A DNA stretch of 64,000 bases from Burkholderiales bacterium RIFCSPHIGHO2_01_FULL_63_240 (GTDB lineage Bacteria > Pseudomonadota > Gammaproteobacteria > Burkholderiales > Burkholderiaceae_C). Shown here one piece after another: positions 1 through 64,000 of the stretch. The first letter of the stretch is position 1. Each line of letters starts with the position of its first letter. The translations under genes and the position numbers were made by a program. The DNA is taken from contig MERU01000002.1 in the NCBI GenBank assembly GCA_001770725.1, positions 248,001 to 312,000 on the forward strand, in the 5' to 3' direction. The notes beneath the pieces were generated by a model. It was not told the origin of the DNA. It saw only the letters and a list, made by a program, of their open reading frames with translations, and did not search any database.

Positions 1-525
1 GCGGGAGAAGTCGGCCAGGTTTTTTTCGGTGGTGGTGCCGGCCTGCACGCAGACCTGCGCGCCCTTGAGCTGCCTGGCGCTGGTGAGCTTGAGCTTGGCT
101 GGCACCAGGAAACCCTGGCCATCGAAAAAGGTGATGGCCGTGAAGTGCAGGCCCAGAGAGGCGTCGCGCGTGAGCGTCCACGAGGTGTTGCGCGAGAGGA
201 TGTCGACCTGGCCCGATTGCAGCGAGGCAAAACGCTGGGTGGCATTCAGTGGCGTGAAGCGGACCTTGTCGCCACTGCCCAGCACGGCCGCGGCCACCGC
301 CCGACAGACGTCCACATCGAGTCCTTGCCAGCGCCCCTGGGCGTCAGGTGCAGAAAAACCAGCCACGCCGTTGCTGACGCCGCAGACGAGCTGGCCGCGC
401 TGACGGACGCCATCGAGCACCTTGCCGGCCTGGGCGGGCTGCCAAGCGAGGGCGCTCAGGAGCGCCAGGACGCATGGCAGGCTGGCCAGCCAGAAGGTGT
501 TCAGGCGCTTGGTGATCGTGGTCAT
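1..525 (-). CDS. amino-acid ABC transporter substrate-binding protein, truncated at window start
   Basis: Minus-strand translation MTTITKRLNTFWLASLPCVLALLSALAWQPAQAGKVLDGVRQRGQLVCGVSNGVAGFSAPDAQGRWQGLDVDVCRAVAAAVLG...; signal peptide plus periplasmic binding protein motif. Confidence 0.85.
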   Translation of the reverse strand, partial: MTTITKRLNTFWLASLPCVLALLSALAWQPAQAGKVLDGVRQRGQLVCGVSNGVAGFSAPDAQGRWQGLDVDVCRAVAAAVLGSGDKVRFTPLNATQRFASLQSGQVDILSRNTSWTLTRDASLGLHFTAITFFDGQGFLVPAKLKLTSARQLKGAQVCVQAGTTTEKNLADFSR

Positions 526-686
526 GCTGAAGTGGCGAGTGCGGGCCGGCAAACTTTAGCTTGAAAGCGGCAGGTGGTCGCCAGGATGGGCGCACATGAC
601 GCGCTGCAGCCGCACAACATAGTTGCTACGATGTATATTATGTCAACCAATGAATGGAGAGGCGAACGGCCCACAACACAGCCCTT

Positions 687-702
687 CGGCATGGCAATTG
701 CC
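687..702 (+). promoter_or_regulatory. candidate sigma-54 -24/-12 promoter upstream of glf: CGGCATGGCAATTGCC
   Basis: Exact match to GGCAYG-N4-TTGC, about 35 nt upstream of the GTG start. Confidence 0.75.
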
Positions 703-735
703 GCTCCTGGGTTGTAACACCAACCTGGAGACCCT

Positions 736-1920
736 GTGAACGGCCCTACCTCTTTCCCGACGGGCCATTTGCGCCCCGACAGCCCACCGACCGACGCCTT
801 CGACTACATGATTGTCGGCGCCGGTTTTGCCGGGGCCGTGCTGGCCGAACGGCTTGCCACCCAGCTCAACCAGCGGGTGCTCATGGTCGAGCGCCGCCAT
901 CACATTGGAGGCAACGCCTTTGACAGGCACGATGAACACGGCATCCTGGTGCACCCCTATGGGCCGCACATCTTTCACACCAACTCGGTTGACGTGTTCA
1001 AGTACCTGTCGCAGTTCACGAACTGGCGCCCCTACGAGCACAGGGTCAAGGCCAGTGTCGAGGGGCAGTTGCTGCCCATCCCGATCAACCTGGACACCAT
1101 CAACAGGCTGTATGGGCTGCACCTGAGCAGCCTGGAGATGGACTCGTTCCTGGCGCACAAGGCCGAGCCCAGGCCAGACGTCCTCACGGCAGAGGACGCG
1201 GTGGTCAGCAAGGTCGGTCGCGACCTCTACGACAAGTTTTTCCGCGGGTACACGCGCAAGCAATGGGGCCGAGACCCTTCCCAACTCGACGCCAGCGTCA
1301 CGGCGCGTGTTCCGTCCCGCACCAATCGGGACGATCGCTACTTCACCGACGTCCACCAGGCCATGCCTCAGCATGGTTACACCCGGATGTTCGAGCGCAT
1401 GCTCGACAGCCCCAACATCAAGGTCATGCTCAACACCGACTACCGGGAGGTTCAGCACCTGATCCCCTGGCGGCACATGATCTACACCGGACCGATCGAT
1501 GAGTTCTTCGAACACCGGTTCGGCGCGCTGCCCTACCGCAGCATCCGATTCGAGCACGTGACGCACCACGAGGAGAGGTTCCAGGAGGTGGGGACGATCA
1601 ACTACCCCAACGAGCATGCCTACACGCGGGTCACCGAATTCAAGCACCTCACCGGTCAGCGGCACCCGTGGACATCGCTGGTGTACGAGCACCCCAGCGC
1701 AGAAGGCGACCCCTACTACCCGATCCCGTGCCCTGACAACGCGGCGCTGTATCGGCAGTACCGCGACCAGGCGGAGAAGTTGCGGGACGTGACCTTCGTC
1801 GGGCGCCTGGCGTGCTATCAGTACTACAACATGGATCAAGTGGTGGCCCAGGCACTCAAGGTTTTCAAGACCTTGTCTCAGCAGCTGCTGTTGACGCCTC
1901 CTGACCGCGTGCCATCGTGA
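736..1920 (+). CDS. glf: UDP-galactopyranose mutase
   Basis: FAD-binding GAGFAGAVLAERLA, HPYGPHIFHTN, FFRGYTRKQWG, RLACYQYYNMDQVV motifs typical of Glf. Confidence 0.93.
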   Translation: MNGPTSFPTGHLRPDSPPTDAFDYMIVGAGFAGAVLAERLATQLNQRVLMVERRHHIGGNAFDRHDEHGILVHPYGPHIFHTNSVDVFKYLSQFTNWRPYEHRVKASVEGQLLPIPINLDTINRLYGLHLSSLEMDSFLAHKAEPRPDVLTAEDAVVSKVGRDLYDKFFRGYTRKQWGRDPSQLDASVTARVPSRTNRDDRYFTDVHQAMPQHGYTRMFERMLDSPNIKVMLNTDYREVQHLIPWRHMIYTGPIDEFFEHRFGALPYRSIRFEHVTHHEERFQEVGTINYPNEHAYTRVTEFKHLTGQRHPWTSLVYEHPSAEGDPYYPIPCPDNAALYRQYRDQAEKLRDVTFVGRLACYQYYNMDQVVAQALKVFKTLSQQLLLTPPDRVPS

Positions 1921-1936
1921 GGTGAGGCCGGGGCCA

Positions 1937-1963
1937 TGAAAAAGGGCGCTCCCTGAGCGCCCT
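1937..1963 (-). terminator. intrinsic terminator: AGGGCGCTC-AGG-GAGCGCCCT followed by TTTTT on minus strand
   Basis: Perfect 9-bp inverted repeat, 3-nt loop, with A-run on plus strand; lies between convergent glf and the Q-rich ORF. Confidence 0.75.
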
Positions 1964-2025
1964 CCTCTGCTGAACAACTCGCTGACGGCCTGTCAGGCGC
2001 CGCCAGCAGTGTGCTCATCAGCGGG

Positions 2026-2277
2026 TCATTGCTGACCCTTGGCGTCGTCTTCGCCACCGATCTGCTGCTGAGGCTGGCGCCGCTCGCTGCCGCCTTGTTG
2101 GCCAGACTGTTGACCAGACTGCTTGGAGCCCTGCTGCCCCGACGACTTGCCCATGTCCTGCTGCTGCTGGCCGGTTTGCTGGCCCTTCTGGCCTGGCTGG
2201 CTGGAAGGCTTGTTGCCGCCCGACTGGCCGGTGGAGATGTTGTTCTGGTTTTGATCGGTTTCGTTCTGCTGCTTCAT
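2026..2277 (-). CDS. small Gln/Gly/Ser-rich low-complexity hydrophilic protein
   Basis: MKQQNETDQNQNNISTGQSGG...SGQQGSKQSGQQSGQQGG...; terminator downstream and sigma-54-like promoter upstream. Confidence 0.7.
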   Translation of the reverse strand: MKQQNETDQNQNNISTGQSGGNKPSSQPGQKGQQTGQQQQDMGKSSGQQGSKQSGQQSGQQGGSERRQPQQQIGGEDDAKGQQ

Positions 2278-2326
2278 GATGGCTCCTGTTTCAGTGAGGT
2301 CTTGCGCGGATGCGCCTGATTGAGGG

Positions 2327-2342
2327 GGCAACGGGCGTGCCT
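2327..2342 (-). promoter_or_regulatory. candidate sigma-54 promoter: AGGCACGCCCGTTGCC
   Basis: GGCACG-N4-TTGC on minus strand about 50 nt upstream of ATG at 2277. Confidence 0.75.
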
Positions 2343-2357
2343 GCTGCCCCCGATGGC

Positions 2358-3080
2358 TCAGTCATTCGCCTTGTTGCTCGAGCTGCGAAGGTCCTGAGCG
2401 GTGCTGAGGTGGTGCTTCAAGGTTGGAAGGGTGTTCTGCACGAAGAGCTTCAGCTCTGCATCCTTGGCGTTCTTTTGCATGGACTCGAACAGCTGAATGT
2501 CCTTCTGGTGATCGCGGATGCCGACCATCTCCACGAACTGCTTGTCGAAGGAAGTGCCCTTAGCCTGACTCAGCTTGTCGATGCTGGCCTGCTTGTCGGC
2601 AGGGATGTCAGTGGGAACCTCCATGCGACCATTGGCGATTTGTCGCAGCTTGTCGTTGGCCGCCCCATGGTCATTGAGCAGTTGCTCGGCCATTCGCTTC
2701 GTCGCGTCGCTCTGGGCACGATCGGCTGCCAGGGCGGCCACCGCCACCTCGTACAAGCCGGACTCAAGGGCCTGGCGCACGAAACGCTGCTCTGCTTCGC
2801 TCAACGGCTTGAGGGAGTTGGTGCCCGCCGCCGGACTGGCGAGCGTTTCATCGAGCCGACCGTTGGGCAAGGTGGTGTTGGACGTGGCACCCGGGGCGCT
2901 GGCCCCGCCCTCCAATCCGGCGGTGTGCTCCGTGCCCATGACCAGACCGCTTCCGCCTGCTTCCGAGCTGGACATCGCAACGGGAGGGGTGACGGTCTCC
3001 CGTCTGTCGCAGGCGGTCAGCAGCGGGACGCCAACTGCCATGGCCCATGTCAGGGCACGAACTGTGTGTGATGCTGTCAT
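2358..3080 (-). CDS. DUF4142 domain-containing lipoprotein-like protein
   Basis: Signal/lipobox-like LLTACDRR; helical DUF4142 pattern EQRFVRQALESGLYEVAVAALAADRAQSDATKRMAEQLLNDHGAANDKLRQIA. Confidence 0.85.
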   Translation of the reverse strand: MTASHTVRALTWAMAVGVPLLTACDRRETVTPPVAMSSSEAGGSGLVMGTEHTAGLEGGASAPGATSNTTLPNGRLDETLASPAAGTNSLKPLSEAEQRFVRQALESGLYEVAVAALAADRAQSDATKRMAEQLLNDHGAANDKLRQIANGRMEVPTDIPADKQASIDKLSQAKGTSFDKQFVEMVGIRDHQKDIQLFESMQKNAKDAELKLFVQNTLPTLKHHLSTAQDLRSSSNKAND

Positions 3081-3119
3081 GTTGATCTTCCTTGTTGGCT
3101 GAAAGCGGGCGAACCACAA

Positions 3120-3701
3120 TCAGTGCGCCGCTTCGCTGGAGGAGGACGAAGAGGACGTGGCTTGCGCCCCATCGGCATCGCCCAGGCCTTGTTCGGCCAT
3201 GCGTTGCTGACGCAATTGCTGCATGTCGTCGCGCAAGTTGCGCCAGTTCATGCGGGCCCTGCTCAGTCCGGCAAAGATCTCGCCCTCCTCTTCCTTGACG
3301 TGGTGCTTGATGTATTCCCCCAGCACGGTGAAGGTGGCGCAGTAGCGCTCGTCCGAGCAGTCCATGGTCTTGAGCTGATCGATCAGCACATGGAAGGTCA
3401 TGTGCTCGACTTCGGCCTCGTCGATCAGACCGTCTTCTGCCAGCACGGTGCGGATGGCGGGATAGAACAGGTTCTCCTCGAGCTCGGCGTGGATCTCCAG
3501 CTCCGCGATGGTCGTGCGGACCAGTGCCTCGCACGAGGCCTCATCCTGCTTGTCCAGCTTTTCGAAGTCACGGAAGGCTTTTTTCACGCGCCGGTGATCC
3601 TCCTTGAGCTGATCGATGATTTCGTTGCGCGCGGCGGTGTCGGCTCGCGAGGCAGTTCGATGGGCGGAACCGGTGCTCGGTTCGGTGCGGGTGGTGGGCA
3701 T
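3120..3701 (-). CDS. hemerythrin domain-containing protein
   Basis: IIDQLKEDHRRVKKAF...HAELEENLFYPAI...EHMTFHVLIDQL...YIKHHVKEEEGEIF: conserved His/Glu pattern. Confidence 0.9.
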   Translation of the reverse strand: MPTTRTEPSTGSAHRTASRADTAARNEIIDQLKEDHRRVKKAFRDFEKLDKQDEASCEALVRTTIAELEIHAELEENLFYPAIRTVLAEDGLIDEAEVEHMTFHVLIDQLKTMDCSDERYCATFTVLGEYIKHHVKEEEGEIFAGLSRARMNWRNLRDDMQQLRQQRMAEQGLGDADGAQATSSSSSSSEAAH

Positions 3702-3740
3702 GCGTTTCTCCTTCTTCAAAGGTGGGGAACGCATCCATTC

Positions 3741-3756
3741 GGCAAACGCCATGCCG
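3741..3756 (-). promoter_or_regulatory. candidate sigma-54 promoter: CGGCATGGCGTTTGCC
   Basis: GGCATG-N4-TTGC on minus strand about 40 nt upstream of hemerythrin start (3701). Confidence 0.75.
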
Positions 3757-3927
3757 CCTCAGTCCACGCTGTGGCGATGGAGCAAGCCAGCCCCGCCCTG
3801 CCCTGTTGATCAGGGCGGGCTGACCGATGGGTTCAACAGGCCGCGCCTGCGATGCCGCCGGCAAGGAGGGGCAAACTTTGCAGCAAAGTTGCACCGTCCA
3901 TGGCGCGAGCCTGATGGGGGGCGATGT

Positions 3928-5319
3928 TCAGACCAGCGATGACTCGCTGTTGTCGGTTGAACTCAGGTCGCCGGAGTAATCCTTGAGCCTGTTGTAAAGG
4001 GTCTTGAGGCTGATGCCCAAGGTGGCCGCTGTGCGCTCTTTGTGGTTGTCAAAGTGCCGCAAGGTGGCCAGGATGAGGAAGCGCTCGGCTTCCGCCATCG
4101 ACTGTCCGATGCGCAACGTCACGGATGGGCCGTCGTCAGGCCTGTCCACCGCGGCCGCCGGGCGGATCGAAGGTGCAAGGAGCGCCGCATCGATCTCAGG
4201 TCCGTTGGCCATCACATAACTTCTTTGCACCACATTGCGCAGCTCGCGCACGTTGCCTGGCCAACGGTGGCAAGCCATGGACTGCAAGGCCTGTGGGGTG
4301 AACAAGGCTGCACGCCCTTCTTTCCTGGCGATCTCTTCGAGGAAATGGGCCGCCAGCAAGGGGATGTCATCGATGCGATCCCTCAGCGGCGGCACCTCGA
4401 CCGGGAAAACGTTCAAGCGATAGAGCAGGTCTTCGCGCAGCTTGCCTTGTGCCACGGCCTGAATGGGGTCGCGGTTCGTGGCGGCGATGATGCGCACGTC
4501 TGTCTCGCGGTCCTGCGTCGACCCAACCCGCATGAACATGCCCGTCTCGAGCACCCGCAGCAGCTTGACCTGCAGCTCCAGCGGCATCTCGGTGACCTCA
4601 TCGAGGAAAAGGGTGCCGCCGTGCGCACGCTCGAAGAACCCCTGGTGCATGCGCTCGGCACCCGTGAAGCTGCCCTTCTCGTGGCCGAAGATTTCGCTTT
4701 CGATGAGGTTGGGCGATATCGCTCCGCAGTTCACCGCCAGGAATGGCTGCTTGCGTCGTCGGCTGAGGTCGTGAACGGTTTGTGCAACGACTTCCTTGCC
4801 GCTGCCGCTTTCACCCGTCACGAAAACCGTGACCGAGGTGACCGCGACCTTGGCGAGCTGTTCGTAGACCCGTTGCATCGCGGCTGACCGCCCCCACAGC
4901 AAACCAAAGTTGCCGCGCTCGAGCACTCTCTCTCGCATCGAACTCAGCTCGGCCTGGAGTTCCGCAGGCCTCATCAAACGAGACAGGATGCCCTGCAGCT
5001 GCTTGATGTTGACGGGTTTGATGAGGTAGTCCGTTGCGCCATGGCGCAACGCCTGGATGGAGGTCTCGAGGCTGGCGTGACCGGTGATGAACACCACTTC
5101 CGAGTTGCTCAGCTCGGACGAGTCATGGATCAATTCCATGCCGCTGCCATCGGGCAGCATGAGGTCCAGCAGCACCAGATCAGGCTGATTCATCGCCAGC
5201 TGGGCGCGCGCTTCACGCAGGCTGTGAGCGGTGGCAACAGTGAAGCCTTCGGTGGCAATCAGCGCCGCCATGACTTCTGCAGATTCGCGGTCATCTTCCA
5301 CGATCAAGGCATGGCTCAT
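3928..5319 (-). CDS. sigma-54-dependent response regulator (NtrC family: REC-AAA+-Fis HTH)
   Basis: REC domain ALIVEDDRESAEVM...VLLDLMLPDGSG; Walker A GESGSGKE; GSFTGA loop; GTLFLDEVTEMP; C-terminal Fis-like HTH RTAATLGISLKTLYNRLKDY. Confidence 0.95.
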   Translation of the reverse strand: MSHALIVEDDRESAEVMAALIATEGFTVATAHSLREARAQLAMNQPDLVLLDLMLPDGSGMELIHDSSELSNSEVVFITGHASLETSIQALRHGATDYLIKPVNIKQLQGILSRLMRPAELQAELSSMRERVLERGNFGLLWGRSAAMQRVYEQLAKVAVTSVTVFVTGESGSGKEVVAQTVHDLSRRRKQPFLAVNCGAISPNLIESEIFGHEKGSFTGAERMHQGFFERAHGGTLFLDEVTEMPLELQVKLLRVLETGMFMRVGSTQDRETDVRIIAATNRDPIQAVAQGKLREDLLYRLNVFPVEVPPLRDRIDDIPLLAAHFLEEIARKEGRAALFTPQALQSMACHRWPGNVRELRNVVQRSYVMANGPEIDAALLAPSIRPAAAVDRPDDGPSVTLRIGQSMAEAERFLILATLRHFDNHKERTAATLGISLKTLYNRLKDYSGDLSSTDNSESSLV

Positions 5320-5483
5320 GAATTTCTCCTGTGGGAGTCGAACCGTCACGCTAGCTCAATTGATGAGCGCATTCGTAACGAATCGCTAGATCGTTGAGAA
5401 GGCCACTGAAGCGAATGGCCATTATGGGGTGCATCGCCATGATTCCCAAGATGTGAAAGGGCGCGGCGAAACTTCGGAGGGCC

Positions 5484-5499
5484 AGGCACGCTGTTTGCC
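5484..5499 (+). promoter_or_regulatory. candidate sigma-54 promoter: AGGCACGCTGTTTGCC
   Basis: GGCACG-N4-TTGC in the intergenic region upstream of the DUF421 gene. Confidence 0.7.
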
Positions 5500-5611
5500 C
5501 CAGGGCACCCTCACCCAACAACGTGGATCGCCATGAGGACATCAAGCAGCATTGCGTCACGCACTGCCCTGGCTGCAGGCAGGGTGATTCACCCTTCATC
5601 GCAGCGTTGAC

Positions 5612-6085
5612 ATGCTGATGCAGGCCCTTTTCGGCGTGACGACGTCACCCATCGAGATCGTCATCCGGGGAACGGCCGTCTACTGGTTCCTGTTCCTGAT
5701 CTTTCGCTTCGTGCTGCGGCGCGACATCGGGTCGGTGACCATTGCCGACGTGCTGGTGCTCATCCTCATTGCGGACGCCTCGCAGAATGCGATGGCGGGC
5801 GAATACCGCACGCTCAGCGAAGGGGCCTTGCTCATCTCCACCATCGTCGCGTGGAATTACGCACTGGATTGGGCGAGTTTCCGATGGCCCTGGCTCAGCC
5901 GCCTGATCAGCCCTCCTCCACTGTTGCTGGTGCGGCATGGCAGGGTGCTGCAGCGCAACCTCCAGCAGGAACTCATCACCACCGACGAACTGCTGTCCAA
6001 GCTTCGATCACAAGGCGTGGAAGACGTGAGCAAGGTCCGCAAGGCTTACATGGAGCCAGATGGCTCCATCAGCGTGCTCAAGTGA
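5612..6085 (+). CDS. DUF421 (YetF-like) membrane protein
   Basis: N-terminal TM helices; RGTAVYWFLFLIFRFVLRRDIGSVTIADVLVLILIADASQNAM; C-terminal YetF-like LLVRHGRVLQRNLQQELITTDELLSKLRSQGVEDVSKVRKAYMEPDGSISV. Confidence 0.88.
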   Translation: MLMQALFGVTTSPIEIVIRGTAVYWFLFLIFRFVLRRDIGSVTIADVLVLILIADASQNAMAGEYRTLSEGALLISTIVAWNYALDWASFRWPWLSRLISPPPLLLVRHGRVLQRNLQQELITTDELLSKLRSQGVEDVSKVRKAYMEPDGSISVLK

Positions 6086-6102
6086 TGTGTGAGCCCGGAT
6101 CC

Positions 6103-6118
6103 GGGCATGTGGCTTGCC
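6103..6118 (+). promoter_or_regulatory. candidate sigma-54 promoter: GGGCATGTGGCTTGCC
   Basis: GGCATG-N4-TTGC upstream of the glycosyltransferase at 6225. Confidence 0.7.
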
Positions 6119-6224
6119 CATTCCCGGATCCCGAGCTCAACGACCGAAGGACTCGCATGCCCTGCCTGCCGAACCGAATGCTGCCCGCCCTGATCCAACA
6201 TCCCTGTCTTGCGAGGGGTGTTTG

Positions 6225-7181
6225 ATGGGCACACGGCGATTGAACATCCTCACCTGGCCTGTGCATGGCAGCTACATGCAGTACCTCTCGCAGGTGCCGC
6301 ACGATTTCTACCTCGTGCGCGATGCCTCCGGCAGCGTTGATCACACAGGCCGCAGCGGCAAATTGCCTTGGGGCAGCAATGTGCATGAGGCACCGGTCGA
6401 GCTGCTTGAATCGATGCCCTTCGATGTGGTGCTGTTTCAGTCACCGTCGGCCTACCTGCAGGACCAACACTGCCTGCTGAGCCAGGCGCAGCGCAACTTG
6501 CCGAAGATCTACCTGGAACTCGACCCTCCCGAGGGCCACCCGACAGACACCCGCCACGTGGTGGACGACCCCGACGTCTTGCTGGTGCATGTCAGCGCCT
6601 TCAACGAATTGATGTGGGACAGTGGTCGCACGCCCACGCGGGTCATCGAGCACGGTGTTCGACTGATCCAGCCTGCGAGCTACCAGGGCGGCCGCGATGC
6701 GGGCATCGTGGTCGTCGATCACCTGGGCACACGGGGGCGCCAGTCAGGCCTTGATGTCTACCATCGCGTGCGCCAGGAGGTGCCACTCGACCTCTTCGGG
6801 ATGGCCTCGGAGGAGCTGCCCGGAGGGCGAGGTGAAGTGGCGCACCAGGTGCTGCCATCCCTGATGAGTTCCTTTCGCTTTTTCTTTCACCCGGTGCGCT
6901 ACACCGGCATGAGCCTGTCCTTGATCGAAGCGATGATGGTGGGCTTGCCCGTTGTCGGTCTGGCGACCACCGAACTGGCCACGGTCATACGGCCCGGACA
7001 CGAGGGATACATCGACACCAGCATCGATCGCCTGGTTGACGCCATGCGGTGGCTGATCGGCCACCCGCAGGACGCCGAGATCATGGGAGAGGCCGCCCGG
7101 GCCACCGCCTGCGAGCGCTTTCACATCGATCGTTTCGTGAACGACTGGCAACGCGCGCTGAGCGAGGTCACGGGCGGTTGA
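6225..7181 (+). CDS. glycosyltransferase (GT-B, family 1-like)
   Basis: MGTRRLNILTWPVHGSYMQYLSQVPHDFYLV...; C-terminal MSLSLIEAMMVGLPVVGLATTELATVI. Confidence 0.8.
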   Translation: MGTRRLNILTWPVHGSYMQYLSQVPHDFYLVRDASGSVDHTGRSGKLPWGSNVHEAPVELLESMPFDVVLFQSPSAYLQDQHCLLSQAQRNLPKIYLELDPPEGHPTDTRHVVDDPDVLLVHVSAFNELMWDSGRTPTRVIEHGVRLIQPASYQGGRDAGIVVVDHLGTRGRQSGLDVYHRVRQEVPLDLFGMASEELPGGRGEVAHQVLPSLMSSFRFFFHPVRYTGMSLSLIEAMMVGLPVVGLATTELATVIRPGHEGYIDTSIDRLVDAMRWLIGHPQDAEIMGEAARATACERFHIDRFVNDWQRALSEVTGG

Positions 7182-7183
7182 GA

Positions 7184-7636
7184 TCAGTCTTGCGCGCGCA
7201 GCCGGTCTCGCATCAGGCGAATCTGATCGTGGTTGCGCAAGGCGCCCTCTTGCTGACGGATGACCACCATCCGGATGTTGGCGGGCAGGTCCTGCTCGAT
7301 GGCCTTCTTGTATCGGGCCTTGGCCACGTCTTCACCTCGCTCGCATTCCTCGAGCATCGCCAGGTCGGAGTAGCCGCTGAGGGTGCCCTTCAGCGCCACC
7401 CAGCCACGATGGACTGCACCACTGGCGCTGCCACTGCTCTCCGGTGTGCCGCCCAGTTGGGTCACCAGTGACTGCAACTCCATCGCGGCCCCGTTGCACT
7501 CGCGGGAACGCGACTGGAAAAGCTCCCTCAACTCGGTGGAATGCGTGTGTTCGGCACATGCCTTGAAGCCGTGTTCACCATCCCGGCAGTTTTCGATGAG
7601 GTCGTTGAGTACATCGATGACATCTTCATTCGTCAT
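7184..7636 (-). CDS. PA2169-like four-helix-bundle protein (DUF2383)
   Basis: MTNEDVIDVLNDLIENCRDGEHGFKACAEHTHSTELRELFQSRSRECNGAAMELQSLVTQLGG: ferritin-like DUF2383 pattern. Confidence 0.85.
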   Translation of the reverse strand: MTNEDVIDVLNDLIENCRDGEHGFKACAEHTHSTELRELFQSRSRECNGAAMELQSLVTQLGGTPESSGSASGAVHRGWVALKGTLSGYSDLAMLEECERGEDVAKARYKKAIEQDLPANIRMVVIRQQEGALRNHDQIRLMRDRLRAQD

Positions 7637-7692
7637 GTTTCGCTCCTGTCTGGGTGGATGGCCCACCAGGATGGTGGGCACTGAAGCAGCTC

Positions 7693-7708
7693 AGCACATG
7701 GCGTTCCC
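7693..7708 (-). promoter_or_regulatory. weaker candidate sigma-54 promoter: GGGAACGCCATGTGCT
   Basis: GG/GC spacing conserved; resembles the element at 25784..25799; about 57 nt upstream of DUF2383 start. Confidence 0.4.
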
Positions 7709-7762
7709 GCCACCTGCCTCACCTGCCTTTGCAAGCGATTGCATCCGCGGCCACCCGCAGGA

Positions 7763-7778
7763 AGGCATGGCGATTGCC
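7763..7778 (+). promoter_or_regulatory. candidate sigma-54 promoter: AGGCATGGCGATTGCC
   Basis: Identical 16-mer to 18418..18433; upstream of outer-membrane protein gene. Confidence 0.75.
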
Positions 7779-7864
7779 ACACAGGCTTGCGATCCCCATT
7801 GCCAAAGCGTGACTGTCCCCCATGACAGCACGGGCTTCACACCCCTTCAGAAAAGGAAAACGCC

Positions 7865-8629
7865 ATGCGTCATGCCAACCACCCCTTTGTGTTGACCCTC
7901 ATCACCTTCGCCGCGTTGACGACTGCGGCGGCGGCGCAAGCGCAGTCATCCACGTCTGCAGACAGGCCCGTCGAGGTGGCCCCGACCGAGCCTTCAGGCA
8001 TCGGTAGCACCCCTTCTGCAAATCCGGCCGCCACGTCGGGCGATGCAGTTGCGCCCGCCAGCGCACCGATGGCCTTTGACCCACCCGCGGCAGGCAGTCG
8101 ATATGGTGGGGACGGCTACTCCTGGCTGCCTTACACGACCAGGGGATACGTTGGCATCAGTGGCGGCCAGGTCGAGATTGGCGACATGGCGTGTTCGCCG
8201 CTTTACAGCTGCGATGACAGCAGTGACCGCGTCATCAAGGCCTACACCGGCGGGATGTTCAACGAATACTTCGGCATCGAGCTGGCTTACTTCAACACCG
8301 GCAACATTGACCGATCGGGTGGTCGCGTGCGAGCCCATGGCGGCAACGTCAGCCTCATCGCCCAAGCACCCCTGGGCACGATGGCCGCGGTCTATGCCAA
8401 GGTCGGCGGCACCTACGCCTGGACCAAGACCTCGGTGGGCCCGCTGGCCATCGGCATCCCGAGCGGCAATGAAAGTGACGCGGGGGCGTCGTATGGTGCG
8501 GGCCTGCGCGTGAACGCCTCGCAAAACTGGGCGTTCGTCCTCGAATGGGAGCGCCACTCTCTGAAGTTCGCGGGCGACGACAAGAACGGCACCAAGTTGA
8601 CCACCTTGGGCGTGCAGTACCGCTTCTGA
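7865..8629 (+). CDS. outer membrane beta-barrel protein
   Basis: Signal peptide; RGYVGISGGQVEIG...TLGVQYRF with C-terminal aromatic residue typical of barrel proteins. Confidence 0.8.
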   Translation: MRHANHPFVLTLITFAALTTAAAAQAQSSTSADRPVEVAPTEPSGIGSTPSANPAATSGDAVAPASAPMAFDPPAAGSRYGGDGYSWLPYTTRGYVGISGGQVEIGDMACSPLYSCDDSSDRVIKAYTGGMFNEYFGIELAYFNTGNIDRSGGRVRAHGGNVSLIAQAPLGTMAAVYAKVGGTYAWTKTSVGPLAIGIPSGNESDAGASYGAGLRVNASQNWAFVLEWERHSLKFAGDDKNGTKLTTLGVQYRF

Positions 8630-8640
8630 TGGCTGCCTGG

Positions 8641-8679
8641 GGGACGCCAACGCCCAAGTCGACCTGACGTTGGCGTCCC
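8641..8679. terminator. strong hairpin GGGACGCCAACG-15nt-CGTTGGCGTCCC between convergent genes
   Basis: Perfect 12-bp inverted repeat immediately after the beta-barrel gene; no clear T-tract. Confidence 0.5.
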
Positions 8680-8715
8680 ACAGCGTTCATGCGGATCGGG
8701 CATGCAACGCAAGCT

Positions 8716-9540
8716 TCAGGAGCGGGGCTTGAGTTGACCGGCTTCGTCAGAGAAAAGCACCTCGACGCGGCGGTTCTGCTGCCTGCCCGCCTCCGTTCGG
8801 TTTGACGCAACGGGGTGCGCCTCGCCCAGGCCCTCTGCGTCGATTCGGTCCGGCGCCACGCCCAGAGACACCAAGGCGCTCTTCAATGCCTGTGCGCGTC
8901 GCATCGACAGCCTCAAGTTGTGGGCTTCGCTGCCCCGTGCATCCGTGAATCCTTCGATGCGAACGCGGTGCTTGGGATGCTTCTCAAGCACGTTTGCCAG
9001 CTCCTGCGCGGTGCGCAACGCGCCTGGTTGCAGGCGAGACTCGTCGGTGGCAAACAGCACGTCACCCAGCGTCACGACAAGCCCCCGATCGGTCTGCTGT
9101 GCCTTGAGCCGCTCCAGTGCCAGGGCCAGCGAGTCGGCACGCTGGTCCGCCAGTGCGGCTTGCTGACGGGCAGAGGCCGCCTCCAGCTGGCTCATGTTCG
9201 CGCGCAGGCGCTCCCGGTCAGCGCCCGCAGACTGCAGCCTTTCCTCTTGAACGGATTGTTCTGCCAGCAGTTGAGCGGCCTGTGCTCGCCGATATGCCAG
9301 GTAGGCCAGGTGGCGGGTCTCGTCCTCGTTGCCGCGCTCCCGCCAGGCCTGTTCGGCCCGATCCAGGGCCTGTTTTGCCTTGGACATTTCGTTGGCCGCG
9401 GCCAGCTCCGCACGGGGATGCAGGCTGGCTGTCGCGTAGGCCTGTCGCGCTTCTTTCAGTGATGCGTTGGGCCGCGGCGTCGTCTGGCATGCGGCCAGCA
9501 GCACGATCACGCCAGCCGTTGTGTATCGGAACAAGGTCAT
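8716..9540 (-). CDS. DUF4398-OmpA family lipoprotein
   Basis: Lipobox LLAACQ; N-terminal DUF4398-like helices; OmpA C-terminal motif FTDARGSEAHNLRLSMRRAQALKSALVSLGV...NRRVEV. Confidence 0.9.
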   Translation of the reverse strand: MTLFRYTTAGVIVLLAACQTTPRPNASLKEARQAYATASLHPRAELAAANEMSKAKQALDRAEQAWRERGNEDETRHLAYLAYRRAQAAQLLAEQSVQEERLQSAGADRERLRANMSQLEAASARQQAALADQRADSLALALERLKAQQTDRGLVVTLGDVLFATDESRLQPGALRTAQELANVLEKHPKHRVRIEGFTDARGSEAHNLRLSMRRAQALKSALVSLGVAPDRIDAEGLGEAHPVASNRTEAGRQQNRRVEVLFSDEAGQLKPRS

Positions 9541-9576
9541 GATGACTCCTGAAGTTGAGCGGGTTTCGCCAGGCGA

Positions 9577-9954
9577 TCAGGGTTTGATGCCCTGTTCCTG
9601 CAGCGCTTTGAGGCCTTGCTGCACCTCGGCGTTGGCGCGCCGGGACCGCTCCGCACCGGCCTTGTTGCGGGCCAGCAGCGCATCGACCTCGGCTTCTTCT
9701 GCCAGGGCCCGTGCGCGATCGTTGTCTCCCTTTGCGGCAGCCACTTTGGCTGATTCGAATTTGTTGCGGGCCAGCAGCAGCTCGGCCGGTGCCATTTCGG
9801 CAGCCCCGGCCGACACGGCGCCATCCAGCGCTGCCCCAGCCAGGAGCAGCTCCTGTTGGGGGGGCGCGCTGGCACAGCCAGCGAGGGCCGATGCCATGCA
9901 CACAGCGGACCACAAAAGTTGTCTGCCCAGTGGGCGAGCGATTTGTTCTGCCAT
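9577..9954 (-). CDS. DUF4398 domain-containing lipoprotein
   Basis: ALAGCASAPP lipobox; helical APAELLLARNKFESAKVAAAKGDNDRARALAEEAEVDALLARNKA. Confidence 0.85.
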   Translation of the reverse strand: MAEQIARPLGRQLLWSAVCMASALAGCASAPPQQELLLAGAALDGAVSAGAAEMAPAELLLARNKFESAKVAAAKGDNDRARALAEEAEVDALLARNKAGAERSRRANAEVQQGLKALQEQGIKP

Positions 9955-9990
9955 GGTGTCCTCTGACTGGAGTTGGGGGGGCTCGTGCTG

Positions 9991-10006
9991 GGCATCTTTT
10001 GTGCCT
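9991..10006 (-). promoter_or_regulatory. candidate sigma-54 promoter: AGGCACAAAAGATGCC
   Basis: GGCAC-N7-TGC with correct GG/GC spacing about 37 nt upstream of ATG at 9954. Confidence 0.5.
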
Positions 10007-10064
10007 CCCCCGATTGCGCCTGCGTTGTCAAGCAAGGCTGGATGTGTCCCTGGCCAACATGCCG

Positions 10065-11306
10065 TCAACCCAGCTTGATGCCTCGCGACAGCATCTGGAC
10101 CTCGGGCGCCACCCCACCCGCAGGCAACTCGCTCAGGGACCACACTTCTTCGAAGTCCTGCTGATGAGGGTTGAGCGTGGCCAGCTTCTTCCGCATGGCA
10201 TGGTGAATCAGGCTCAACATGGCCTGAGCTGTGGCGCGCCACGAGAAATGCGACAAGCCGTGCCTGGCATCGCCGCTGCCCAGCAAATTTGCCCGATGAG
10301 AGGATGCCAGCACAGCCTCGCACAGCTCGATGAAATCAGCCTCGTTGCTGGCGATGTGCACCACCTCGCCGTACAGCGCAATGACATCCCGAACCGCCGT
10401 GCTGACAACGGGCTTTTCTGCTGCGAGGTACTCGAGGGTCTTGGTGGGACTGATGTATTGCGTGGCGTCGTTGAGTGCGAACGGCATCAGGCAGACATCC
10501 CAGTCCCGCACCAGGTATGGCAGACGCGCGTAAGGCTGCGGCCCCAGCCAATGGATGTTCTCGCGCCTGGGCAATGCGGCGGGATCCACCTTCGCGACAG
10601 GTCCGACCATGACGATGCTCCATTGCGGATGCGCGTCCGCCAACGACGCCACCAGCTTGAGGTCCATCCGCTCGTCGATGACCCCGAAATAGCCCAGGCG
10701 CGGTCGTCCCAGGTGGCCCTGCAGGGTCAACGCTTGCCCCGCGTGCGGTGAGAACCCGTCGAGCTTGGAAGGCGCGAAATGGTCCACGTCGACCGCACTG
10801 GGTTGGCAATGGACATTGGGATGCAGCGTTCGCTTGGCCTCATAAAGGCCGATCCCGCCTGTGAAGACGACATCGGCGCGTTTCATCAGCGCGAGCTCTT
10901 GCTGCCGCATGCCTTGCGGCGCGCCCTTGAAAGATGCCAGCTCGTCCATGCAGTCATAGACCACGACGACGGGATCGATCGCGCGCAGCAACGGCAGGGC
11001 CATGGGCGTGTAGAACCAGGCCAACGTCTCCTCGATGCCATGGGCCCGCAGGTATTCGACCAGCAGCGGCTCGATCACACGGATCTGGTCAGGGTGATGG
11101 CCGGCCTCTCGCACAGGTGTGTGCGGCCGAAGCACCACCACTCCCGGTGCCGGGCTCGATTCTTCGAAGTGGGCGAGCTCCTCGCTGTGAACGGGCTCCT
11201 CGATGTAGACCACCGGGTGGGTGGCCGCCATGCGGCTGAGCAGGTGCTGCGGCCGCTGATGAACGAAATCCCAGCGCAGATGGGAAAAGACGATGAGGTG
11301 CGGCAT
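10065..11306 (-). CDS. glycosyltransferase (GT-B)
   Basis: MPHLIVFSHLRWDFVHQRPQHLLSRMA...PRLGYFGVIDERMDLKLVASLADAHPQWSIVMVGPV...SPTKTLEYLAAEKPVVSTAV. Confidence 0.88.
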   Translation of the reverse strand: MPHLIVFSHLRWDFVHQRPQHLLSRMAATHPVVYIEEPVHSEELAHFEESSPAPGVVVLRPHTPVREAGHHPDQIRVIEPLLVEYLRAHGIEETLAWFYTPMALPLLRAIDPVVVVYDCMDELASFKGAPQGMRQQELALMKRADVVFTGGIGLYEAKRTLHPNVHCQPSAVDVDHFAPSKLDGFSPHAGQALTLQGHLGRPRLGYFGVIDERMDLKLVASLADAHPQWSIVMVGPVAKVDPAALPRRENIHWLGPQPYARLPYLVRDWDVCLMPFALNDATQYISPTKTLEYLAAEKPVVSTAVRDVIALYGEVVHIASNEADFIELCEAVLASSHRANLLGSGDARHGLSHFSWRATAQAMLSLIHHAMRKKLATLNPHQQDFEEVWSLSELPAGGVAPEVQMLSRGIKLG

Positions 11307-11340
11307 GCCGACTCCTTGTTGCAAGACTGGTGTGCCCTTG

Positions 11341-11356
11341 AGCAATCGGCATACCC
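11341..11356 (-). promoter_or_regulatory. candidate sigma-54 promoter: GGGTATGCCGATTGCT
   Basis: GG and TTGCT with correct spacing, about 36 nt upstream of glycosyltransferase start. Confidence 0.5.
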
Positions 11357-11494
11357 GTGGCCATGCGGCGTGCGCTCTTCAATCGGCAAAGGCATGCGCG
11401 GCCGGTAATTTCTACAAACCCGATGCCAGGTTCGACACGCATTCAAGAGGTGCCTTCGAAGCTGGACACAGGATGAACAACCCATCGAAGGCTC

Positions 11495-11510
11495 GGGCAC
11501 AGGTGTTGCA
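11495..11510 (+). promoter_or_regulatory. candidate sigma-54 promoter upstream of rpoN paralog: GGGCACAGGTGTTGCA
   Basis: GGCACA-N4-TTGCA, about 66 nt upstream of the rpoN ATG. Confidence 0.7.
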
Positions 11511-11574
11511 ACGATCCACCGTCGGCGACCCTCCGGGTCGAATCCGAACGCACAAAGAGCATGGAGAAAAGAGA

Positions 11575-13083
11575 ATGGGAACCCTGTCCATCAAGACAGC
11601 TCACAAGCAACATCAGACCCTGACTCCCCGCCTGCAGCACGCGGTGCGCCTGCTGCAACTGTCGTCGCTTGATTTCGCTCAAGAGGTGCAGGCGGTCCTG
11701 GACAAGAACCCTTTCTTGGACGTGGCGGAAGACGACGAAGCAGGCCTGGCCTCCACGGGGCCGGCGCAGACCATGCCCGATCCAGCGGCCAACATGGAAG
11801 GGTTCGAGTCTCCCCCCAGCCTGGCCAGCGAGGATCAGGCCATGTCGTCATCGACCGGCGATTCGGACGCACCCCCGGAGATGGGCGATGAGCAAGCCGG
11901 CCCTGCCGATGACCTAGACCGCGACTCCTGGCAGCTGACGGGCTCCTCATCGAAGGTGTCGGGCGATGGCGAGACCAGCATCATCGACCTGATGGCGGAT
12001 CACGCCTCCTTGCGGCAGCACCTGCACACGCAGCTCAACGTCATGCACCTGTCCGAACGGGAGCTCCTGATCGCAGGGGTGATCGTTGAATCCATTGACG
12101 ACGATGGGTACCTGCGTGACAACCTCGATGACTTGAGGGCCATCTGCGACATCGATCCTCCGCCGGACATGTCAGAGATGCTTCAGGCATTGCAGCATGT
12201 GCAGACGCTGGAGCCCGCCGGGATAGGCGCACGCAACGTCGCTGAAACCTTGCTCATCCAACTCAACCAGCAACCCTCTCACCCCGGCCATGGTCTGGCC
12301 CGACAGATCGTTGAACACCACATGGAACGTCTGGTTCGCCACGATGTCTGTGGTCTGGCGCGCGAGATGGGGTGCACGGTCCATGAAATCGAGTCAGCAT
12401 GCAACTGCATCCGCCGCCTCGACCCGCGTCCCGGCTGGCGCCTGGGCTCGACCGTCGTTCAGTACATCACCCCTGACGTGATCGTGCGCAAGTTCCGCGG
12501 GGAGTGGACCGTTTCTTTGAGCTCATCGATCGTGCCGCGGGTCAGGCTCAACCAGATGTACGCGGACCTTTTTCAGCGCCACCGCAACGGCAAACACACC
12601 GAACTGGCGGCACACCTGCAGGAAGCCCGCTGGACGATCCGCAATGTGGAGCAACGCTTCGCCACCATCTTGCAAGTCAGCGAAGCCATCGTGCGCCGTC
12701 AGAAGAATTTTCTCGAGTACGGAGCGCTGGCCATGCGGCCGATGGCATTGAAGGAAATCGCGGAAGAAATCGGCCTGCATGAGTCCACCGTCTCGCGGGT
12801 CACCAACAACAAGTACATGTCGACGCCGGTCGGGGTGTTCGAGCTGAAGTATTTCTTTTCACGCGCCATGGTCACCGCCACGGGAGGCACCTGTTCGGCG
12901 ACGGCCATCCGAGGCGTCATCCAGACCATGATCGACGAAGAAGCGCCCTGCTCACCCTTGTCCGACGCCGAGATCGCCCGCAGGCTCGCTCGCCAGGGAT
13001 TGAACGTGGCACGCCGCACGGTCACGAAGTACCGACAGGCCATGCGCATCGCCCCGGTCGAGCACCGCAGAAGGGTGGCCTGA
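11575..13083 (+). CDS. rpoN: RNA polymerase sigma-54 factor (RpoN family)
   Basis: Region I QTLTPRLQHAVRLLQLSSLDFAQEVQAVLDKNPFLD; core-binding region; HTH ESTVSRVTNNKYMSTPVGVFELKYFFS; RpoN box ARRTVTKYR. Confidence 0.96.
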   Translation: MGTLSIKTAHKQHQTLTPRLQHAVRLLQLSSLDFAQEVQAVLDKNPFLDVAEDDEAGLASTGPAQTMPDPAANMEGFESPPSLASEDQAMSSSTGDSDAPPEMGDEQAGPADDLDRDSWQLTGSSSKVSGDGETSIIDLMADHASLRQHLHTQLNVMHLSERELLIAGVIVESIDDDGYLRDNLDDLRAICDIDPPPDMSEMLQALQHVQTLEPAGIGARNVAETLLIQLNQQPSHPGHGLARQIVEHHMERLVRHDVCGLAREMGCTVHEIESACNCIRRLDPRPGWRLGSTVVQYITPDVIVRKFRGEWTVSLSSSIVPRVRLNQMYADLFQRHRNGKHTELAAHLQEARWTIRNVEQRFATILQVSEAIVRRQKNFLEYGALAMRPMALKEIAEEIGLHESTVSRVTNNKYMSTPVGVFELKYFFSRAMVTATGGTCSATAIRGVIQTMIDEEAPCSPLSDAEIARRLARQGLNVARRTVTKYRQAMRIAPVEHRRRVA

Positions 13084-13085
13084 CA

Positions 13086-13838
13086 TCAGGCACCCGAGGG
13101 AGGGGAAGACGCCGGGATGTGGCCCTGGCCTGCCTGAGTGAGTCGGGCGTGTTCGCGCAGGACGAGGCCTCGCAACATCGCCGCCAGGCTCAGGGCCAAG
13201 GCTTCGTCGTACCAAGGGTGTGCGCCGCTGACGCCGACCACCAGGCCTTCGAGGTTCACGCCGCCCCCCACCAAGGTGTCGCCCGACCTGAGCAAGTGAG
13301 GGCGTGCCTGAGCCGCCCTGCTGTCACCGCCTGACTCCCAGGACAGGCGTGCCTTGGCCCGAGCCAGTTCCATGTGATCGGCGTCCCAGTCCCCTCGATC
13401 CCCCAAGCCATGCTCCAGCAGGAGCGCATCGTCAAAGCCGTGTTCATGGTGCGAGCGCGCGGGATCGAGCATCACCACCGCCAACGCCCCTGTTTCACAC
13501 ACCTCAGGGTCTTCGATCGCCGCCTGAAGCACGGGCAGGAGCCGATCCATTGCCTCCTGCGCCAGGGCCTTCGTGAGCAAGCCGCAGCGCTCTTGCGCAA
13601 CGATGGGTGGGGGCTGATGCCCGCCCGGCTTCAACGCCCAGTCCACCGCGTCGCGGGCGCTCTCCACCCGGTGAAGGGCATGCATCGCGGCCGTCGGAGA
13701 AATGGGGTCGCTGGCCGGAAAGGTTTCGTCCAGCGCCTCGTCAAGCAGCTCCTGGTAGGTGGGCACTTTCTCTCCCTGGCTCGGGCAATCACCCGAGTTC
13801 CGCTTGCTTTCCCGTTTGCGGGCGTGTGCGTCTTTCAT
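13086..13838 (-). CDS. hypothetical protein with DETFPASDP motif and GlcG/HbpS-like C-terminal region
   Basis: LLDEALDETFPASDPISP near N-terminus; MELARAKARLSW...LVGGGVNLEGLVVGVSGAHPWYDEALALSLA resembles GlcG/HbpS heme-binding-like family. Confidence 0.6.
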   Translation of the reverse strand: MKDAHARKRESKRNSGDCPSQGEKVPTYQELLDEALDETFPASDPISPTAAMHALHRVESARDAVDWALKPGGHQPPPIVAQERCGLLTKALAQEAMDRLLPVLQAAIEDPEVCETGALAVVMLDPARSHHEHGFDDALLLEHGLGDRGDWDADHMELARAKARLSWESGGDSRAAQARPHLLRSGDTLVGGGVNLEGLVVGVSGAHPWYDEALALSLAAMLRGLVLREHARLTQAGQGHIPASSPPSGA

Positions 13839-14437
13839 GCGCGCGCCCCTTCGTCATCGTCCTGTGCTGGCATGTCCGGCTCCTCGTGCAAACCGATGCC
13901 GGGCCTGAGTCCGTCGGCCGAGGGATCGAGGTGGGTGGTCGGCACGCCACCTTCCTTGCCACGATCGCGGACGCGGATGTGCTGGGTGCGCTGGAGCGCT
14001 TCGGGCTTGGGCACGCGCACGGTCAGGATGCCGTTGCTGAAGTCGGCGCAAACCTGCTCCACATCTGCTGGAAATGGCAGCATGACACTGCGACTGAAGC
14101 GCCCGAAGCTGCGCTCCTTGAGGTGAAACCGATCGGACTGGTGCTGTGATTCGCCATTCTTCTGGGCGCTGATGCGAAGCTCCTGGCCCTCCAGCTCCAC
14201 ATCGATGTCCTGGGCCTGGACACCCGGCATCTCGGCGACGAGTTCAAACGCCGACTCGTCCTCGAGCACATCAATGCGAACGGGCGACAGCAGGCCCATG
14301 GGTGAACCAAAAGGCGTCAGGCTTCCTGCGCCCGATATGAAGGCCTCCATCATGCGACCCCATTCGAGTGGCAGGGAGAACAGGTTGTAAGGCTGAGGGC
14401 CTTGGCTTGTTTGAGGGGAGGAACGGGTGGGCTGCAT
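13835..14437 (-). CDS. Hsp20/alpha-crystallin small heat-shock protein
   Basis: PVRIDVLEDESAFELVAEMPGVQAQDIDVELEGQELRISAQK...RFSRSVMLPFPADVEQVCADFSNGILTVRVPK. Confidence 0.92.
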   Translation of the reverse strand: MQPTRSSPQTSQGPQPYNLFSLPLEWGRMMEAFISGAGSLTPFGSPMGLLSPVRIDVLEDESAFELVAEMPGVQAQDIDVELEGQELRISAQKNGESQHQSDRFHLKERSFGRFSRSVMLPFPADVEQVCADFSNGILTVRVPKPEALQRTQHIRVRDRGKEGGVPTTHLDPSADGLRPGIGLHEEPDMPAQDDDEGARA

Positions 14438-14473
14438 GGTGAACTCCGGTCTGAAGAAATGGCTTGGGCGGTG

Positions 14474-14905
14474 TCAGCAGGCGGGCTCGGAGGGGTCGGA
14501 GATGCCTTTGAGTGCTTCACCTGTGTCCTCGCCTGTGGCTTTGACAGCGATGTCGCCCAAGGAGAGCATGCCGACCAGGCGCTTGTGGCGATCGACCACG
14601 GGCAGGCGCCGAATCTGCAGGGCCCGCATCCTGTCCAACACCTCCTCGACCTTGTCGTCGTCGTAGCACCACGCGGCTTCTTCGGTCATCACCTCGGCAA
14701 CGTGCATCCGGTCATTGGCTTGGCCCTGGGCCACTCCTCGGATCACGATGTCGCGGTCGGTGATCATGCCCACCAGGCGGTCGCCGTCACAGACTGGCAG
14801 CGCACCAATGTCCAGCTCGGTCATGGCCTGCGCGGCTTGCACGAGGTTGTCGCTTGGGCAGACGGTTCGCACGCCCCGTGTCATGGCGTCGGCAACTTGG
14901 TTCAT
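14474..14905 (-). CDS. CBS-domain pair protein
   Basis: Two CBS motifs: AAQAMTELDIGALPVCDGDRLVGMITDRDIVIR and VLDRMRALQIRRLPVVDRHKRLVGMLSLGDIAVK. Confidence 0.92.
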   Translation of the reverse strand: MNQVADAMTRGVRTVCPSDNLVQAAQAMTELDIGALPVCDGDRLVGMITDRDIVIRGVAQGQANDRMHVAEVMTEEAAWCYDDDKVEEVLDRMRALQIRRLPVVDRHKRLVGMLSLGDIAVKATGEDTGEALKGISDPSEPAC

Positions 14906-14953
14906 GGTGGTTCCTTTCGTTTCGGTGGACCGGATGGCCTGGGATCCAGGACC

Positions 14954-14969
14954 GGCAAGGGACATGCCG
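14954..14969 (-). promoter_or_regulatory. candidate sigma-54 promoter: CGGCATGTCCCTTGCC
   Basis: GGCATG-N4-TTGC about 50 nt upstream of CBS-Hsp20-GlcG-like operon. Confidence 0.75.
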
Positions 14970-15002
14970 GTCGCCACGGTGTGTGCTTGGGGCCCGTGTT
15001 GC

Positions 15003-15018
15003 GGGCATGGCGCTTGCC
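15003..15018 (+). promoter_or_regulatory. candidate sigma-54 promoter: GGGCATGGCGCTTGCC
   Basis: GGCATG-N4-TTGC, divergent from 14954..14969; upstream of small ORF at 15077. Confidence 0.72.
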
Positions 15019-15076
15019 GTGAATGCTGGTCAACAGCGGGCAATTGCTGTTCCCGTTTCAACTTCAGGAGCCACCG

Positions 15077-15346
15077 ATGTCGAGTCCCCTTCAACCTCTC
15101 CCGCCTACCCGCTTGGTCTGCATGGAAGGACGCGCTTCGCAGGGCATTGGTCCTTCTGGCGATCCGACGGGCTCCTCCGATGACCGTGGCACCGCCACCC
15201 CCGACGGCAACCTGACCGGCCATGAGCCCGGCAGCCAGGACAAGCCGACGTCCGAAGAGCCCGGCGTCATCGCGCCTGACAGCCGTCCGGTGCGCGACCA
15301 CGGGATGGTCGACGGCACCCGCCAAGGCCCTGTCCAGGCTCAATGA
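15077..15346 (+). CDS. small disordered hydrophilic protein (89 aa)
   Basis: MSSPLQPLPPTRLVCMEGRASQGIGPSGDPTGSSDDRGTATPDGNL...; AGGAG ribosome-binding site at 15066-15070 and promoter motif upstream. Confidence 0.6.
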   Translation: MSSPLQPLPPTRLVCMEGRASQGIGPSGDPTGSSDDRGTATPDGNLTGHEPGSQDKPTSEEPGVIAPDSRPVRDHGMVDGTRQGPVQAQ

Positions 15347-16476
15347 GCCCCCGGAACCCCATCGGCTCCAGGCCCCTGATCCGACTGAGCCCCCTCCGCG
15401 GCACCCTCCTCGACCCAGGAGACACGCAGCCTGGGCAATCCTTGCGGGTGAGCGGTCTGCACAACATGTATCAGGTGCTCGCGCACCGCGCAGCGCAGCT
15501 TCCAGCTCTGTGAGGAATCCCTGCTGCTGACCAGGCAGCGCACCTGCATGGCCTTCTCTGAAACATCCGTGACTTCCAGTTCGCAAACCCGACCGTCCCA
15601 CAGCGCGTGCGCGCCAACGAAACGCTCCAACTCTTGCCGAAGGGCCGGTACCGATTGCCGGTGGTCGAGCCACAGCAAAACGCTGCCAAGGATCTGTGCG
15701 TTGTTGCGCGTCCAGTTCTGAAAGGGATGCTGGGTCCACCATTCGAGTGGAACGATGAGTCGGCGTTCATCCCAGATCGCCACGACCACATAGGTTCCTG
15801 TGATTTCTTCGATGCGCCCCCACTCCCCTTCGACGATCACAACGTCATCCAGGCGGATGGGTTGGGTCAGGCCGATCTGAATGCCCGCGATGAAGTTCGC
15901 AAGCAGAGGACGGGCCGCCAAACCAGCGACGATGCCTGCCAGACCGGCCGAGGCCAGCAAGCTGGCCCCGACATGCCTGACCTGGGGAAAGGTCATGAGG
16001 GCCAGGGCGATGCCCAACATCCCGATGATCGAGGCCAGGGTGCGGCTGATGATGCGGGTCTGGGTGTGCAGGCGCCGAGCGGACAGGTTGTCCGACTGCG
16101 AGGACGGGCGCAGCAGCGCCACCATCTCCGCCATCGCCTGCACGGCCCGGATGAGCAGCCACGTCATCGAGAAGATGATCGACACGGTCATCAGTCGGCG
16201 CACGCCGATCACGCCTGGCAGCTCGTCGGGCACAGAAGACAGCACCAGGGACCACGCCAGCAAGGGCGCCAGGAGAAAAGCCGGTTTGCGGGTGACCCGA
16301 CGAAGGACACCCAGGATGGGCGATTCCGCCGAGACCCGGCGCCCCACTGCGTCCAGCACTCGCATGCCTGCCCAGGTGCAAACGCCCACGCCGAACATGA
16401 CGGCCAGCACCCACCACCACCCCGGGTCCACTTCCCCCTCCCAAGCGCTTGGCCAAGCCCGCTGCCACCCATTCAT
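15340..16476 (-). CDS. MscS-family mechanosensitive ion channel
   Basis: ALMTFPQVRHVGASLLASAGLAGIVAGLAARPLLANFIAGIQIGLTQPIRLDDVVIVEGEWGRIEEITGTYVVVAIWDERRLIVPLEWW. Confidence 0.93.
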   Translation of the reverse strand: MNGWQRAWPSAWEGEVDPGWWWVLAVMFGVGVCTWAGMRVLDAVGRRVSAESPILGVLRRVTRKPAFLLAPLLAWSLVLSSVPDELPGVIGVRRLMTVSIIFSMTWLLIRAVQAMAEMVALLRPSSQSDNLSARRLHTQTRIISRTLASIIGMLGIALALMTFPQVRHVGASLLASAGLAGIVAGLAARPLLANFIAGIQIGLTQPIRLDDVVIVEGEWGRIEEITGTYVVVAIWDERRLIVPLEWWTQHPFQNWTRNNAQILGSVLLWLDHRQSVPALRQELERFVGAHALWDGRVCELEVTDVSEKAMQVRCLVSSRDSSQSWKLRCAVREHLIHVVQTAHPQGLPRLRVSWVEEGAAEGAQSDQGPGADGVPGAH

Positions 16477-16523
16477 GCGATGAACCGTTCATGAGGCGAA
16501 GGCCTCTTCGTGGGTGGTCAAGG

Positions 16524-16539
16524 GGCAAGCCGCGTGCCT
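16524..16539 (-). promoter_or_regulatory. candidate sigma-54 promoter: AGGCACGCGGCTTGCC
   Basis: GGCACG-N4-TTGC about 48 nt upstream of mscS-like gene. Confidence 0.75.
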
Positions 16540-16564
16540 GCTGCCATGGCATCGGGCACGAGAG

Positions 16565-17515
16565 ATGCCCACGGCACTCATGCCATCCGAAACACCCACC
16601 AGGCAGGTCGTGCGCAACGCCCAGCCGCCCCAACCCAGTGACCTGCCGATCGCCCGGCGTTTCCGGGGGAAATGGATCGTGCATGCCGCGCTTCGGTGGG
16701 TGGACGCAGGCGGAGCTTCGCTTGGCGCATCGATTGCCTTCTACGCGATGTTCGCGCTGGCCCCGATGCTGATGCTTGCCATCGCGGTCGCCGGTTTGCT
16801 GCTCGAGGCAGAGGCGGTGCGAGGCGAGGTTTTCGCTCAGATCAGGGGCCTCATTGGTGACGATGCGGCCCTGACCGTGGAGGCCATGATCCGATCCGCC
16901 GCACTGCAACGCGGTGGTGTGGTGGCCAGCCTGTTCGGCGGGGCGACCGTCGTCATCGGAGCCACAGGCGTTTTCGCCGAACTCAGGCGCGCCCTCAACG
17001 CGATGGGCGCGATCGCCCCTCGGGCCTCCTTGATCAGCACCATGTTGCGCGTGAGGCTGGCTGGGTTGGCGCTGGTGCTGGGCATGGGCTTTCTCTCCAT
17101 CGCCTCCCTCGTCCTGAGCGCCGCACTCAGTGCCGCGCGGGACCTGCTCGGCCCTCACATGGGCCTGATGATGCATGTGATGACGGCCCTTGACGTGGGC
17201 GTGTCCACCGCGGTGCTGACCCTGGCCTTCGCGGCTTTGCTGCGCTGGCTCCCCGACCGGCCCGCATCCGCTGCAGGCACCTGGCTGGGGGCGCTGATCA
17301 GCGCAGTCCTGTTCACAGCGGGCAAGCATTTGCTCGGGCTGTACCTGGGCACAGCCGGCATTGCCTCGAGCTATGGGGCTGCCGGCTCTTTCGTGTTGAT
17401 CATGCTGTGGGTCTATTACACAGCCCAGATCGTGCTCTTTGGCGGGGCTGTGGCCTATGCGGTGACAAGGGGTGCGCGGGCGCCCGGAACCTCGCTACCG
17501 TCAAAGGCCACATGA
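16565..17515 (+). CDS. YihY/BrkB family inner-membrane protein
   Basis: GASLGASIAFYAMFALAPMLMLAIAVAGLLL...GAAGSFVLIMLWVYYTAQIVLFGGAVAYAVTR. Confidence 0.9.
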   Translation: MPTALMPSETPTRQVVRNAQPPQPSDLPIARRFRGKWIVHAALRWVDAGGASLGASIAFYAMFALAPMLMLAIAVAGLLLEAEAVRGEVFAQIRGLIGDDAALTVEAMIRSAALQRGGVVASLFGGATVVIGATGVFAELRRALNAMGAIAPRASLISTMLRVRLAGLALVLGMGFLSIASLVLSAALSAARDLLGPHMGLMMHVMTALDVGVSTAVLTLAFAALLRWLPDRPASAAGTWLGALISAVLFTAGKHLLGLYLGTAGIASSYGAAGSFVLIMLWVYYTAQIVLFGGAVAYAVTRGARAPGTSLPSKAT

Positions 17516-17549
17516 AACGATCGCCGATTGACCTTGGTCAGGCGCCTCG

Positions 17550-17834
17550 TCACCCGGCATTCGATGTGGGGTCGGCTTCGCTGATCAGGGGCCCTTCTTC
17601 GTCACGTGGCGCCGTTGCCAGAGCAGGCTTGGAAAGGGGCGCCGAAGCTCCTGCTGCGGTTTGCGGGCTGCTCTCGGCGGCGGCGGCGCCCGCGATCACG
17701 AGGGCGCCATCGAGGTACTCATTTTTCGACGCGCCGTCCTTCGCTGGTGTGGCCTGCGATCCGCCTCCTGGAGCGGTGGGCGAGGCAGTCTGCTCGGCTG
17801 CCTCCTTGTGCATGGTCAAGATGTGGGGGCACAT
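17550..17834 (-). CDS. small hypothetical protein
   Basis: MCPHILTMHKEAAEQTASPTAPGGGSQATPAKDGASKNEYLDGALVIAG...; lies between YihY and the 17849 ORF with compatible spacing. Confidence 0.5.
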   Translation of the reverse strand: MCPHILTMHKEAAEQTASPTAPGGGSQATPAKDGASKNEYLDGALVIAGAAAAESSPQTAAGASAPLSKPALATAPRDEEGPLISEADPTSNAG

Positions 17835-17848
17835 GGAAGTCCTTTGCG

Positions 17849-18304
17849 TCAATGGGCTGTGGGTGTGGGTGCTTCGGTTGGGCCGGACCCGTCGTCGGCA
17901 CCTTCCGGCTCGCCGTCACCGAAAACGGCATGGATGTCCCGCGCCACGGGTGGGGGCATCACGGGCGGCTCCTGCATCGGAGGCGGCACTTCAACAGGCG
18001 GCGGGTCGTTGATGCCGGGAGGGATGGGGTCGGGTCCTGGATGCGGGGTGATCGGGTGTTCCGGGTCGGGAACAAGGGGAGGCGTCGCCGGGCTGGCAGG
18101 CACGTTCGAAGCCCCGGCCAGCAACCATGGGAGCGAGAAACCAACGGAAATGGCCGCCCGTCCCAGCCGGTCAACGCAGGTGCTGGCCACCTTGTGCGCC
18201 ACCCAGAAGGTCTGCACGGCCTGGGAAGCCGCCCCCCACCACCACAAAGCAAACTGAAATGGGTGGCCGGGCGGCAAGACAGAGGAAGGCTCGAAAGGGT
18301 TCAT
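17849..18304 (-). CDS. hypothetical protein, N-terminal helix plus Pro-rich tail
   Basis: MNPFEPSSVLPPGHPFQFALWWWGAASQAVQTFWVAHKVA...PDPEHPITPHPGPDPIPPGINDPPPVEVPPPMQEPPVMPPP. Confidence 0.6.
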   Translation of the reverse strand: MNPFEPSSVLPPGHPFQFALWWWGAASQAVQTFWVAHKVASTCVDRLGRAAISVGFSLPWLLAGASNVPASPATPPLVPDPEHPITPHPGPDPIPPGINDPPPVEVPPPMQEPPVMPPPVARDIHAVFGDGEPEGADDGSGPTEAPTPTAH

Positions 18305-18336
18305 GATGGGTCCTCGTGGTGATGGAACCGATGCAT

Positions 18337-18352
18337 GGCAAATTGCGGTCCC
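18337..18352 (-). promoter_or_regulatory. weak candidate sigma-54 promoter: GGGACCGCAATTTGCC
   Basis: GG and TTTGCC with correct spacing; -24 half degenerate. Confidence 0.35.
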
Positions 18353-18417
18353 ATCCATCGACGGCCCCCGCCCTTTGCACCATGGCCTCCGCCGCATGGG
18401 CCTCGCCACACCAGACA

Positions 18418-18433
18418 AGGCATGGCGATTGCC
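18418..18433 (+). promoter_or_regulatory. candidate sigma-54 promoter: AGGCATGGCGATTGCC
   Basis: Identical to 7763..7778; about 40 nt upstream of the DUF883-like ATG. Confidence 0.75.
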
Positions 18434-18472
18434 CTGCTTGGACTCCTCTACATCCAGGATCAGGCACCAACC

Positions 18473-18775
18473 ATGACCGCAGACACCTCCGACCCCACCG
18501 ATGGCTTCATTGAACGCTCCGCTCAGGCAGCGCACAAGACCATCGACGAAGTGGCCGAAAAGACCACCAAGACGATCGACCGCCTGCAGGCCTCCGCCAG
18601 CGGCCTGGGCGAACAGATCACGGACAAGGCCCGAGCTTTCAACAACCTGGAACACCAGGTGGTCGAGAAGGTGCGTGGTCAGGTGCGCGAACACCCCCTC
18701 ACCTGCCTGCTGGTGGCGGTCACGGCGGGCCTGCTCATTGCGCGGCTGACCCGTCCTTCGGCCTCGCCGCGCTGA
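18473..18775 (+). CDS. ElaB/YqjD/DUF883-like membrane-anchored protein
   Basis: Long amphipathic helix then C-terminal TM VREHPLTCLLVAVTAGLLIARLTR. Confidence 0.78.
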   Translation: MTADTSDPTDGFIERSAQAAHKTIDEVAEKTTKTIDRLQASASGLGEQITDKARAFNNLEHQVVEKVRGQVREHPLTCLLVAVTAGLLIARLTRPSASPR

Positions 18776-18827
18776 CCGCGTTCAGCCCAGCTCGGTGGCC
18801 AAGGCAGCGGGGCACCCGCCACCTGCC

Positions 18828-19130
18828 TCAAGTCGAGCTCCGGCTCCCTTCCATCCGACGCGCGGCGGACTTGAACCGCCGATGCCGGTGCCTTTGCTCT
18901 GGCGTGGTTTCCATGGGAGGCTCGTCCAGCGCTGGGCGAACGCGGTTCGCGCTGGGCCCCCGATCCGACAGGCTCAGCTCGAACACAACGCTCATCTGAG
19001 GTTTCAGGCTTTTGTAGCCTTGCATGTCGATCGCGGAGAAATGGACAAACACGTCGGCCTCACAAGCCGGGGTCTGGATGAAGCCATAGCCCTTTTCATC
19101 GCTGAACCATTTGACCTGCCCTGTCTGCAT
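18828..19130 (-). CDS. cold-shock domain protein with C-terminal basic extension
   Basis: MQTGQVKWFSDEKGYGFIQTPACEADVFVHFSAIDMQGYKSLKPQMSVVFEL: CSD RNP motifs. Confidence 0.92.
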   Translation of the reverse strand: MQTGQVKWFSDEKGYGFIQTPACEADVFVHFSAIDMQGYKSLKPQMSVVFELSLSDRGPSANRVRPALDEPPMETTPEQRHRHRRFKSAARRMEGSRSST

Positions 19131-19184
19131 GGGGTCTCCTCGTGAAGTCTGAGATGGTGTCCGGGTGATCCGGCCTGGCCTCTT

Positions 19185-19200
19185 GGCAAACGACGGGCCC
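19185..19200 (-). promoter_or_regulatory. candidate sigma-54 promoter: GGGCCCGTCGTTTGCC
   Basis: One mismatch from GGCACG in the -24 half, TTTGCC at -12; about 55 nt upstream of csp-like gene. Confidence 0.55.
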
Positions 19201-19299
19201 GGACGATCAGCTTCCCGAGGGCTGCGCTGTCGCCAGGTCGTGTCCGGATGAAAGCAAGTGCGTGGGTTTGTTCCCGAAGGAGGCATCGCCCGCATCCGA

Positions 19300-19315
19300 T
19301 GGCACGGCTTGTGCG
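19300..19315 (+). promoter_or_regulatory. candidate sigma-54 promoter: TGGCACGGCTTGTGCG
   Basis: Perfect TGGCACG -24 half, TGC at -12; far (about 240 nt) from histidine kinase ATG. Confidence 0.4.
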
Positions 19316-19551
19316 TGCCGAGCCTCACGGAAGCGCCAGATGACCCGTCCCGCCCTGCAGACCGCCAATCTCCCTCATCCCGGCATGCCCAGGTCGGTAG
19401 TTTTTTCTGCAATGTCATTGCTTGCGTGCACAGTCGGACACGTTTGAACCACGGACAGGCGGGTCATGTCGGCACCTGTTCAGGCAATGTCTGGCAGTCG
19501 GATGACATTCACGGAACAGGCCCTGTTCCCCAACCGGCGCAATACACAGGC

Positions 19552-22500
19552 ATGTCCTCTCCTCGCACCCCATCCTTTCCGCGCTTGTGGCGAACCCGAT
19601 GGCCGCTGGCATCTGTGCGCAGCTACCTCCATGTCATCACCCTGGTTGCTGTGTTGCCCCTCGCCCTGCTGACCAGCTGGCTGATCGGCAGGCAGGTATC
19701 GGTGGCACGCGAGCAGCTGTCGATGGGGCTGCAGCAGGGGGCCAGCTCCATGGCCTTGATGATCGACCGGGAACTGAGCGCATCGGTCGAGGCGCTGCAA
19801 GCCCTGGCCGAGTCCTCGCAGTTGCAAAAGGGGGACATCCGGGGTTTCGAGCGGCGGCTGCGGGCCTTCGTCAGCATTCGGCCCGCCTGGAGCCAGGTCA
19901 GCCTCGTCGAGGCTCAGCACGGGGAGGTCCTCAGCAGCGTGCCGGGCAACAGGGACACCGCCAATGAACCCTTGCCGCCGGATTTCCCCATCCCTCGCTC
20001 GGCCGCCGAGGTCGAGCCCTATTTCTCCGGCCTGGTCCGGGGCCCGCGGCCAGGGCAATGGCACACACGCATCACCATGCCGGTGTGGCGCGCGAACCAG
20101 TTGCGTTATTACCTTCACGTCGACATTGACGAGAAATACTGGCAGAACCTGATCGTCGGGGCTTCCCCGCAACGCCAGGGGTTCGTCACGCTCTATGACC
20201 GCTCGAAGACCGTCATCGCCCGCACGATCAAGCCGAACGTTCACATCGGGCAACCCCTGCCATCGCACCCCGCGCGCGACAGCAAGCCCAGTGGCTTTCA
20301 CAAGATCGAGGTGGAAGGCGAAGACGACTCCTATGTGGCTTGGCAGGAAATCGCGCATTCCGGGTGGGGGGTGCGGATGGGCGTCAGCGCGGCTGCCCTG
20401 GATCACAACAAGCTGATCGCTTTTGTCTCGATTGCCGGCACCGGCATCGTGTCCCTTTTCGCGGGGCTCCTGCTGTCACGGATGGTGGCGACGCGCATCA
20501 TCAAACCCTTGAGCATCCTCTCGCAGGGCAAGGCGGCAAGTTTGCGCGACGAAGACACCACGGTCTTCGAGATCTCCATGCTCAGGAACGCCATGCTCGC
20601 CGCCGAGCAGCAGCGCGACCTGGCCACGCAGCGGCTGCAGGCCAAGGCGGCCGAGTTCGAAACGCTCTTTCTCATGAGCCCGATCGGCCTGTCGATCACG
20701 CTCGATCCCCAGGCCAACGAAGTGCTGCGCAACCCCGCCAAGATGGCGCTGTTCAACTCGCCCACGCAAGGCCCTCAGAGGTACGAGATCGTTGTCAATG
20801 GCCGGGTGTTGCCTCCCTCGGAGCACCCACTCAAACGGGCAGCACGAGGCGAACGCATCCACAACCTCGACCTGGAGGTTCGTCACCACGATGGCCGCGT
20901 GCTCAAGCTCATCGCCTATGCCCTTCCCCTGCTGGACCTGCGTGGCAAGCCCCGCGGGGCGATCGCCATTTTCGTCGACGTCACCGAGCGGGTCCAGTCT
21001 CAGAACAAGCTCCTGCTGGCTCAGGCCCGGCTGGAGGACAACCAGCACTTCATCACACTCGCCCAGAAAGCTGGCGACGTGGGCTTCTGGGATCACCGCA
21101 TCGAAGAGAACCGGCTGACACTGACCTCGGGGCTGTCGCTGCTTTTCGGCATGGGGCAGGCAGAAAAGGAGATCACGTGGGAAGAATGGCTGGCGAAGAT
21201 CAAGCACCCCGACGAAGCCACCCTGACGTCCCTGCTGCGGGAGGCCTGGCAAGACCACCAGGAGCAAGTCAACTTCCAGCTGCAGGTTCAGCAAGGCGAC
21301 ATGCCTGAGCGCTGGCTGGCGTGCCGTGGCGTGTGTGTCTACAACGCCCAAGGCGCGCCCATCCGGATGATCGGTGCGGTGGTCGATGTGACCGCGCAGC
21401 ACCAGATCGAGCACGAGCGCAGCAGGCTGATCGAGCAGGAGCAGATTGCGCGGCTGGAAGCCGAACAGGCCAACAGGGCCAAGGACGAGTTCCTCGCCAT
21501 CCTCGGGCACGAGTTGCGCAACCCCCTTGGTGCCATCTCCGCGGGCATCGAGGTGCTCAACCGCATCAGCCCGGAAGGAGACCAGCCCGCACGGATGCGC
21601 CAGATCATTTCCCGGCAGACGCGGCACCTCGCCCGCCTCATGGATGACCTGCTGGATGTCGCGCGCGTCATCGCCGGCAAGATCCAGCTGTCTGTGCACC
21701 CGGTCAGTGTGCGAGCCACGGTGCAACGCGTGGTCAACACATTCAAGATCACGGGCCTGACGCAGGCCGTGGAGATCGATGTCGATGACGTCTGGGTGCA
21801 GGCGGATTCGGTGCGTCTGGAGCAGATCATCAACAACCTGATCACCAACGCTGGCAAATACAGCCCACCCGACCTGGTCATCCAGGTCATCGCCAAGGCG
21901 CATGGGCCGGTGGTCAGGCTCCAGGTGATCAACCACGGGCCATTGATACCGCCCACCTTGCTGCCTCACATCTTCGACCTGTTCGTCCAGGGAGAGCGCA
22001 CGATCGAGCGTCGGCAAGGGGGGCTCGGCATCGGCCTGACGCTGGTCAAGAGCCTGGTGGACCTGCACCATGGCAAGGTGGAAGTGAGCACATCCGATGA
22101 CCGCAACATCTTCACCGTCGAGTTGCCCGCGGCCCAGCCCGATGAGCGGGCAGCTTCCGAAGCGCCGGGCCTGGCCACCCATCGGCGCCGCGTGGTGATC
22201 GTCGAGGACAACGACGATGCCCGAGAGGCCGTGCAGCTCATGCTCGAGGTCGGGGGGCACGAGGTGATCGCGCACACGGATGGCGACATGGGACTGCATG
22301 CCATCCTCGAGAAGCAGCCCGATCTGGCCCTCGTCGACATCGGTCTGCCCGGCCGCTCGGGCTACGAGGTGGCCCGGGCCGCGCGCGAAGCAGGCTTTGT
22401 CGGCTGGCTCATTGCCCTTTCCGGCTACGGTCAGCAGCAGGATGTGCAAAGGGCGCTGGACAACGGGTTCGATTTCCACATGGTCAAGCCATTGGACCAG

Positions 22501-22575
22501 CAGTTGCTGGATGACTACCTTGCGCGGCCAGCTCGTGAATTGCGACTGTCTCTGAACGAGTTACCTGCGGGCTGA
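19552..22575 (+). CDS. hybrid sensor histidine kinase/response regulator with periplasmic sensor and PAS domains
   Basis: N-terminal TM/periplasmic region, H-box ILGHELRNPLGAISAGIEVL, N/G boxes, C-terminal REC VVIVEDNDDAREAVQ...ALVDIGLPGRSGYEVAR. Confidence 0.93.
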   Translation: MSSPRTPSFPRLWRTRWPLASVRSYLHVITLVAVLPLALLTSWLIGRQVSVAREQLSMGLQQGASSMALMIDRELSASVEALQALAESSQLQKGDIRGFERRLRAFVSIRPAWSQVSLVEAQHGEVLSSVPGNRDTANEPLPPDFPIPRSAAEVEPYFSGLVRGPRPGQWHTRITMPVWRANQLRYYLHVDIDEKYWQNLIVGASPQRQGFVTLYDRSKTVIARTIKPNVHIGQPLPSHPARDSKPSGFHKIEVEGEDDSYVAWQEIAHSGWGVRMGVSAAALDHNKLIAFVSIAGTGIVSLFAGLLLSRMVATRIIKPLSILSQGKAASLRDEDTTVFEISMLRNAMLAAEQQRDLATQRLQAKAAEFETLFLMSPIGLSITLDPQANEVLRNPAKMALFNSPTQGPQRYEIVVNGRVLPPSEHPLKRAARGERIHNLDLEVRHHDGRVLKLIAYALPLLDLRGKPRGAIAIFVDVTERVQSQNKLLLAQARLEDNQHFITLAQKAGDVGFWDHRIEENRLTLTSGLSLLFGMGQAEKEITWEEWLAKIKHPDEATLTSLLREAWQDHQEQVNFQLQVQQGDMPERWLACRGVCVYNAQGAPIRMIGAVVDVTAQHQIEHERSRLIEQEQIARLEAEQANRAKDEFLAILGHELRNPLGAISAGIEVLNRISPEGDQPARMRQIISRQTRHLARLMDDLLDVARVIAGKIQLSVHPVSVRATVQRVVNTFKITGLTQAVEIDVDDVWVQADSVRLEQIINNLITNAGKYSPPDLVIQVIAKAHGPVVRLQVINHGPLIPPTLLPHIFDLFVQGERTIERRQGGLGIGLTLVKSLVDLHHGKVEVSTSDDRNIFTVELPAAQPDERAASEAPGLATHRRRVVIVEDNDDAREAVQLMLEVGGHEVIAHTDGDMGLHAILEKQPDLALVDIGLPGRSGYEVARAAREAGFVGWLIALSGYGQQQDVQRALDNGFDFHMVKPLDQQLLDDYLARPARELRLSLNELPAG

Positions 22576-22600
22576 ACGTGCCAAGCCTGAAACGATGCCC

Positions 22601-22616
22601 AGGCACACCGATTGCT
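22601..22616 (+). promoter_or_regulatory. candidate sigma-54 promoter: AGGCACACCGATTGCT
   Basis: GGCACA-N4-TTGCT upstream of GT2 gene at 22712. Confidence 0.65.
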
Positions 22617-22711
22617 GACCGATCGGCAAATCGTGGTGAAAGCCATGATCCCTGTTCCATCACCTCGCAGCGGAGGAGCTGCCCTGCTCTCCGAGCTCTC
22701 GACGGACCACC

Positions 22712-23725
22712 ATGCAAACGCATCATCGGCCGCCACCTCTGCGTTTTTCCGAACGCGCCTCCACCGCCGCATCCAGCCGCGCGGCCCCTCGGGTGACGGT
22801 GATCGTGATGACCCGCGAGCAGCCCCAAGGGCTGGCGGGGGTGCTCCAGCAACTGCGCCAGCTGCCCGATCAACCGCGCCTGATCGTGCTCGACAACGCG
22901 TCATGTCATGCCGCGGCCGTGGCGCAGGTCGCCAGGCTTCACGGCGCTGACCTCGTGCGCTGCGAACACCATCTCGGGACATCCGCCTTCAACCAGGTCG
23001 TTGCCCGTGTGACAACGCCCCATGTGGCCTTCTGTGATGCCAGCACCTGGTGGTCGGATGGCGCGCTCAAGCGCGCTTGCGACATCCTGGATGAGTTCCC
23101 CCACATCGGCGCCATCAACGGCCGGGTGCTGGTGGGCAGCAACGAAGACGAGCACGATTGCTGCACGCGCATGCAGCACAGCACGCTGGACAATGCGGGG
23201 CTGCCTGGTCCGGCCTTGCTGTCATTCATGTCGAACGCGGTGGTCATTCGCACCCGCGCCTTCCGTCACGCCGGGGGATACGAGCCGCAGGCGTTCTGTG
23301 GCGCCGAGGACGCCCTGATCGGGCTCAGTCTGGCCGCGCTCGGCTGGCGCATGGTCTACGTGCAAGACGTGACCCTGCACCAGCTCTCTTGCACGCGAGC
23401 GAAGGCGCCCCCCTCCCCGATCTTCATCTTGCGCAACCGACTGTGGGTGGCCTGGCTGCGCCTGCCCTGGCGCGACGCATGGCGAGAAACGCGCGCTGTG
23501 CTCTCGGATGCCTGGCAGGCAGGCCAGCTCTGGCCGGTGCTGTGGCGCAGCCTTCAGCCGTTTTCCTGGCTGCTGCTGAACCGGCGTGCCGTGCCGGACC
23601 TGGTTGCGGAGATGCATCGCACGGCGAGCTCATCGGCAGCCACATCGGACCCGGCACGCGCTCCATCCAGGCCCCTGCCGAAACAGTCCCCGGGCCGCCC
23701 GACCAACAACATGCCGTCATGCTGA
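22712..23725 (+). CDS. family 2 glycosyltransferase
   Basis: PRVTVIVMTREQPQGLAGVLQQL...PRLIVLDNAS...HVAFCDASTWWSDGAL...SNAVVIRTRAFRHAGGYEPQAFCGAEDALIGLSLAALGWR. Confidence 0.88.
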   Translation: MQTHHRPPPLRFSERASTAASSRAAPRVTVIVMTREQPQGLAGVLQQLRQLPDQPRLIVLDNASCHAAAVAQVARLHGADLVRCEHHLGTSAFNQVVARVTTPHVAFCDASTWWSDGALKRACDILDEFPHIGAINGRVLVGSNEDEHDCCTRMQHSTLDNAGLPGPALLSFMSNAVVIRTRAFRHAGGYEPQAFCGAEDALIGLSLAALGWRMVYVQDVTLHQLSCTRAKAPPSPIFILRNRLWVAWLRLPWRDAWRETRAVLSDAWQAGQLWPVLWRSLQPFSWLLLNRRAVPDLVAEMHRTASSSAATSDPARAPSRPLPKQSPGRPTNNMPSC

Positions 23726-23735
23726 GACTGGCTTT

Positions 23736-24914
23736 TCATGAGCGAGCCTCGGGCAGCCGCTGCATCCAGCTGTTGACGGCACGGGCGTAAGCCAGGCTCA
23801 ACCGGCGCTGACCCTCACCGCACACGGCCTCACCGGGGATGCAGTCCCACAAGCCGCTGTGGTGCCAATGCCCGAAGTCGTTCCAGTCGGGTCGATCGAC
23901 GATGGGGTAGAGGCACACGCCCTCCACCGGGATGCCACAGGTCCGGGCCTGACGCACCTGGCTGGCCACCTCATCCAGCCAGGCCGCGCGGCCCTCTCCG
24001 ACATGGCTGGTCTCGGCAATGGCCATCGGGCGCCCGTAGCGCTGCCACACCCATCGCAGCATCTCCAGCAAGGGACGTCGACGAGGATCGTTGAGGTGCC
24101 AGTCAAGGCGCCTTTCGGTGATGACCTCCCATTGCCCGCTGTGATAGTGGTTGACACCGATGAGATCCAGCGCATGCGGTCGCCCGCCCAACTCAGGCAG
24201 CAAGGCACCGCTCAGCAGGTCCCACACCTGCCACTGGTACGAGGCGACCTCGTCTGCCAGGGCCTGCAGATCCGGCTGCTCGGGTGGCGCCACCACGTGG
24301 ACGATCGGCTCGACGTGCATGAACCTGGCACGAGGCTCGACTTCGCGAATCGCCTGCATGCCCGCCAGCGCGGCCTTGACCAGCCGGCACTTGATGTCAA
24401 ATCCATCGCTCGGTGTGGCGCCAGGCGAGGCTTCATCGTCCTGGCCATACGGGTGAAACAGGCGCGTTTGTGCCGCCCCCCACGCCAGGAAACCCATCTC
24501 GTTGATGGGCGTGTACACCGGCACTTCACATGAGCATTCGGCAATCGCTTGTGCCGCTGCACGGGCAAAGGCAGCGAAGCGCTCGCACAGCTTGTCGTCG
24601 AGCAAGCTGACATCGGCCGGGGTGCCATAGTGCATGAGCGTCCACTGGATCTGCAGCCCATGTCGGTTGGCAGCCCGCGCGAACCGACGCACGCGATCGA
24701 AGTCGAAGCGCCCTTGCCGTTCACAGAGTCGCCAGCCCATGCTTTCACGCACCGTGTGCAGGCCCCAGGCGCGCAACAAGCCGTAGTCGTCATCGACGTG
24801 CTCGTGGTGGTGGCTCAAGGCCACCATGTCAAGGGGGGTGCCGTGGCTGTTGATGTGGTCAGCGCCTTCGAATCCCCCCATCCAGAAACTGTTCAAAGGC
24901 CAGTCGGCACGCAT
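23736..24914 (-). CDS. GH1-like beta-glucosidase family protein
   Basis: FWMGGFEGADHIN..., VPVYTPINEMGFLAWGAAQ (acid/base region), LDLIGVNHYHSGQWEV, MAIAETSHVGEGR (nucleophile-region-like). Confidence 0.75.
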   Translation of the reverse strand: MRADWPLNSFWMGGFEGADHINSHGTPLDMVALSHHHEHVDDDYGLLRAWGLHTVRESMGWRLCERQGRFDFDRVRRFARAANRHGLQIQWTLMHYGTPADVSLLDDKLCERFAAFARAAAQAIAECSCEVPVYTPINEMGFLAWGAAQTRLFHPYGQDDEASPGATPSDGFDIKCRLVKAALAGMQAIREVEPRARFMHVEPIVHVVAPPEQPDLQALADEVASYQWQVWDLLSGALLPELGGRPHALDLIGVNHYHSGQWEVITERRLDWHLNDPRRRPLLEMLRWVWQRYGRPMAIAETSHVGEGRAAWLDEVASQVRQARTCGIPVEGVCLYPIVDRPDWNDFGHWHHSGLWDCIPGEAVCGEGQRRLSLAYARAVNSWMQRLPEARS

Positions 24915-24969
24915 CTCGTCTCCGCTTTGCTGGCGTCATCTGCACACCGCGAGCACCACTGCGGCCGAG

Positions 24970-24985
24970 CGGCATGCCGTTTGCT
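24970..24985 (+). promoter_or_regulatory. candidate sigma-54 promoter: CGGCATGCCGTTTGCT
   Basis: GGCATG-N4-TTGCT about 30 nt upstream of small ORF ATG at 25015. Confidence 0.75.
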
Positions 24986-25014
24986 GCGATGGCTTATCCA
25001 ACCAGGAGCCCAAC

Positions 25015-25269
25015 ATGGAACATGACAAGCCCACCCCTGGCGAGCAGCCGAACGCCGAGACCAAACCCAGCGTTCACAACCGCCCCGTGCCACGCCTGCC
25101 CCACGAGCGAGACGAATCAGCCTCGAGTCAGCGTGGCCCGGATCAGGAGGTTGTCCGTCAGGCTGCCCGCGACATCGAGAACGGGCTGGAAGACACCGGG
25201 ACAGGGCCCGTTCTCGACGCCACGCATCGGCGACTCTTCCCCGAAGACGAAGACCGCACCGAAGACTGA
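25015..25269 (+). CDS. small acidic hydrophilic protein (84 aa)
   Basis: MEHDKPTPGEQPNAETKPSVHNRPVPRLPHERDESASSQRGPDQEVVRQAARDIENGLEDTGTG...; AGGAG RBS and promoter motif. Confidence 0.7.
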   Translation: MEHDKPTPGEQPNAETKPSVHNRPVPRLPHERDESASSQRGPDQEVVRQAARDIENGLEDTGTGPVLDATHRRLFPEDEDRTED

Positions 25270-25313
25270 TCATCGGCTGCCGGGGAGGCGGTCCGATCCA
25301 GTGGTCTTTCGCT

Positions 25314-25709
25314 TCACTCGGGGGCCTTGCCGGCGATGTCGGTGCCGCCCGGGTTCTGCTGCCTGGCCTGGTCGTCTTGTTCTAGCGACGATGCTGAGCC
25401 CGAACGGCTGCCTGGGCCCGCCACCAGCACCGCCGATCGGTTTTCGCCCGCGCCTGCGACTTGTTCGCTGCGGGCCTTGCGCCAGTTCGTGAAGTCGTCC
25501 GAGAAGCGGCGGAACCGCTCCTGCCGCCAGTTGCGATAGTCCTCGTCGAACGCTCGCATCTGTTCGTTGCGCCACTGCTGGTAGTCGGGATCGAGCAAGT
25601 CCTGGTGGCTCGCCGCCTCGCTGTCACCGCGAACCCCCCGCCCCAGTCCACCTTGCTGATCGTGGTCTGAGCCGGTGTTCAGGCCTTCGTTGGAATGACG
25701 TTGGTTCAT
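25314..25709 (-). CDS. small protein with three tandem 15-aa D-Y-x-x-W-R repeats
   Basis: DPDYQQWRNEQMRAF / DEDYRNWRQERFRRF / SDDFTNWRKARSEQV. Confidence 0.75.
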   Translation of the reverse strand: MNQRHSNEGLNTGSDHDQQGGLGRGVRGDSEAASHQDLLDPDYQQWRNEQMRAFDEDYRNWRQERFRRFSDDFTNWRKARSEQVAGAGENRSAVLVAGPGSRSGSASSLEQDDQARQQNPGGTDIAGKAPE

Positions 25710-25783
25710 GTCGTGATCCTTTCCATGATCGCCGCTGAAAACAATGGGATGCCCGGTTCTGCCGAGCCGGGTGGACAGTTTTC

Positions 25784-25799
25784 AGCAAGCCGCGTTCCC
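25784..25799 (-). promoter_or_regulatory. candidate sigma-54 promoter: GGGAACGCGGCTTGCT
   Basis: One mismatch in GGCACG half, TTGCT at -12; upstream of the repeat protein. Confidence 0.5.
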
Positions 25800-25977
25800 A
25801 GCCCCAGCGCCAGGCAAGGGAAAACCAGCGTTCGAGGCCTTCCGGCCACCAACACCTTTCCGATACGATGGCTTCTGCCCCCACGGGGCATTGAATCAAC
25901 CGCGTCATGCCCCCCAGGCCGTGACGCCCCACGTCCGCAGCAGGAATTTCGACGACGTGTCGTCCGCGACCTCCTTC

Positions 25978-27216
25978 ATGCCTGAGCCTTTGCCGGAAGC
26001 CGATGCGCGGCCGGGGCTGACTGCGGCCGATGCACGGGCCATCGATGCCCTGCTGCACGGTGGCATGCGGATGCTGCGTTTTCCACTGGCCCTGGAAACC
26101 CGGTTTCAGACCGACACCTCGCGCGAGCGCCTGCAGACGCTGCTGGCCGCTGGCGCCCTGGTCAGCGTGCTGTTCAACTGGCTGCTGCTGTCGGACTGGA
26201 TGATGATCCCCGACCGCTTCGACGATGCCTTGCGGCTGCGGTTGATGTGGTTCACACCCTGCATCCTGTTGGGCCTTGTCGTGCTCACGAAGCTCCAATC
26301 CCCGGCTTTGCGGGAAGGCTTCCTGGTGCTGGCCGGGATGGCCTCGGCGGTCATCAATGTCCACCTCTGCATCCACAGCACCGACCCCATGGCGGGGCCC
26401 TACCTGATCAGCGTGAGTGTGGTGCTGGTGTACTGCAACACCGTTGCACGCATGCGCCTGCGGCCCGCGCTGTGCCTGGACTTCTTTGTCATGGCGCTGT
26501 TCCTGTATGGCTGGTCGCGCCTGCCCGCTGCCCCCTTCGCCATCATGGCTCCTGCCGGGTTGACGGTGTTGTCGCTGGCGGTTTTCACGCTCTACGGCGC
26601 CTACATGCAAGAGCGCGACGTGCGTCAGAACTGGCTGCTTCTGATGCGCGAGCGGTTGCTGCAACACGAACTCCTGCAGGCCAATGCCAGCCTCGAAGAG
26701 GCCTCCCGCAACGACCAGTTGACCGAACTGGCAAGCAGGCGGCATTTCGATGCCCAGCTGGAACACCTGTGGCGCAAGGCCAGCCAGGCAGGGCAGGAGG
26801 TCTCGCTGATCCTGCTGGCGGTGGACCATTTCAAGGCCTGTCAGGCCAGCCGCGGACAGGGTGCCGCAGATGACTGTTTGCGCGCCATCGCTGAAGTCGT
26901 CAGAGCAGATTTCCAGCGCCCCGAGGACTTGCTGGCACGTTTTGCCGGTGAAGAGTTCGCCGTGCTGATGGTGGGCACGCAACTGCAGACCGCCGTGGGC
27001 GCGGCCGAGCGCATCCGCAAAGCGGTGGAAAACCTGCGTCAGCTGCATGGCCCCGACGAGCGCGACCTGGTCACCGTCAGCCTCGGGGTTTCCTGCATGC
27101 GCCCTGACTCTCCGCATGCCAGCCCGACACAGCTGATCGCCGTTGCCGATGAGGCCCTGCACCTGGCGCGCCAGCGCGGGCGCAACCGCGTCATCGCGTT
27201 CGGCACGCAGGACTGA
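25978..27216 (+). CDS. membrane GGDEF-domain protein, degenerate (FAGEEF)
   Basis: Multi-TM N-terminus then GGDEF fold; signature LLARFAGEEFAVLMVG, metal/substrate motif AVDHFKACQASRGQGAADDCL. Confidence 0.88.
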   Translation: MPEPLPEADARPGLTAADARAIDALLHGGMRMLRFPLALETRFQTDTSRERLQTLLAAGALVSVLFNWLLLSDWMMIPDRFDDALRLRLMWFTPCILLGLVVLTKLQSPALREGFLVLAGMASAVINVHLCIHSTDPMAGPYLISVSVVLVYCNTVARMRLRPALCLDFFVMALFLYGWSRLPAAPFAIMAPAGLTVLSLAVFTLYGAYMQERDVRQNWLLLMRERLLQHELLQANASLEEASRNDQLTELASRRHFDAQLEHLWRKASQAGQEVSLILLAVDHFKACQASRGQGAADDCLRAIAEVVRADFQRPEDLLARFAGEEFAVLMVGTQLQTAVGAAERIRKAVENLRQLHGPDERDLVTVSLGVSCMRPDSPHASPTQLIAVADEALHLARQRGRNRVIAFGTQD

Positions 27217-27221
27217 CCGAC

Positions 27222-28502
27222 ATGAGCGCGATCATCCCGCCCCGCCCGGTCACGCCACCCATCGACTTCGATCGACCGGTCCAGGAGTCGCACCAGACCA
27301 CCATGGCGCGCATCCAGGATCTGCTGGAAAACGGCTTTCCGCTGATGTCGTTTCCGACCGACCTGGAGGAGGCCTTTCAGCGCGACGCCCTGCCCGCCCG
27401 AGAACGCCACTTCCTCATCAGCGGGCTCATCTCCCTGTTGATCTACAACGGTTACCTGCTGGCCGATTACCTCATGACCCCGGACGTGATCTGGCTGGCC
27501 GCGCAATTGCGGCTGCTGGTTTTCACGCCCATCGCCCTGCTCTCGCTGTTCCTGTTCTGGCGGGGCATTCACCCGTTCCGGCGCCAGCTTCCCCTGTCCC
27601 TGGTGGATGTGCTGTCGCTGCTCGGTGGTGTGGGTGCTGCGGTCAGCCTGGCCATCGTCATGCCCCTTTCCGAGAGCCGCATGGCCCACTTCTATCCGGT
27701 GGGCTACATGGTGGTCATCACCTACGGCAACGTCGTGCAGCGGTTGCGCTTCTGGTTTGCGCTGACCTTCACCTTCATCATGCTGGGCATCTTCGTGGGC
27801 GGGGTGATGTCTCTGGAGTCCTTTCCACCACGGCTGCTGTGGCCCATCTCGTCCATGGTGATTTCGGTGGCGCTCTTTACGCTGTGCGCCAACTACTTCA
27901 TGGAGCGCGACGAGCGGCGGCGCTTCCTGCGCACCTTGCGCGAGCGCAGCCTGGTGCGCGACCTGACGCAGGCACATGCGCGGCTCAAGGACATCTCCCG
28001 CATCGACACCCTCACGGGTCTGCACAATCAGAAGCACATCCAGCAGCACCTCAGCCTGGTCTGGGAACGCGCCTGGCGCGATCGCAGCGCCTTGAGCCTG
28101 CTGCTCATCGACATCGATCATTTCAAGAAGTTCAACGACCGCTACGGGCACACGGCCGGCGACGAATGCCTGCAGAAAGTGGCCCGCGTGCTGCAGGACG
28201 GCCTGCGAAGGCCCGGCGACGTGGTGGCCCGGCTGGGTGGTGAGGAGTTCCTGGTGGTGCTGCCGAACACCGATGCTTCTTTTGCCAACGGCGTGGCCGA
28301 GCGCCTGCGCCAGGCGGTGGAGTCGCTGCAGATCCGCCACGAGAGCTCGACCACGGCACGGCACATGACGGTCAGCGTGGGCCTGGTGACGTGTCAGGCC
28401 CACCCGGACCTGCTGGTCGACACCCTGATGCAAAGGGTCGAACAGGCGCTTGCGCAGGCCAAGTCCGAAGGTCGCAACCGGGTCTGTGGCCGCGACGCCT
28501 GA
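27222..28502 (+). CDS. membrane diguanylate cyclase (GGEEF)
   Basis: Same N-terminal architecture; canonical LLIDIDHFKKFNDRYGHTAGDECL and VVARLGGEEFLVVLP. Confidence 0.92.
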   Translation: MSAIIPPRPVTPPIDFDRPVQESHQTTMARIQDLLENGFPLMSFPTDLEEAFQRDALPARERHFLISGLISLLIYNGYLLADYLMTPDVIWLAAQLRLLVFTPIALLSLFLFWRGIHPFRRQLPLSLVDVLSLLGGVGAAVSLAIVMPLSESRMAHFYPVGYMVVITYGNVVQRLRFWFALTFTFIMLGIFVGGVMSLESFPPRLLWPISSMVISVALFTLCANYFMERDERRRFLRTLRERSLVRDLTQAHARLKDISRIDTLTGLHNQKHIQQHLSLVWERAWRDRSALSLLLIDIDHFKKFNDRYGHTAGDECLQKVARVLQDGLRRPGDVVARLGGEEFLVVLPNTDASFANGVAERLRQAVESLQIRHESSTTARHMTVSVGLVTCQAHPDLLVDTLMQRVEQALAQAKSEGRNRVCGRDA

Positions 28503-28521
28503 GCGCCCGATCAGGCCAGGG

Positions 28522-29430
28522 TCAGACGGGGTCCAGGTGCGTCTGCACGTTGAGAACGGGCAGGCTGGCCATCACGCGCTGGCGCGCCTGCAAGGCGATC
28601 TCGTGGCCCTCGCGCACGCTGAGTTGCCCATCGACCTCGAGGTGGGCATCGACCAGGATCATGTCGCCCATCTTGCGGGTGCGCAACTCGTGCACGCCCT
28701 GCACCCCCGGCGTCTGCAGCAGGGTCTCGCGGATGCGGTCGATCTGGTCCTGCGAAGCGGCGCGGTCCATCAGGTCGTTCAAGGCGTCCCAGGCGAAGCT
28801 CAGGCCCATGCGCAGCACCATCAACCCGACGATGAGCGCGGCCACCGGGTCGAGCAAGGGATAGCCCAGCAAGTTGCCCAGGATGCCCAGCGCCACCACC
28901 AGCGATGAAGCTGCGTCGGAGCGGGCGTGCCAGGCGTTGGCCACCAGCATGCTCGAGCGCACCTTTTCGGCCGCCGCGAGCATGTAGCGAAACAGCAGCT
29001 CCTTGGCCAGCAGGGTGCCGATGGCCACGTACAGCGCCAGCGCCTGCACCTTCGGGATGTCTTCGACGTGGGTCAGGCGGTCGATGGCGCCCCAGAGCAT
29101 GCCCACCGCCACCACCGACAGCAACAAGCCCAGCGCGAGCGAGGCCGCGGTTTCGTAGCGTTGGTGGCCATAGTGGTGGTCGTCATCGGCCGCCTTGTGG
29201 CTGTGGCGGTTGACCAGCAACACCAGGAAGTCGGACAACAGGTCGGACAGGGAATGGATGGCATCGGCCACCAGGGCCTGCGAATGCGCCCAGATGCCGG
29301 CGGCGAGCTGCATCACCGTCAGCACGATGTTGACCACGACGCTGACCAGGGTGCTGCGCCGAGCCACGCTCTGGCGCAGCTCGGGATCGACCGATTCCGA
29401 GTCGTCGAGGGGCGGCAGGTCGGCGGCCAT
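28522..29430 (-). CDS. cation diffusion facilitator family transporter
   Basis: ALVADAIHSLSDLLSDFLVLLVNRHSHKAADDDHHYGHQRYETAASLALG. Confidence 0.93.
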   Translation of the reverse strand: MAADLPPLDDSESVDPELRQSVARRSTLVSVVVNIVLTVMQLAAGIWAHSQALVADAIHSLSDLLSDFLVLLVNRHSHKAADDDHHYGHQRYETAASLALGLLLSVVAVGMLWGAIDRLTHVEDIPKVQALALYVAIGTLLAKELLFRYMLAAAEKVRSSMLVANAWHARSDAASSLVVALGILGNLLGYPLLDPVAALIVGLMVLRMGLSFAWDALNDLMDRAASQDQIDRIRETLLQTPGVQGVHELRTRKMGDMILVDAHLEVDGQLSVREGHEIALQARQRVMASLPVLNVQTHLDPV

Positions 29431-29438
29431 CTCGGGGC

Positions 29439-30113
29439 TCAGCCCAGCCAGTCGATGTGGTGGCCGAGCTTGCGGGCCTTGGTGCCCAGGTAGCGCTCGT
29501 TTTCAGGCTGGACGTCGCTGCGCACGGGCACGCGTTCTTCAACCTGCACGCCCTGCTCTTTGAGGGTCTGCACCTTGCGAGGGTTGTTGGTCATGAGCTT
29601 GACCGACTTCACACCCAGCGTGGCGAGGATCTCGGCGGCGGCGTCGAACTTGCGCAGGTCGGCGGCAAAACCCAGGTGCTGGTTGGCCTCGACGGTGTCC
29701 AGGCCCTGGTCCTGCAACTGGTAGGCGCGCAGCTTGTTGGCCAGGCCGATGCCGCGGCCTTCCTGGCGCAGGTAGACGACCACGCCGCTGCCGCGCTTGC
29801 CGATCTCGCTGAGGGCGAACTGCAGCTGGGGCCCGCAGTCACAGCGCAGCGAGCCGAAGACGTCGCCGGTCATGCACTCGGAGTGCACCCGGACCAGGGC
29901 ACTGCCCTGGACCTCGCCCATGACCATGGCCACGTGTTCCAGACCGGTGGCCTTTTCGCGGAAGAGCTTCATGGTGAAGCTGCCGTGTTCGGTCGGAACG
30001 CGTGCTTCTGCGAGGAACTCCACCAAGGCGGCGGTGACCGGGGTCAGGTTCTCTTGGGGCCCCGGCTGGGTGGTGGCACCCGAGCTGGTTTGAGCAGGAT
30101 CTGGGCTGGACAT
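29439..30113 (-). CDS. ribA: GTP cyclohydrolase II
   Basis: VRVHSECMTGDVFGSLRCDCGPQL...YLRQEGRGIGLANKLRAYQLQDQGLDTVEAN. Confidence 0.95.
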   Translation of the reverse strand: MSSPDPAQTSSGATTQPGPQENLTPVTAALVEFLAEARVPTEHGSFTMKLFREKATGLEHVAMVMGEVQGSALVRVHSECMTGDVFGSLRCDCGPQLQFALSEIGKRGSGVVVYLRQEGRGIGLANKLRAYQLQDQGLDTVEANQHLGFAADLRKFDAAAEILATLGVKSVKLMTNNPRKVQTLKEQGVQVEERVPVRSDVQPENERYLGTKARKLGHHIDWLG

Positions 30114-30256
30114 TCATTTTCCTCAGGGGGTGTCATTGTGCCAAAAGCCATGGGGATCCCCCGCGGGTGGGCGCAAAGTCCGTTCAGGACTGCCTGGAAA
30201 ACAGCGTCACAGGCGTTTTGCCGGGTTGCCTGGAGGTTTTTTTACCCCACCGAACA

Positions 30257-30272
30257 CTGTATGCATGTACAG
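30257..30272 (+). promoter_or_regulatory. LexA/SOS box CTGTATGCATGTACAG
   Basis: Exact CTGT-N8-ACAG at the start of the imuA-imuB-dnaE2 cassette. Confidence 0.88.
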
Positions 30273-30279
30273 TATTGGC

Positions 30280-31146
30280 ATGCCCCCAAGCCCTGTGTCC
30301 GTTTGTCCGCCACCGCGCCCATCCGCACAGGATGCGGCCGATCGCCTGCCGCCGCACCTGGCCCAGGCCGTCTGGCCAGGACACCTGCTGGGCGCTGGGA
30401 CACAACGGGTGTGGCCCAGCGGTCACCCCCTGCTGGATGCCGAACTGCCGGGCGCCGGCTGGCCTGCCCAGGCCCTCAGCGAAGTCCTGCAAGCCCAACC
30501 CGGCCTGGCCGAATGGCGACTGCTGCTGCCAGCGCTGCGTCAGGTGGTCGCGGCCGGGGGACACGTGTTGCTGATCGGCCCGCCCCACGTCCCTCACCTG
30601 CCCGGGCTGGCGCAGCAAGGCCTGCCTGCCGAACGCGTGATCCGCATCGAGGCATCCACCTCGGCCGAACGCCTGTGGGCCACCGAGCAGGCCTTGCTGG
30701 CCGATGGGCTGTGGGCGGTGCTGAGCTGGCTGCCACAGGCCCGAGCTGCGCAGGTGCGGCGGCTGCAGGTTTGCGCGGGCCGTCAGGCCGGGCCGGTCTT
30801 CCTGTTCCGTCCGGAGCGCGTCCTGACCGAGGCTTCGGCCGCCCCCTTGCGCCTGCACCTGGCGCTGGGGCCATGCCCGCACCCGCTGGTCGTGCGAATC
30901 GTCAAGCGGCGCGGCCCCCTGCATGAGACGCCCCTGCAACTGGCGAGCTGGCCGCCCGGACTGATGGCGCTGCTGCCACCTGACCAGCAAGGTCCTCTGT
31001 CGCCCCCTTCTTCGCCCCTTTCATCGCCCTCACCCACCGTCCCGGCCAGCCGCCCTCCCTTGGCGCCTGCCGTGTTCACGACCGTGGGCCTGCCTGCGCC
31101 CCACCATGCCGAGCTGGATCGCCCTGCTGCCCGCAGCCTCCCCTGA
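30280..31146 (+). CDS. imuA: translesion synthesis-associated protein ImuA
   Basis: RecA-like ALPGAGWPAQALSEVLQAQPGLAEWRLLLPAL...GGHVLLIGPPHVPHLPGLAQQGL; position upstream of imuB-dnaE2. Confidence 0.85.
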   Translation: MPPSPVSVCPPPRPSAQDAADRLPPHLAQAVWPGHLLGAGTQRVWPSGHPLLDAELPGAGWPAQALSEVLQAQPGLAEWRLLLPALRQVVAAGGHVLLIGPPHVPHLPGLAQQGLPAERVIRIEASTSAERLWATEQALLADGLWAVLSWLPQARAAQVRRLQVCAGRQAGPVFLFRPERVLTEASAAPLRLHLALGPCPHPLVVRIVKRRGPLHETPLQLASWPPGLMALLPPDQQGPLSPPSSPLSSPSPTVPASRPPLAPAVFTTVGLPAPHHAELDRPAARSLP

Positions 31147-32548
31147 GCACGGCGGGCTGGATGCCCTGCACCTGGGCTGGTGGGCCCTGCAGTTCACGCC
31201 TCGGGTTGCCTTGCTCGAAGAAGCCGTGGTGCTGGAGGTTCAGGCCAGCGAGCGCCTGTTCGGTGGGGCGGCACAGCTTTGGCAACGGGTGTGCCGCCAA
31301 GCGCACGGCCTGGGAGCCCGGTCGGCGGCCCAGGCAGGCACGGCGCATGCCGCCCTCGCCCTGGTCCGGGACCGCCAGGGCCTTGGCCCAGACATGCTTC
31401 TGAACGTGCCGATGAGCACACAACTGTGCACACAACTCGCCCCCCTGCCCCTGCACTGCCTGAGCGCGGTCGGCCAGCACGCCGAGACCCTGCATCGCCT
31501 GGGCTGCCGCACCCTCGGACAGGTCCGGGCGCTGCCCCGTGGCGGCCTCAGCCGGCGCTTCGGGGCCGGCGTGCTGCACGCCCTCGATGCCGCCCACGGC
31601 TTGCGCCCCGAGGCTTTCGACTGGCTGCTGCTGCCCCCCGTGTTCGAGCAGCGGCAGGAGTTGGCCTGGCGGGTCGACGACGCCGAGGCCCTTCATCGGG
31701 CTTTCGAGCGACTCCTGCGCGAGTTGGGCGCCTGGCTCGCGGGTCACCAGGCCGGCACCCAGGTGCTGCGGCTGGGCTGGTGCCACGACTGGGCGCGCCA
31801 CGGCACCTCGCGCTGGCGCGAACACCGCGTGCCGCTGGCCGAACCCACGTCCGATGTGGCACGGCTTTCGCGCATGGTGGGCGAGCACCTGCGCCGCATC
31901 GAGCTGGGCTCGCCCGTCACCGACATCAGCCTGAGCGTGGACACCATCGTGACACGCGAGACAGAGAACCCCTCCCTGTTCGCGGAGCTGGCCGCCAGCG
32001 GTGAAGGGGCCCTGCCGCAGGCCTGGACAGCCTCGGAGCACCGCGCACAACGCAGCGCCTTGCTGAACCTGCTGGACCGCCTGAGCATCCGGCTGGGGCC
32101 TGAGCGCGTGCTGGCCGGCCAGCTCCAGGCCGATCACCGGCTGGCGCACAGCCAGCGCTGGCATGCGGCGATCCCGGCGCTCGCACAGGCTGGCGCCGCG
32201 GTCAGCCCCTTCGCTCGCCCCCTTGCACCCGCGCTTTCCGATGGCCTGCTCGCCACCGATGTCCCGCAACCCACGTGGGTGCTGCCCACGCCCTTGCCCC
32301 TGGTCTTGCGTGGCACCGGCAGCGCATCCAGCCTGCGAGAAACACCCGTGCACCAGGGCCTGCTGCGACTGCTGGCCGGCCCGCACCGCATCGAAGCAGG
32401 CTGGTGGGACGACGCACCTGGTGCTGGCCAGGCGCGCGACCACCACCTGGCCAGCAGCCCGCAAGCCGGCCTGCTGTGGGTTTTCCGCGAGCGGCATGTG
32501 CCACAGGACGGCAGCAGCCCCTGGCGCCTGCACGGCTTCTTTGCCTGA
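31106..32548 (+). CDS. imuB: Y-family DNA polymerase-like protein ImuB
   Basis: Y-family fold lacking the canonical acidic catalytic motifs (MPSWIALLPAAS; LEEAVVLEVQASERLFGG). Confidence 0.88.
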   Translation: MPSWIALLPAASPEHGGLDALHLGWWALQFTPRVALLEEAVVLEVQASERLFGGAAQLWQRVCRQAHGLGARSAAQAGTAHAALALVRDRQGLGPDMLLNVPMSTQLCTQLAPLPLHCLSAVGQHAETLHRLGCRTLGQVRALPRGGLSRRFGAGVLHALDAAHGLRPEAFDWLLLPPVFEQRQELAWRVDDAEALHRAFERLLRELGAWLAGHQAGTQVLRLGWCHDWARHGTSRWREHRVPLAEPTSDVARLSRMVGEHLRRIELGSPVTDISLSVDTIVTRETENPSLFAELAASGEGALPQAWTASEHRAQRSALLNLLDRLSIRLGPERVLAGQLQADHRLAHSQRWHAAIPALAQAGAAVSPFARPLAPALSDGLLATDVPQPTWVLPTPLPLVLRGTGSASSLRETPVHQGLLRLLAGPHRIEAGWWDDAPGAGQARDHHLASSPQAGLLWVFRERHVPQDGSSPWRLHGFFA

Positions 32549-32560
32549 GCGGAGGCGGTC

Positions 32561-35785
<3,225 letters not shown>

Positions 35786-35917
35786 GGCGCCCTTGGCGTT
35801 GGCGCAACGCAAACCGGCGTCCAGCGATGAAATTCAATTCGACAATGCCTCTTGTCACAACCTAGAATGCCCTGGCTCCGTGCGCATTCAGCACCAACCA
35901 CAACCTAGGAGACACGC

Positions 35918-36325
35918 ATGAGCATCGCCAACACCTGCGTCCTGATCGCCGCCGTCCTGCCCGTGATCACCATGGGCGCCGCCAAGGCCGCCACCGCCGG
36001 CAAGCGCCGCAGCGAAGGGGGCTACGACAACAACAACCCGCGTGAATGGGCGGCCAAGCAATCGGGCTGGAAGGGCCGCGCTGCCGCCGCGCAGAACAAC
36101 GGCTTCGAGGCCCTGCCGCTGTTCGTCTTCGCCGTGCTGGCCGCGCAGTTCGCCGGCCTCGACCAGGTCCGCACCGACCAGCTGGCCATGGCCTTCATCG
36201 GCATCCGCCTGGTCTACACCGCCCTGTACTTCGCCAACGTCGCCGCGCTGCGCAGCGTCGTGTGGGTGGCTGGCGTGGGTGTCACCATCGCCATCTTCGC
36301 CCCCACGCTGACGCTGCCGTTCTGA
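35918..36325 (+). CDS. MAPEG family membrane protein
   Basis: DNNNPREWAAKQSGWKGRAAAAQNNGFEALPLFVFAVLAAQFAGLDQ. Confidence 0.9.
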   Translation: MSIANTCVLIAAVLPVITMGAAKAATAGKRRSEGGYDNNNPREWAAKQSGWKGRAAAAQNNGFEALPLFVFAVLAAQFAGLDQVRTDQLAMAFIGIRLVYTALYFANVAALRSVVWVAGVGVTIAIFAPTLTLPF

Positions 36326-36333
36326 TCGACTGA

Positions 36334-38169
36334 TCAGCGTTTGCGCACCGGCATCAGGTCGGTGCAGGTGCCATGGGCGGCTTCGGCCGCCAGGCCCACG
36401 CTTTCACCCAGGGTCGGGTGCGGGTGGATGGTCTTGCCGATGTCGACCTCGTCGGCACCCATCTCGATGGCCAGCGCGATCTCGCTGATGAGGTCGCCCG
36501 CGTGCGTGCCCACGATGCCGCCACCGACGATGCGGTGGGTTTCGGCGTCGAACAGCAGCTTGGTGAAACCTTCCGAGCGGCCATTGGCCAGCGCGCGGCC
36601 CGAAGCCGCCCATGGGAACAGCCCCTTCTTGACCGCCCTGCCCTGCGCCTTGGCCTGGTCTTCTGTGAGGCCGACCCAGGCGATTTCAGGGTCGGTGTAG
36701 GCCACGCTGGGGATCACGCTGGCGTCGAACGCCGCGCGGGCCAGTTTCTCGTCGCCCAGCAGCTCGCCGGCGATCACCTCGGCCGCCACGTGGCCCTCGT
36801 GCACGGCCTTGTGCGCCAGCATGGGCTGGCCCACCAGGTCGCCGATGGCAAACAGGCTGGGCACGTTGCTGCGCATCTGCTGGTCCACGGGCACGAAGCC
36901 GCGTTCGTTGACCGTCAGGCCCGCCTTGTCGGCGCCGATCTTGCGGCCATTGGGCGAGCGGCCCACGGCCTGCAGCACCAGGTCGTAAACGCCAGGCTCG
37001 GGCGCCGGTGCGCCTTCCTTGGCCGATGCGAAGCTGACCTTGATGCCTTTTGGCGTGGCTTCGGCCGCCACCGTCTTCGTGCCCAGCATGACGCGGTCGA
37101 AGCGGTGCTCGTTGTGCTTGTCCCAAACCTTCACCAGGTCGCGGTCGGCGCCGGGCATCAGGCCATCGCCCATCTCGACGACGTCGATGCGCGCACCCAG
37201 CGTGGAGTACACCGTGCCCATCTCCAGGCCGATGATGCCGCCGCCGATGACCAGCATCTTCTTGGGCACCGCCGCCAGCTCCAGCGCGCCGGTGGAGTCG
37301 ACCACGCGCGGGTCTTCAGGCAGGAAAGGCAGCCGCACGGCCTGCGAGCCTGCAGCCAGGATGGCGCGCTTGAAGCGCAGCTGGCGCGTCTCGCCCGTCT
37401 TGTCCTGCCCGCTGCCGGTGGTCAGCTCGACGTTCAGCGTGTGGGCATCGACCAGGCTGCCATAACCACGCACCACCTCGACCTTGCGGGCCTTGGCCAT
37501 GGCGGTCAGGCCCTGGGTGAACTTGCCCGTCACGCCCGACTTGTGGGCGCGCAGCTTGGCCAGGTCCAGCGTGGGCTCGCCAAAGCTCACGCCCAGGGCC
37601 CCGAAGTGCTTGACCTCGTCCATCACGGCGGCCACGTGCAACAAGGCCTTGGAGGGAATGCAGCCGACGTTCAGGCAGACGCCACCCAGTTCGGCGTAGC
37701 GCTCGACCAGGATGACCTTCAGGCCCAGGTCGGCGGCGCGGAAGGCGGCGCTGTAGCCACCCGGGCCGCCCCCCAGCACGAGCACGTCGCAGTCGGGGTC
37801 GGCTGGCGTGGCCACCGGCGCGCGAGCCGGGCTCGAGCTGGCTGCGACAGCGGGTGCTGCGCTGGCAGATGCCGAAGCAGGTGGAGGGGAGGAAGGCGCC
37901 GAAGGTGCGGAAGGTGTTGTGGCAGCAGAAGCCGCCACGTCCAGCGTCAGGATGACGTGGCCCTGCCCCACCCGGTCGCCCAGCTTGACCTTGATCTCGC
38001 CCACCACCCCGGCCTGGGGCGAAGGCACCTCCATGGAGGCCTTGTCGGACTCCAGGGTGATCAGGCTTTGCTCGGCGGCCACGGTCTGGCCAGACTTGAC
38101 GAGGATCTCGATGATCGCCGCGTCGGCGATGTCGCCCAGGTCGGGCACGGGGATGTCGATGAATGCCAT
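36334..38169 (-). CDS. lpdA: dihydrolipoyl dehydrogenase (E3) with N-terminal lipoyl domain
   Basis: Lipoyl domain [15 protein letters not shown]; redox [13 protein letters not shown]3 NAD/FAD motifs. Confidence 0.95.
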
Positions 38170-38181
38170 GTCGATGACCCC

Positions 38182-39540
38182 TTACACCAGTGCGCGGCGG
38201 AAGTCCGCCAGCAGCGCCGCCAGGTGGGCGTTGAACTTGGCCGCCGACGCCCCGTCGATGACGCGGTGGTCGTAGCTCAGGCTCAGCGGCAACATCAGGC
38301 GCGGCACGAACTCGCTGCCGTTCCACACCGGCTTCATGGCCGAGCGGCACACGCCCAGGATGGCCACCTCGGGCGCGTTGATGATGGGCGTGAACGTCGT
38401 GCCACCGAAGCCGCCCAGCGACGAGATCGAGAAGCAACCGCCGCTCATGTCGGCCGGCGTCAACTTGCCTTCGCGGGCCTTGGCTGCCAGCGCGGCGGTC
38501 TCCAGCGCCAGCTGGCTCAGCGACTTCTGGTCCACGTCGCGGATCACGGGCACCACCAGGCCATTGGGCGTGTCGGCCGCAAAGCCAATGTGCACGTAGT
38601 TCTTGAGCACCAGGTCGTCGCCATCGAGCGAGGCGTTGAACTGCGGGAACTTGCGCAGCGACACCGCGCAGGCCTTGAGCAGGAAGGCCAGCAGCGTGAA
38701 CTTGGTGCCCGCCTTGGCGTGCTCCTCGTTGAGCTTGACCCGCAAGGCCTCCAGCTCGGTGATGTCGGCCTCTTCGTTGTTGGTGACGTGCGGGATGCGC
38801 ACCCAGTTGCGGTGCAGGTTCGCGCCCGAGATCTTCTTGATGCGCGACAGCGGCTGGCGCTCGACGGGGCCGAACTTGGTGAAGTCGATCGAGGGCCATG
38901 GCAGCAGGGTCATGCCGCCCAGGTCGGCGCTGCCGGCACCGGCAGACGCAGCGGGCGATGCCCCCGAAGCCACCTGAGCGATCACACCCTTGACGAAGTT
39001 CTGCACATCGACGTGGGTGATGCGGCCCTTGGGGCCGGTGCCAGGCACCTTGGAGATGTCCACACCGAGCTCTCGCGCAAAGCGCCGCACCGAGGGCGAG
39101 GCGTGGGAGACCTGACCCGCTGCAGGCGCTTCGGCCGGCGGCAGGGAGGCGGTCGGGCTGATGCGGGGGGCGGGCTCAACCGCTGGTGCGGATGCAGGTG
39201 AAGCAGCCGGCACTGGGGCGACCGGGGGCGCTGCGGCGGTTGTGGGCGCAGGCGCGGGTGCTTGCGCAGGCGAAGCAGCGGCCGGCGCGGCAGCCGTGCC
39301 ATCACCCACCTCCAGCAAGCCGATGACCGAACCCTGGCTGACCTTGTCACCCAGCTTCAGCCGCAGCTCCTTGATCACCCCACCTTGCGAGGAAGGCACC
39401 TCCATCGATGCCTTGTCCGACTCGATGGTGATGAGGCTTTGTTCAGGGCGAACGGTGTCGCCCGGTTTGACGAGCAGCTCGATGACGGCTGCATCGCTCA
39501 CGTCCCCGATGTCCGGGACGGTCAGTTCAATCGTGGCCAT
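38182..39540 (-). CDS. aceF: dihydrolipoyllysine-residue acetyltransferase (E2)
   Basis: Lipoyl [16 protein letters not shown]; peripheral-subunit-binding SPSVRRFARELGVDISKVPGTGPKGRI; C-terminal LSLSYDHRVIDGASAAKF. Confidence 0.95.
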   Translation of the reverse strand: MATIELTVPDIGDVSDAAVIELLVKPGDTVRPEQSLITIESDKASMEVPSSQGGVIKELRLKLGDKVSQGSVIGLLEVGDGTAAAPAAASPAQAPAPAPTTAAAPPVAPVPAASPASAPAVEPAPRISPTASLPPAEAPAAGQVSHASPSVRRFARELGVDISKVPGTGPKGRITHVDVQNFVKGVIAQVASGASPAASAGAGSADLGGMTLLPWPSIDFTKFGPVERQPLSRIKKISGANLHRNWVRIPHVTNNEEADITELEALRVKLNEEHAKAGTKFTLLAFLLKACAVSLRKFPQFNASLDGDDLVLKNYVHIGFAADTPNGLVVPVIRDVDQKSLSQLALETAALAAKAREGKLTPADMSGGCFSISSLGGFGGTTFTPIINAPEVAILGVCRSAMKPVWNGSEFVPRLMLPLSLSYDHRVIDGASAAKFNAHLAALLADFRRALV

Positions 39541-39558
39541 GTCGTGGTCCTCGGGTCG

Positions 39559-42261
39559 TCAGGCGTACAGCGGGTTGAGCTTCTCGGTGTCGATGCCGTA
39601 TTTGGCGATCGCCTCGGCGACCTTCGAGACCGGCACCTTGCCTTCATCGGCCAGCGACTTCAGCGCTGCCACGACGATGTAGTGGCGGTTGATCTCGAAG
39701 TGCTCGCGCAGGCGATACCGGAAGTCGCTGCGACCGAAGCCGTCGGTGCCCAGCACCTTGAACGAACGGCCCTGCGGGATGTGGGCCCGGATCTGCTCGG
39801 GCAGTGCCTTGACGTAGTCGGTCGAGGCCACGACCGGGCCTTGCGTGCGGCTCAACTGTTTCGTCACGAAGGGCACGCGCGGCGCATCGGTCGGGTGCAG
39901 CAGGTTCCAGCGCTCGACGTCCTGGCCTTCGCGGGCCAGCAGGTTGAAGCTCGGGCAGCTCCAGACGTTGGCGCCCACGCCCCAGTCGGCTTCCAGCAGC
40001 TCCTTGGCCGCCACCGACTCGCGCAGGATCGAGCCCGAACCCAGCAGGTTGACTTGGCAAGCGTGCTTGGCGTCGGCGTCCTGCAGCAGGTACATGCCGG
40101 CAATGATCTCGGCCTCTGTGCCTTGCTTCAAGCCGGGTTGCGCGTAGTTCTCGTTGAGCAGGGTCAGGTAGTAGAAGACGTTTTCCTGCTTCTCGACCAT
40201 GCGCTTGAGGCCATCCTGGATGATGACGGCGACCTCGTGCGCGAAGCTCGGGTCGTAGCTCAGGCAGTTGGGGATGGTGCCCGCCACCAGCTGGCTGTGG
40301 CCGTCTTCGTGCTGCAGGCCCTCGCCATTCAAGGTCGTGCGACCAGAGGTGCCACCCAGCAGGAAGCCGCGCGCCTGCATGTCGCCCGCGGCCCAGGCCA
40401 GGTCACCGATGCGCTGCAGCCCGAACATCGAGTAGTAGATGTAGAACGGGATCATCACGCGGTTGTTCGTCGAGTACGACGTGGCCGCCGCGACCCACGA
40501 GCTCATGCCGCCCGCTTCGTTGATGCCTTCTTGCAGGATCTGCCCGGCCTTGTCCTCGCGGTAGTACATGACCTGGTCCTTGTCGACCGGGGTGTATTTC
40601 TGGCCTTCCGGCGCGTAGATGCCGATCTGGCGGAACAGGCCTTCCATGCCGAAGGTGCGGGCCTCGTCGACCAGGATGGGCACCACGCGCGGGCCCAGGT
40701 TGGCGTCGCGCAGCAGTGGGGTCAGGCAACGCACGAAGGCTTGCGTGGTCGAGATTTCGCGGCCTTCCTGCGTGGGCTCCAGCACGCTCTGGAAGGCGTC
40801 CAGGCCAGGCACGACCAAGGTTTCGTCTGCCTTGGGGCGACGCTTGGGCAGCGCACCACCCAGGGCGGCGCGGCGCTCGAGCAGGTACTTCATCTCGGGC
40901 GTGTTGTCGGCCGGCTTGATGAAGGGCAGCTTTTCGATGTCCTCGTCGGCCACCGGGATGTTGAAGCGATCGCGGAAGGCCTTGATGTCCTCGTCGGTCA
41001 GCTTCTTGGTCTGGTGGGCGGTGTTCTTGCCTTCGCCGCTCTTGCCCATGCCGAAGCCCTTGACGGTCTTGATCAGCAGCACGGTGGGCTGGCCGGTGTG
41101 GTTCACGGCCGCGTTGTAGGCCGCGTAGACCTTTTGCGGGTCGTGGCCGCCGCGTTGCAGGCGCCAGATGTCGTCGTCGGACAGGCGGGCGACCATCTCC
41201 AGCGTGCGCGGGTCGCGCCCGAAGAAATGCTGGCGCACGAAAGCGCCGTCGTTGGCCTTGCAGGCCTGGTAGTCGCCGTCGACCATCTCCATCATGATCT
41301 TGCGCAGGACGCCGTCCTTGTCACGAGCCAGCAGCGGGTCCCAGTAAGAGCCCCACAGCAGCTTGATCACGTTCCAGCCAGCACCGCGGAACTCGCCTTC
41401 GAGTTCCTGCACGATCTTGCCGTTGCCGCGCACCGGGCCGTCCAGGCGCTGCAGGTTGCAGTTGATGACGAAGATCAGGTTGTCGAGCTTTTCGCGCGCG
41501 GCCAGGCCGATGGCGCCCAGCGATTCGGGCTCGTCCATCTCACCGTCGCCGCAGAACACCCAGACCTTGCGCTTGCTGGTGTCGGCCAGGCCCCGGGCGT
41601 GCAGGTACTTCAGGAAGCGCGCCTGGTAGATCGCCATGATCGGGCCCAGGCCCATCGACACGGTGGGGAACTGCCAGAACTCCGGCATCAGCTTGGGGTG
41701 CGGGTAGCTGGAGAGGCCCTTGCCGCCGACTTCCTGGCGGAAATTGGCCAGTTGCTCTTCGGTGATGCGGCCTTCCATGAACGCGCGGGCGTAGATGCCG
41801 GGGGCCGAGTGGCCCTGGATGTAGAGCAGGTCGCCGCCATGATCGGGCGTGTCGCCATGCCAGAAATGGTTGAAGCCAACGCCCAGCATGGTCGCCAGCG
41901 AGGCAAACGACGAGATGTGGCCGCCCAGGTCACCGCCGTCGGGCGGGTTGTGGCGGTTGGCGCGCACGACCATGGCCATGGCGTTCCAGCGCATGTAACT
42001 GCGCAGGCGCTCCTCGATCTCGAGGTTGCCGGGGTGGTGGGCCTCGTCTTCCACCGCGATGGTGTTGACGTAGGCCGTCGTGGCCGAGAACGGCATGTCG
42101 ATGCCGGCCTGGCGGGCATGGTCAAGCAGGTTCTCGAGCAGGTCGTGGGCGCGCGCACGGCCTTCGGTTTCGATGACGCCCGACAGGGCATCGAGCCACT
42201 CGCGGGTTTCCTGAGGATCCTGGTCCAGGTTGGGGGACAGCAGCGGATCGTTGGCTGACAT
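39559..42261 (-). CDS. aceE: pyruvate dehydrogenase E1 (homodimeric)
   Basis: MSANDPLLSPNLDQDPQETREWLDALSGVIETEGRARAHDLLENLLDHAR...; GDGEMDEPES TPP motif. Confidence 0.97.
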   Translation of the reverse strand: MSANDPLLSPNLDQDPQETREWLDALSGVIETEGRARAHDLLENLLDHARQAGIDMPFSATTAYVNTIAVEDEAHHPGNLEIEERLRSYMRWNAMAMVVRANRHNPPDGGDLGGHISSFASLATMLGVGFNHFWHGDTPDHGGDLLYIQGHSAPGIYARAFMEGRITEEQLANFRQEVGGKGLSSYPHPKLMPEFWQFPTVSMGLGPIMAIYQARFLKYLHARGLADTSKRKVWVFCGDGEMDEPESLGAIGLAAREKLDNLIFVINCNLQRLDGPVRGNGKIVQELEGEFRGAGWNVIKLLWGSYWDPLLARDKDGVLRKIMMEMVDGDYQACKANDGAFVRQHFFGRDPRTLEMVARLSDDDIWRLQRGGHDPQKVYAAYNAAVNHTGQPTVLLIKTVKGFGMGKSGEGKNTAHQTKKLTDEDIKAFRDRFNIPVADEDIEKLPFIKPADNTPEMKYLLERRAALGGALPKRRPKADETLVVPGLDAFQSVLEPTQEGREISTTQAFVRCLTPLLRDANLGPRVVPILVDEARTFGMEGLFRQIGIYAPEGQKYTPVDKDQVMYYREDKAGQILQEGINEAGGMSSWVAAATSYSTNNRVMIPFYIYYSMFGLQRIGDLAWAAGDMQARGFLLGGTSGRTTLNGEGLQHEDGHSQLVAGTIPNCLSYDPSFAHEVAVIIQDGLKRMVEKQENVFYYLTLLNENYAQPGLKQGTEAEIIAGMYLLQDADAKHACQVNLLGSGSILRESVAAKELLEADWGVGANVWSCPSFNLLAREGQDVERWNLLHPTDAPRVPFVTKQLSRTQGPVVASTDYVKALPEQIRAHIPQGRSFKVLGTDGFGRSDFRYRLREHFEINRHYIVVAALKSLADEGKVPVSKVAEAIAKYGIDTEKLNPLYA

Positions 42262-42454
42262 GGTTTCAGTCTCCGGTGAAGGTGGCGTGCAACCGAGTAT
42301 GGCGGCACGCCTGGATGGCAGAAAACGTGGATAAACGCTGCCATTCCGGTTTCGACGAGGTGCGCACGCAACACGGTGGTGTCGGAGCGCTCGGAAAATA
42401 TACCCGCCAGGGCGCTCCCCTCCAGTTGCGGTTTCCCGCACCGATAATCCCGAG

Positions 42455-45040
42455 ATGGCTTTTCCCGCTTCCCCGCAAGAGACCGGGCCCACCCCGCCGC
42501 AAGCCCCCGGACAGACCAGTCGCCTTTTCTGGCGCTGGTGGCGCAAGCAAAGCCCCAGTCAGCAAGACCGCTACGCCACGCTGGGCCCCCTGGTGTCCGT
42601 TCTGCTGTTCCTGGCGGCCATCATCGCGGCCTTCTGGTACCTGCGCAACGAAGAGCTCGAGCGCGAGCAGGAAGCCGTCAAGCGCGACACCGAGGTCGTT
42701 CAGCAGCAGATCCGCATGCGCCTGGTCGAGAACCAGGAACAGTTGCTGCGCCTGGCACGCGACGTCAGCCTCAAACCCGGCGACCCGGAGGTGTTCACCA
42801 AGCAGGCCGACGACTTCATCCGAGCCCGCCCCGAGATCCTCAGCGTCAGCTGGGTGCAGCGCGACGGCCGCATGAAGGCCACCCGCAATGCCTTCAGCCT
42901 GCCCATCGCGCCAGAGCAGGTGCCCGAAATGCCCATCGAGGAAACCGACTGGCGCGAGCACTTTCCCGGCGCCGAGCCCCGGCAGGCCTTCAAGACCGCG
43001 CGTGACAACAACATGCCGGTCTACTCGCGCCCCTACCTGAACCCGCAAGGGGTGCGCGTGCTGCAGCTGCAGATGCCCATGGTGGAGCGCGGCCAGTTCT
43101 CCGGCACCCTGGTCACCGAGTACGCCCTCGACCCGCTGATGCGCTACCTGGTGCCCCGCGAGATCGCCGCGCGCCACGCCATGAGCCTCATCGAGGTCAG
43201 CGGCATCGTGCTGAGCAGCACCTCCGGCGCCCGCAACGAAGACTCCGCCCGCCCCATCTTCGCGCACGACGTGGTCGTCACCCCCGTGGGCAATGGCCTG
43301 ATCCTGCGCGGCTCGGGCTACCGCACCTCGTCGGGCCTGATCGGCAACACCCTGTTCTGGATGGTGGTGGCGCTGTCCGTGCTCACCGTCTGGACGCTGA
43401 TGGGCACCCTGCGCCACATGCGCCGCCGCTCGCAGATCCAGAAGGCACTGGTGCAGGAAACCAACTTCCGCCGGGCCATGGAGAACTCCATGCTCACCGG
43501 CATGCGCACCATCGACCTCGAAGGCCGCATCACCTACGTGAACCCGGCCTTCTGCGCCATGACCGGCTTTTCCGAAGAAGAGCTGATCGGCTGCGTGCCG
43601 CCCTACCCCTACTGGCCGAAAGACCGACTCGACGAGTTCAACCGCATGTTCCAGCAGGAGCTGCTGGGCCGCAGCCCCATGGGCGGCATCGAGGTCGTCA
43701 TGCAGCGCCGCGACGGCAGCCAGTTCGACGCCCGCATGTACGTCTCGCCCCTGATCGACGCCCAGGGCGACCAGTCCGGCTGGATGACGTCCGTCACCAA
43801 CATCACCGAAGCCAAACGCGTGCGCGACCAGCTCACCGCCGCCCACGAGCGCTTCACCACCGTGCTGGAAGGCCTGGACGCCGCCGTGTCCGTGGTCTCC
43901 GTGCAACGCGGCGAGCTGCTGTTCGCCAACCGCTCCTACCGCCTGTGGTTCGGCGCCAACCCCGACGCCCACGCCCAGCTCACCGGCGGCCAGGTCATGC
44001 CCGATGAGGTCATCGATGGCGACGAGGCCGTGGACGACTTCGGCGGCCTGCCCACGCACTCGCTCACCAACGCTGGCAGCGACACCCGCGAGGTGTTCAT
44101 GGACACGGTGCAAAAGTGGTTCGACGTGCGGGCCCGCTACGTGCAGTGGACCGACGGCAACCTGGCCCAGATGCTGATTGCCACCGACATCACCGCCCGC
44201 CGCCAGGCCGAAGAGGCCGCGGCGCGCCAGGCCGAGAAGTCGCAGTTCACGAGCCGGCTCATCACCATGGGCGAAATGGCTTCGACCGTCGCCCACGAGC
44301 TCAACCAGCCGCTGGCGGCCATCTCCAACTACTGCAGCGGCATGATCAGCCGGGTGCAAAACGGAAACATCGACAGCGAGCAATTGGTGGGGGCGCTGGA
44401 GAAAACGTCCCGCCAGGCCCAGCGCGCCGGCCAGATCATCCACCGCATCCGCCAGTTCGTGAAACGCTCGGAGCCCCAGCGCCAGCCCGCCCGGGTGCGC
44501 GACATCACCGACGCCGTGCTCGAGCTCGCCGTCTTCGAGATGAAGCGCCGCCGCGTCACCCTCAACACCATGGTGGCCAACCGCCTGCCCCAGATCATGG
44601 CGGACCCGATCCTGATCGAGCAGGTGCTGCTGAACCTGCTGAAAAACGCCGCCGAGGCCATCGACTCGGCCCAGATGCCCATGTCGCGTCGCCTGATCGA
44701 CCTCAAGGTGCAACAGCGCGTGACAGAAGACCAGGGACCGGTGGTCGAATTCACCGTCAGCGATGGCGGCCCCGGCATGAAGGAAGAAATGCTGGCGCGG
44801 CTTTTCGAGGCCTTCCACTCGACCAAGGCCGAGGGATTAGGGATAGGCCTGAGTCTTTGTCGCTCCATCATTGAGTCCCATCATGGCCGGATCAAGGCCG
44901 AGAACATCTACAATGGTTCGAACGTCGTGGGGTGCCGGTTCACCTTCACCCTCCCGATCGAGGCCGACGCAGGTAGCCAGCCGGACCCGTCCGACTCGGC
45001 CATCCCTCCCTCCAACGATTTGCTTGCCGACAACCCATGA
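42455..45040 (+). CDS. PAS-domain sensor histidine kinase
   Basis: TM helices flanking sensor; PAS GRITYVNPAFCAMTGFSEEELIG; H-box MGEMASTVAHELNQPLAAISNYCSG. Confidence 0.94.
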   Translation: MAFPASPQETGPTPPQAPGQTSRLFWRWWRKQSPSQQDRYATLGPLVSVLLFLAAIIAAFWYLRNEELEREQEAVKRDTEVVQQQIRMRLVENQEQLLRLARDVSLKPGDPEVFTKQADDFIRARPEILSVSWVQRDGRMKATRNAFSLPIAPEQVPEMPIEETDWREHFPGAEPRQAFKTARDNNMPVYSRPYLNPQGVRVLQLQMPMVERGQFSGTLVTEYALDPLMRYLVPREIAARHAMSLIEVSGIVLSSTSGARNEDSARPIFAHDVVVTPVGNGLILRGSGYRTSSGLIGNTLFWMVVALSVLTVWTLMGTLRHMRRRSQIQKALVQETNFRRAMENSMLTGMRTIDLEGRITYVNPAFCAMTGFSEEELIGCVPPYPYWPKDRLDEFNRMFQQELLGRSPMGGIEVVMQRRDGSQFDARMYVSPLIDAQGDQSGWMTSVTNITEAKRVRDQLTAAHERFTTVLEGLDAAVSVVSVQRGELLFANRSYRLWFGANPDAHAQLTGGQVMPDEVIDGDEAVDDFGGLPTHSLTNAGSDTREVFMDTVQKWFDVRARYVQWTDGNLAQMLIATDITARRQAEEAAARQAEKSQFTSRLITMGEMASTVAHELNQPLAAISNYCSGMISRVQNGNIDSEQLVGALEKTSRQAQRAGQIIHRIRQFVKRSEPQRQPARVRDITDAVLELAVFEMKRRRVTLNTMVANRLPQIMADPILIEQVLLNLLKNAAEAIDSAQMPMSRRLIDLKVQQRVTEDQGPVVEFTVSDGGPGMKEEMLARLFEAFHSTKAEGLGIGLSLCRSIIESHHGRIKAENIYNGSNVVGCRFTFTLPIEADAGSQPDPSDSAIPPSNDLLADNP

Positions 45041-45678
45041 GCTTGATCCCCAAAAAAGGCACTGTGTATGTGGTGGATGACGACGAGGCCGTTCGCGACT
45101 CGTTGCAGTGGCTGCTGGAGGGCAAGGACTACCGGGTTCGCTGCTTCGACTCGGCCGAGTCCTTCCTCGCCCGCTTCGACCCCCGTGAAGTCGCCTGCCT
45201 GATCGCCGACATCCGCATGGACGGCATGAGCGGCCTGGAGTTGCAAGACAAGCTGCTCGAGCGCAAATCGCCCCTGCCCATCGTCTTCATCACCGGCCAC
45301 GGCGACGTGCCCATGGCCGTGAACACCATGAAAAAGGGCGCGATGGACTTCATCGAAAAGCCCTTCAAGGAGGACGCCCTGGTCGCCCTGGTCGAGCGCA
45401 TGCTGGACCAGGCCCGCTCGGCCTTCTCGCAGTCCCAGGAAGCCGCCAGCCGCGAGGCCCTGCTCTCGCGCCTGACCACCCGCGAAGCCCAGGTGCTCGA
45501 GCGCATCGTCGCCGGCCGCCTGAACAAGCAGATCGCCGACGACCTGGGCATCTCCATCAAGACGGTGGAAGCCCACCGCGCCAACGTGATGGAAAAGCTC
45601 AACGCCAACACCGTGGCCGACCTGCTCAAGATCGCCCTGGGCGCCAGCGGCCAGGCGCCCGCAGCCGGCACCAAGTAA
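45037..45678 (+). CDS. FixJ/NarL-type response regulator (REC + LuxR HTH)
   Basis: VYVVDDDEAVRDSLQWLL...EKPFKEDALVALVERML...LTTREAQVLERIVAGRLNKQIADDLGISIKTVEAHRANVMEKL; start overlaps kinase stop. Confidence 0.95.
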   Translation: MSLIPKKGTVYVVDDDEAVRDSLQWLLEGKDYRVRCFDSAESFLARFDPREVACLIADIRMDGMSGLELQDKLLERKSPLPIVFITGHGDVPMAVNTMKKGAMDFIEKPFKEDALVALVERMLDQARSAFSQSQEAASREALLSRLTTREAQVLERIVAGRLNKQIADDLGISIKTVEAHRANVMEKLNANTVADLLKIALGASGQAPAAGTK

Positions 45679-45700
45679 GGCCGCCCGGCCGTCCCCTCGA

Positions 45701-45725
45701 AGGCCGCCTGCAAGCGGCCTTTTTC
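45701..45725 (+). terminator. intrinsic terminator AGGCCGC-CTGCAA-GCGGCCT-TTTT
   Basis: 7-bp stem, 6-nt loop, T-tract after response regulator. Confidence 0.85.
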
Positions 45726-45789
45726 CATTGCTGCGAACCCGTTTCGGCTTGCCCTCGTTTTTTCTGATCCCGACCTCCGGAGCCACACC

Positions 45790-46650
45790 ATGACCGCCCA
45801 ACTCATCGACGGCAACGCCCTGTCCAAGCAACTGCGCGGCGAAGTCGCCCAGCGCGCCGCCGCCCTGACCGCCAAAGGCCTCAAGCCCGGCCTGGCCGTC
45901 GTCCTGGTGGGCGACAACCCCGCCAGCCAGGTCTACGTGCGCAACAAGGTCAAGGCCTGCGAAGACGCCGGCTTTCACTCCGTGCTCGAAAAGTACGACG
46001 CCACGCTGAGCGAGGCCGACCTGCTGGCGCGCGTCGAGGCCCTCAACAACGACCCCTCGATCCACGGCATCCTGGTGCAACTGCCCCTGCCCAAGCACAT
46101 CGACGACCACAAGGTCATCGAGGCCATCTCGCCGCTCAAAGACGTCGATGGCTTTCACGTTGCCAGCGCTGGCGCCCTGATGGTCGGCGAAGTCGGCTTC
46201 AAGGCCTGCACGCCCTACGGCTGCATGAAGATGCTCGAATCCATCGGCATGAAGGACCTGCGCGGCAAGCACGCCGTGGTCATCGGGCGCTCCAACATCG
46301 TCGGCAAGCCGATGGCGATGATGCTGCTGGCGGCCAACGCCACCGTCACCATCACCCACAGCGGCACCGCCGACCTGGGCGCCATGACCCGCCAGGCCGA
46401 CATCGTCGTGGCCGCCGTGGGCAAGCGCAACGTGCTGACCGCCGACATGGTCAAGCCCGGCGCCGTGGTCATCGACGTGGGCATGAACCGCGACGACGAA
46501 GGCAAGCTCTGTGGTGACGTGGACTTCAACGGCGTGAAGGAAGTGGCAAGCCACATCACCCCCGTGCCCGGCGGGGTCGGTCCCATGACGATTACCATGT
46601 TGCTGGTCAACACCATGGAAGCCGCTGAACGCGCCGCTGCCCAAGCATGA
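45790..46650 (+). CDS. folD: methylenetetrahydrofolate dehydrogenase/cyclohydrolase
   Basis: [65 protein letters not shown]. Confidence 0.97.
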
Positions 46651-48698
46651 GCAACAACCCCCTTCTGGACACCTCCGGCCTGCCCCTGTTCGACCAGATC
46701 AAGCCCGAGCAGGTCAGCCCTGCGATGGACGCGCTGCTGGCCGAATCCGAAGCCGCGCTGGAAAAGGTCACCGGCCCCGACGTGCCGGCCGACTACGACG
46801 CCCTGTCGCTGCTGCTGGACGTGCCGACCGAGCGCATGGGCCGCGCCTGGGGCGCCGTGGGCCACCTCAACAGCGTGGCCGACACGCCCGAGCTGCGCGC
46901 GGCCTTCAACGAGAACCTGCCGCGCCTGACCGAGTTCTACACGCGGCTGGGTTCGGACGAGCGCCTTTACGCCAAGTACAAGGCGGTCAACCTGGCCGAC
47001 CAGGCAGCGGGTGCCGAGCACAAGCTGCCCCCCGCTCGCCGCCGCGCCCTGGACAACGCCCTGCGCGGCTTCGTCCTCGGTGGCGCCGAACTGCAAGGCG
47101 CCGCCAAGCAGCGTTTTGCCGAGATCCAGGAGCTGCAGGCCGCCAAGTCGCAGGCTTTTTCCGAGCACTTGATGGACAGCACCGACGCCTTCTCGCACTT
47201 CGCCAGCACCGATGAGCTGGCCGGCGTGCCGGACGACGTGCAGGCCGCCACCCGCGCGGCCGCAGAAGCCGAAGGCAAGCCCGGTCACAAGCTCACCCTG
47301 CACATGCCCTGCTACCTGCCGGTCATGCAGTACGCCACGAACCGCGCGCTGCGCGAGACGATGTACCGCGCCTACGCCACCCGCGCCAGCGAGTTCGGCC
47401 CGGCTGAGCGCGACAACTCCACGCTGATGCAGGAGATCGTCGCCCTGCGCCAGGAAGAGGCCCAACTGCTGGGCTACGCCAACTTCGCCGAGGTGTCGCT
47501 GGTGCCCAAGATGGCCCAGAGCCCCCAGCAGGTCATGGACTTCCTTCGTGACCTGGCCAAGCGCGCCCGCCCCTACGCCGAGAAGGACATGGCCGAGCTG
47601 CGCGAGTTCGCCCGCACCGAGTGCGGCCTGAGCGACCTGCAGGCCTGGGACATCGCCTTCGTCAGCGAGAAGCTCAAGGAGGCCCGCTATGCCTTCAGCG
47701 ACCAGGAGGTCAAGCAGTACTTCACCGAGCCGACCGTGCTCAAGGGCCTGTTCGGTCTGATCGAGAAGCTCTTCGACGTCCGCATCACGCCCGACACGGC
47801 ACCTGTGTGGCATGAAACGGTGCGCTTTTTCCGCATCGAGCGCGCCGGCCAGCTTGTCGGCCAGTTCTACCTCGACCCCTACGCCCGCCCCGGCAAGCGC
47901 CCCGGCGCCTGGATGGACGACGTGCGCGGCCGCTGGACGCGCCCCGACAACCACGCGACCCAGACCCCGGTCGCCCACCTAGTTTGCAACTATGCCCGCG
48001 GCGTCGGCGACAAACCCGCGCTGCTGACCCATGACGACGTGACCACGCTCTTTCACGAGTTCGGCCACGGCCTGCACCACATGCTGACCCAGGTCGACGA
48101 CATCGGCGTGGCCGGCATCAGCGGCGTCGAGTGGGACGCGGTCGAGCTGCCCAGCCAGTTCATGGAGAACTTCTGCTGGGAGTGGGATGTGGTGCAGCAG
48201 CTCACCTCGCATGTCGACACCGGCGCGCACCTGCCGCGCGAGCTGTTCGACAAGATGGTGGCGGCCAAGAACTTCCAGAGCGGCATGCAGACCGCGCGCC
48301 AGATCGAGTTCTCGCTGTTCGACATGCGCCTGCACGCCGAGCCGGGCGCGCAGGCCGATGTGCAGAAGGTGATCGACGAGGTGCGCCAGGAAGTCGCCGT
48401 CAACATCCCGCCAGCCTTCAACCGCTTCCAGCACAGCTTCTCGCACATCTTTGCAGGTGGTTACGCGGCGGGCTATTACAGCTACAAGTGGGCCGAGGTG
48501 CTGTCCGCCGACGCCTACGCCGCCTTCGAAGAAGCCGCCACGCCCCAGACCGGCGTGCTCAACCCCGAGGTCGGTCGCCGCTACCGCGAGGCCATCCTCG
48601 AAGCGGGGGGCAGCCGCTCGGCCATGGACAATTTCAAGGCATTCCGGGGGCGCGAGCCTCAGATCGACGCCCTGCTGCGCCACCAGGGCATGGCCTGA
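46647..48698 (+). CDS. prlC: M3 family metallopeptidase (oligopeptidase A-like)
   Basis: [11 protein letters not shown] zinc motif; full-length M3 sequence. Confidence 0.92.
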
Positions 48699-49342
48699 TG
48701 AAGTCAAAGAAGGAGCAAGCCGTGTCAGCGATGAAACCCCGTGCTTTCTGGCGGGCCTGCCTGCCCGTGCTGCTCAGCGGCCTGCTGGCGCCCGCCGCCT
48801 GGGGGGCCTACAAGATCGTCGGCCCCGATGGGCGCATCACCTACACCGACCGCCCCCCGGTCGGTCAGGCCGCGCAGGCCCTGAGCAAGCCCAAGGCGGG
48901 TGTCAGCGCCGTGGCCCTGCCCTACGAGTTGCAACAGATCGTCAACCGCCACCCGGTCACCCTGTACACCACACGCGAGTGTTCCGCCTGTGAAACCGGC
49001 CGCCAGTTGCTGCAGTCCCGTGGCGTGCCCTACACCGAGAAGACGGTCGACACCCCCGACGACATCCGCGCCTTCAACGCCCAGGAAAACAGCACGCAGT
49101 TGCCGACGCTGAAGGTCGGCGGCAAGCAGATCATCGGCTTGCAGCAGTCGGAGTGGAACGCCTACCTCGACGCGGCCGGCTACCCTCAGCAATCGAAGCT
49201 GCCGCCGGGCTATGCCCAACCCGAAGCCAGCCCGCTGGTCCCACCCAAGCCCCCCGCTGACAGCAAAGGCGATCGCCGCAACGATGACGACCGCCCCTTC
49301 GCCCCCACCATCGGCAACCCGCCCGAAGGTTTCCGTTTCTGA
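48698..49342 (+). CDS. exported DUF4124-like/glutaredoxin-domain protein
   Basis: Signal peptide; YKIVGPDGRITYTDRPP; VTLYTTRECSACETGRQLLQSRGVPYTEKTVDT. Confidence 0.88.
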   Translation: MKSKKEQAVSAMKPRAFWRACLPVLLSGLLAPAAWGAYKIVGPDGRITYTDRPPVGQAAQALSKPKAGVSAVALPYELQQIVNRHPVTLYTTRECSACETGRQLLQSRGVPYTEKTVDTPDDIRAFNAQENSTQLPTLKVGGKQIIGLQQSEWNAYLDAAGYPQQSKLPPGYAQPEASPLVPPKPPADSKGDRRNDDDRPFAPTIGNPPEGFRF

Positions 49343-50615
49343 CCCGGCCTTGTCCTCTGTGATCCAAACCGACGTGGCCATCATCGGCGGTGGCCCGGCG
49401 GGGCTCATGGCTGCCGAAAAGCTCTCCACCAAAGGCTGGCGGGTCGACCTGTTCGACGCCATGCCGTCCGTCGGCCGCAAGTTCCTGCTGGCCGGCCGCG
49501 GCGGCCTGAACATCACGCACTCCGAGCCTTTCGAGCGCTTCGCCCAGCGTTTCGAGGAGCGCTCGAGCGCCCTCGCGCCCATGCTCGCGGCCTTCACCCC
49601 CGACGACCTTCGCCAGTGGTGCCTGGGCCTGGGCATCGAGACCTTCGTGGGCAGCTCCGGACGCGTCTTTCCGCAGGAAATGAAGGCCGCCCCCTTGCTG
49701 CGCGCCTGGCTCAGCCGGCTGCGCCAGCAAGGCGTGCGCGTGCACACCCGCCACAGCTGGCAGGGCTGGACAGAGGCAGGCGAGCTGACCTTCACCGCCC
49801 CGGTTGGCTCCGTCATCGCCCAGCCGCGAGCCACCCTGCTGGCCCTGGGTGGCGGCAGCTGGTCGCGCCTGGGCTCCGATGGCCGCTGGGCGCCCTGGCT
49901 GCAGGAGCGCGGGGTGGACATCGCGCCTTTGCGGGCGGCCAACTGCGGCTTCGATGTCGCCCCCACGGGCGAGGGCCGCGATGGCTGGTCCGAACACCTG
50001 ACGAGCCGCCACGCAGGCCAGCCGATCAAGCCTGTCACGCTCACCTTCACCGATCGCCACGGCCAGACCGAGACCCGCCAGGGCGAGTTCGTGCTCACCG
50101 AAGCCGGCATCGAGGGCAGCCTGGTCTACGCGTACGCCAGCCGCATCCGCGACGTCATCGAACGCGACGCTCAGGCCACGGTCTGGCTCAACCTGCTGCC
50201 GGCGCACACGGCCGAGCAAGTTCTCGCCGAACTCAAGCGCCCTCGTGGCCCGCGCAGCCTGGCCACTCACCTCAAGAGCCGACTGGGGCTGCATGGCCTG
50301 AAAACCGCGCTGCTGCACGAGTTGCTCAGCAAGGAAGCCATGCAGGACCCGGCCGCGCTGGCCAAGGCCATCCAGCACCTGCCCATCACGCTGCTGCGCC
50401 CCCGCCCGATGGACGAAGCCATCAGCACGGCGGGTGGCGTGCGTTTCGAGGCCCTTGACGATGGCCTCATGCTGCGCGCGATGCCCGGCGTGTTCTGCGC
50501 GGGCGAGATGCTCGACTGGGAGGCGCCAACAGGTGGTTACCTGCTGACGGCATCGCTGGCGACGGCCGTGGTGGCTGCGCAGGGCGTCACCCGCCACCTG
50601 AATGCGGGGACCTAA
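49284..50615 (+). CDS. NAD(P)/FAD-dependent oxidoreductase, HI0933/TIGR03862-like
   Basis: VAIIGGGPAGLMAAEKLSTKGWRVDLFDAMPSVGRKFLLAGRGGLNITHSE; exact start uncertain. Confidence 0.9.
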   Translation: MTTAPSPPPSATRPKVSVSDPALSSVIQTDVAIIGGGPAGLMAAEKLSTKGWRVDLFDAMPSVGRKFLLAGRGGLNITHSEPFERFAQRFEERSSALAPMLAAFTPDDLRQWCLGLGIETFVGSSGRVFPQEMKAAPLLRAWLSRLRQQGVRVHTRHSWQGWTEAGELTFTAPVGSVIAQPRATLLALGGGSWSRLGSDGRWAPWLQERGVDIAPLRAANCGFDVAPTGEGRDGWSEHLTSRHAGQPIKPVTLTFTDRHGQTETRQGEFVLTEAGIEGSLVYAYASRIRDVIERDAQATVWLNLLPAHTAEQVLAELKRPRGPRSLATHLKSRLGLHGLKTALLHELLSKEAMQDPAALAKAIQHLPITLLRPRPMDEAISTAGGVRFEALDDGLMLRAMPGVFCAGEMLDWEAPTGGYLLTASLATAVVAAQGVTRHLNAGT

Positions 50616-50689
50616 CCCGATCTGAGGATTCCCTGCCGGTGCGTCGAGTCATATCGTGAAACGACCATCATCAACAACGGGGAATCACC

Positions 50690-51715
50690 ATGTCAAACAC
50701 CACTCCTGCGACCGGACGTTCGAGTCACGGTGCGTTGGGCAGCCGCCTGCGGCGCTTCGCCCGCCAAGCCCTGACGTCCGCCCTGCTGCCCTCCCTGGCC
50801 TTGCTTTCCAGCACCGCACAGGCGCAATACAGCAAGATGGTCGTGCTCAGCGACAGCATGTCGGACACGCACCGCTACTTTGATTTCACTCGCGCCACGC
50901 TGGGCAGAGGCTTTCCGGCGCCCCCCGCCTACGAAGGCCGCTTTTGCAACGGCCCCGTCGCCGTCGAGGTGCTGGCCGACAAGCTGGGCGTGCAGATCGA
51001 GAATTACTCGTTCTCCGGCGCATTGAGCGGCTACCTGACGCTGCTGGGCATCCCCCTGGGCGTGCTCAGCCAGGTCACGGAGCACCTCAACCGCCGCTCG
51101 CTCGTGCCTTCACTGCCGACCGTGCCCTTCGTTGGCGAGGTCTTCAGCCTCATCCCGGGTACCGGCAAGGCAGACCCCAAGGCCCTCTACGTGATCTGGA
51201 CCGGGCCCGACGACTATTACTTCCCGGGCGGCATGAACAGCCTGACCGCTTACAAGGCCGCGGCCAACATCCAGCAGGCCATCACCTCGCTGTACAACGC
51301 GGGGGCGCGCTATTTCTTCGTGCCGAGCATGCCGGACCTGGGCATCACCCCGCGGGCCCGGCAACTCGAGGCGCGCAACGCTGGCTACATTGCCCGCGCC
51401 TCGAGGTACAGCCAGCAGTTCGCCGACGTGCTGGGCAAGGCGCTTGACAGCTCCCGCACACGTTACCCGCAGGCGCGCATCATGGGCTTCGACACCCTGC
51501 CCTTCCTGAAGGCCGAGATGGACAAAGCACGGGCCCAGGGCAAGAACGTGACCGAGGCTTGCCACCCAGGGGGGCTGAACCTGACGCAGTTCGAAGAACG
51601 CCCGGTCTGCCCCAACCCGGACGACTACCTCTTCTGGGACGACAACCACCCCACGGCGGAGGCCAACCGCATCCTGGGCCAGGCCTGGGCAGGCGCCATC
51701 ACGGCACGGCCCTGA
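50690..51715 (+). CDS. SGNH/GDSL-like hydrolase family protein
   Basis: Signal peptide; VVLSDSMSDTHRYF; GPDDYYFPGG; C-terminal WDDNHPTAEANRILG. Confidence 0.82.
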   Translation: MSNTTPATGRSSHGALGSRLRRFARQALTSALLPSLALLSSTAQAQYSKMVVLSDSMSDTHRYFDFTRATLGRGFPAPPAYEGRFCNGPVAVEVLADKLGVQIENYSFSGALSGYLTLLGIPLGVLSQVTEHLNRRSLVPSLPTVPFVGEVFSLIPGTGKADPKALYVIWTGPDDYYFPGGMNSLTAYKAAANIQQAITSLYNAGARYFFVPSMPDLGITPRARQLEARNAGYIARASRYSQQFADVLGKALDSSRTRYPQARIMGFDTLPFLKAEMDKARAQGKNVTEACHPGGLNLTQFEERPVCPNPDDYLFWDDNHPTAEANRILGQAWAGAITARP

Positions 51716-51729
51716 GCACAGGCCAGGGG

Positions 51730-52413
51730 TCAGAAGGACAGCGTCTTGACCCCTGCCGTGGTGCCCAGCAGGCAGACATCGGCCTTGTTGCGGGCGAACA
51801 CGCCCACCGTGACCACCCCGGGCCACTGGTTGACGTCGGACTCGAAGCGGGCCGGATCGCTGATCTGCAGGCCGCGCACGTCGACGATGATGTTGCCGTT
51901 GTCGGTGGTCACGCCCTCGCGCACCTGGCCCTGGCCACCGATGGCAGCGAAGGCGCGGATGACCTGGGCGGCCGCCATCGGGATGACTTCGACGGGCAGC
52001 GGGAACTTGCCCAGCGCCTGCACCAGCTTGCTTTCGTCGGCGATGCAGACGAAACGCTCGGCCAGCTCGGCCACGATCTTCTCGCGGGTCAGCGCGGCGC
52101 CACCGCCTTTGATCATGTTGCCGGCGTGGTCGATCTCGTCGGCGCCGTCGATGTAGACGCCCAGCCCTGTCACGGCCTCGGCGGCCAGCACGGGCACGCC
52201 CAGCGCTTCCAGCCGCTGGGTGCTGCGCACGGAGCTCGACACCGCACCGCTCACTCGTTTGGGATCGGCTTTGAGGGCCTCGCCCAGGGCGTCGATGAAC
52301 TTGTCCACGGTCGAGCCCGTGCCCACGCCCACGATGCAGCCCGAAGGCACGTATTCGAGGGCGGCGCGCCCCACCAGGGTCTTGAGTTCGTCTTGGGTCA
52401 GGGCTTGGGACAT
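51730..52413 (-). CDS. rpiA: ribose-5-phosphate isomerase A
   Basis: [60 protein letters not shown]. Confidence 0.97.
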
Positions 52414-52476
52414 GGCAGCAGGCTCAGCAGAGCAATCAGAGGGAAGCAACAGGCGCTGTGCGGTTCGGTGCGGCGA

Positions 52477-53286
52477 TCAGTGCGGGGCATGCGGGACGCG
52501 AAGCTGCTGCCAGGCCATCAAGGCGCCGATGAACACCGGCTGATGCACCATGTAGAAGCTCAGGCTCCACTGCCCCAGCAAGACCAGGGCCCGCCAAAAT
52601 GCGGGCTCGCGCCGAGCGAGGCCGAGATTGTCGCCGGAGTTCGCCACCGAAACACCACCCAGCCAGTGCGGACGGTGTCGCAACAGCCACTGTGTCACGG
52701 CCAGCCCCCACCACATCACCCCCAACCAGGGCAACACGGGCACGAAATCCTCGGTGATGGGCTTGTGGGTGACCAGGCCCACCCAGTTCGTCCACCGCGC
52801 ATCAAAGAAGGGGTGCTGGAAGGCATGCGGCAGCAGCACCGCCACCAAACCCAGTGGCAGCAGCCAGTTCCCCAGCGGCGCGCTCAGGCGGGCGACGATC
52901 AGCATCACCGCCATGCCGTGCAACACCCCGAACGAGATGTAGCTGCGCGGGAACATCCACCAGCTGCCCAGGCTCACCAGCAGTGCGCAGCCAACGATTT
53001 GCGCCCACCGGCGCCAGAAACGCGCCCAGCTCTGCCCCCGGTGCGTGGCGATGGCCTGCCCCGCGCCAGCGCACAGCAGGAAGGTCGACAGGATGAAGGT
53101 GCGCTGCCATGTCCAGAAAGGGTCGCGGTAGAAATCCGATTCCGTCAGGCGAAAGTTCGCCAGGTCAAAGCAGAAGTGGAAGGCGGCCATCCAGAGCAGC
53201 GCCAGCCCGCGCAGGGCGTCGACGCGGTCGAAGCGCTGCGCGATCGCAGGGGCTTGTGTCCCCAACTTGCCTTTTTTCGGTGCCAT
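52477..53286 (-). CDS. DUF1624/heparan-alpha-glucosaminide N-acetyltransferase-like membrane protein
   Basis: RFDRVDALRGLALLWMAAFHFCFDLANF; multi-TM; FGVLHGMAVMLIVARL. Confidence 0.88.
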   Translation of the reverse strand: MAPKKGKLGTQAPAIAQRFDRVDALRGLALLWMAAFHFCFDLANFRLTESDFYRDPFWTWQRTFILSTFLLCAGAGQAIATHRGQSWARFWRRWAQIVGCALLVSLGSWWMFPRSYISFGVLHGMAVMLIVARLSAPLGNWLLPLGLVAVLLPHAFQHPFFDARWTNWVGLVTHKPITEDFVPVLPWLGVMWWGLAVTQWLLRHRPHWLGGVSVANSGDNLGLARREPAFWRALVLLGQWSLSFYMVHQPVFIGALMAWQQLRVPHAPH

Positions 53287-53337
53287 CGCGATAGTATCGG
53301 CCCTCCCCGCGCTCTTGCCCCCAGCACCCCACCCGCC

Positions 53338-55311
53338 ATGTCCCTGCCCGCCCACCAGATCGAACTGCTTTCGCCCGCGCGCACGGCCGACATCGGGATC
53401 GAAGCCGTCAACCACGGCGCCGACGCCATCTACATTGGCGGGCCCTCTTTCGGCGCGCGCAGCAACGCCAGCAACGAGGTCAGCGACATCGCCCGGCTGG
53501 TCCAGCACGCCCACCGCTACCACGCCAAGGTCTTCACCACGCTCAACACCATCTTGCGCGACGACGAGCTCGAGCCCGCACGCAAGATGATCTGGGAGCT
53601 GCACGACGCCGGCGTGGACGCCCTGATCGTGCAGGACATGGGCCTGCTTGAGCTCGACTTGCCGCCCATTCAGCTGCACGCCAGCACGCAGACCGACATC
53701 CGCACCGTCGAGAAGGCGAAGTTCCTGCAGGACGCCGGCTTCAGCCAGATCGTGCTGGCGCGCGAGCTGACGCTGCAGCAGATCAAAGCCATTGCGGACG
53801 CCACGCACGCCAGCATCGAGTTCTTCATCCATGGCGCCTTGTGCGTGGCCTACAGTGGCCAGTGCTTCATCAGCCATGCGCACACGGGGCGCAGCGCCAA
53901 CCGCGGCGACTGCTCACAAGCCTGCCGCCTGCCCTACAACGTGCTCGACGGCAGCGGCCAGGTCGTGGCCTTCGAGCAGCACGTGCTGTCCATGAAGGAC
54001 AACGACCAGAGTGCCAACCTCAACGCCCTGATCGACGCGGGCGTGCGCTCCTTCAAGATCGAAGGCCGCTACAAGGACATGGGCTACGTGAAAAACATCA
54101 CCGCCCATTACCGCCTGCTGCTTGACGAGATCCTGGAGCAACGGCCTGAGCTGGCCCGCTCGTCATCGGGCGAATGCACCTTCTACTTCCAGCCCGAGCC
54201 CGAGCGCAACTTCAACCGCGGCAGCACCGACTACTTCGTCAACGGCCGCAAGGAAGACATCGGCGCCTTCGAGTCACCCAAGCACCTGGGCCTGCCCGTG
54301 GGCGAAGTCGCCAAGGTGGGAGACAAGTGGTTCGACGTGGCCATCGACGACGAAGCGGTCAAAGAAGCTGGCGGCATCCACAACGGCGACGGCCTGAACT
54401 ACCTGACCCTGACCAAGGACATCGTCGGCGTGCAGGTCAACACCGCTGAGCCGGTGGGCAAGTCGGGTCGCCTGTGGCGCGTGTTCCCCAACGAAGCGAT
54501 CGAAACGCTCAAGGACCTGCAGTCCGGCGTGGCCATCAACCGCAACCGCGACCGCAGCTGGGAGCACCTGCTGAGCAAGAAGTCGTCCGACCGCCGCATC
54601 GGGCTGTGGGCCGAGCTGAGCGAAACCGCCGACGGCCTGGCGCTGCAGTTGAGCGACGAGGATGGTTGCGTCGGCACCGCCCAGGTGGTTTGCGACAAGC
54701 AAGCCCCGCAGGACGCCGCACGTGGCGAGGCCATGCTGCGCGAGCACATCGGCAAGTTCGGCAACACCCTCTTTCATGCACACGACATTGGCCTCAAGCT
54801 GAGCCAGCCCTGGTTCGTGCCGGCCTCGGCGCTCAACACGCTCAGGCGCGACGCTGTGGCCGCGCTGGAAGCCGCCCGCGAATCGGCGCGCCCGCGCCTC
54901 GAACGCGCTGCGGCCGTGGAGCCGCCTGCGCCCTACCCCGAGGACACGCTGAGCTACCTGGCCAACGTCTACAACCACAAGGCGCGCGACTTCTACGCCA
55001 AGCACGGCGTCAAGGTCATCGAGCCCGCCTACGAAAGCCACGAGGAGCTCGGCGAGGTCAGCCTGATGATCACCAAGCACTGCGTGCGCTTTTCGCTGAG
55101 CCTGTGCCCCAAGCAGGCCAAGGGCGTGCAAGGCGTGCAGGGCCAGGTGCGCGCCGAGCCGCTGCAGCTCATCAATGGCAAGGAAAAGCTCACGCTGCGC
55201 TTTGACTGCAAGCCCTGCGAGATGCACGTGGTCGGCAAGATGAAAAAGTCGGTGCTCAACCAGATCCCGCCGGCGCCGGTGCAGTTCTACCGCACGCGGC
55301 CGCAAGCCTGA
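53338..55311 (+). CDS. rlhA: U32 peptidase family protein, RlhA/YdcP-like (23S rRNA hydroxylation)
   Basis: ELLSPARTADIGIEAVNHGADAIYIGGPSFGARSNASNE; HGALCVAYSGQCFISHAHTGRSANRGDCSQACRLPY; length about 657 aa. Confidence 0.78.
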   Translation: MSLPAHQIELLSPARTADIGIEAVNHGADAIYIGGPSFGARSNASNEVSDIARLVQHAHRYHAKVFTTLNTILRDDELEPARKMIWELHDAGVDALIVQDMGLLELDLPPIQLHASTQTDIRTVEKAKFLQDAGFSQIVLARELTLQQIKAIADATHASIEFFIHGALCVAYSGQCFISHAHTGRSANRGDCSQACRLPYNVLDGSGQVVAFEQHVLSMKDNDQSANLNALIDAGVRSFKIEGRYKDMGYVKNITAHYRLLLDEILEQRPELARSSSGECTFYFQPEPERNFNRGSTDYFVNGRKEDIGAFESPKHLGLPVGEVAKVGDKWFDVAIDDEAVKEAGGIHNGDGLNYLTLTKDIVGVQVNTAEPVGKSGRLWRVFPNEAIETLKDLQSGVAINRNRDRSWEHLLSKKSSDRRIGLWAELSETADGLALQLSDEDGCVGTAQVVCDKQAPQDAARGEAMLREHIGKFGNTLFHAHDIGLKLSQPWFVPASALNTLRRDAVAALEAARESARPRLERAAAVEPPAPYPEDTLSYLANVYNHKARDFYAKHGVKVIEPAYESHEELGEVSLMITKHCVRFSLSLCPKQAKGVQGVQGQVRAEPLQLINGKEKLTLRFDCKPCEMHVVGKMKKSVLNQIPPAPVQFYRTRPQA

Positions 55312-55327
55312 TCCCCTCGGTTTCGGC

Positions 55328-55349
55328 GCTCCCGTGAACCAGCGGGAGC
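55328..55349 (+). terminator. terminator-like hairpin GCTCCCG-8nt-CGGGAGC
   Basis: 7-bp stem 17 nt after rlhA-like stop; no T-tract. Confidence 0.35.
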
Positions 55350-55410
55350 CGTCATCCCGCTGTCACCCTGGCATCGCGGTGCTGTCACATGCGCCGCAGA
55401 CCATGGGTGC

Positions 55411-56316
55411 ATGCGGAACTGGATCAACGCCCCTCTCCTGAGAGCCTTGACCTCGCCCGCCAGTTTTGCGGCTGGCAACGGGAGCCTCGCTCCATCCCTT
55501 GGCGAAAAGCCAGAAGGACAGGAAGGCACGCACCGCGTTCGCACCGTGTGGATCTCCGATGTGCACCTGGGCACGCCAGGCTGCCAGGCCCACGCCCTGC
55601 TCGACTTCCTCAAGCGCGTGGAATGCGACACCCTCTACCTGGTTGGCGACATCATCGACGGCTGGCAGCTGCGTCGCAGCTGGTACTGGCCGCAGGCTCA
55701 CAACGTCGTGGTGCAAAAGCTGCTGCGCAAGGCCCGCAAGGGCACGCGCGTGATCTACGTGCCGGGCAACCACGACGAGTTCGCGCGCAAGTTCCTGGAG
55801 CACTCGTTCGGCGGCATCGAGGTGGCCGAAGAATGGATCCACACCACCGCCGACGGTCGCCAGCTCTGGGTCACGCATGGCGACCTGTACGACGGCGTGA
55901 TCCAGGTGGCCCGCTGGCTGGCGCTGCTGGGTGATTCGCTCTATGAGTTCACGCTCAAGCTCAACCGGCACCTGAACTCCTGGCGCGCCCGGGCCGGCCT
56001 GCCTTACTGGTCGCTGTCCAAGTACCTCAAGCTCAAGGTCAAGCGCGCCGTCAGCTACGTGGGCGACTTCGAAGCCGCGCTGGCGCGCGAGGCCCGCAAG
56101 CGCGGCGTCGATGGCCTGGTGTGCGGCCACATCCACCACGCCGAGATGCGAGATGTCGAAGGCATCCTGTACTGCAACGATGGGGATTGGGTCGAGAGCC
56201 TGACGGCACTGGTCGAGCACGCGGACGGCAGCCTGGCCATCGTCGAGTGGGGCGAGGTCATGGCGGGGCGGGCCACGCTGTCTGCTGCGCCGGCTGCGGC
56301 ACAATGCGGGCCCTGA
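55411..56316 (+). CDS. UDP-2,3-diacylglucosamine diphosphatase-like metallophosphoesterase
   Basis: VWISDVHLGTPGCQ; LVGDIIDGW; YVPGNHDEF; CGHIHHAEM. Confidence 0.88.
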   Translation: MRNWINAPLLRALTSPASFAAGNGSLAPSLGEKPEGQEGTHRVRTVWISDVHLGTPGCQAHALLDFLKRVECDTLYLVGDIIDGWQLRRSWYWPQAHNVVVQKLLRKARKGTRVIYVPGNHDEFARKFLEHSFGGIEVAEEWIHTTADGRQLWVTHGDLYDGVIQVARWLALLGDSLYEFTLKLNRHLNSWRARAGLPYWSLSKYLKLKVKRAVSYVGDFEAALAREARKRGVDGLVCGHIHHAEMRDVEGILYCNDGDWVESLTALVEHADGSLAIVEWGEVMAGRATLSAAPAAAQCGP

Positions 56317-56333
56317 TCTGAAGGAGCCCGCAC

Positions 56334-56648
56334 ATGGCATTCGCCGACAACCTCAAAGCCCTCCCCCCTGTGGCCCACCTGGCCGCACTGGAACTGCTCG
56401 ATGCCGCAGGCACCGTGGTCGCCCGCATCGAGAACAAGCCGGGCCAGGCCGGCTCGCTGGCCGTCTACGCAGCCCTGGCGGCCAAGCATGGCGCCCTCAA
56501 CGCGGCCGCCGCCCAGGAAGGCCTGCAGCTCTACGCCGAACACACCGCCGACGCCGAAGCCAACCCGGGCAAGCACCCCAACATCGACCGGCTCATCGAC
56601 CTGGTGCGCAACAACCAGTCCCTGGCGGCGCGCACCATCGCCGCCTGA
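56334..56648 (+). CDS. DUF2322-like protein
   Basis: MAFADNLKALPPVAHLAALELLDAAGTVVARIENKPGQAGSLAVYAALAAKHGALNAAAAQEGLQLYAEHTADAEANPGKHPNIDRLIDLV. Confidence 0.75.
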   Translation: MAFADNLKALPPVAHLAALELLDAAGTVVARIENKPGQAGSLAVYAALAAKHGALNAAAAQEGLQLYAEHTADAEANPGKHPNIDRLIDLVRNNQSLAARTIAA

Positions 56649-56765
56649 TGCCGAACGGCCGCTGACACGACGTGGCCGGTTCTTGATCTGGACCAGTTCT
56701 GCGAAATGCCTCGGGCGTAAGATGCCAAGCACGTCTTTCGGCGTGCCCTTTGCCCGCCCCAACGC

Positions 56766-58325
56766 ATGACCACCCCAGCCGACGTCACCGCCACGCTGCG
56801 CCTCAAGCGGGTGGCCATCGACACGTACCGCGAAAACGTCGCCTACCTGCACCGCGACTGCGCGATCTACCGCGCAGAAGGGTTCCAGGCTCTGTCCAAG
56901 GTGGAGGTCCGAGCCAACGGGCAACGCATCCTCGCGACGCTCAATGTGGTCGATGACGCCTGCATCGTCGGCCCGGATCAACTGGGGTTGTCGGAAGACG
57001 CCTTCGGTCAGATGGGGGTGAGCGAAGGCCACGAAGTTCGCATCGGTCAGGCCGCGCCACCTTGCTCCATCCCGGCCTTGCACCGCAAGATCGCAGGCGA
57101 GCGGCTCGCGCACGAAGACTACCGCGCCATCGTGCGCGACATCGCCGAGCACCGCTACTCCAAGATCGAACTCACGGCCTTCGTGGTCGCCTGCCACCAG
57201 GGAGAGCTCGATCGCGAGGAGGTCTACTACCTGAGCGAGGCCATGTCCGCCGTGGGCCGCCGGCTCGACTGGCACGACCACCCCGTGGTGGACAAGCACT
57301 GCATCGGAGGCATCCCGGGCAATCGCACGTCCATGCTGGTGGTGCCCATCGTGGCCGCGCACGGCATGCTGTGCCCGAAAACCTCGTCGCGCGCCATCAC
57401 CTCGCCTGCCGGCACCGCCGACACCATGGAGGTGCTGTCCAACGTCGAGCCCCCCTTTGGGCGCCTGATGGAGATCGTGCGTGAACACCACGCCTGCCTG
57501 GCGTGGGGTGGCACCAGCGACCTGTCCCCCGCGGACGATGTGCTGATTTCGGTCGAACGCCCCCTGTCGATCGATTCGCACGGCCAGATGGTGGCCTCCA
57601 TCCTCTCCAAGAAGGTAGCCGCCGGCTCCACCCACCTGCTGCTGGACATCCCCATCGGACCGACCGCCAAGGTCCGCTCGATGCCCGAGGCCCAACGCCT
57701 GCGACGGCTCTTCGAATTCGTGGCACAGCGGCTGGGCCTGGCCATCGACGTCGTCATCACGGATGGCCGCCAGCCCATCGGACGCGGCATCGGCCCGGTG
57801 CTGGAAGCGCGCGACGTGATGTGGGTGCTGCAAAACGACCCACGGGGCCCCGACGACCTGCGGCTCAAGGCGTTGCGCCTTGCCGGCCGCATGCTCGAAT
57901 TCGACCCCGATGTCCGTGGCGGCGACGGTTTCGCCATCGCCCGGGACATCCTGGAATCGGGCCGTGCGCTGGAGAAGATGCAAGCCATCATCACCGCGCA
58001 GGGCTCTCGATCGTTCGACCCCGAGCAGCCCGCGCTTGCGCCTTTGACGTTCGAGGTCACCGCCACGGCCAGTGGTGTGGTCTGCGAGCTCGACAACCTG
58101 CAGCTCGCGCGCATCGCCCGCGTGGCGGGGGCACCGAAGGTCGCCGGTGCGGGCGTGGACCTGCTTAGAAAGCTCGGCGATCAGGTCGAGGCCGGCGAGG
58201 CGCTCTACCGCGTTCACGCGGCCTACCCTGCGGACCTGGGCTTCGCTCGCCAGGAGGCCAGGGAGCACGACGGCGTGCGCCTGGGATCACCGGCAGATGT
58301 GCCCCCGCTCTACCTGGAGATCTGA
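56766..58325 (+). CDS. thymidine/AMP phosphorylase family protein (TIGR02645-like)
   Basis: N-terminal extension; [54 protein letters not shown]. Confidence 0.88.
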
Positions 58326-59260
58326 TGTCGTCGACGCTGCTGTTGCACTTCAAGGACCAGGCCCAGGCGGCCCTGAACCTGGCGCGGGCTTCGGGCCTGG
58401 GCGCTGCCGAAGTGGCTTGCCACCGCTTCCCGGACGGGGAGCTTCGCCTGACCCTGCCTTTTGCGGAGCCTGGCACGCCGGGTGCTGCGCCGACCCCGGA
58501 CACGGTCGTGCTCTACCGCAGCCTGCACGACCCCAACGAGAAGCTGCTCGAGGTGCTGCTGCTGGCAAGCCAGGCCCGGGCGTGGGGCGTTCGCCGGTTG
58601 GTGCTGGTGGCCCCCTACCTGGCCTACATGCGCCAGGACACCTCGTTCCATGCGGGCGAAGTGATCAGCCAGCGGCAGGTGGGGCGCCTGCTGGCACTCG
58701 ATTTCGACACCCTCATCACGGTCGACCCCCACTTGCACCGCATCGAACGACTGGACCAGGCCGTGAACGTTCGGCAGGCCCTGGCGCTGTCCGCCGCGCC
58801 TGTGCTGGCTCGCCATGTGGCCGACGCCTTGCGAAGCGAGTGCCCGGCGGGCGAGTTGGTGCTGATGGGTCCTGACAGCGAGTCGGCCCCCTGGACAGCA
58901 GCTGCCGCGGCCGAGCTCGGCTGTGCCCATGGTGTGTGCAGCAAGGCCCGCCACGGTGACCGCGATGTGCAGATCGAGCTTCCCGACGTCAGCGTCAAGG
59001 ACCGCCGCGTCGTGCTGCTCGACGACATCGCGAGTTCAGGCCGCACTCTGGCGGCAGCTGCACAGGGCCTGTTGCGATGCGGGGCTGCATCGGTCGATGT
59101 CGCCGTGACCCACGCCCTGCTGGCGCACGATGCGATGGACGTGATCCGCGGCGCCGGCATCAGGCATTTCTGGAGCAGCGACAGCGTCGGTCACGCCAGC
59201 AACGTGGTGCGGCTTGCCCCGCTGATCGCGCCGGCCCTGCTGTCCGCCCTGCAAACCTGA
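58325..59260 (+). CDS. ribose-phosphate pyrophosphokinase-like protein
   Basis: FPDGELRLTLP; LVAPYLAYMRQDTSFHAGEVISQRQVGRLL; VVLLDDIASSGRTLAAAAQGL (PRPP loop); start overlaps upstream stop. Confidence 0.87.
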   Translation: MSSTLLLHFKDQAQAALNLARASGLGAAEVACHRFPDGELRLTLPFAEPGTPGAAPTPDTVVLYRSLHDPNEKLLEVLLLASQARAWGVRRLVLVAPYLAYMRQDTSFHAGEVISQRQVGRLLALDFDTLITVDPHLHRIERLDQAVNVRQALALSAAPVLARHVADALRSECPAGELVLMGPDSESAPWTAAAAAELGCAHGVCSKARHGDRDVQIELPDVSVKDRRVVLLDDIASSGRTLAAAAQGLLRCGAASVDVAVTHALLAHDAMDVIRGAGIRHFWSSDSVGHASNVVRLAPLIAPALLSALQT

Positions 59261-59282
59261 GGGCGCCACAGCCGGCAGGAAA

Positions 59283-59306
59283 CAAGGGGCGCCTCAGCGC
59301 CCCTTG
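59283..59306. terminator. bidirectional terminator hairpin CAAGGGGCGC-CTCA-GCGCCCCTTG
   Basis: Perfect 10-bp stem between convergent PRPP synthetase-like gene and purL. Confidence 0.75.
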
Positions 59307-59309
59307 ACC

Positions 59310-62300
59310 TCATCCCACCCACTTGCGCGCGTTGCGGAACATGCGCAGCCAAGGACTCGGGGCGCTCTTGTCGCCACTGGTCCAGCTCATCTGGATGTTG
59401 CGGAACACACGCTCCGGGTGCGGCATCATGGCCGTGAAGCGCCCGTCGGGCGTGGTCACGCCGGTCAGGCCATCGGGCGAGCCGTTCGGGTTGAACGGGT
59501 AGACCTCGGTGGGCGCGCCGGTGTGGTCCACGAAGCGCACCGCGCGGTGCACCTTGGCGGCATCACCACGCTGCGAGAAGTTCGCAAAGCCCTCACCGTG
59601 CGAGACGGCGATGGGCATGCGGCTGCCGGCCATGCCCGCAAAGAAGATGGACGGGCTCTCCAGCACCTCGACCTGGCTCAGGCGGGCCTCGAAACGCGTG
59701 CTCTGGTTGGTCGTGAACTTCGGCCAGTGCTCGGCGCCCGGGATGATGGGGCTGAGCGCCGCCAGCATCTGGCAGCCATTGCACACACCCAGGCCGAAGG
59801 TCTCCTGCCGAGCCATGAAGGCAGCGAACTGCTCGGCCAGTTGCGGGTTGAACAGCACCGAGCGGGCCCAGCCTTCGCCAGCGCCCAGGGTGTCGCCATA
59901 GCTGAAGCCGCCGCAGGCCACGAAGCCCTGGAACTGGTCCAGGCGTGCGCGGCCGGCGATCAGGTCGCTCATGTGCACGTCGAAGGTGTCGAAGCCGCCC
60001 AGGTGCATGGCGTAGGCCATCTCCACGTGCGAGTTCACGCCCTGCTCGCGCAGGATGGCCACCTTGGGGCGCGCCTTGTGGATGAAGGGCGCGGACACGT
60101 CCTCCAGCGGGTCGAAGCTCAGGGACACGTGCAGGCCGGTGTTGGCCGCATCGCCGATGGTGGCGTGCTCGCTGTCCGCGCAGGCCGGGTTGTCGCGCAG
60201 CTGGGCGATGCGCCAGCTCACCTCGTCCCAGGCCTGGTGCAACTGCTGCAGCGGGGCCTTGAAGATGTCCTTGGCGTCGCGCCAGACCTGCACCTGGCCC
60301 TTGCCCGCACCCGTCAGGATCGGCTTGCCGATGACGTGGCTGTGCTTGCTCAGGCCGTGCTCGCGCAGCACCTGCATGACGGCATCGCGCTCGGCGGTGC
60401 GCACCTGCAGCACCACGCCCAGCTCTTCGTTGAACAGGGCCTTGAGCGTCAGCTCGTTGCGGCGCTCGCTGACCTGGCCGGCCCAGTTCTTGGAGTCACC
60501 GGTTTCAGCGCGGCTGTCGCTGATGCCATCGCCTTCGGTCACCAGCATGTCCACGTTGATCGACACGCCCGTGTGGCCGGCAAAGGCCATCTCGGCCACC
60601 GTGGCCCACAAGCCGCCGTCACCGCGGTCGTGGTAGGCCAGCAGCTTGCCTTGGGCGCGCAGCGCATTGACGGCTTCCACCGTGGCCTTGAGCAGGGCCG
60701 GCGAGTCGAGGTCGGGCACCTCGTTGCCGAACTGGTTCAGCACCTGGGCCAGCATGGAGCCGCCCATGCGCTTCTTGCCTTGGCCCAGGTCGACGAGGAT
60801 CAGGCTGGTGTCCAGGGCCTGGCCGTTTTCCGACGTGACCAGCTGCGGGGTCAGCGTGCCGCGGGTGTCTGCGATGGAGGCAAACGCCGTGACGATCAGC
60901 GACACGGGCGCGGTCACCTGCCTGGTGGCGCCGTTGTCGGACCACTTGGTGCGCATCGACAGCGAATCCTTGCCCACCGGGATGGAGATGCCCAGTGCCG
61001 GGCACAGCTCCATGCCCACGGCCTTGACCGTGTCGTACAGCGCAGCGTCTTCGCCCTGTTCGCCGCAGGCGGCCATCCAGTTGGCCGACAGCTTCACGCG
61101 CGGCAGCTCGATGGGGGCGGCCAGCAGGTTGGTGATGGCTTCGCCCACCGCCATGCGGCCCGACGCAGGCGCGTTGACCGAGGCCAGCGGCGTGCGCTCG
61201 CCCATGGCCATGGCTTCGCCAGCAAAGCCTTGGTAGTCGGCCAGGGTGACGGCCACGTCGGCCACCGGCACCTGCCAGGGACCGACCATCTGGTCGCGGC
61301 TGTTGAGGCCCCCCACCGTGCGGTCGCCGATGGTGATCAGGAAGCGCTTGCTGGCCACCGTGGGGTGACGCAGCACATCCAAGGCCACCTTCTCGAGCGA
61401 CACGCCGGTCAGGTCGAGCTTGCCGCCATCCCACCGCACACGCTTGACGTCACGGTGCACCTTGGGCGGCTTGCCCAGCAGCACGTCCATGGGCATGTCC
61501 ACGGGCTTGTCGGCATCGGGCTTGGTGGTGTCTTCCAGCACCAGCTCCAGCGCCTCGGTGGCGGTGCCGATCACGCCGAACGGGCAGCGCTCGCGCTCGC
61601 ACATGGCGGTGAAGATGGGCAGGCTCTCGGGTGCGATGGCCAGCACGTAGCGCTCCTGGCTCTCGTTGCACCAGATCTCTTTCGGGGCCATGCCGGACTC
61701 TTCCAGCGGCACCTTGCTCAGGTCAAAGCGAGCGCCCTTGCCTGCGCCGTCCACCAGCTCGGGGAAGGCGTTGGAGATGCCGCCCGCGCCCACGTCGTGG
61801 ATCGCCAGGATGGGGTTCTGAGCGCCCAGGCCCCAGCAGTGGTTGATGACCTCTTGCGCGCGGCGCTCGATCTCCGGGTTACCACGTTGCACCGAGTCGA
61901 AGTCCAGCGCGGCGGAATTGGTGCCCGCCGCCATCGACGACGCCGCCGCGCCGGCCATGCCGATGCGCATGCCCGGGCCGCCCAACTGGATCAGCAGCGT
62001 GCCCGCGCCAAAGACGATCTTCTTGGTCTGCTCGGCGCTGATCGTGCCGATGCCGCCAGCGATCATGATGGGCTTGTGGTAGCCGCGGCGGATGGCGCCA
62101 GCGCCCTCGCCCACGGTCTGCTCGAACACGCGGAAGTAACCACCCAGGTTCGCGCGGCCGAACTCGTTGTTGAAGGCCGCGCCACCCAGCGGGCCTTCGA
62201 TCATGATCTGCAGCGGGCTGGCGATGTGCTCGGGCTTGCCGACAGGGTTTTGCTCCCAAGGCTCGCTCGTGCCAGGCAGGTGCAGGTTCGACACCGAAAA

Positions 62301-63344
62301 GCCCGTCAGACCCGACTTCGGGCGCGAGCCACGGCCCGTGGCGCCTTCGTCGCGGATCTCGCCGCCCGCGCCGGTCGAGGCACCCGGGAAGGGCGAAATC
62401 GCCGTCGGGTGGTTGTGGGTCTCGACCTTCATCAGCACGTGTGCCAGTTCCTCGCGGGCCTGGTACTGGGGCGCGTTGGTGAAGCCATTGGGCATCCAGC
62501 GCTCGATCTGGTGGCCTTCCATCACGGACGCGTTGTCCGAGTAGGCCACCACCGTGTGCTGCGGGCTGAGCTTCTCGGTGTTGCGGATCATGCCGAACAT
62601 CGACAGGTCCTGCTCCTGGCCATCGATGGTGAACTTCGCGTTGAAGATCTTGTGGCGACAGTGCTCGGAATTGGCCTGCGCGAACATCGTCAGCTCGACG
62701 TCGGTCGGGTTGCGTTTCAAGCCTGTGAAAGCATTGACCAGGTAGTCGATTTCATCGTCCGACAGGGCCAGGCCGAATTCGACGTTGGCCGCCTCAAGCG
62801 CCTGGCGGCCACGGCCCAGCACATCGACGTGGGCCATGGGCGTGCCCTGCTTTTCGTCGAACAGGTGGCGGGCTTCGTCGCGGCTGGCCAGCACGCTTTC
62901 GGTCATGCGGTCGTGCAGCAAGGCCGCGATGGCCTGAAGGTCTTGCGGAGCCAGGGACTTGCTGCTGCCCAGCAAGGCGCCGATGACGCCCGCCTTGACG
63001 GTGATTCGGTACTCGACCACGCGCTCGACGCGGCGGATGCCCAGGCCGCAGTTGTGCGCGATGTCGGTGGCCTTGGACGCCCAGGGCGACACGGTGCCCA
63101 GGCGCGGCGCCACCACGATCAGGTCACCATCGGTCGGGCCCGTGTAGGCTTCGCCATAGGTCAGCAAGGCCTTGAGCCTGTCGGCATCGCCCCCGGTCAG
63201 CGGCTGGTCCGTCAGCACCCAGTGCACATGGCGTGCGTGCAGTCCTGCGATGCGGCTGTTGATCGCCTGCAAGCGGGGCAGCAAAGCCTGGACTTGGTGA
63301 GGGGCCAGGGCGTTGCCGCCCTCGTGGTGCATCAAGTGGGACAT
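59310..63344 (-). CDS. purL: phosphoribosylformylglycinamidine synthase
   Basis: Full-length large Pur[44 protein letters not shown]-terminal class I amidotransferase GVCNGCQML. Confidence 0.98.
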
Positions 63345-63397
63345 GAAGAAGGCCAGCGGCGGTGGGAGAACCCGGCATTTTAGCCGCCCCTGGCGCC

Positions 63398-64000
63398 TCA
63401 GGGCACCAACGGTGTCGCCGGAGACAGGACCACGAAGGCGCTTGCGCCCTGCCCGGACAGGCTCACCTGAGCCAGCACCTCGCCCTTGCGGTTCATGTCG
63501 AACACCGCATGCAGGGCCACGCCCTGAGGCAGCAGGCTGGCCAGGTCCACCAGGCTCACGCCGTTCCACAGCCAGAACCGGTCGGCACCCCCGTTCAGGC
63601 CGGACTGCGAAAACAGCAGCCAGCCGGCGTCGTTCACCGTCACGCTGCGATCCGCGAAGCCCGTGGGCAGCAAGCGCGCGTCCAGGCTGGACAGCACATG
63701 GGTCACCCCCTGGCGGACCATGAAGAACTCCGAGCGGGTGGACTCCGCCGTGACCTGAGCCAGTTCACCGAACACCACGCCGTTGCGCGCCTGCTTGACC
63801 GCCGACACCCGGGTTGCGGACGGCAGGTTCAAGGGCGTGAAGGCGCCTTGCCTGTAAATGAAGTAGCGCCCACCGCTGAAGCGCTCGGCCACCAGCACCG
63901 CCCCCGCATCGTCGATGCTCAGGGCGTTGATGACCTCTCCGCCTGTGCGGGCGGTGCGCGGCAGGTTCTCCCGCACGCCATCTCGCCAGATGAAATGCTG
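63398..64000 (-). CDS. hypothetical beta-propeller/repeat-like protein, truncated at window end
   Basis: Open reading frame continuing past window: [36 protein letters not shown]...[43 protein letters not shown]. Confidence 0.6.

Follow-up and report, generated by a model that had tools for sequence, protein, structure and literature searches.

The second sigma-54 gene (rpoN2) encoded in the 64,000-nucleotide stretch of Burkholderiales DNA analysed here, henceforth the window, quite probably serves a largely insulated transcription subsystem dedicated to the envelope and stress island that surrounds it. According to this proposal, RpoN2 is an old sigma-54 paralog whose holoenzyme would read a modified -24/-12 element, VGGCAYR-N4-TTGCY, in which neither the -26 T nor the -11 A typical of housekeeping promoters is present. 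These variant promoters would be opened by a response regulator that carries a GSFTGA loop (3928-5349) and is itself the probable phosphorylation target of a hybrid kinase encoded nearby. The output would be an island of about 24 kb encoding glycosyltransferases, UDP-galactopyranose mutase, outer-membrane proteins, hemerythrin, DUF421, DUF2383, CBS, MscS and cold-shock proteins, and we predict an envelope and general-stress programme because of these gene families. The proposal is built on features of the sequence, namely two rpoN copies, a separate clan for the second, a local concentration of promoters with their own base preferences, an associated GSFTGA activator and residue signatures within the protein; we infer that RpoN2 rather than RpoN1 reads the island promoters. 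A sequence-only reading of this DNA had suggested a dedicated second sigma-54 inside its own target cluster, and copy number, phylogeny, the clustered variant motif and the GSFTGA activator strongly support that suggestion.

The rpoN2 gene (11575-13083, + strand, 502 amino acids) is a complete sigma-54 gene whose product matches three Pfam domains, all above cut-off (AID 2e-13, CBD 9e-56 and DBD 2e-61). Region I, the core-binding domain, the helix-turn-helix (HTH) and the RpoN box are all intact as judged by Pfam, the tree and clan-diagnostic residues, and the box reads ARRTVTKYR(Q), conforming to ARRTVxKYR; the earlier description of an intact sigma-54 with this box is therefore confirmed. 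GGAG precedes the ATG. The upstream neighbour is, as had been stated, a glycosyltransferase gene (10065-11306, -), whereas the ‘GlcG-like’ label given to 13086-13838 corresponds to a weak HbpS-like match (E = 0.05).

The host genome (4.12 Mb, 99.99% complete) harbours exactly two rpoN genes, and the possibility that rpoN2 is the only one, raised beforehand as fatal to the idea of a dedicated paralog, consequently falls away. The search for a second copy led to C5:3931-5439, which is 40% identical to rpoN2 and adjoins lptA. This is the usual housekeeping setting and C5:3931-5439 is the housekeeping rpoN; the order lptA-lptB-rpoN annotated in Comamonas odontotermitis represents the same setting. 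One C. odontotermitis record labelled as a plasmid (L073, NZ_CP083452.1) carries lptA-lptB-rpoN together with argS and therefore probably represents a chromid or a chromosomal fragment. Two rpoN copies in Burkholderiales have been reported before (PMC3162934, PMC4371752). Maximum-likelihood analysis of 38 RpoN proteins gave a tree in which a 100/100 branch parts all second copies from all housekeeping copies, and the two host proteins, whose phylogeny had been proposed as a check, lie on opposite sides of this split. The host RpoN2 groups with that of genome YF3 (83% identical), with Gulbenkiania, Propionivibrio and others, and the second copies of Burkholderia fall in the same RpoN2 clan; the Comamonadaceae OTU4 row sits on a long branch and its placement is unsure. 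Several residues that distinguish RpoN2 from housekeeping proteins are fixed or nearly fixed, including Q18R, I23V/L, T30S, L33F and L46F in region I and, on the DNA-binding side, Q387N by the HTH, S405R, and A459T and E463Q in the RpoN box, in what we take to be E. coli numbering. Region I is described as making the contact with the activator loop (PMC4676750), and the changes fit, without proving, an altered specificity for both activator and promoter.

The predicted promoters of the island differ from housekeeping -24/-12 sites in their composition at -26 and -11, in their clustering and in their spacing. In many genomes, a first scan found -24/-12-like sites near rpoN2 without the usual -26 T. 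The pattern [ACG]GGCACR-N4-TTGC, counted over the 20 kb on either side of rpoN2, was observed 6 times against 0.28 expected in G287, 5 against 0.24 in G231, 7 against 0.17 in G038, 4 against 0.08 in G115 and 3 against 0.28 in G127, and VGGCAC-N5-TTGC places 6 of its 48 host-genome sites inside the window and 6 of its 27 YF3 sites within 48 kb around the rpoN2 of that genome. Among 48 sites from the rpoN2 regions of nine genomes, position -26 is A in 16, C in 18, G in 12 and T in 2, and position -11 is C in 29, T in 14, G in 3 and A in 2; no variant sites occurred in five housekeeping rpoN regions (103 kb).

An initial matrix scan of the host with 42 sites from other genomes, YF3 included, already made an excess in the window visible. 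A cleaner matrix of 36 sites from the rpoN2 neighbourhoods of other genomes, with YF3 also left out, found 13 sites scoring 13 bits or more across window positions 1-30000 against 0.7 expected (Poisson 5e-13), the background being 9 such sites in a 400-kb sample of stretches from the host genome. The exact string VGGCAYR-N2-R-N-TTGCY (VGGCAYRNNRNTTGCY) has 13 matches in the 4.12-Mb genome, and 10 of these fall at window 687-24985 (about 24 kb; binomial 1e-20). This p-value is optimistic because the string was refined after the window matrix matches had been seen, and these informed the choice of its -21 Y; of the two tests, the matrix one is cleaner. The reversed pattern, an imperfect null, had no match in the genome. 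Enrichment is confined to the sigma-54 spacing: when the gap in GGCAY-gap-TTGCY was varied from 2 to 10, a gap of 5 gave 12 sites over 26 kb of host DNA and each other gap 0-2, the corresponding YF3 counts being 15 and 0-2. The canonical motif TGGCAC-N5-TTGCW, allowing up to one mismatch, matched the genome 171 times against 96 for reversed controls and had no exact site in the window, and therefore does not reveal the regulon. Genome-wide motif abundance was rejected as a marker of rpoN2, the counts being similar with and without the gene; the only special feature of the variant motif is its clustering, not its genome-wide count.

Around rpoN2 lie about 18 variant start signals before envelope- or stress-type genes, most of them 50-130 bp ahead of a start codon (gene starts were called from ORFs in this analysis) and usually with a ribosome-binding site. 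Ten combine the exact motif with a matrix match. These predicted RpoN2-type sites are CGGCATGGCAATTGCC (687-702, +), 49 bp before the UDP-galactopyranose mutase gene (736-1920, +); CGGCATGGCGTTTGCC (3741-3756, -) before a hemerythrin gene (3120-3701, -), whose counterparts in YF3 and G287 are likewise preceded by an RpoN2-type site; AGGCACGCTGTTTGCC (5484-5499, +) before DUF421/YetF (5612-6085, +); GGGCATGTGGCTTGCC (6103-6118, +) before a glycosyltransferase (6225-7181, +); AGGCATGGCGATTGCC, once at 7763-7778 (+) before an outer-membrane beta-barrel protein (7865-8629, +) and again at 18418-18433 (+) before a small protein (18473-18775, +); GGGCATGGCGCTTGCC (15003-15018, +) before a small ORF (15077-15346, +); AGGCACGCGGCTTGCC (16524-16539, -) before an MscS-type channel (15340-16476, -); AGGCACACCGATTGCT (22601-22616, +) before a family-2 glycosyltransferase (GT2; 22712-23725, +); and CGGCATGCCGTTTGCT (24970-24985, +) before a small ORF (25015-25269, +). 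The matrix further predicts a promoter, AGGCACGCCCGTTGCC (2327-2342, -), before a small Q-rich protein (2026-2277, -), and detects AGGCACAAAAGATGCC (9991-10006, -) before a DUF4398 protein (9577-9954, -), where YF3 has AGGCACAAAAGATGCT; CGGCATGTCCCTTGCC (14954-14969, -) before a CBS protein (14474-14905, -), with a second site at 15039-15054; GGGCCCGTCGTTTGCC (19185-19200, -) before a cold-shock protein (18828-19130, -); and GGGAACGCGGCTTGCT (25784-25799, -) before an ORF at 25314-25709 (-). Weaker matrix matches are GGGAACGCCATGTGCT (7693-7708, -) before DUF2383 (7184-7636, -), a 16-mer that also scored in YF3 at G300:C7:267520 (-), and GGGTATGCCGATTGCT (11341-11356, -) before the glycosyltransferase gene next to rpoN2. 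The DUF421, GT2 and rpoN2 promoters are orthologous between the host and YF3, and in other genomes the sites stand ahead of hemerythrin, BON, PRC-barrel, DUF883-like, ferritin-like and glycosyltransferase genes.

Both the host and YF3 have overlapping -24/-12-like sites in opposite orientations with the TTGCC part in common (window 687-708; G300:C7 250683/250704), an overlap that arises because GGCAN7TGCC is partly palindromic. At the contig ends of G130:C5 and G130:C24, GGGCACGGCCGTTGC is present in several copies over a stretch of about 2 kb, suggestive of a repeat element. Directly after the island, at window 25744-28502, are two tandem GGDEF (diguanylate cyclase) genes. Just outside it, window 30184-35785 contains an ImuB-like gene (IMS_C, 31106-32548) in tandem with a DnaE-type polymerase gene (32561-35785) and is likely an ImuAB-DnaE2 mutagenesis cassette; an 18.9-bit RpoN2-type site, CGGCACACCCGTTGCC, at 31296 (-), which falls within the ImuB-like gene but on its other strand, is probably a chance match.

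The proposed cognate activator of RpoN2 is an NtrC-type protein (3928-5349, -) with REC, AAA+ and Fis HTH domains and a GSFTGA loop, as identified by Pfam, sequence and motif scan, and is encoded 6 kb from rpoN2. GSFTGA occurs in all 14 readable activators near rpoN2 at 11 loci, these rows being related rather than independent events; seven other activators of the host genome carry GAFTGA, and one further is unreadable. As a unique marker of rpoN2 the loop was rejected, a GSFTGA-type pattern being present in 94 of 300 genomes, many without a detected rpoN2. By its proximity alone, a hybrid histidine kinase (19258-22575, +; PAS, HisKA, HATPase and REC by Pfam) is a candidate sensor for the activator. 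Dyad enrichment aimed at an activator-binding site mostly rediscovered the promoters, and the extra candidate it yielded, GTGGC-N2-CTGAA, was not enriched in the island.

The promoter of rpoN2 itself is a hybrid, with G at -26 and A at -11. This -24/-12 element, GGGCACAGGTGTTGCA (11495-11510, +), has 64 nt between its last base and the ATG, where a site had been placed at about 66 nt. All of its 16 bases are kept in YF3, as is the CGG that precedes them, while the DNA around them differs in large part. The alignment of both genomes reveals a further conserved block, GTAATTTCTACAAACCC..GCC.GGTTCGACA (11405-11437), a candidate activator-binding site. The regulon matrix gives GGGCACAGGTGTTGCA 9.9 bits, largely because of the -11 A. 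We see an even chance that rpoN2 is switched on by RpoN1 and an activator, with RpoN2 in turn driving the island and the 11495 site being RpoN1-dependent or shared, with little or no feedback. All 14 exact TGGCAC-N5-TTGCW sites of the host genome share this -11 A, which regulon sites almost never have; across lineages a -26 T is found in 6 of 11 rpoN2 promoters vs 3 of 66 other cluster sites (hand tally), and in Ralstonia solanacearum rpoN2 expression is reported to be abolished in an rpoN1 mutant (PMC4371752). The -26 G of the host site and the regulon form of the rpoN2 promoters in Gulbenkiania and G231 count against such a cascade. Positive autoregulation, in which RpoN2 and the GSFTGA activator fire the rpoN2 promoter, is a possible though somewhat doubtful explanation: a -24/-12-like site precedes almost all rpoN2 genes examined and the host element sits among regulon sites, but the -11 A, the low matrix score and the Ralstonia dependence on rpoN1 speak against it. 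The -11 A and the Ralstonia data therefore make control of rpoN2 by RpoN1, possibly with feedback, at least as likely as pure autoregulation. The sequence-only reading had called the gene probably autoregulated; its upstream element is real and conserved, whereas the feedback itself is weakened by a housekeeping-like -11 A that is nearly absent from the regulon.

A further explanation is that RpoN2 is redundant or nearly so, with RpoN1 reading all promoters and the variant motif reflecting the activator or base composition. The Ralstonia RpoN2 can function in E. coli (PMC4676750), and rpoN2 is not known to have a strong phenotype in Ralstonia (PMC4371752); yet the clan is long-lived and separate, with invariant clan-specific residues, and in many lineages deviating promoter sites cluster around rpoN2, all of which renders redundancy improbable. 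The promoter class may also be tied to the gene families rather than to RpoN2. A role as an antagonist, binding -24/-12 promoters but not activating them, as suggested for Ralstonia (PMC4676750), is very improbable given an intact region I and an activator with a matching loop change encoded in the same island.

The largely insulated RpoN2 subsystem that we favour instead provides a concrete regulon, promoter code and partner signature for a second sigma-54, all directly testable, and would assign a testable job to the second sigma-54 that related bacteria carry, which is poorly understood. It would constitute a natural example in which sigma-54, activator and promoter have changed in concert, and could help to explain how an activator-dependent paralog becomes insulated. 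Whether it extends further is evenly balanced in our estimation: RpoN2 (Q18R/L33F, A459T), the GSFTGA activator and a promoter code of their own (without -26 T or -11 A) could form a previously undescribed, largely orthogonal subsystem across Betaproteobacteria that acts as a general envelope and stress switch below RpoN1. Neither the variant promoter class nor a stress-type island as an RpoN2 regulon turned up in the open-licence papers searched.

Ralstonia solanacearum GMI1000 offers close parallels in description. Its RpoN2 (RSp1671) is likewise a second rpoN product with a -24/-12 site upstream of its gene, and, as proposed for the window, is not interchangeable with RpoN1 (PMC4371752, PMC4676750); two tabulated GSFTGA activators, RSp1667 and RSp1668, are encoded a few genes from rpoN2 (PMC4676750). 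Unlike that of the window, the Ralstonia rpoN2 promoter reads TGGCAC...TTGCA, RSp1671 having been compared by description, and the available portions of both papers describe no variant promoter class or stress island for RpoN2. There the role of the second sigma-54 is called enigmatic (PMC4371752) and its activator partners are left to future work (PMC4676750). Expressed from a plasmid, the Ralstonia RpoN2 complements an E. coli rpoN mutant and the C4-dicarboxylate growth of an rpoN1 mutant (PMC4676750); insulation is therefore not absolute, if that protein belongs to the RpoN2 clan of the window. The rhizobial rpoN2 genes of R. etli and B. japonicum resemble ours as second sigma-54 genes with their own regulation (work referenced in PMC4371752 and PMC3162934), but belong to a different class, reportedly serve symbiosis and encode products about 36% identical to the window protein. 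In Cereibacter (Rhodobacter) sphaeroides the paralogs RpoN1, RpoN2 and RpoN3 each have their own activator and promoter preference (PMC11999139), as proposed here, and it is established that RpoN1 and RpoN2 use distinct cognate activators and diverge at -11 (PMC11999139, citing Poggio 2006). That system is alphaproteobacterial and serves nif, flagella and xrpA rather than a clustered envelope and stress island, and the window promoters, unlike those of Cereibacter, deviate at both -26 and -11. The rpoN genes on replicons listed as plasmids in Burkholderia multivorans, B. pyrrocinia and B. stagnalis belong to the same RpoN2 clan as the window gene; their products are about 42% identical to the window RpoN2, and nearby sites mostly have G or T rather than C at -11. 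As in the window, the B. multivorans and B. pyrrocinia copies lie among stress-type genes, annotated there as Ku/LigD, trehalose synthesis, DUF4142 and CBS.
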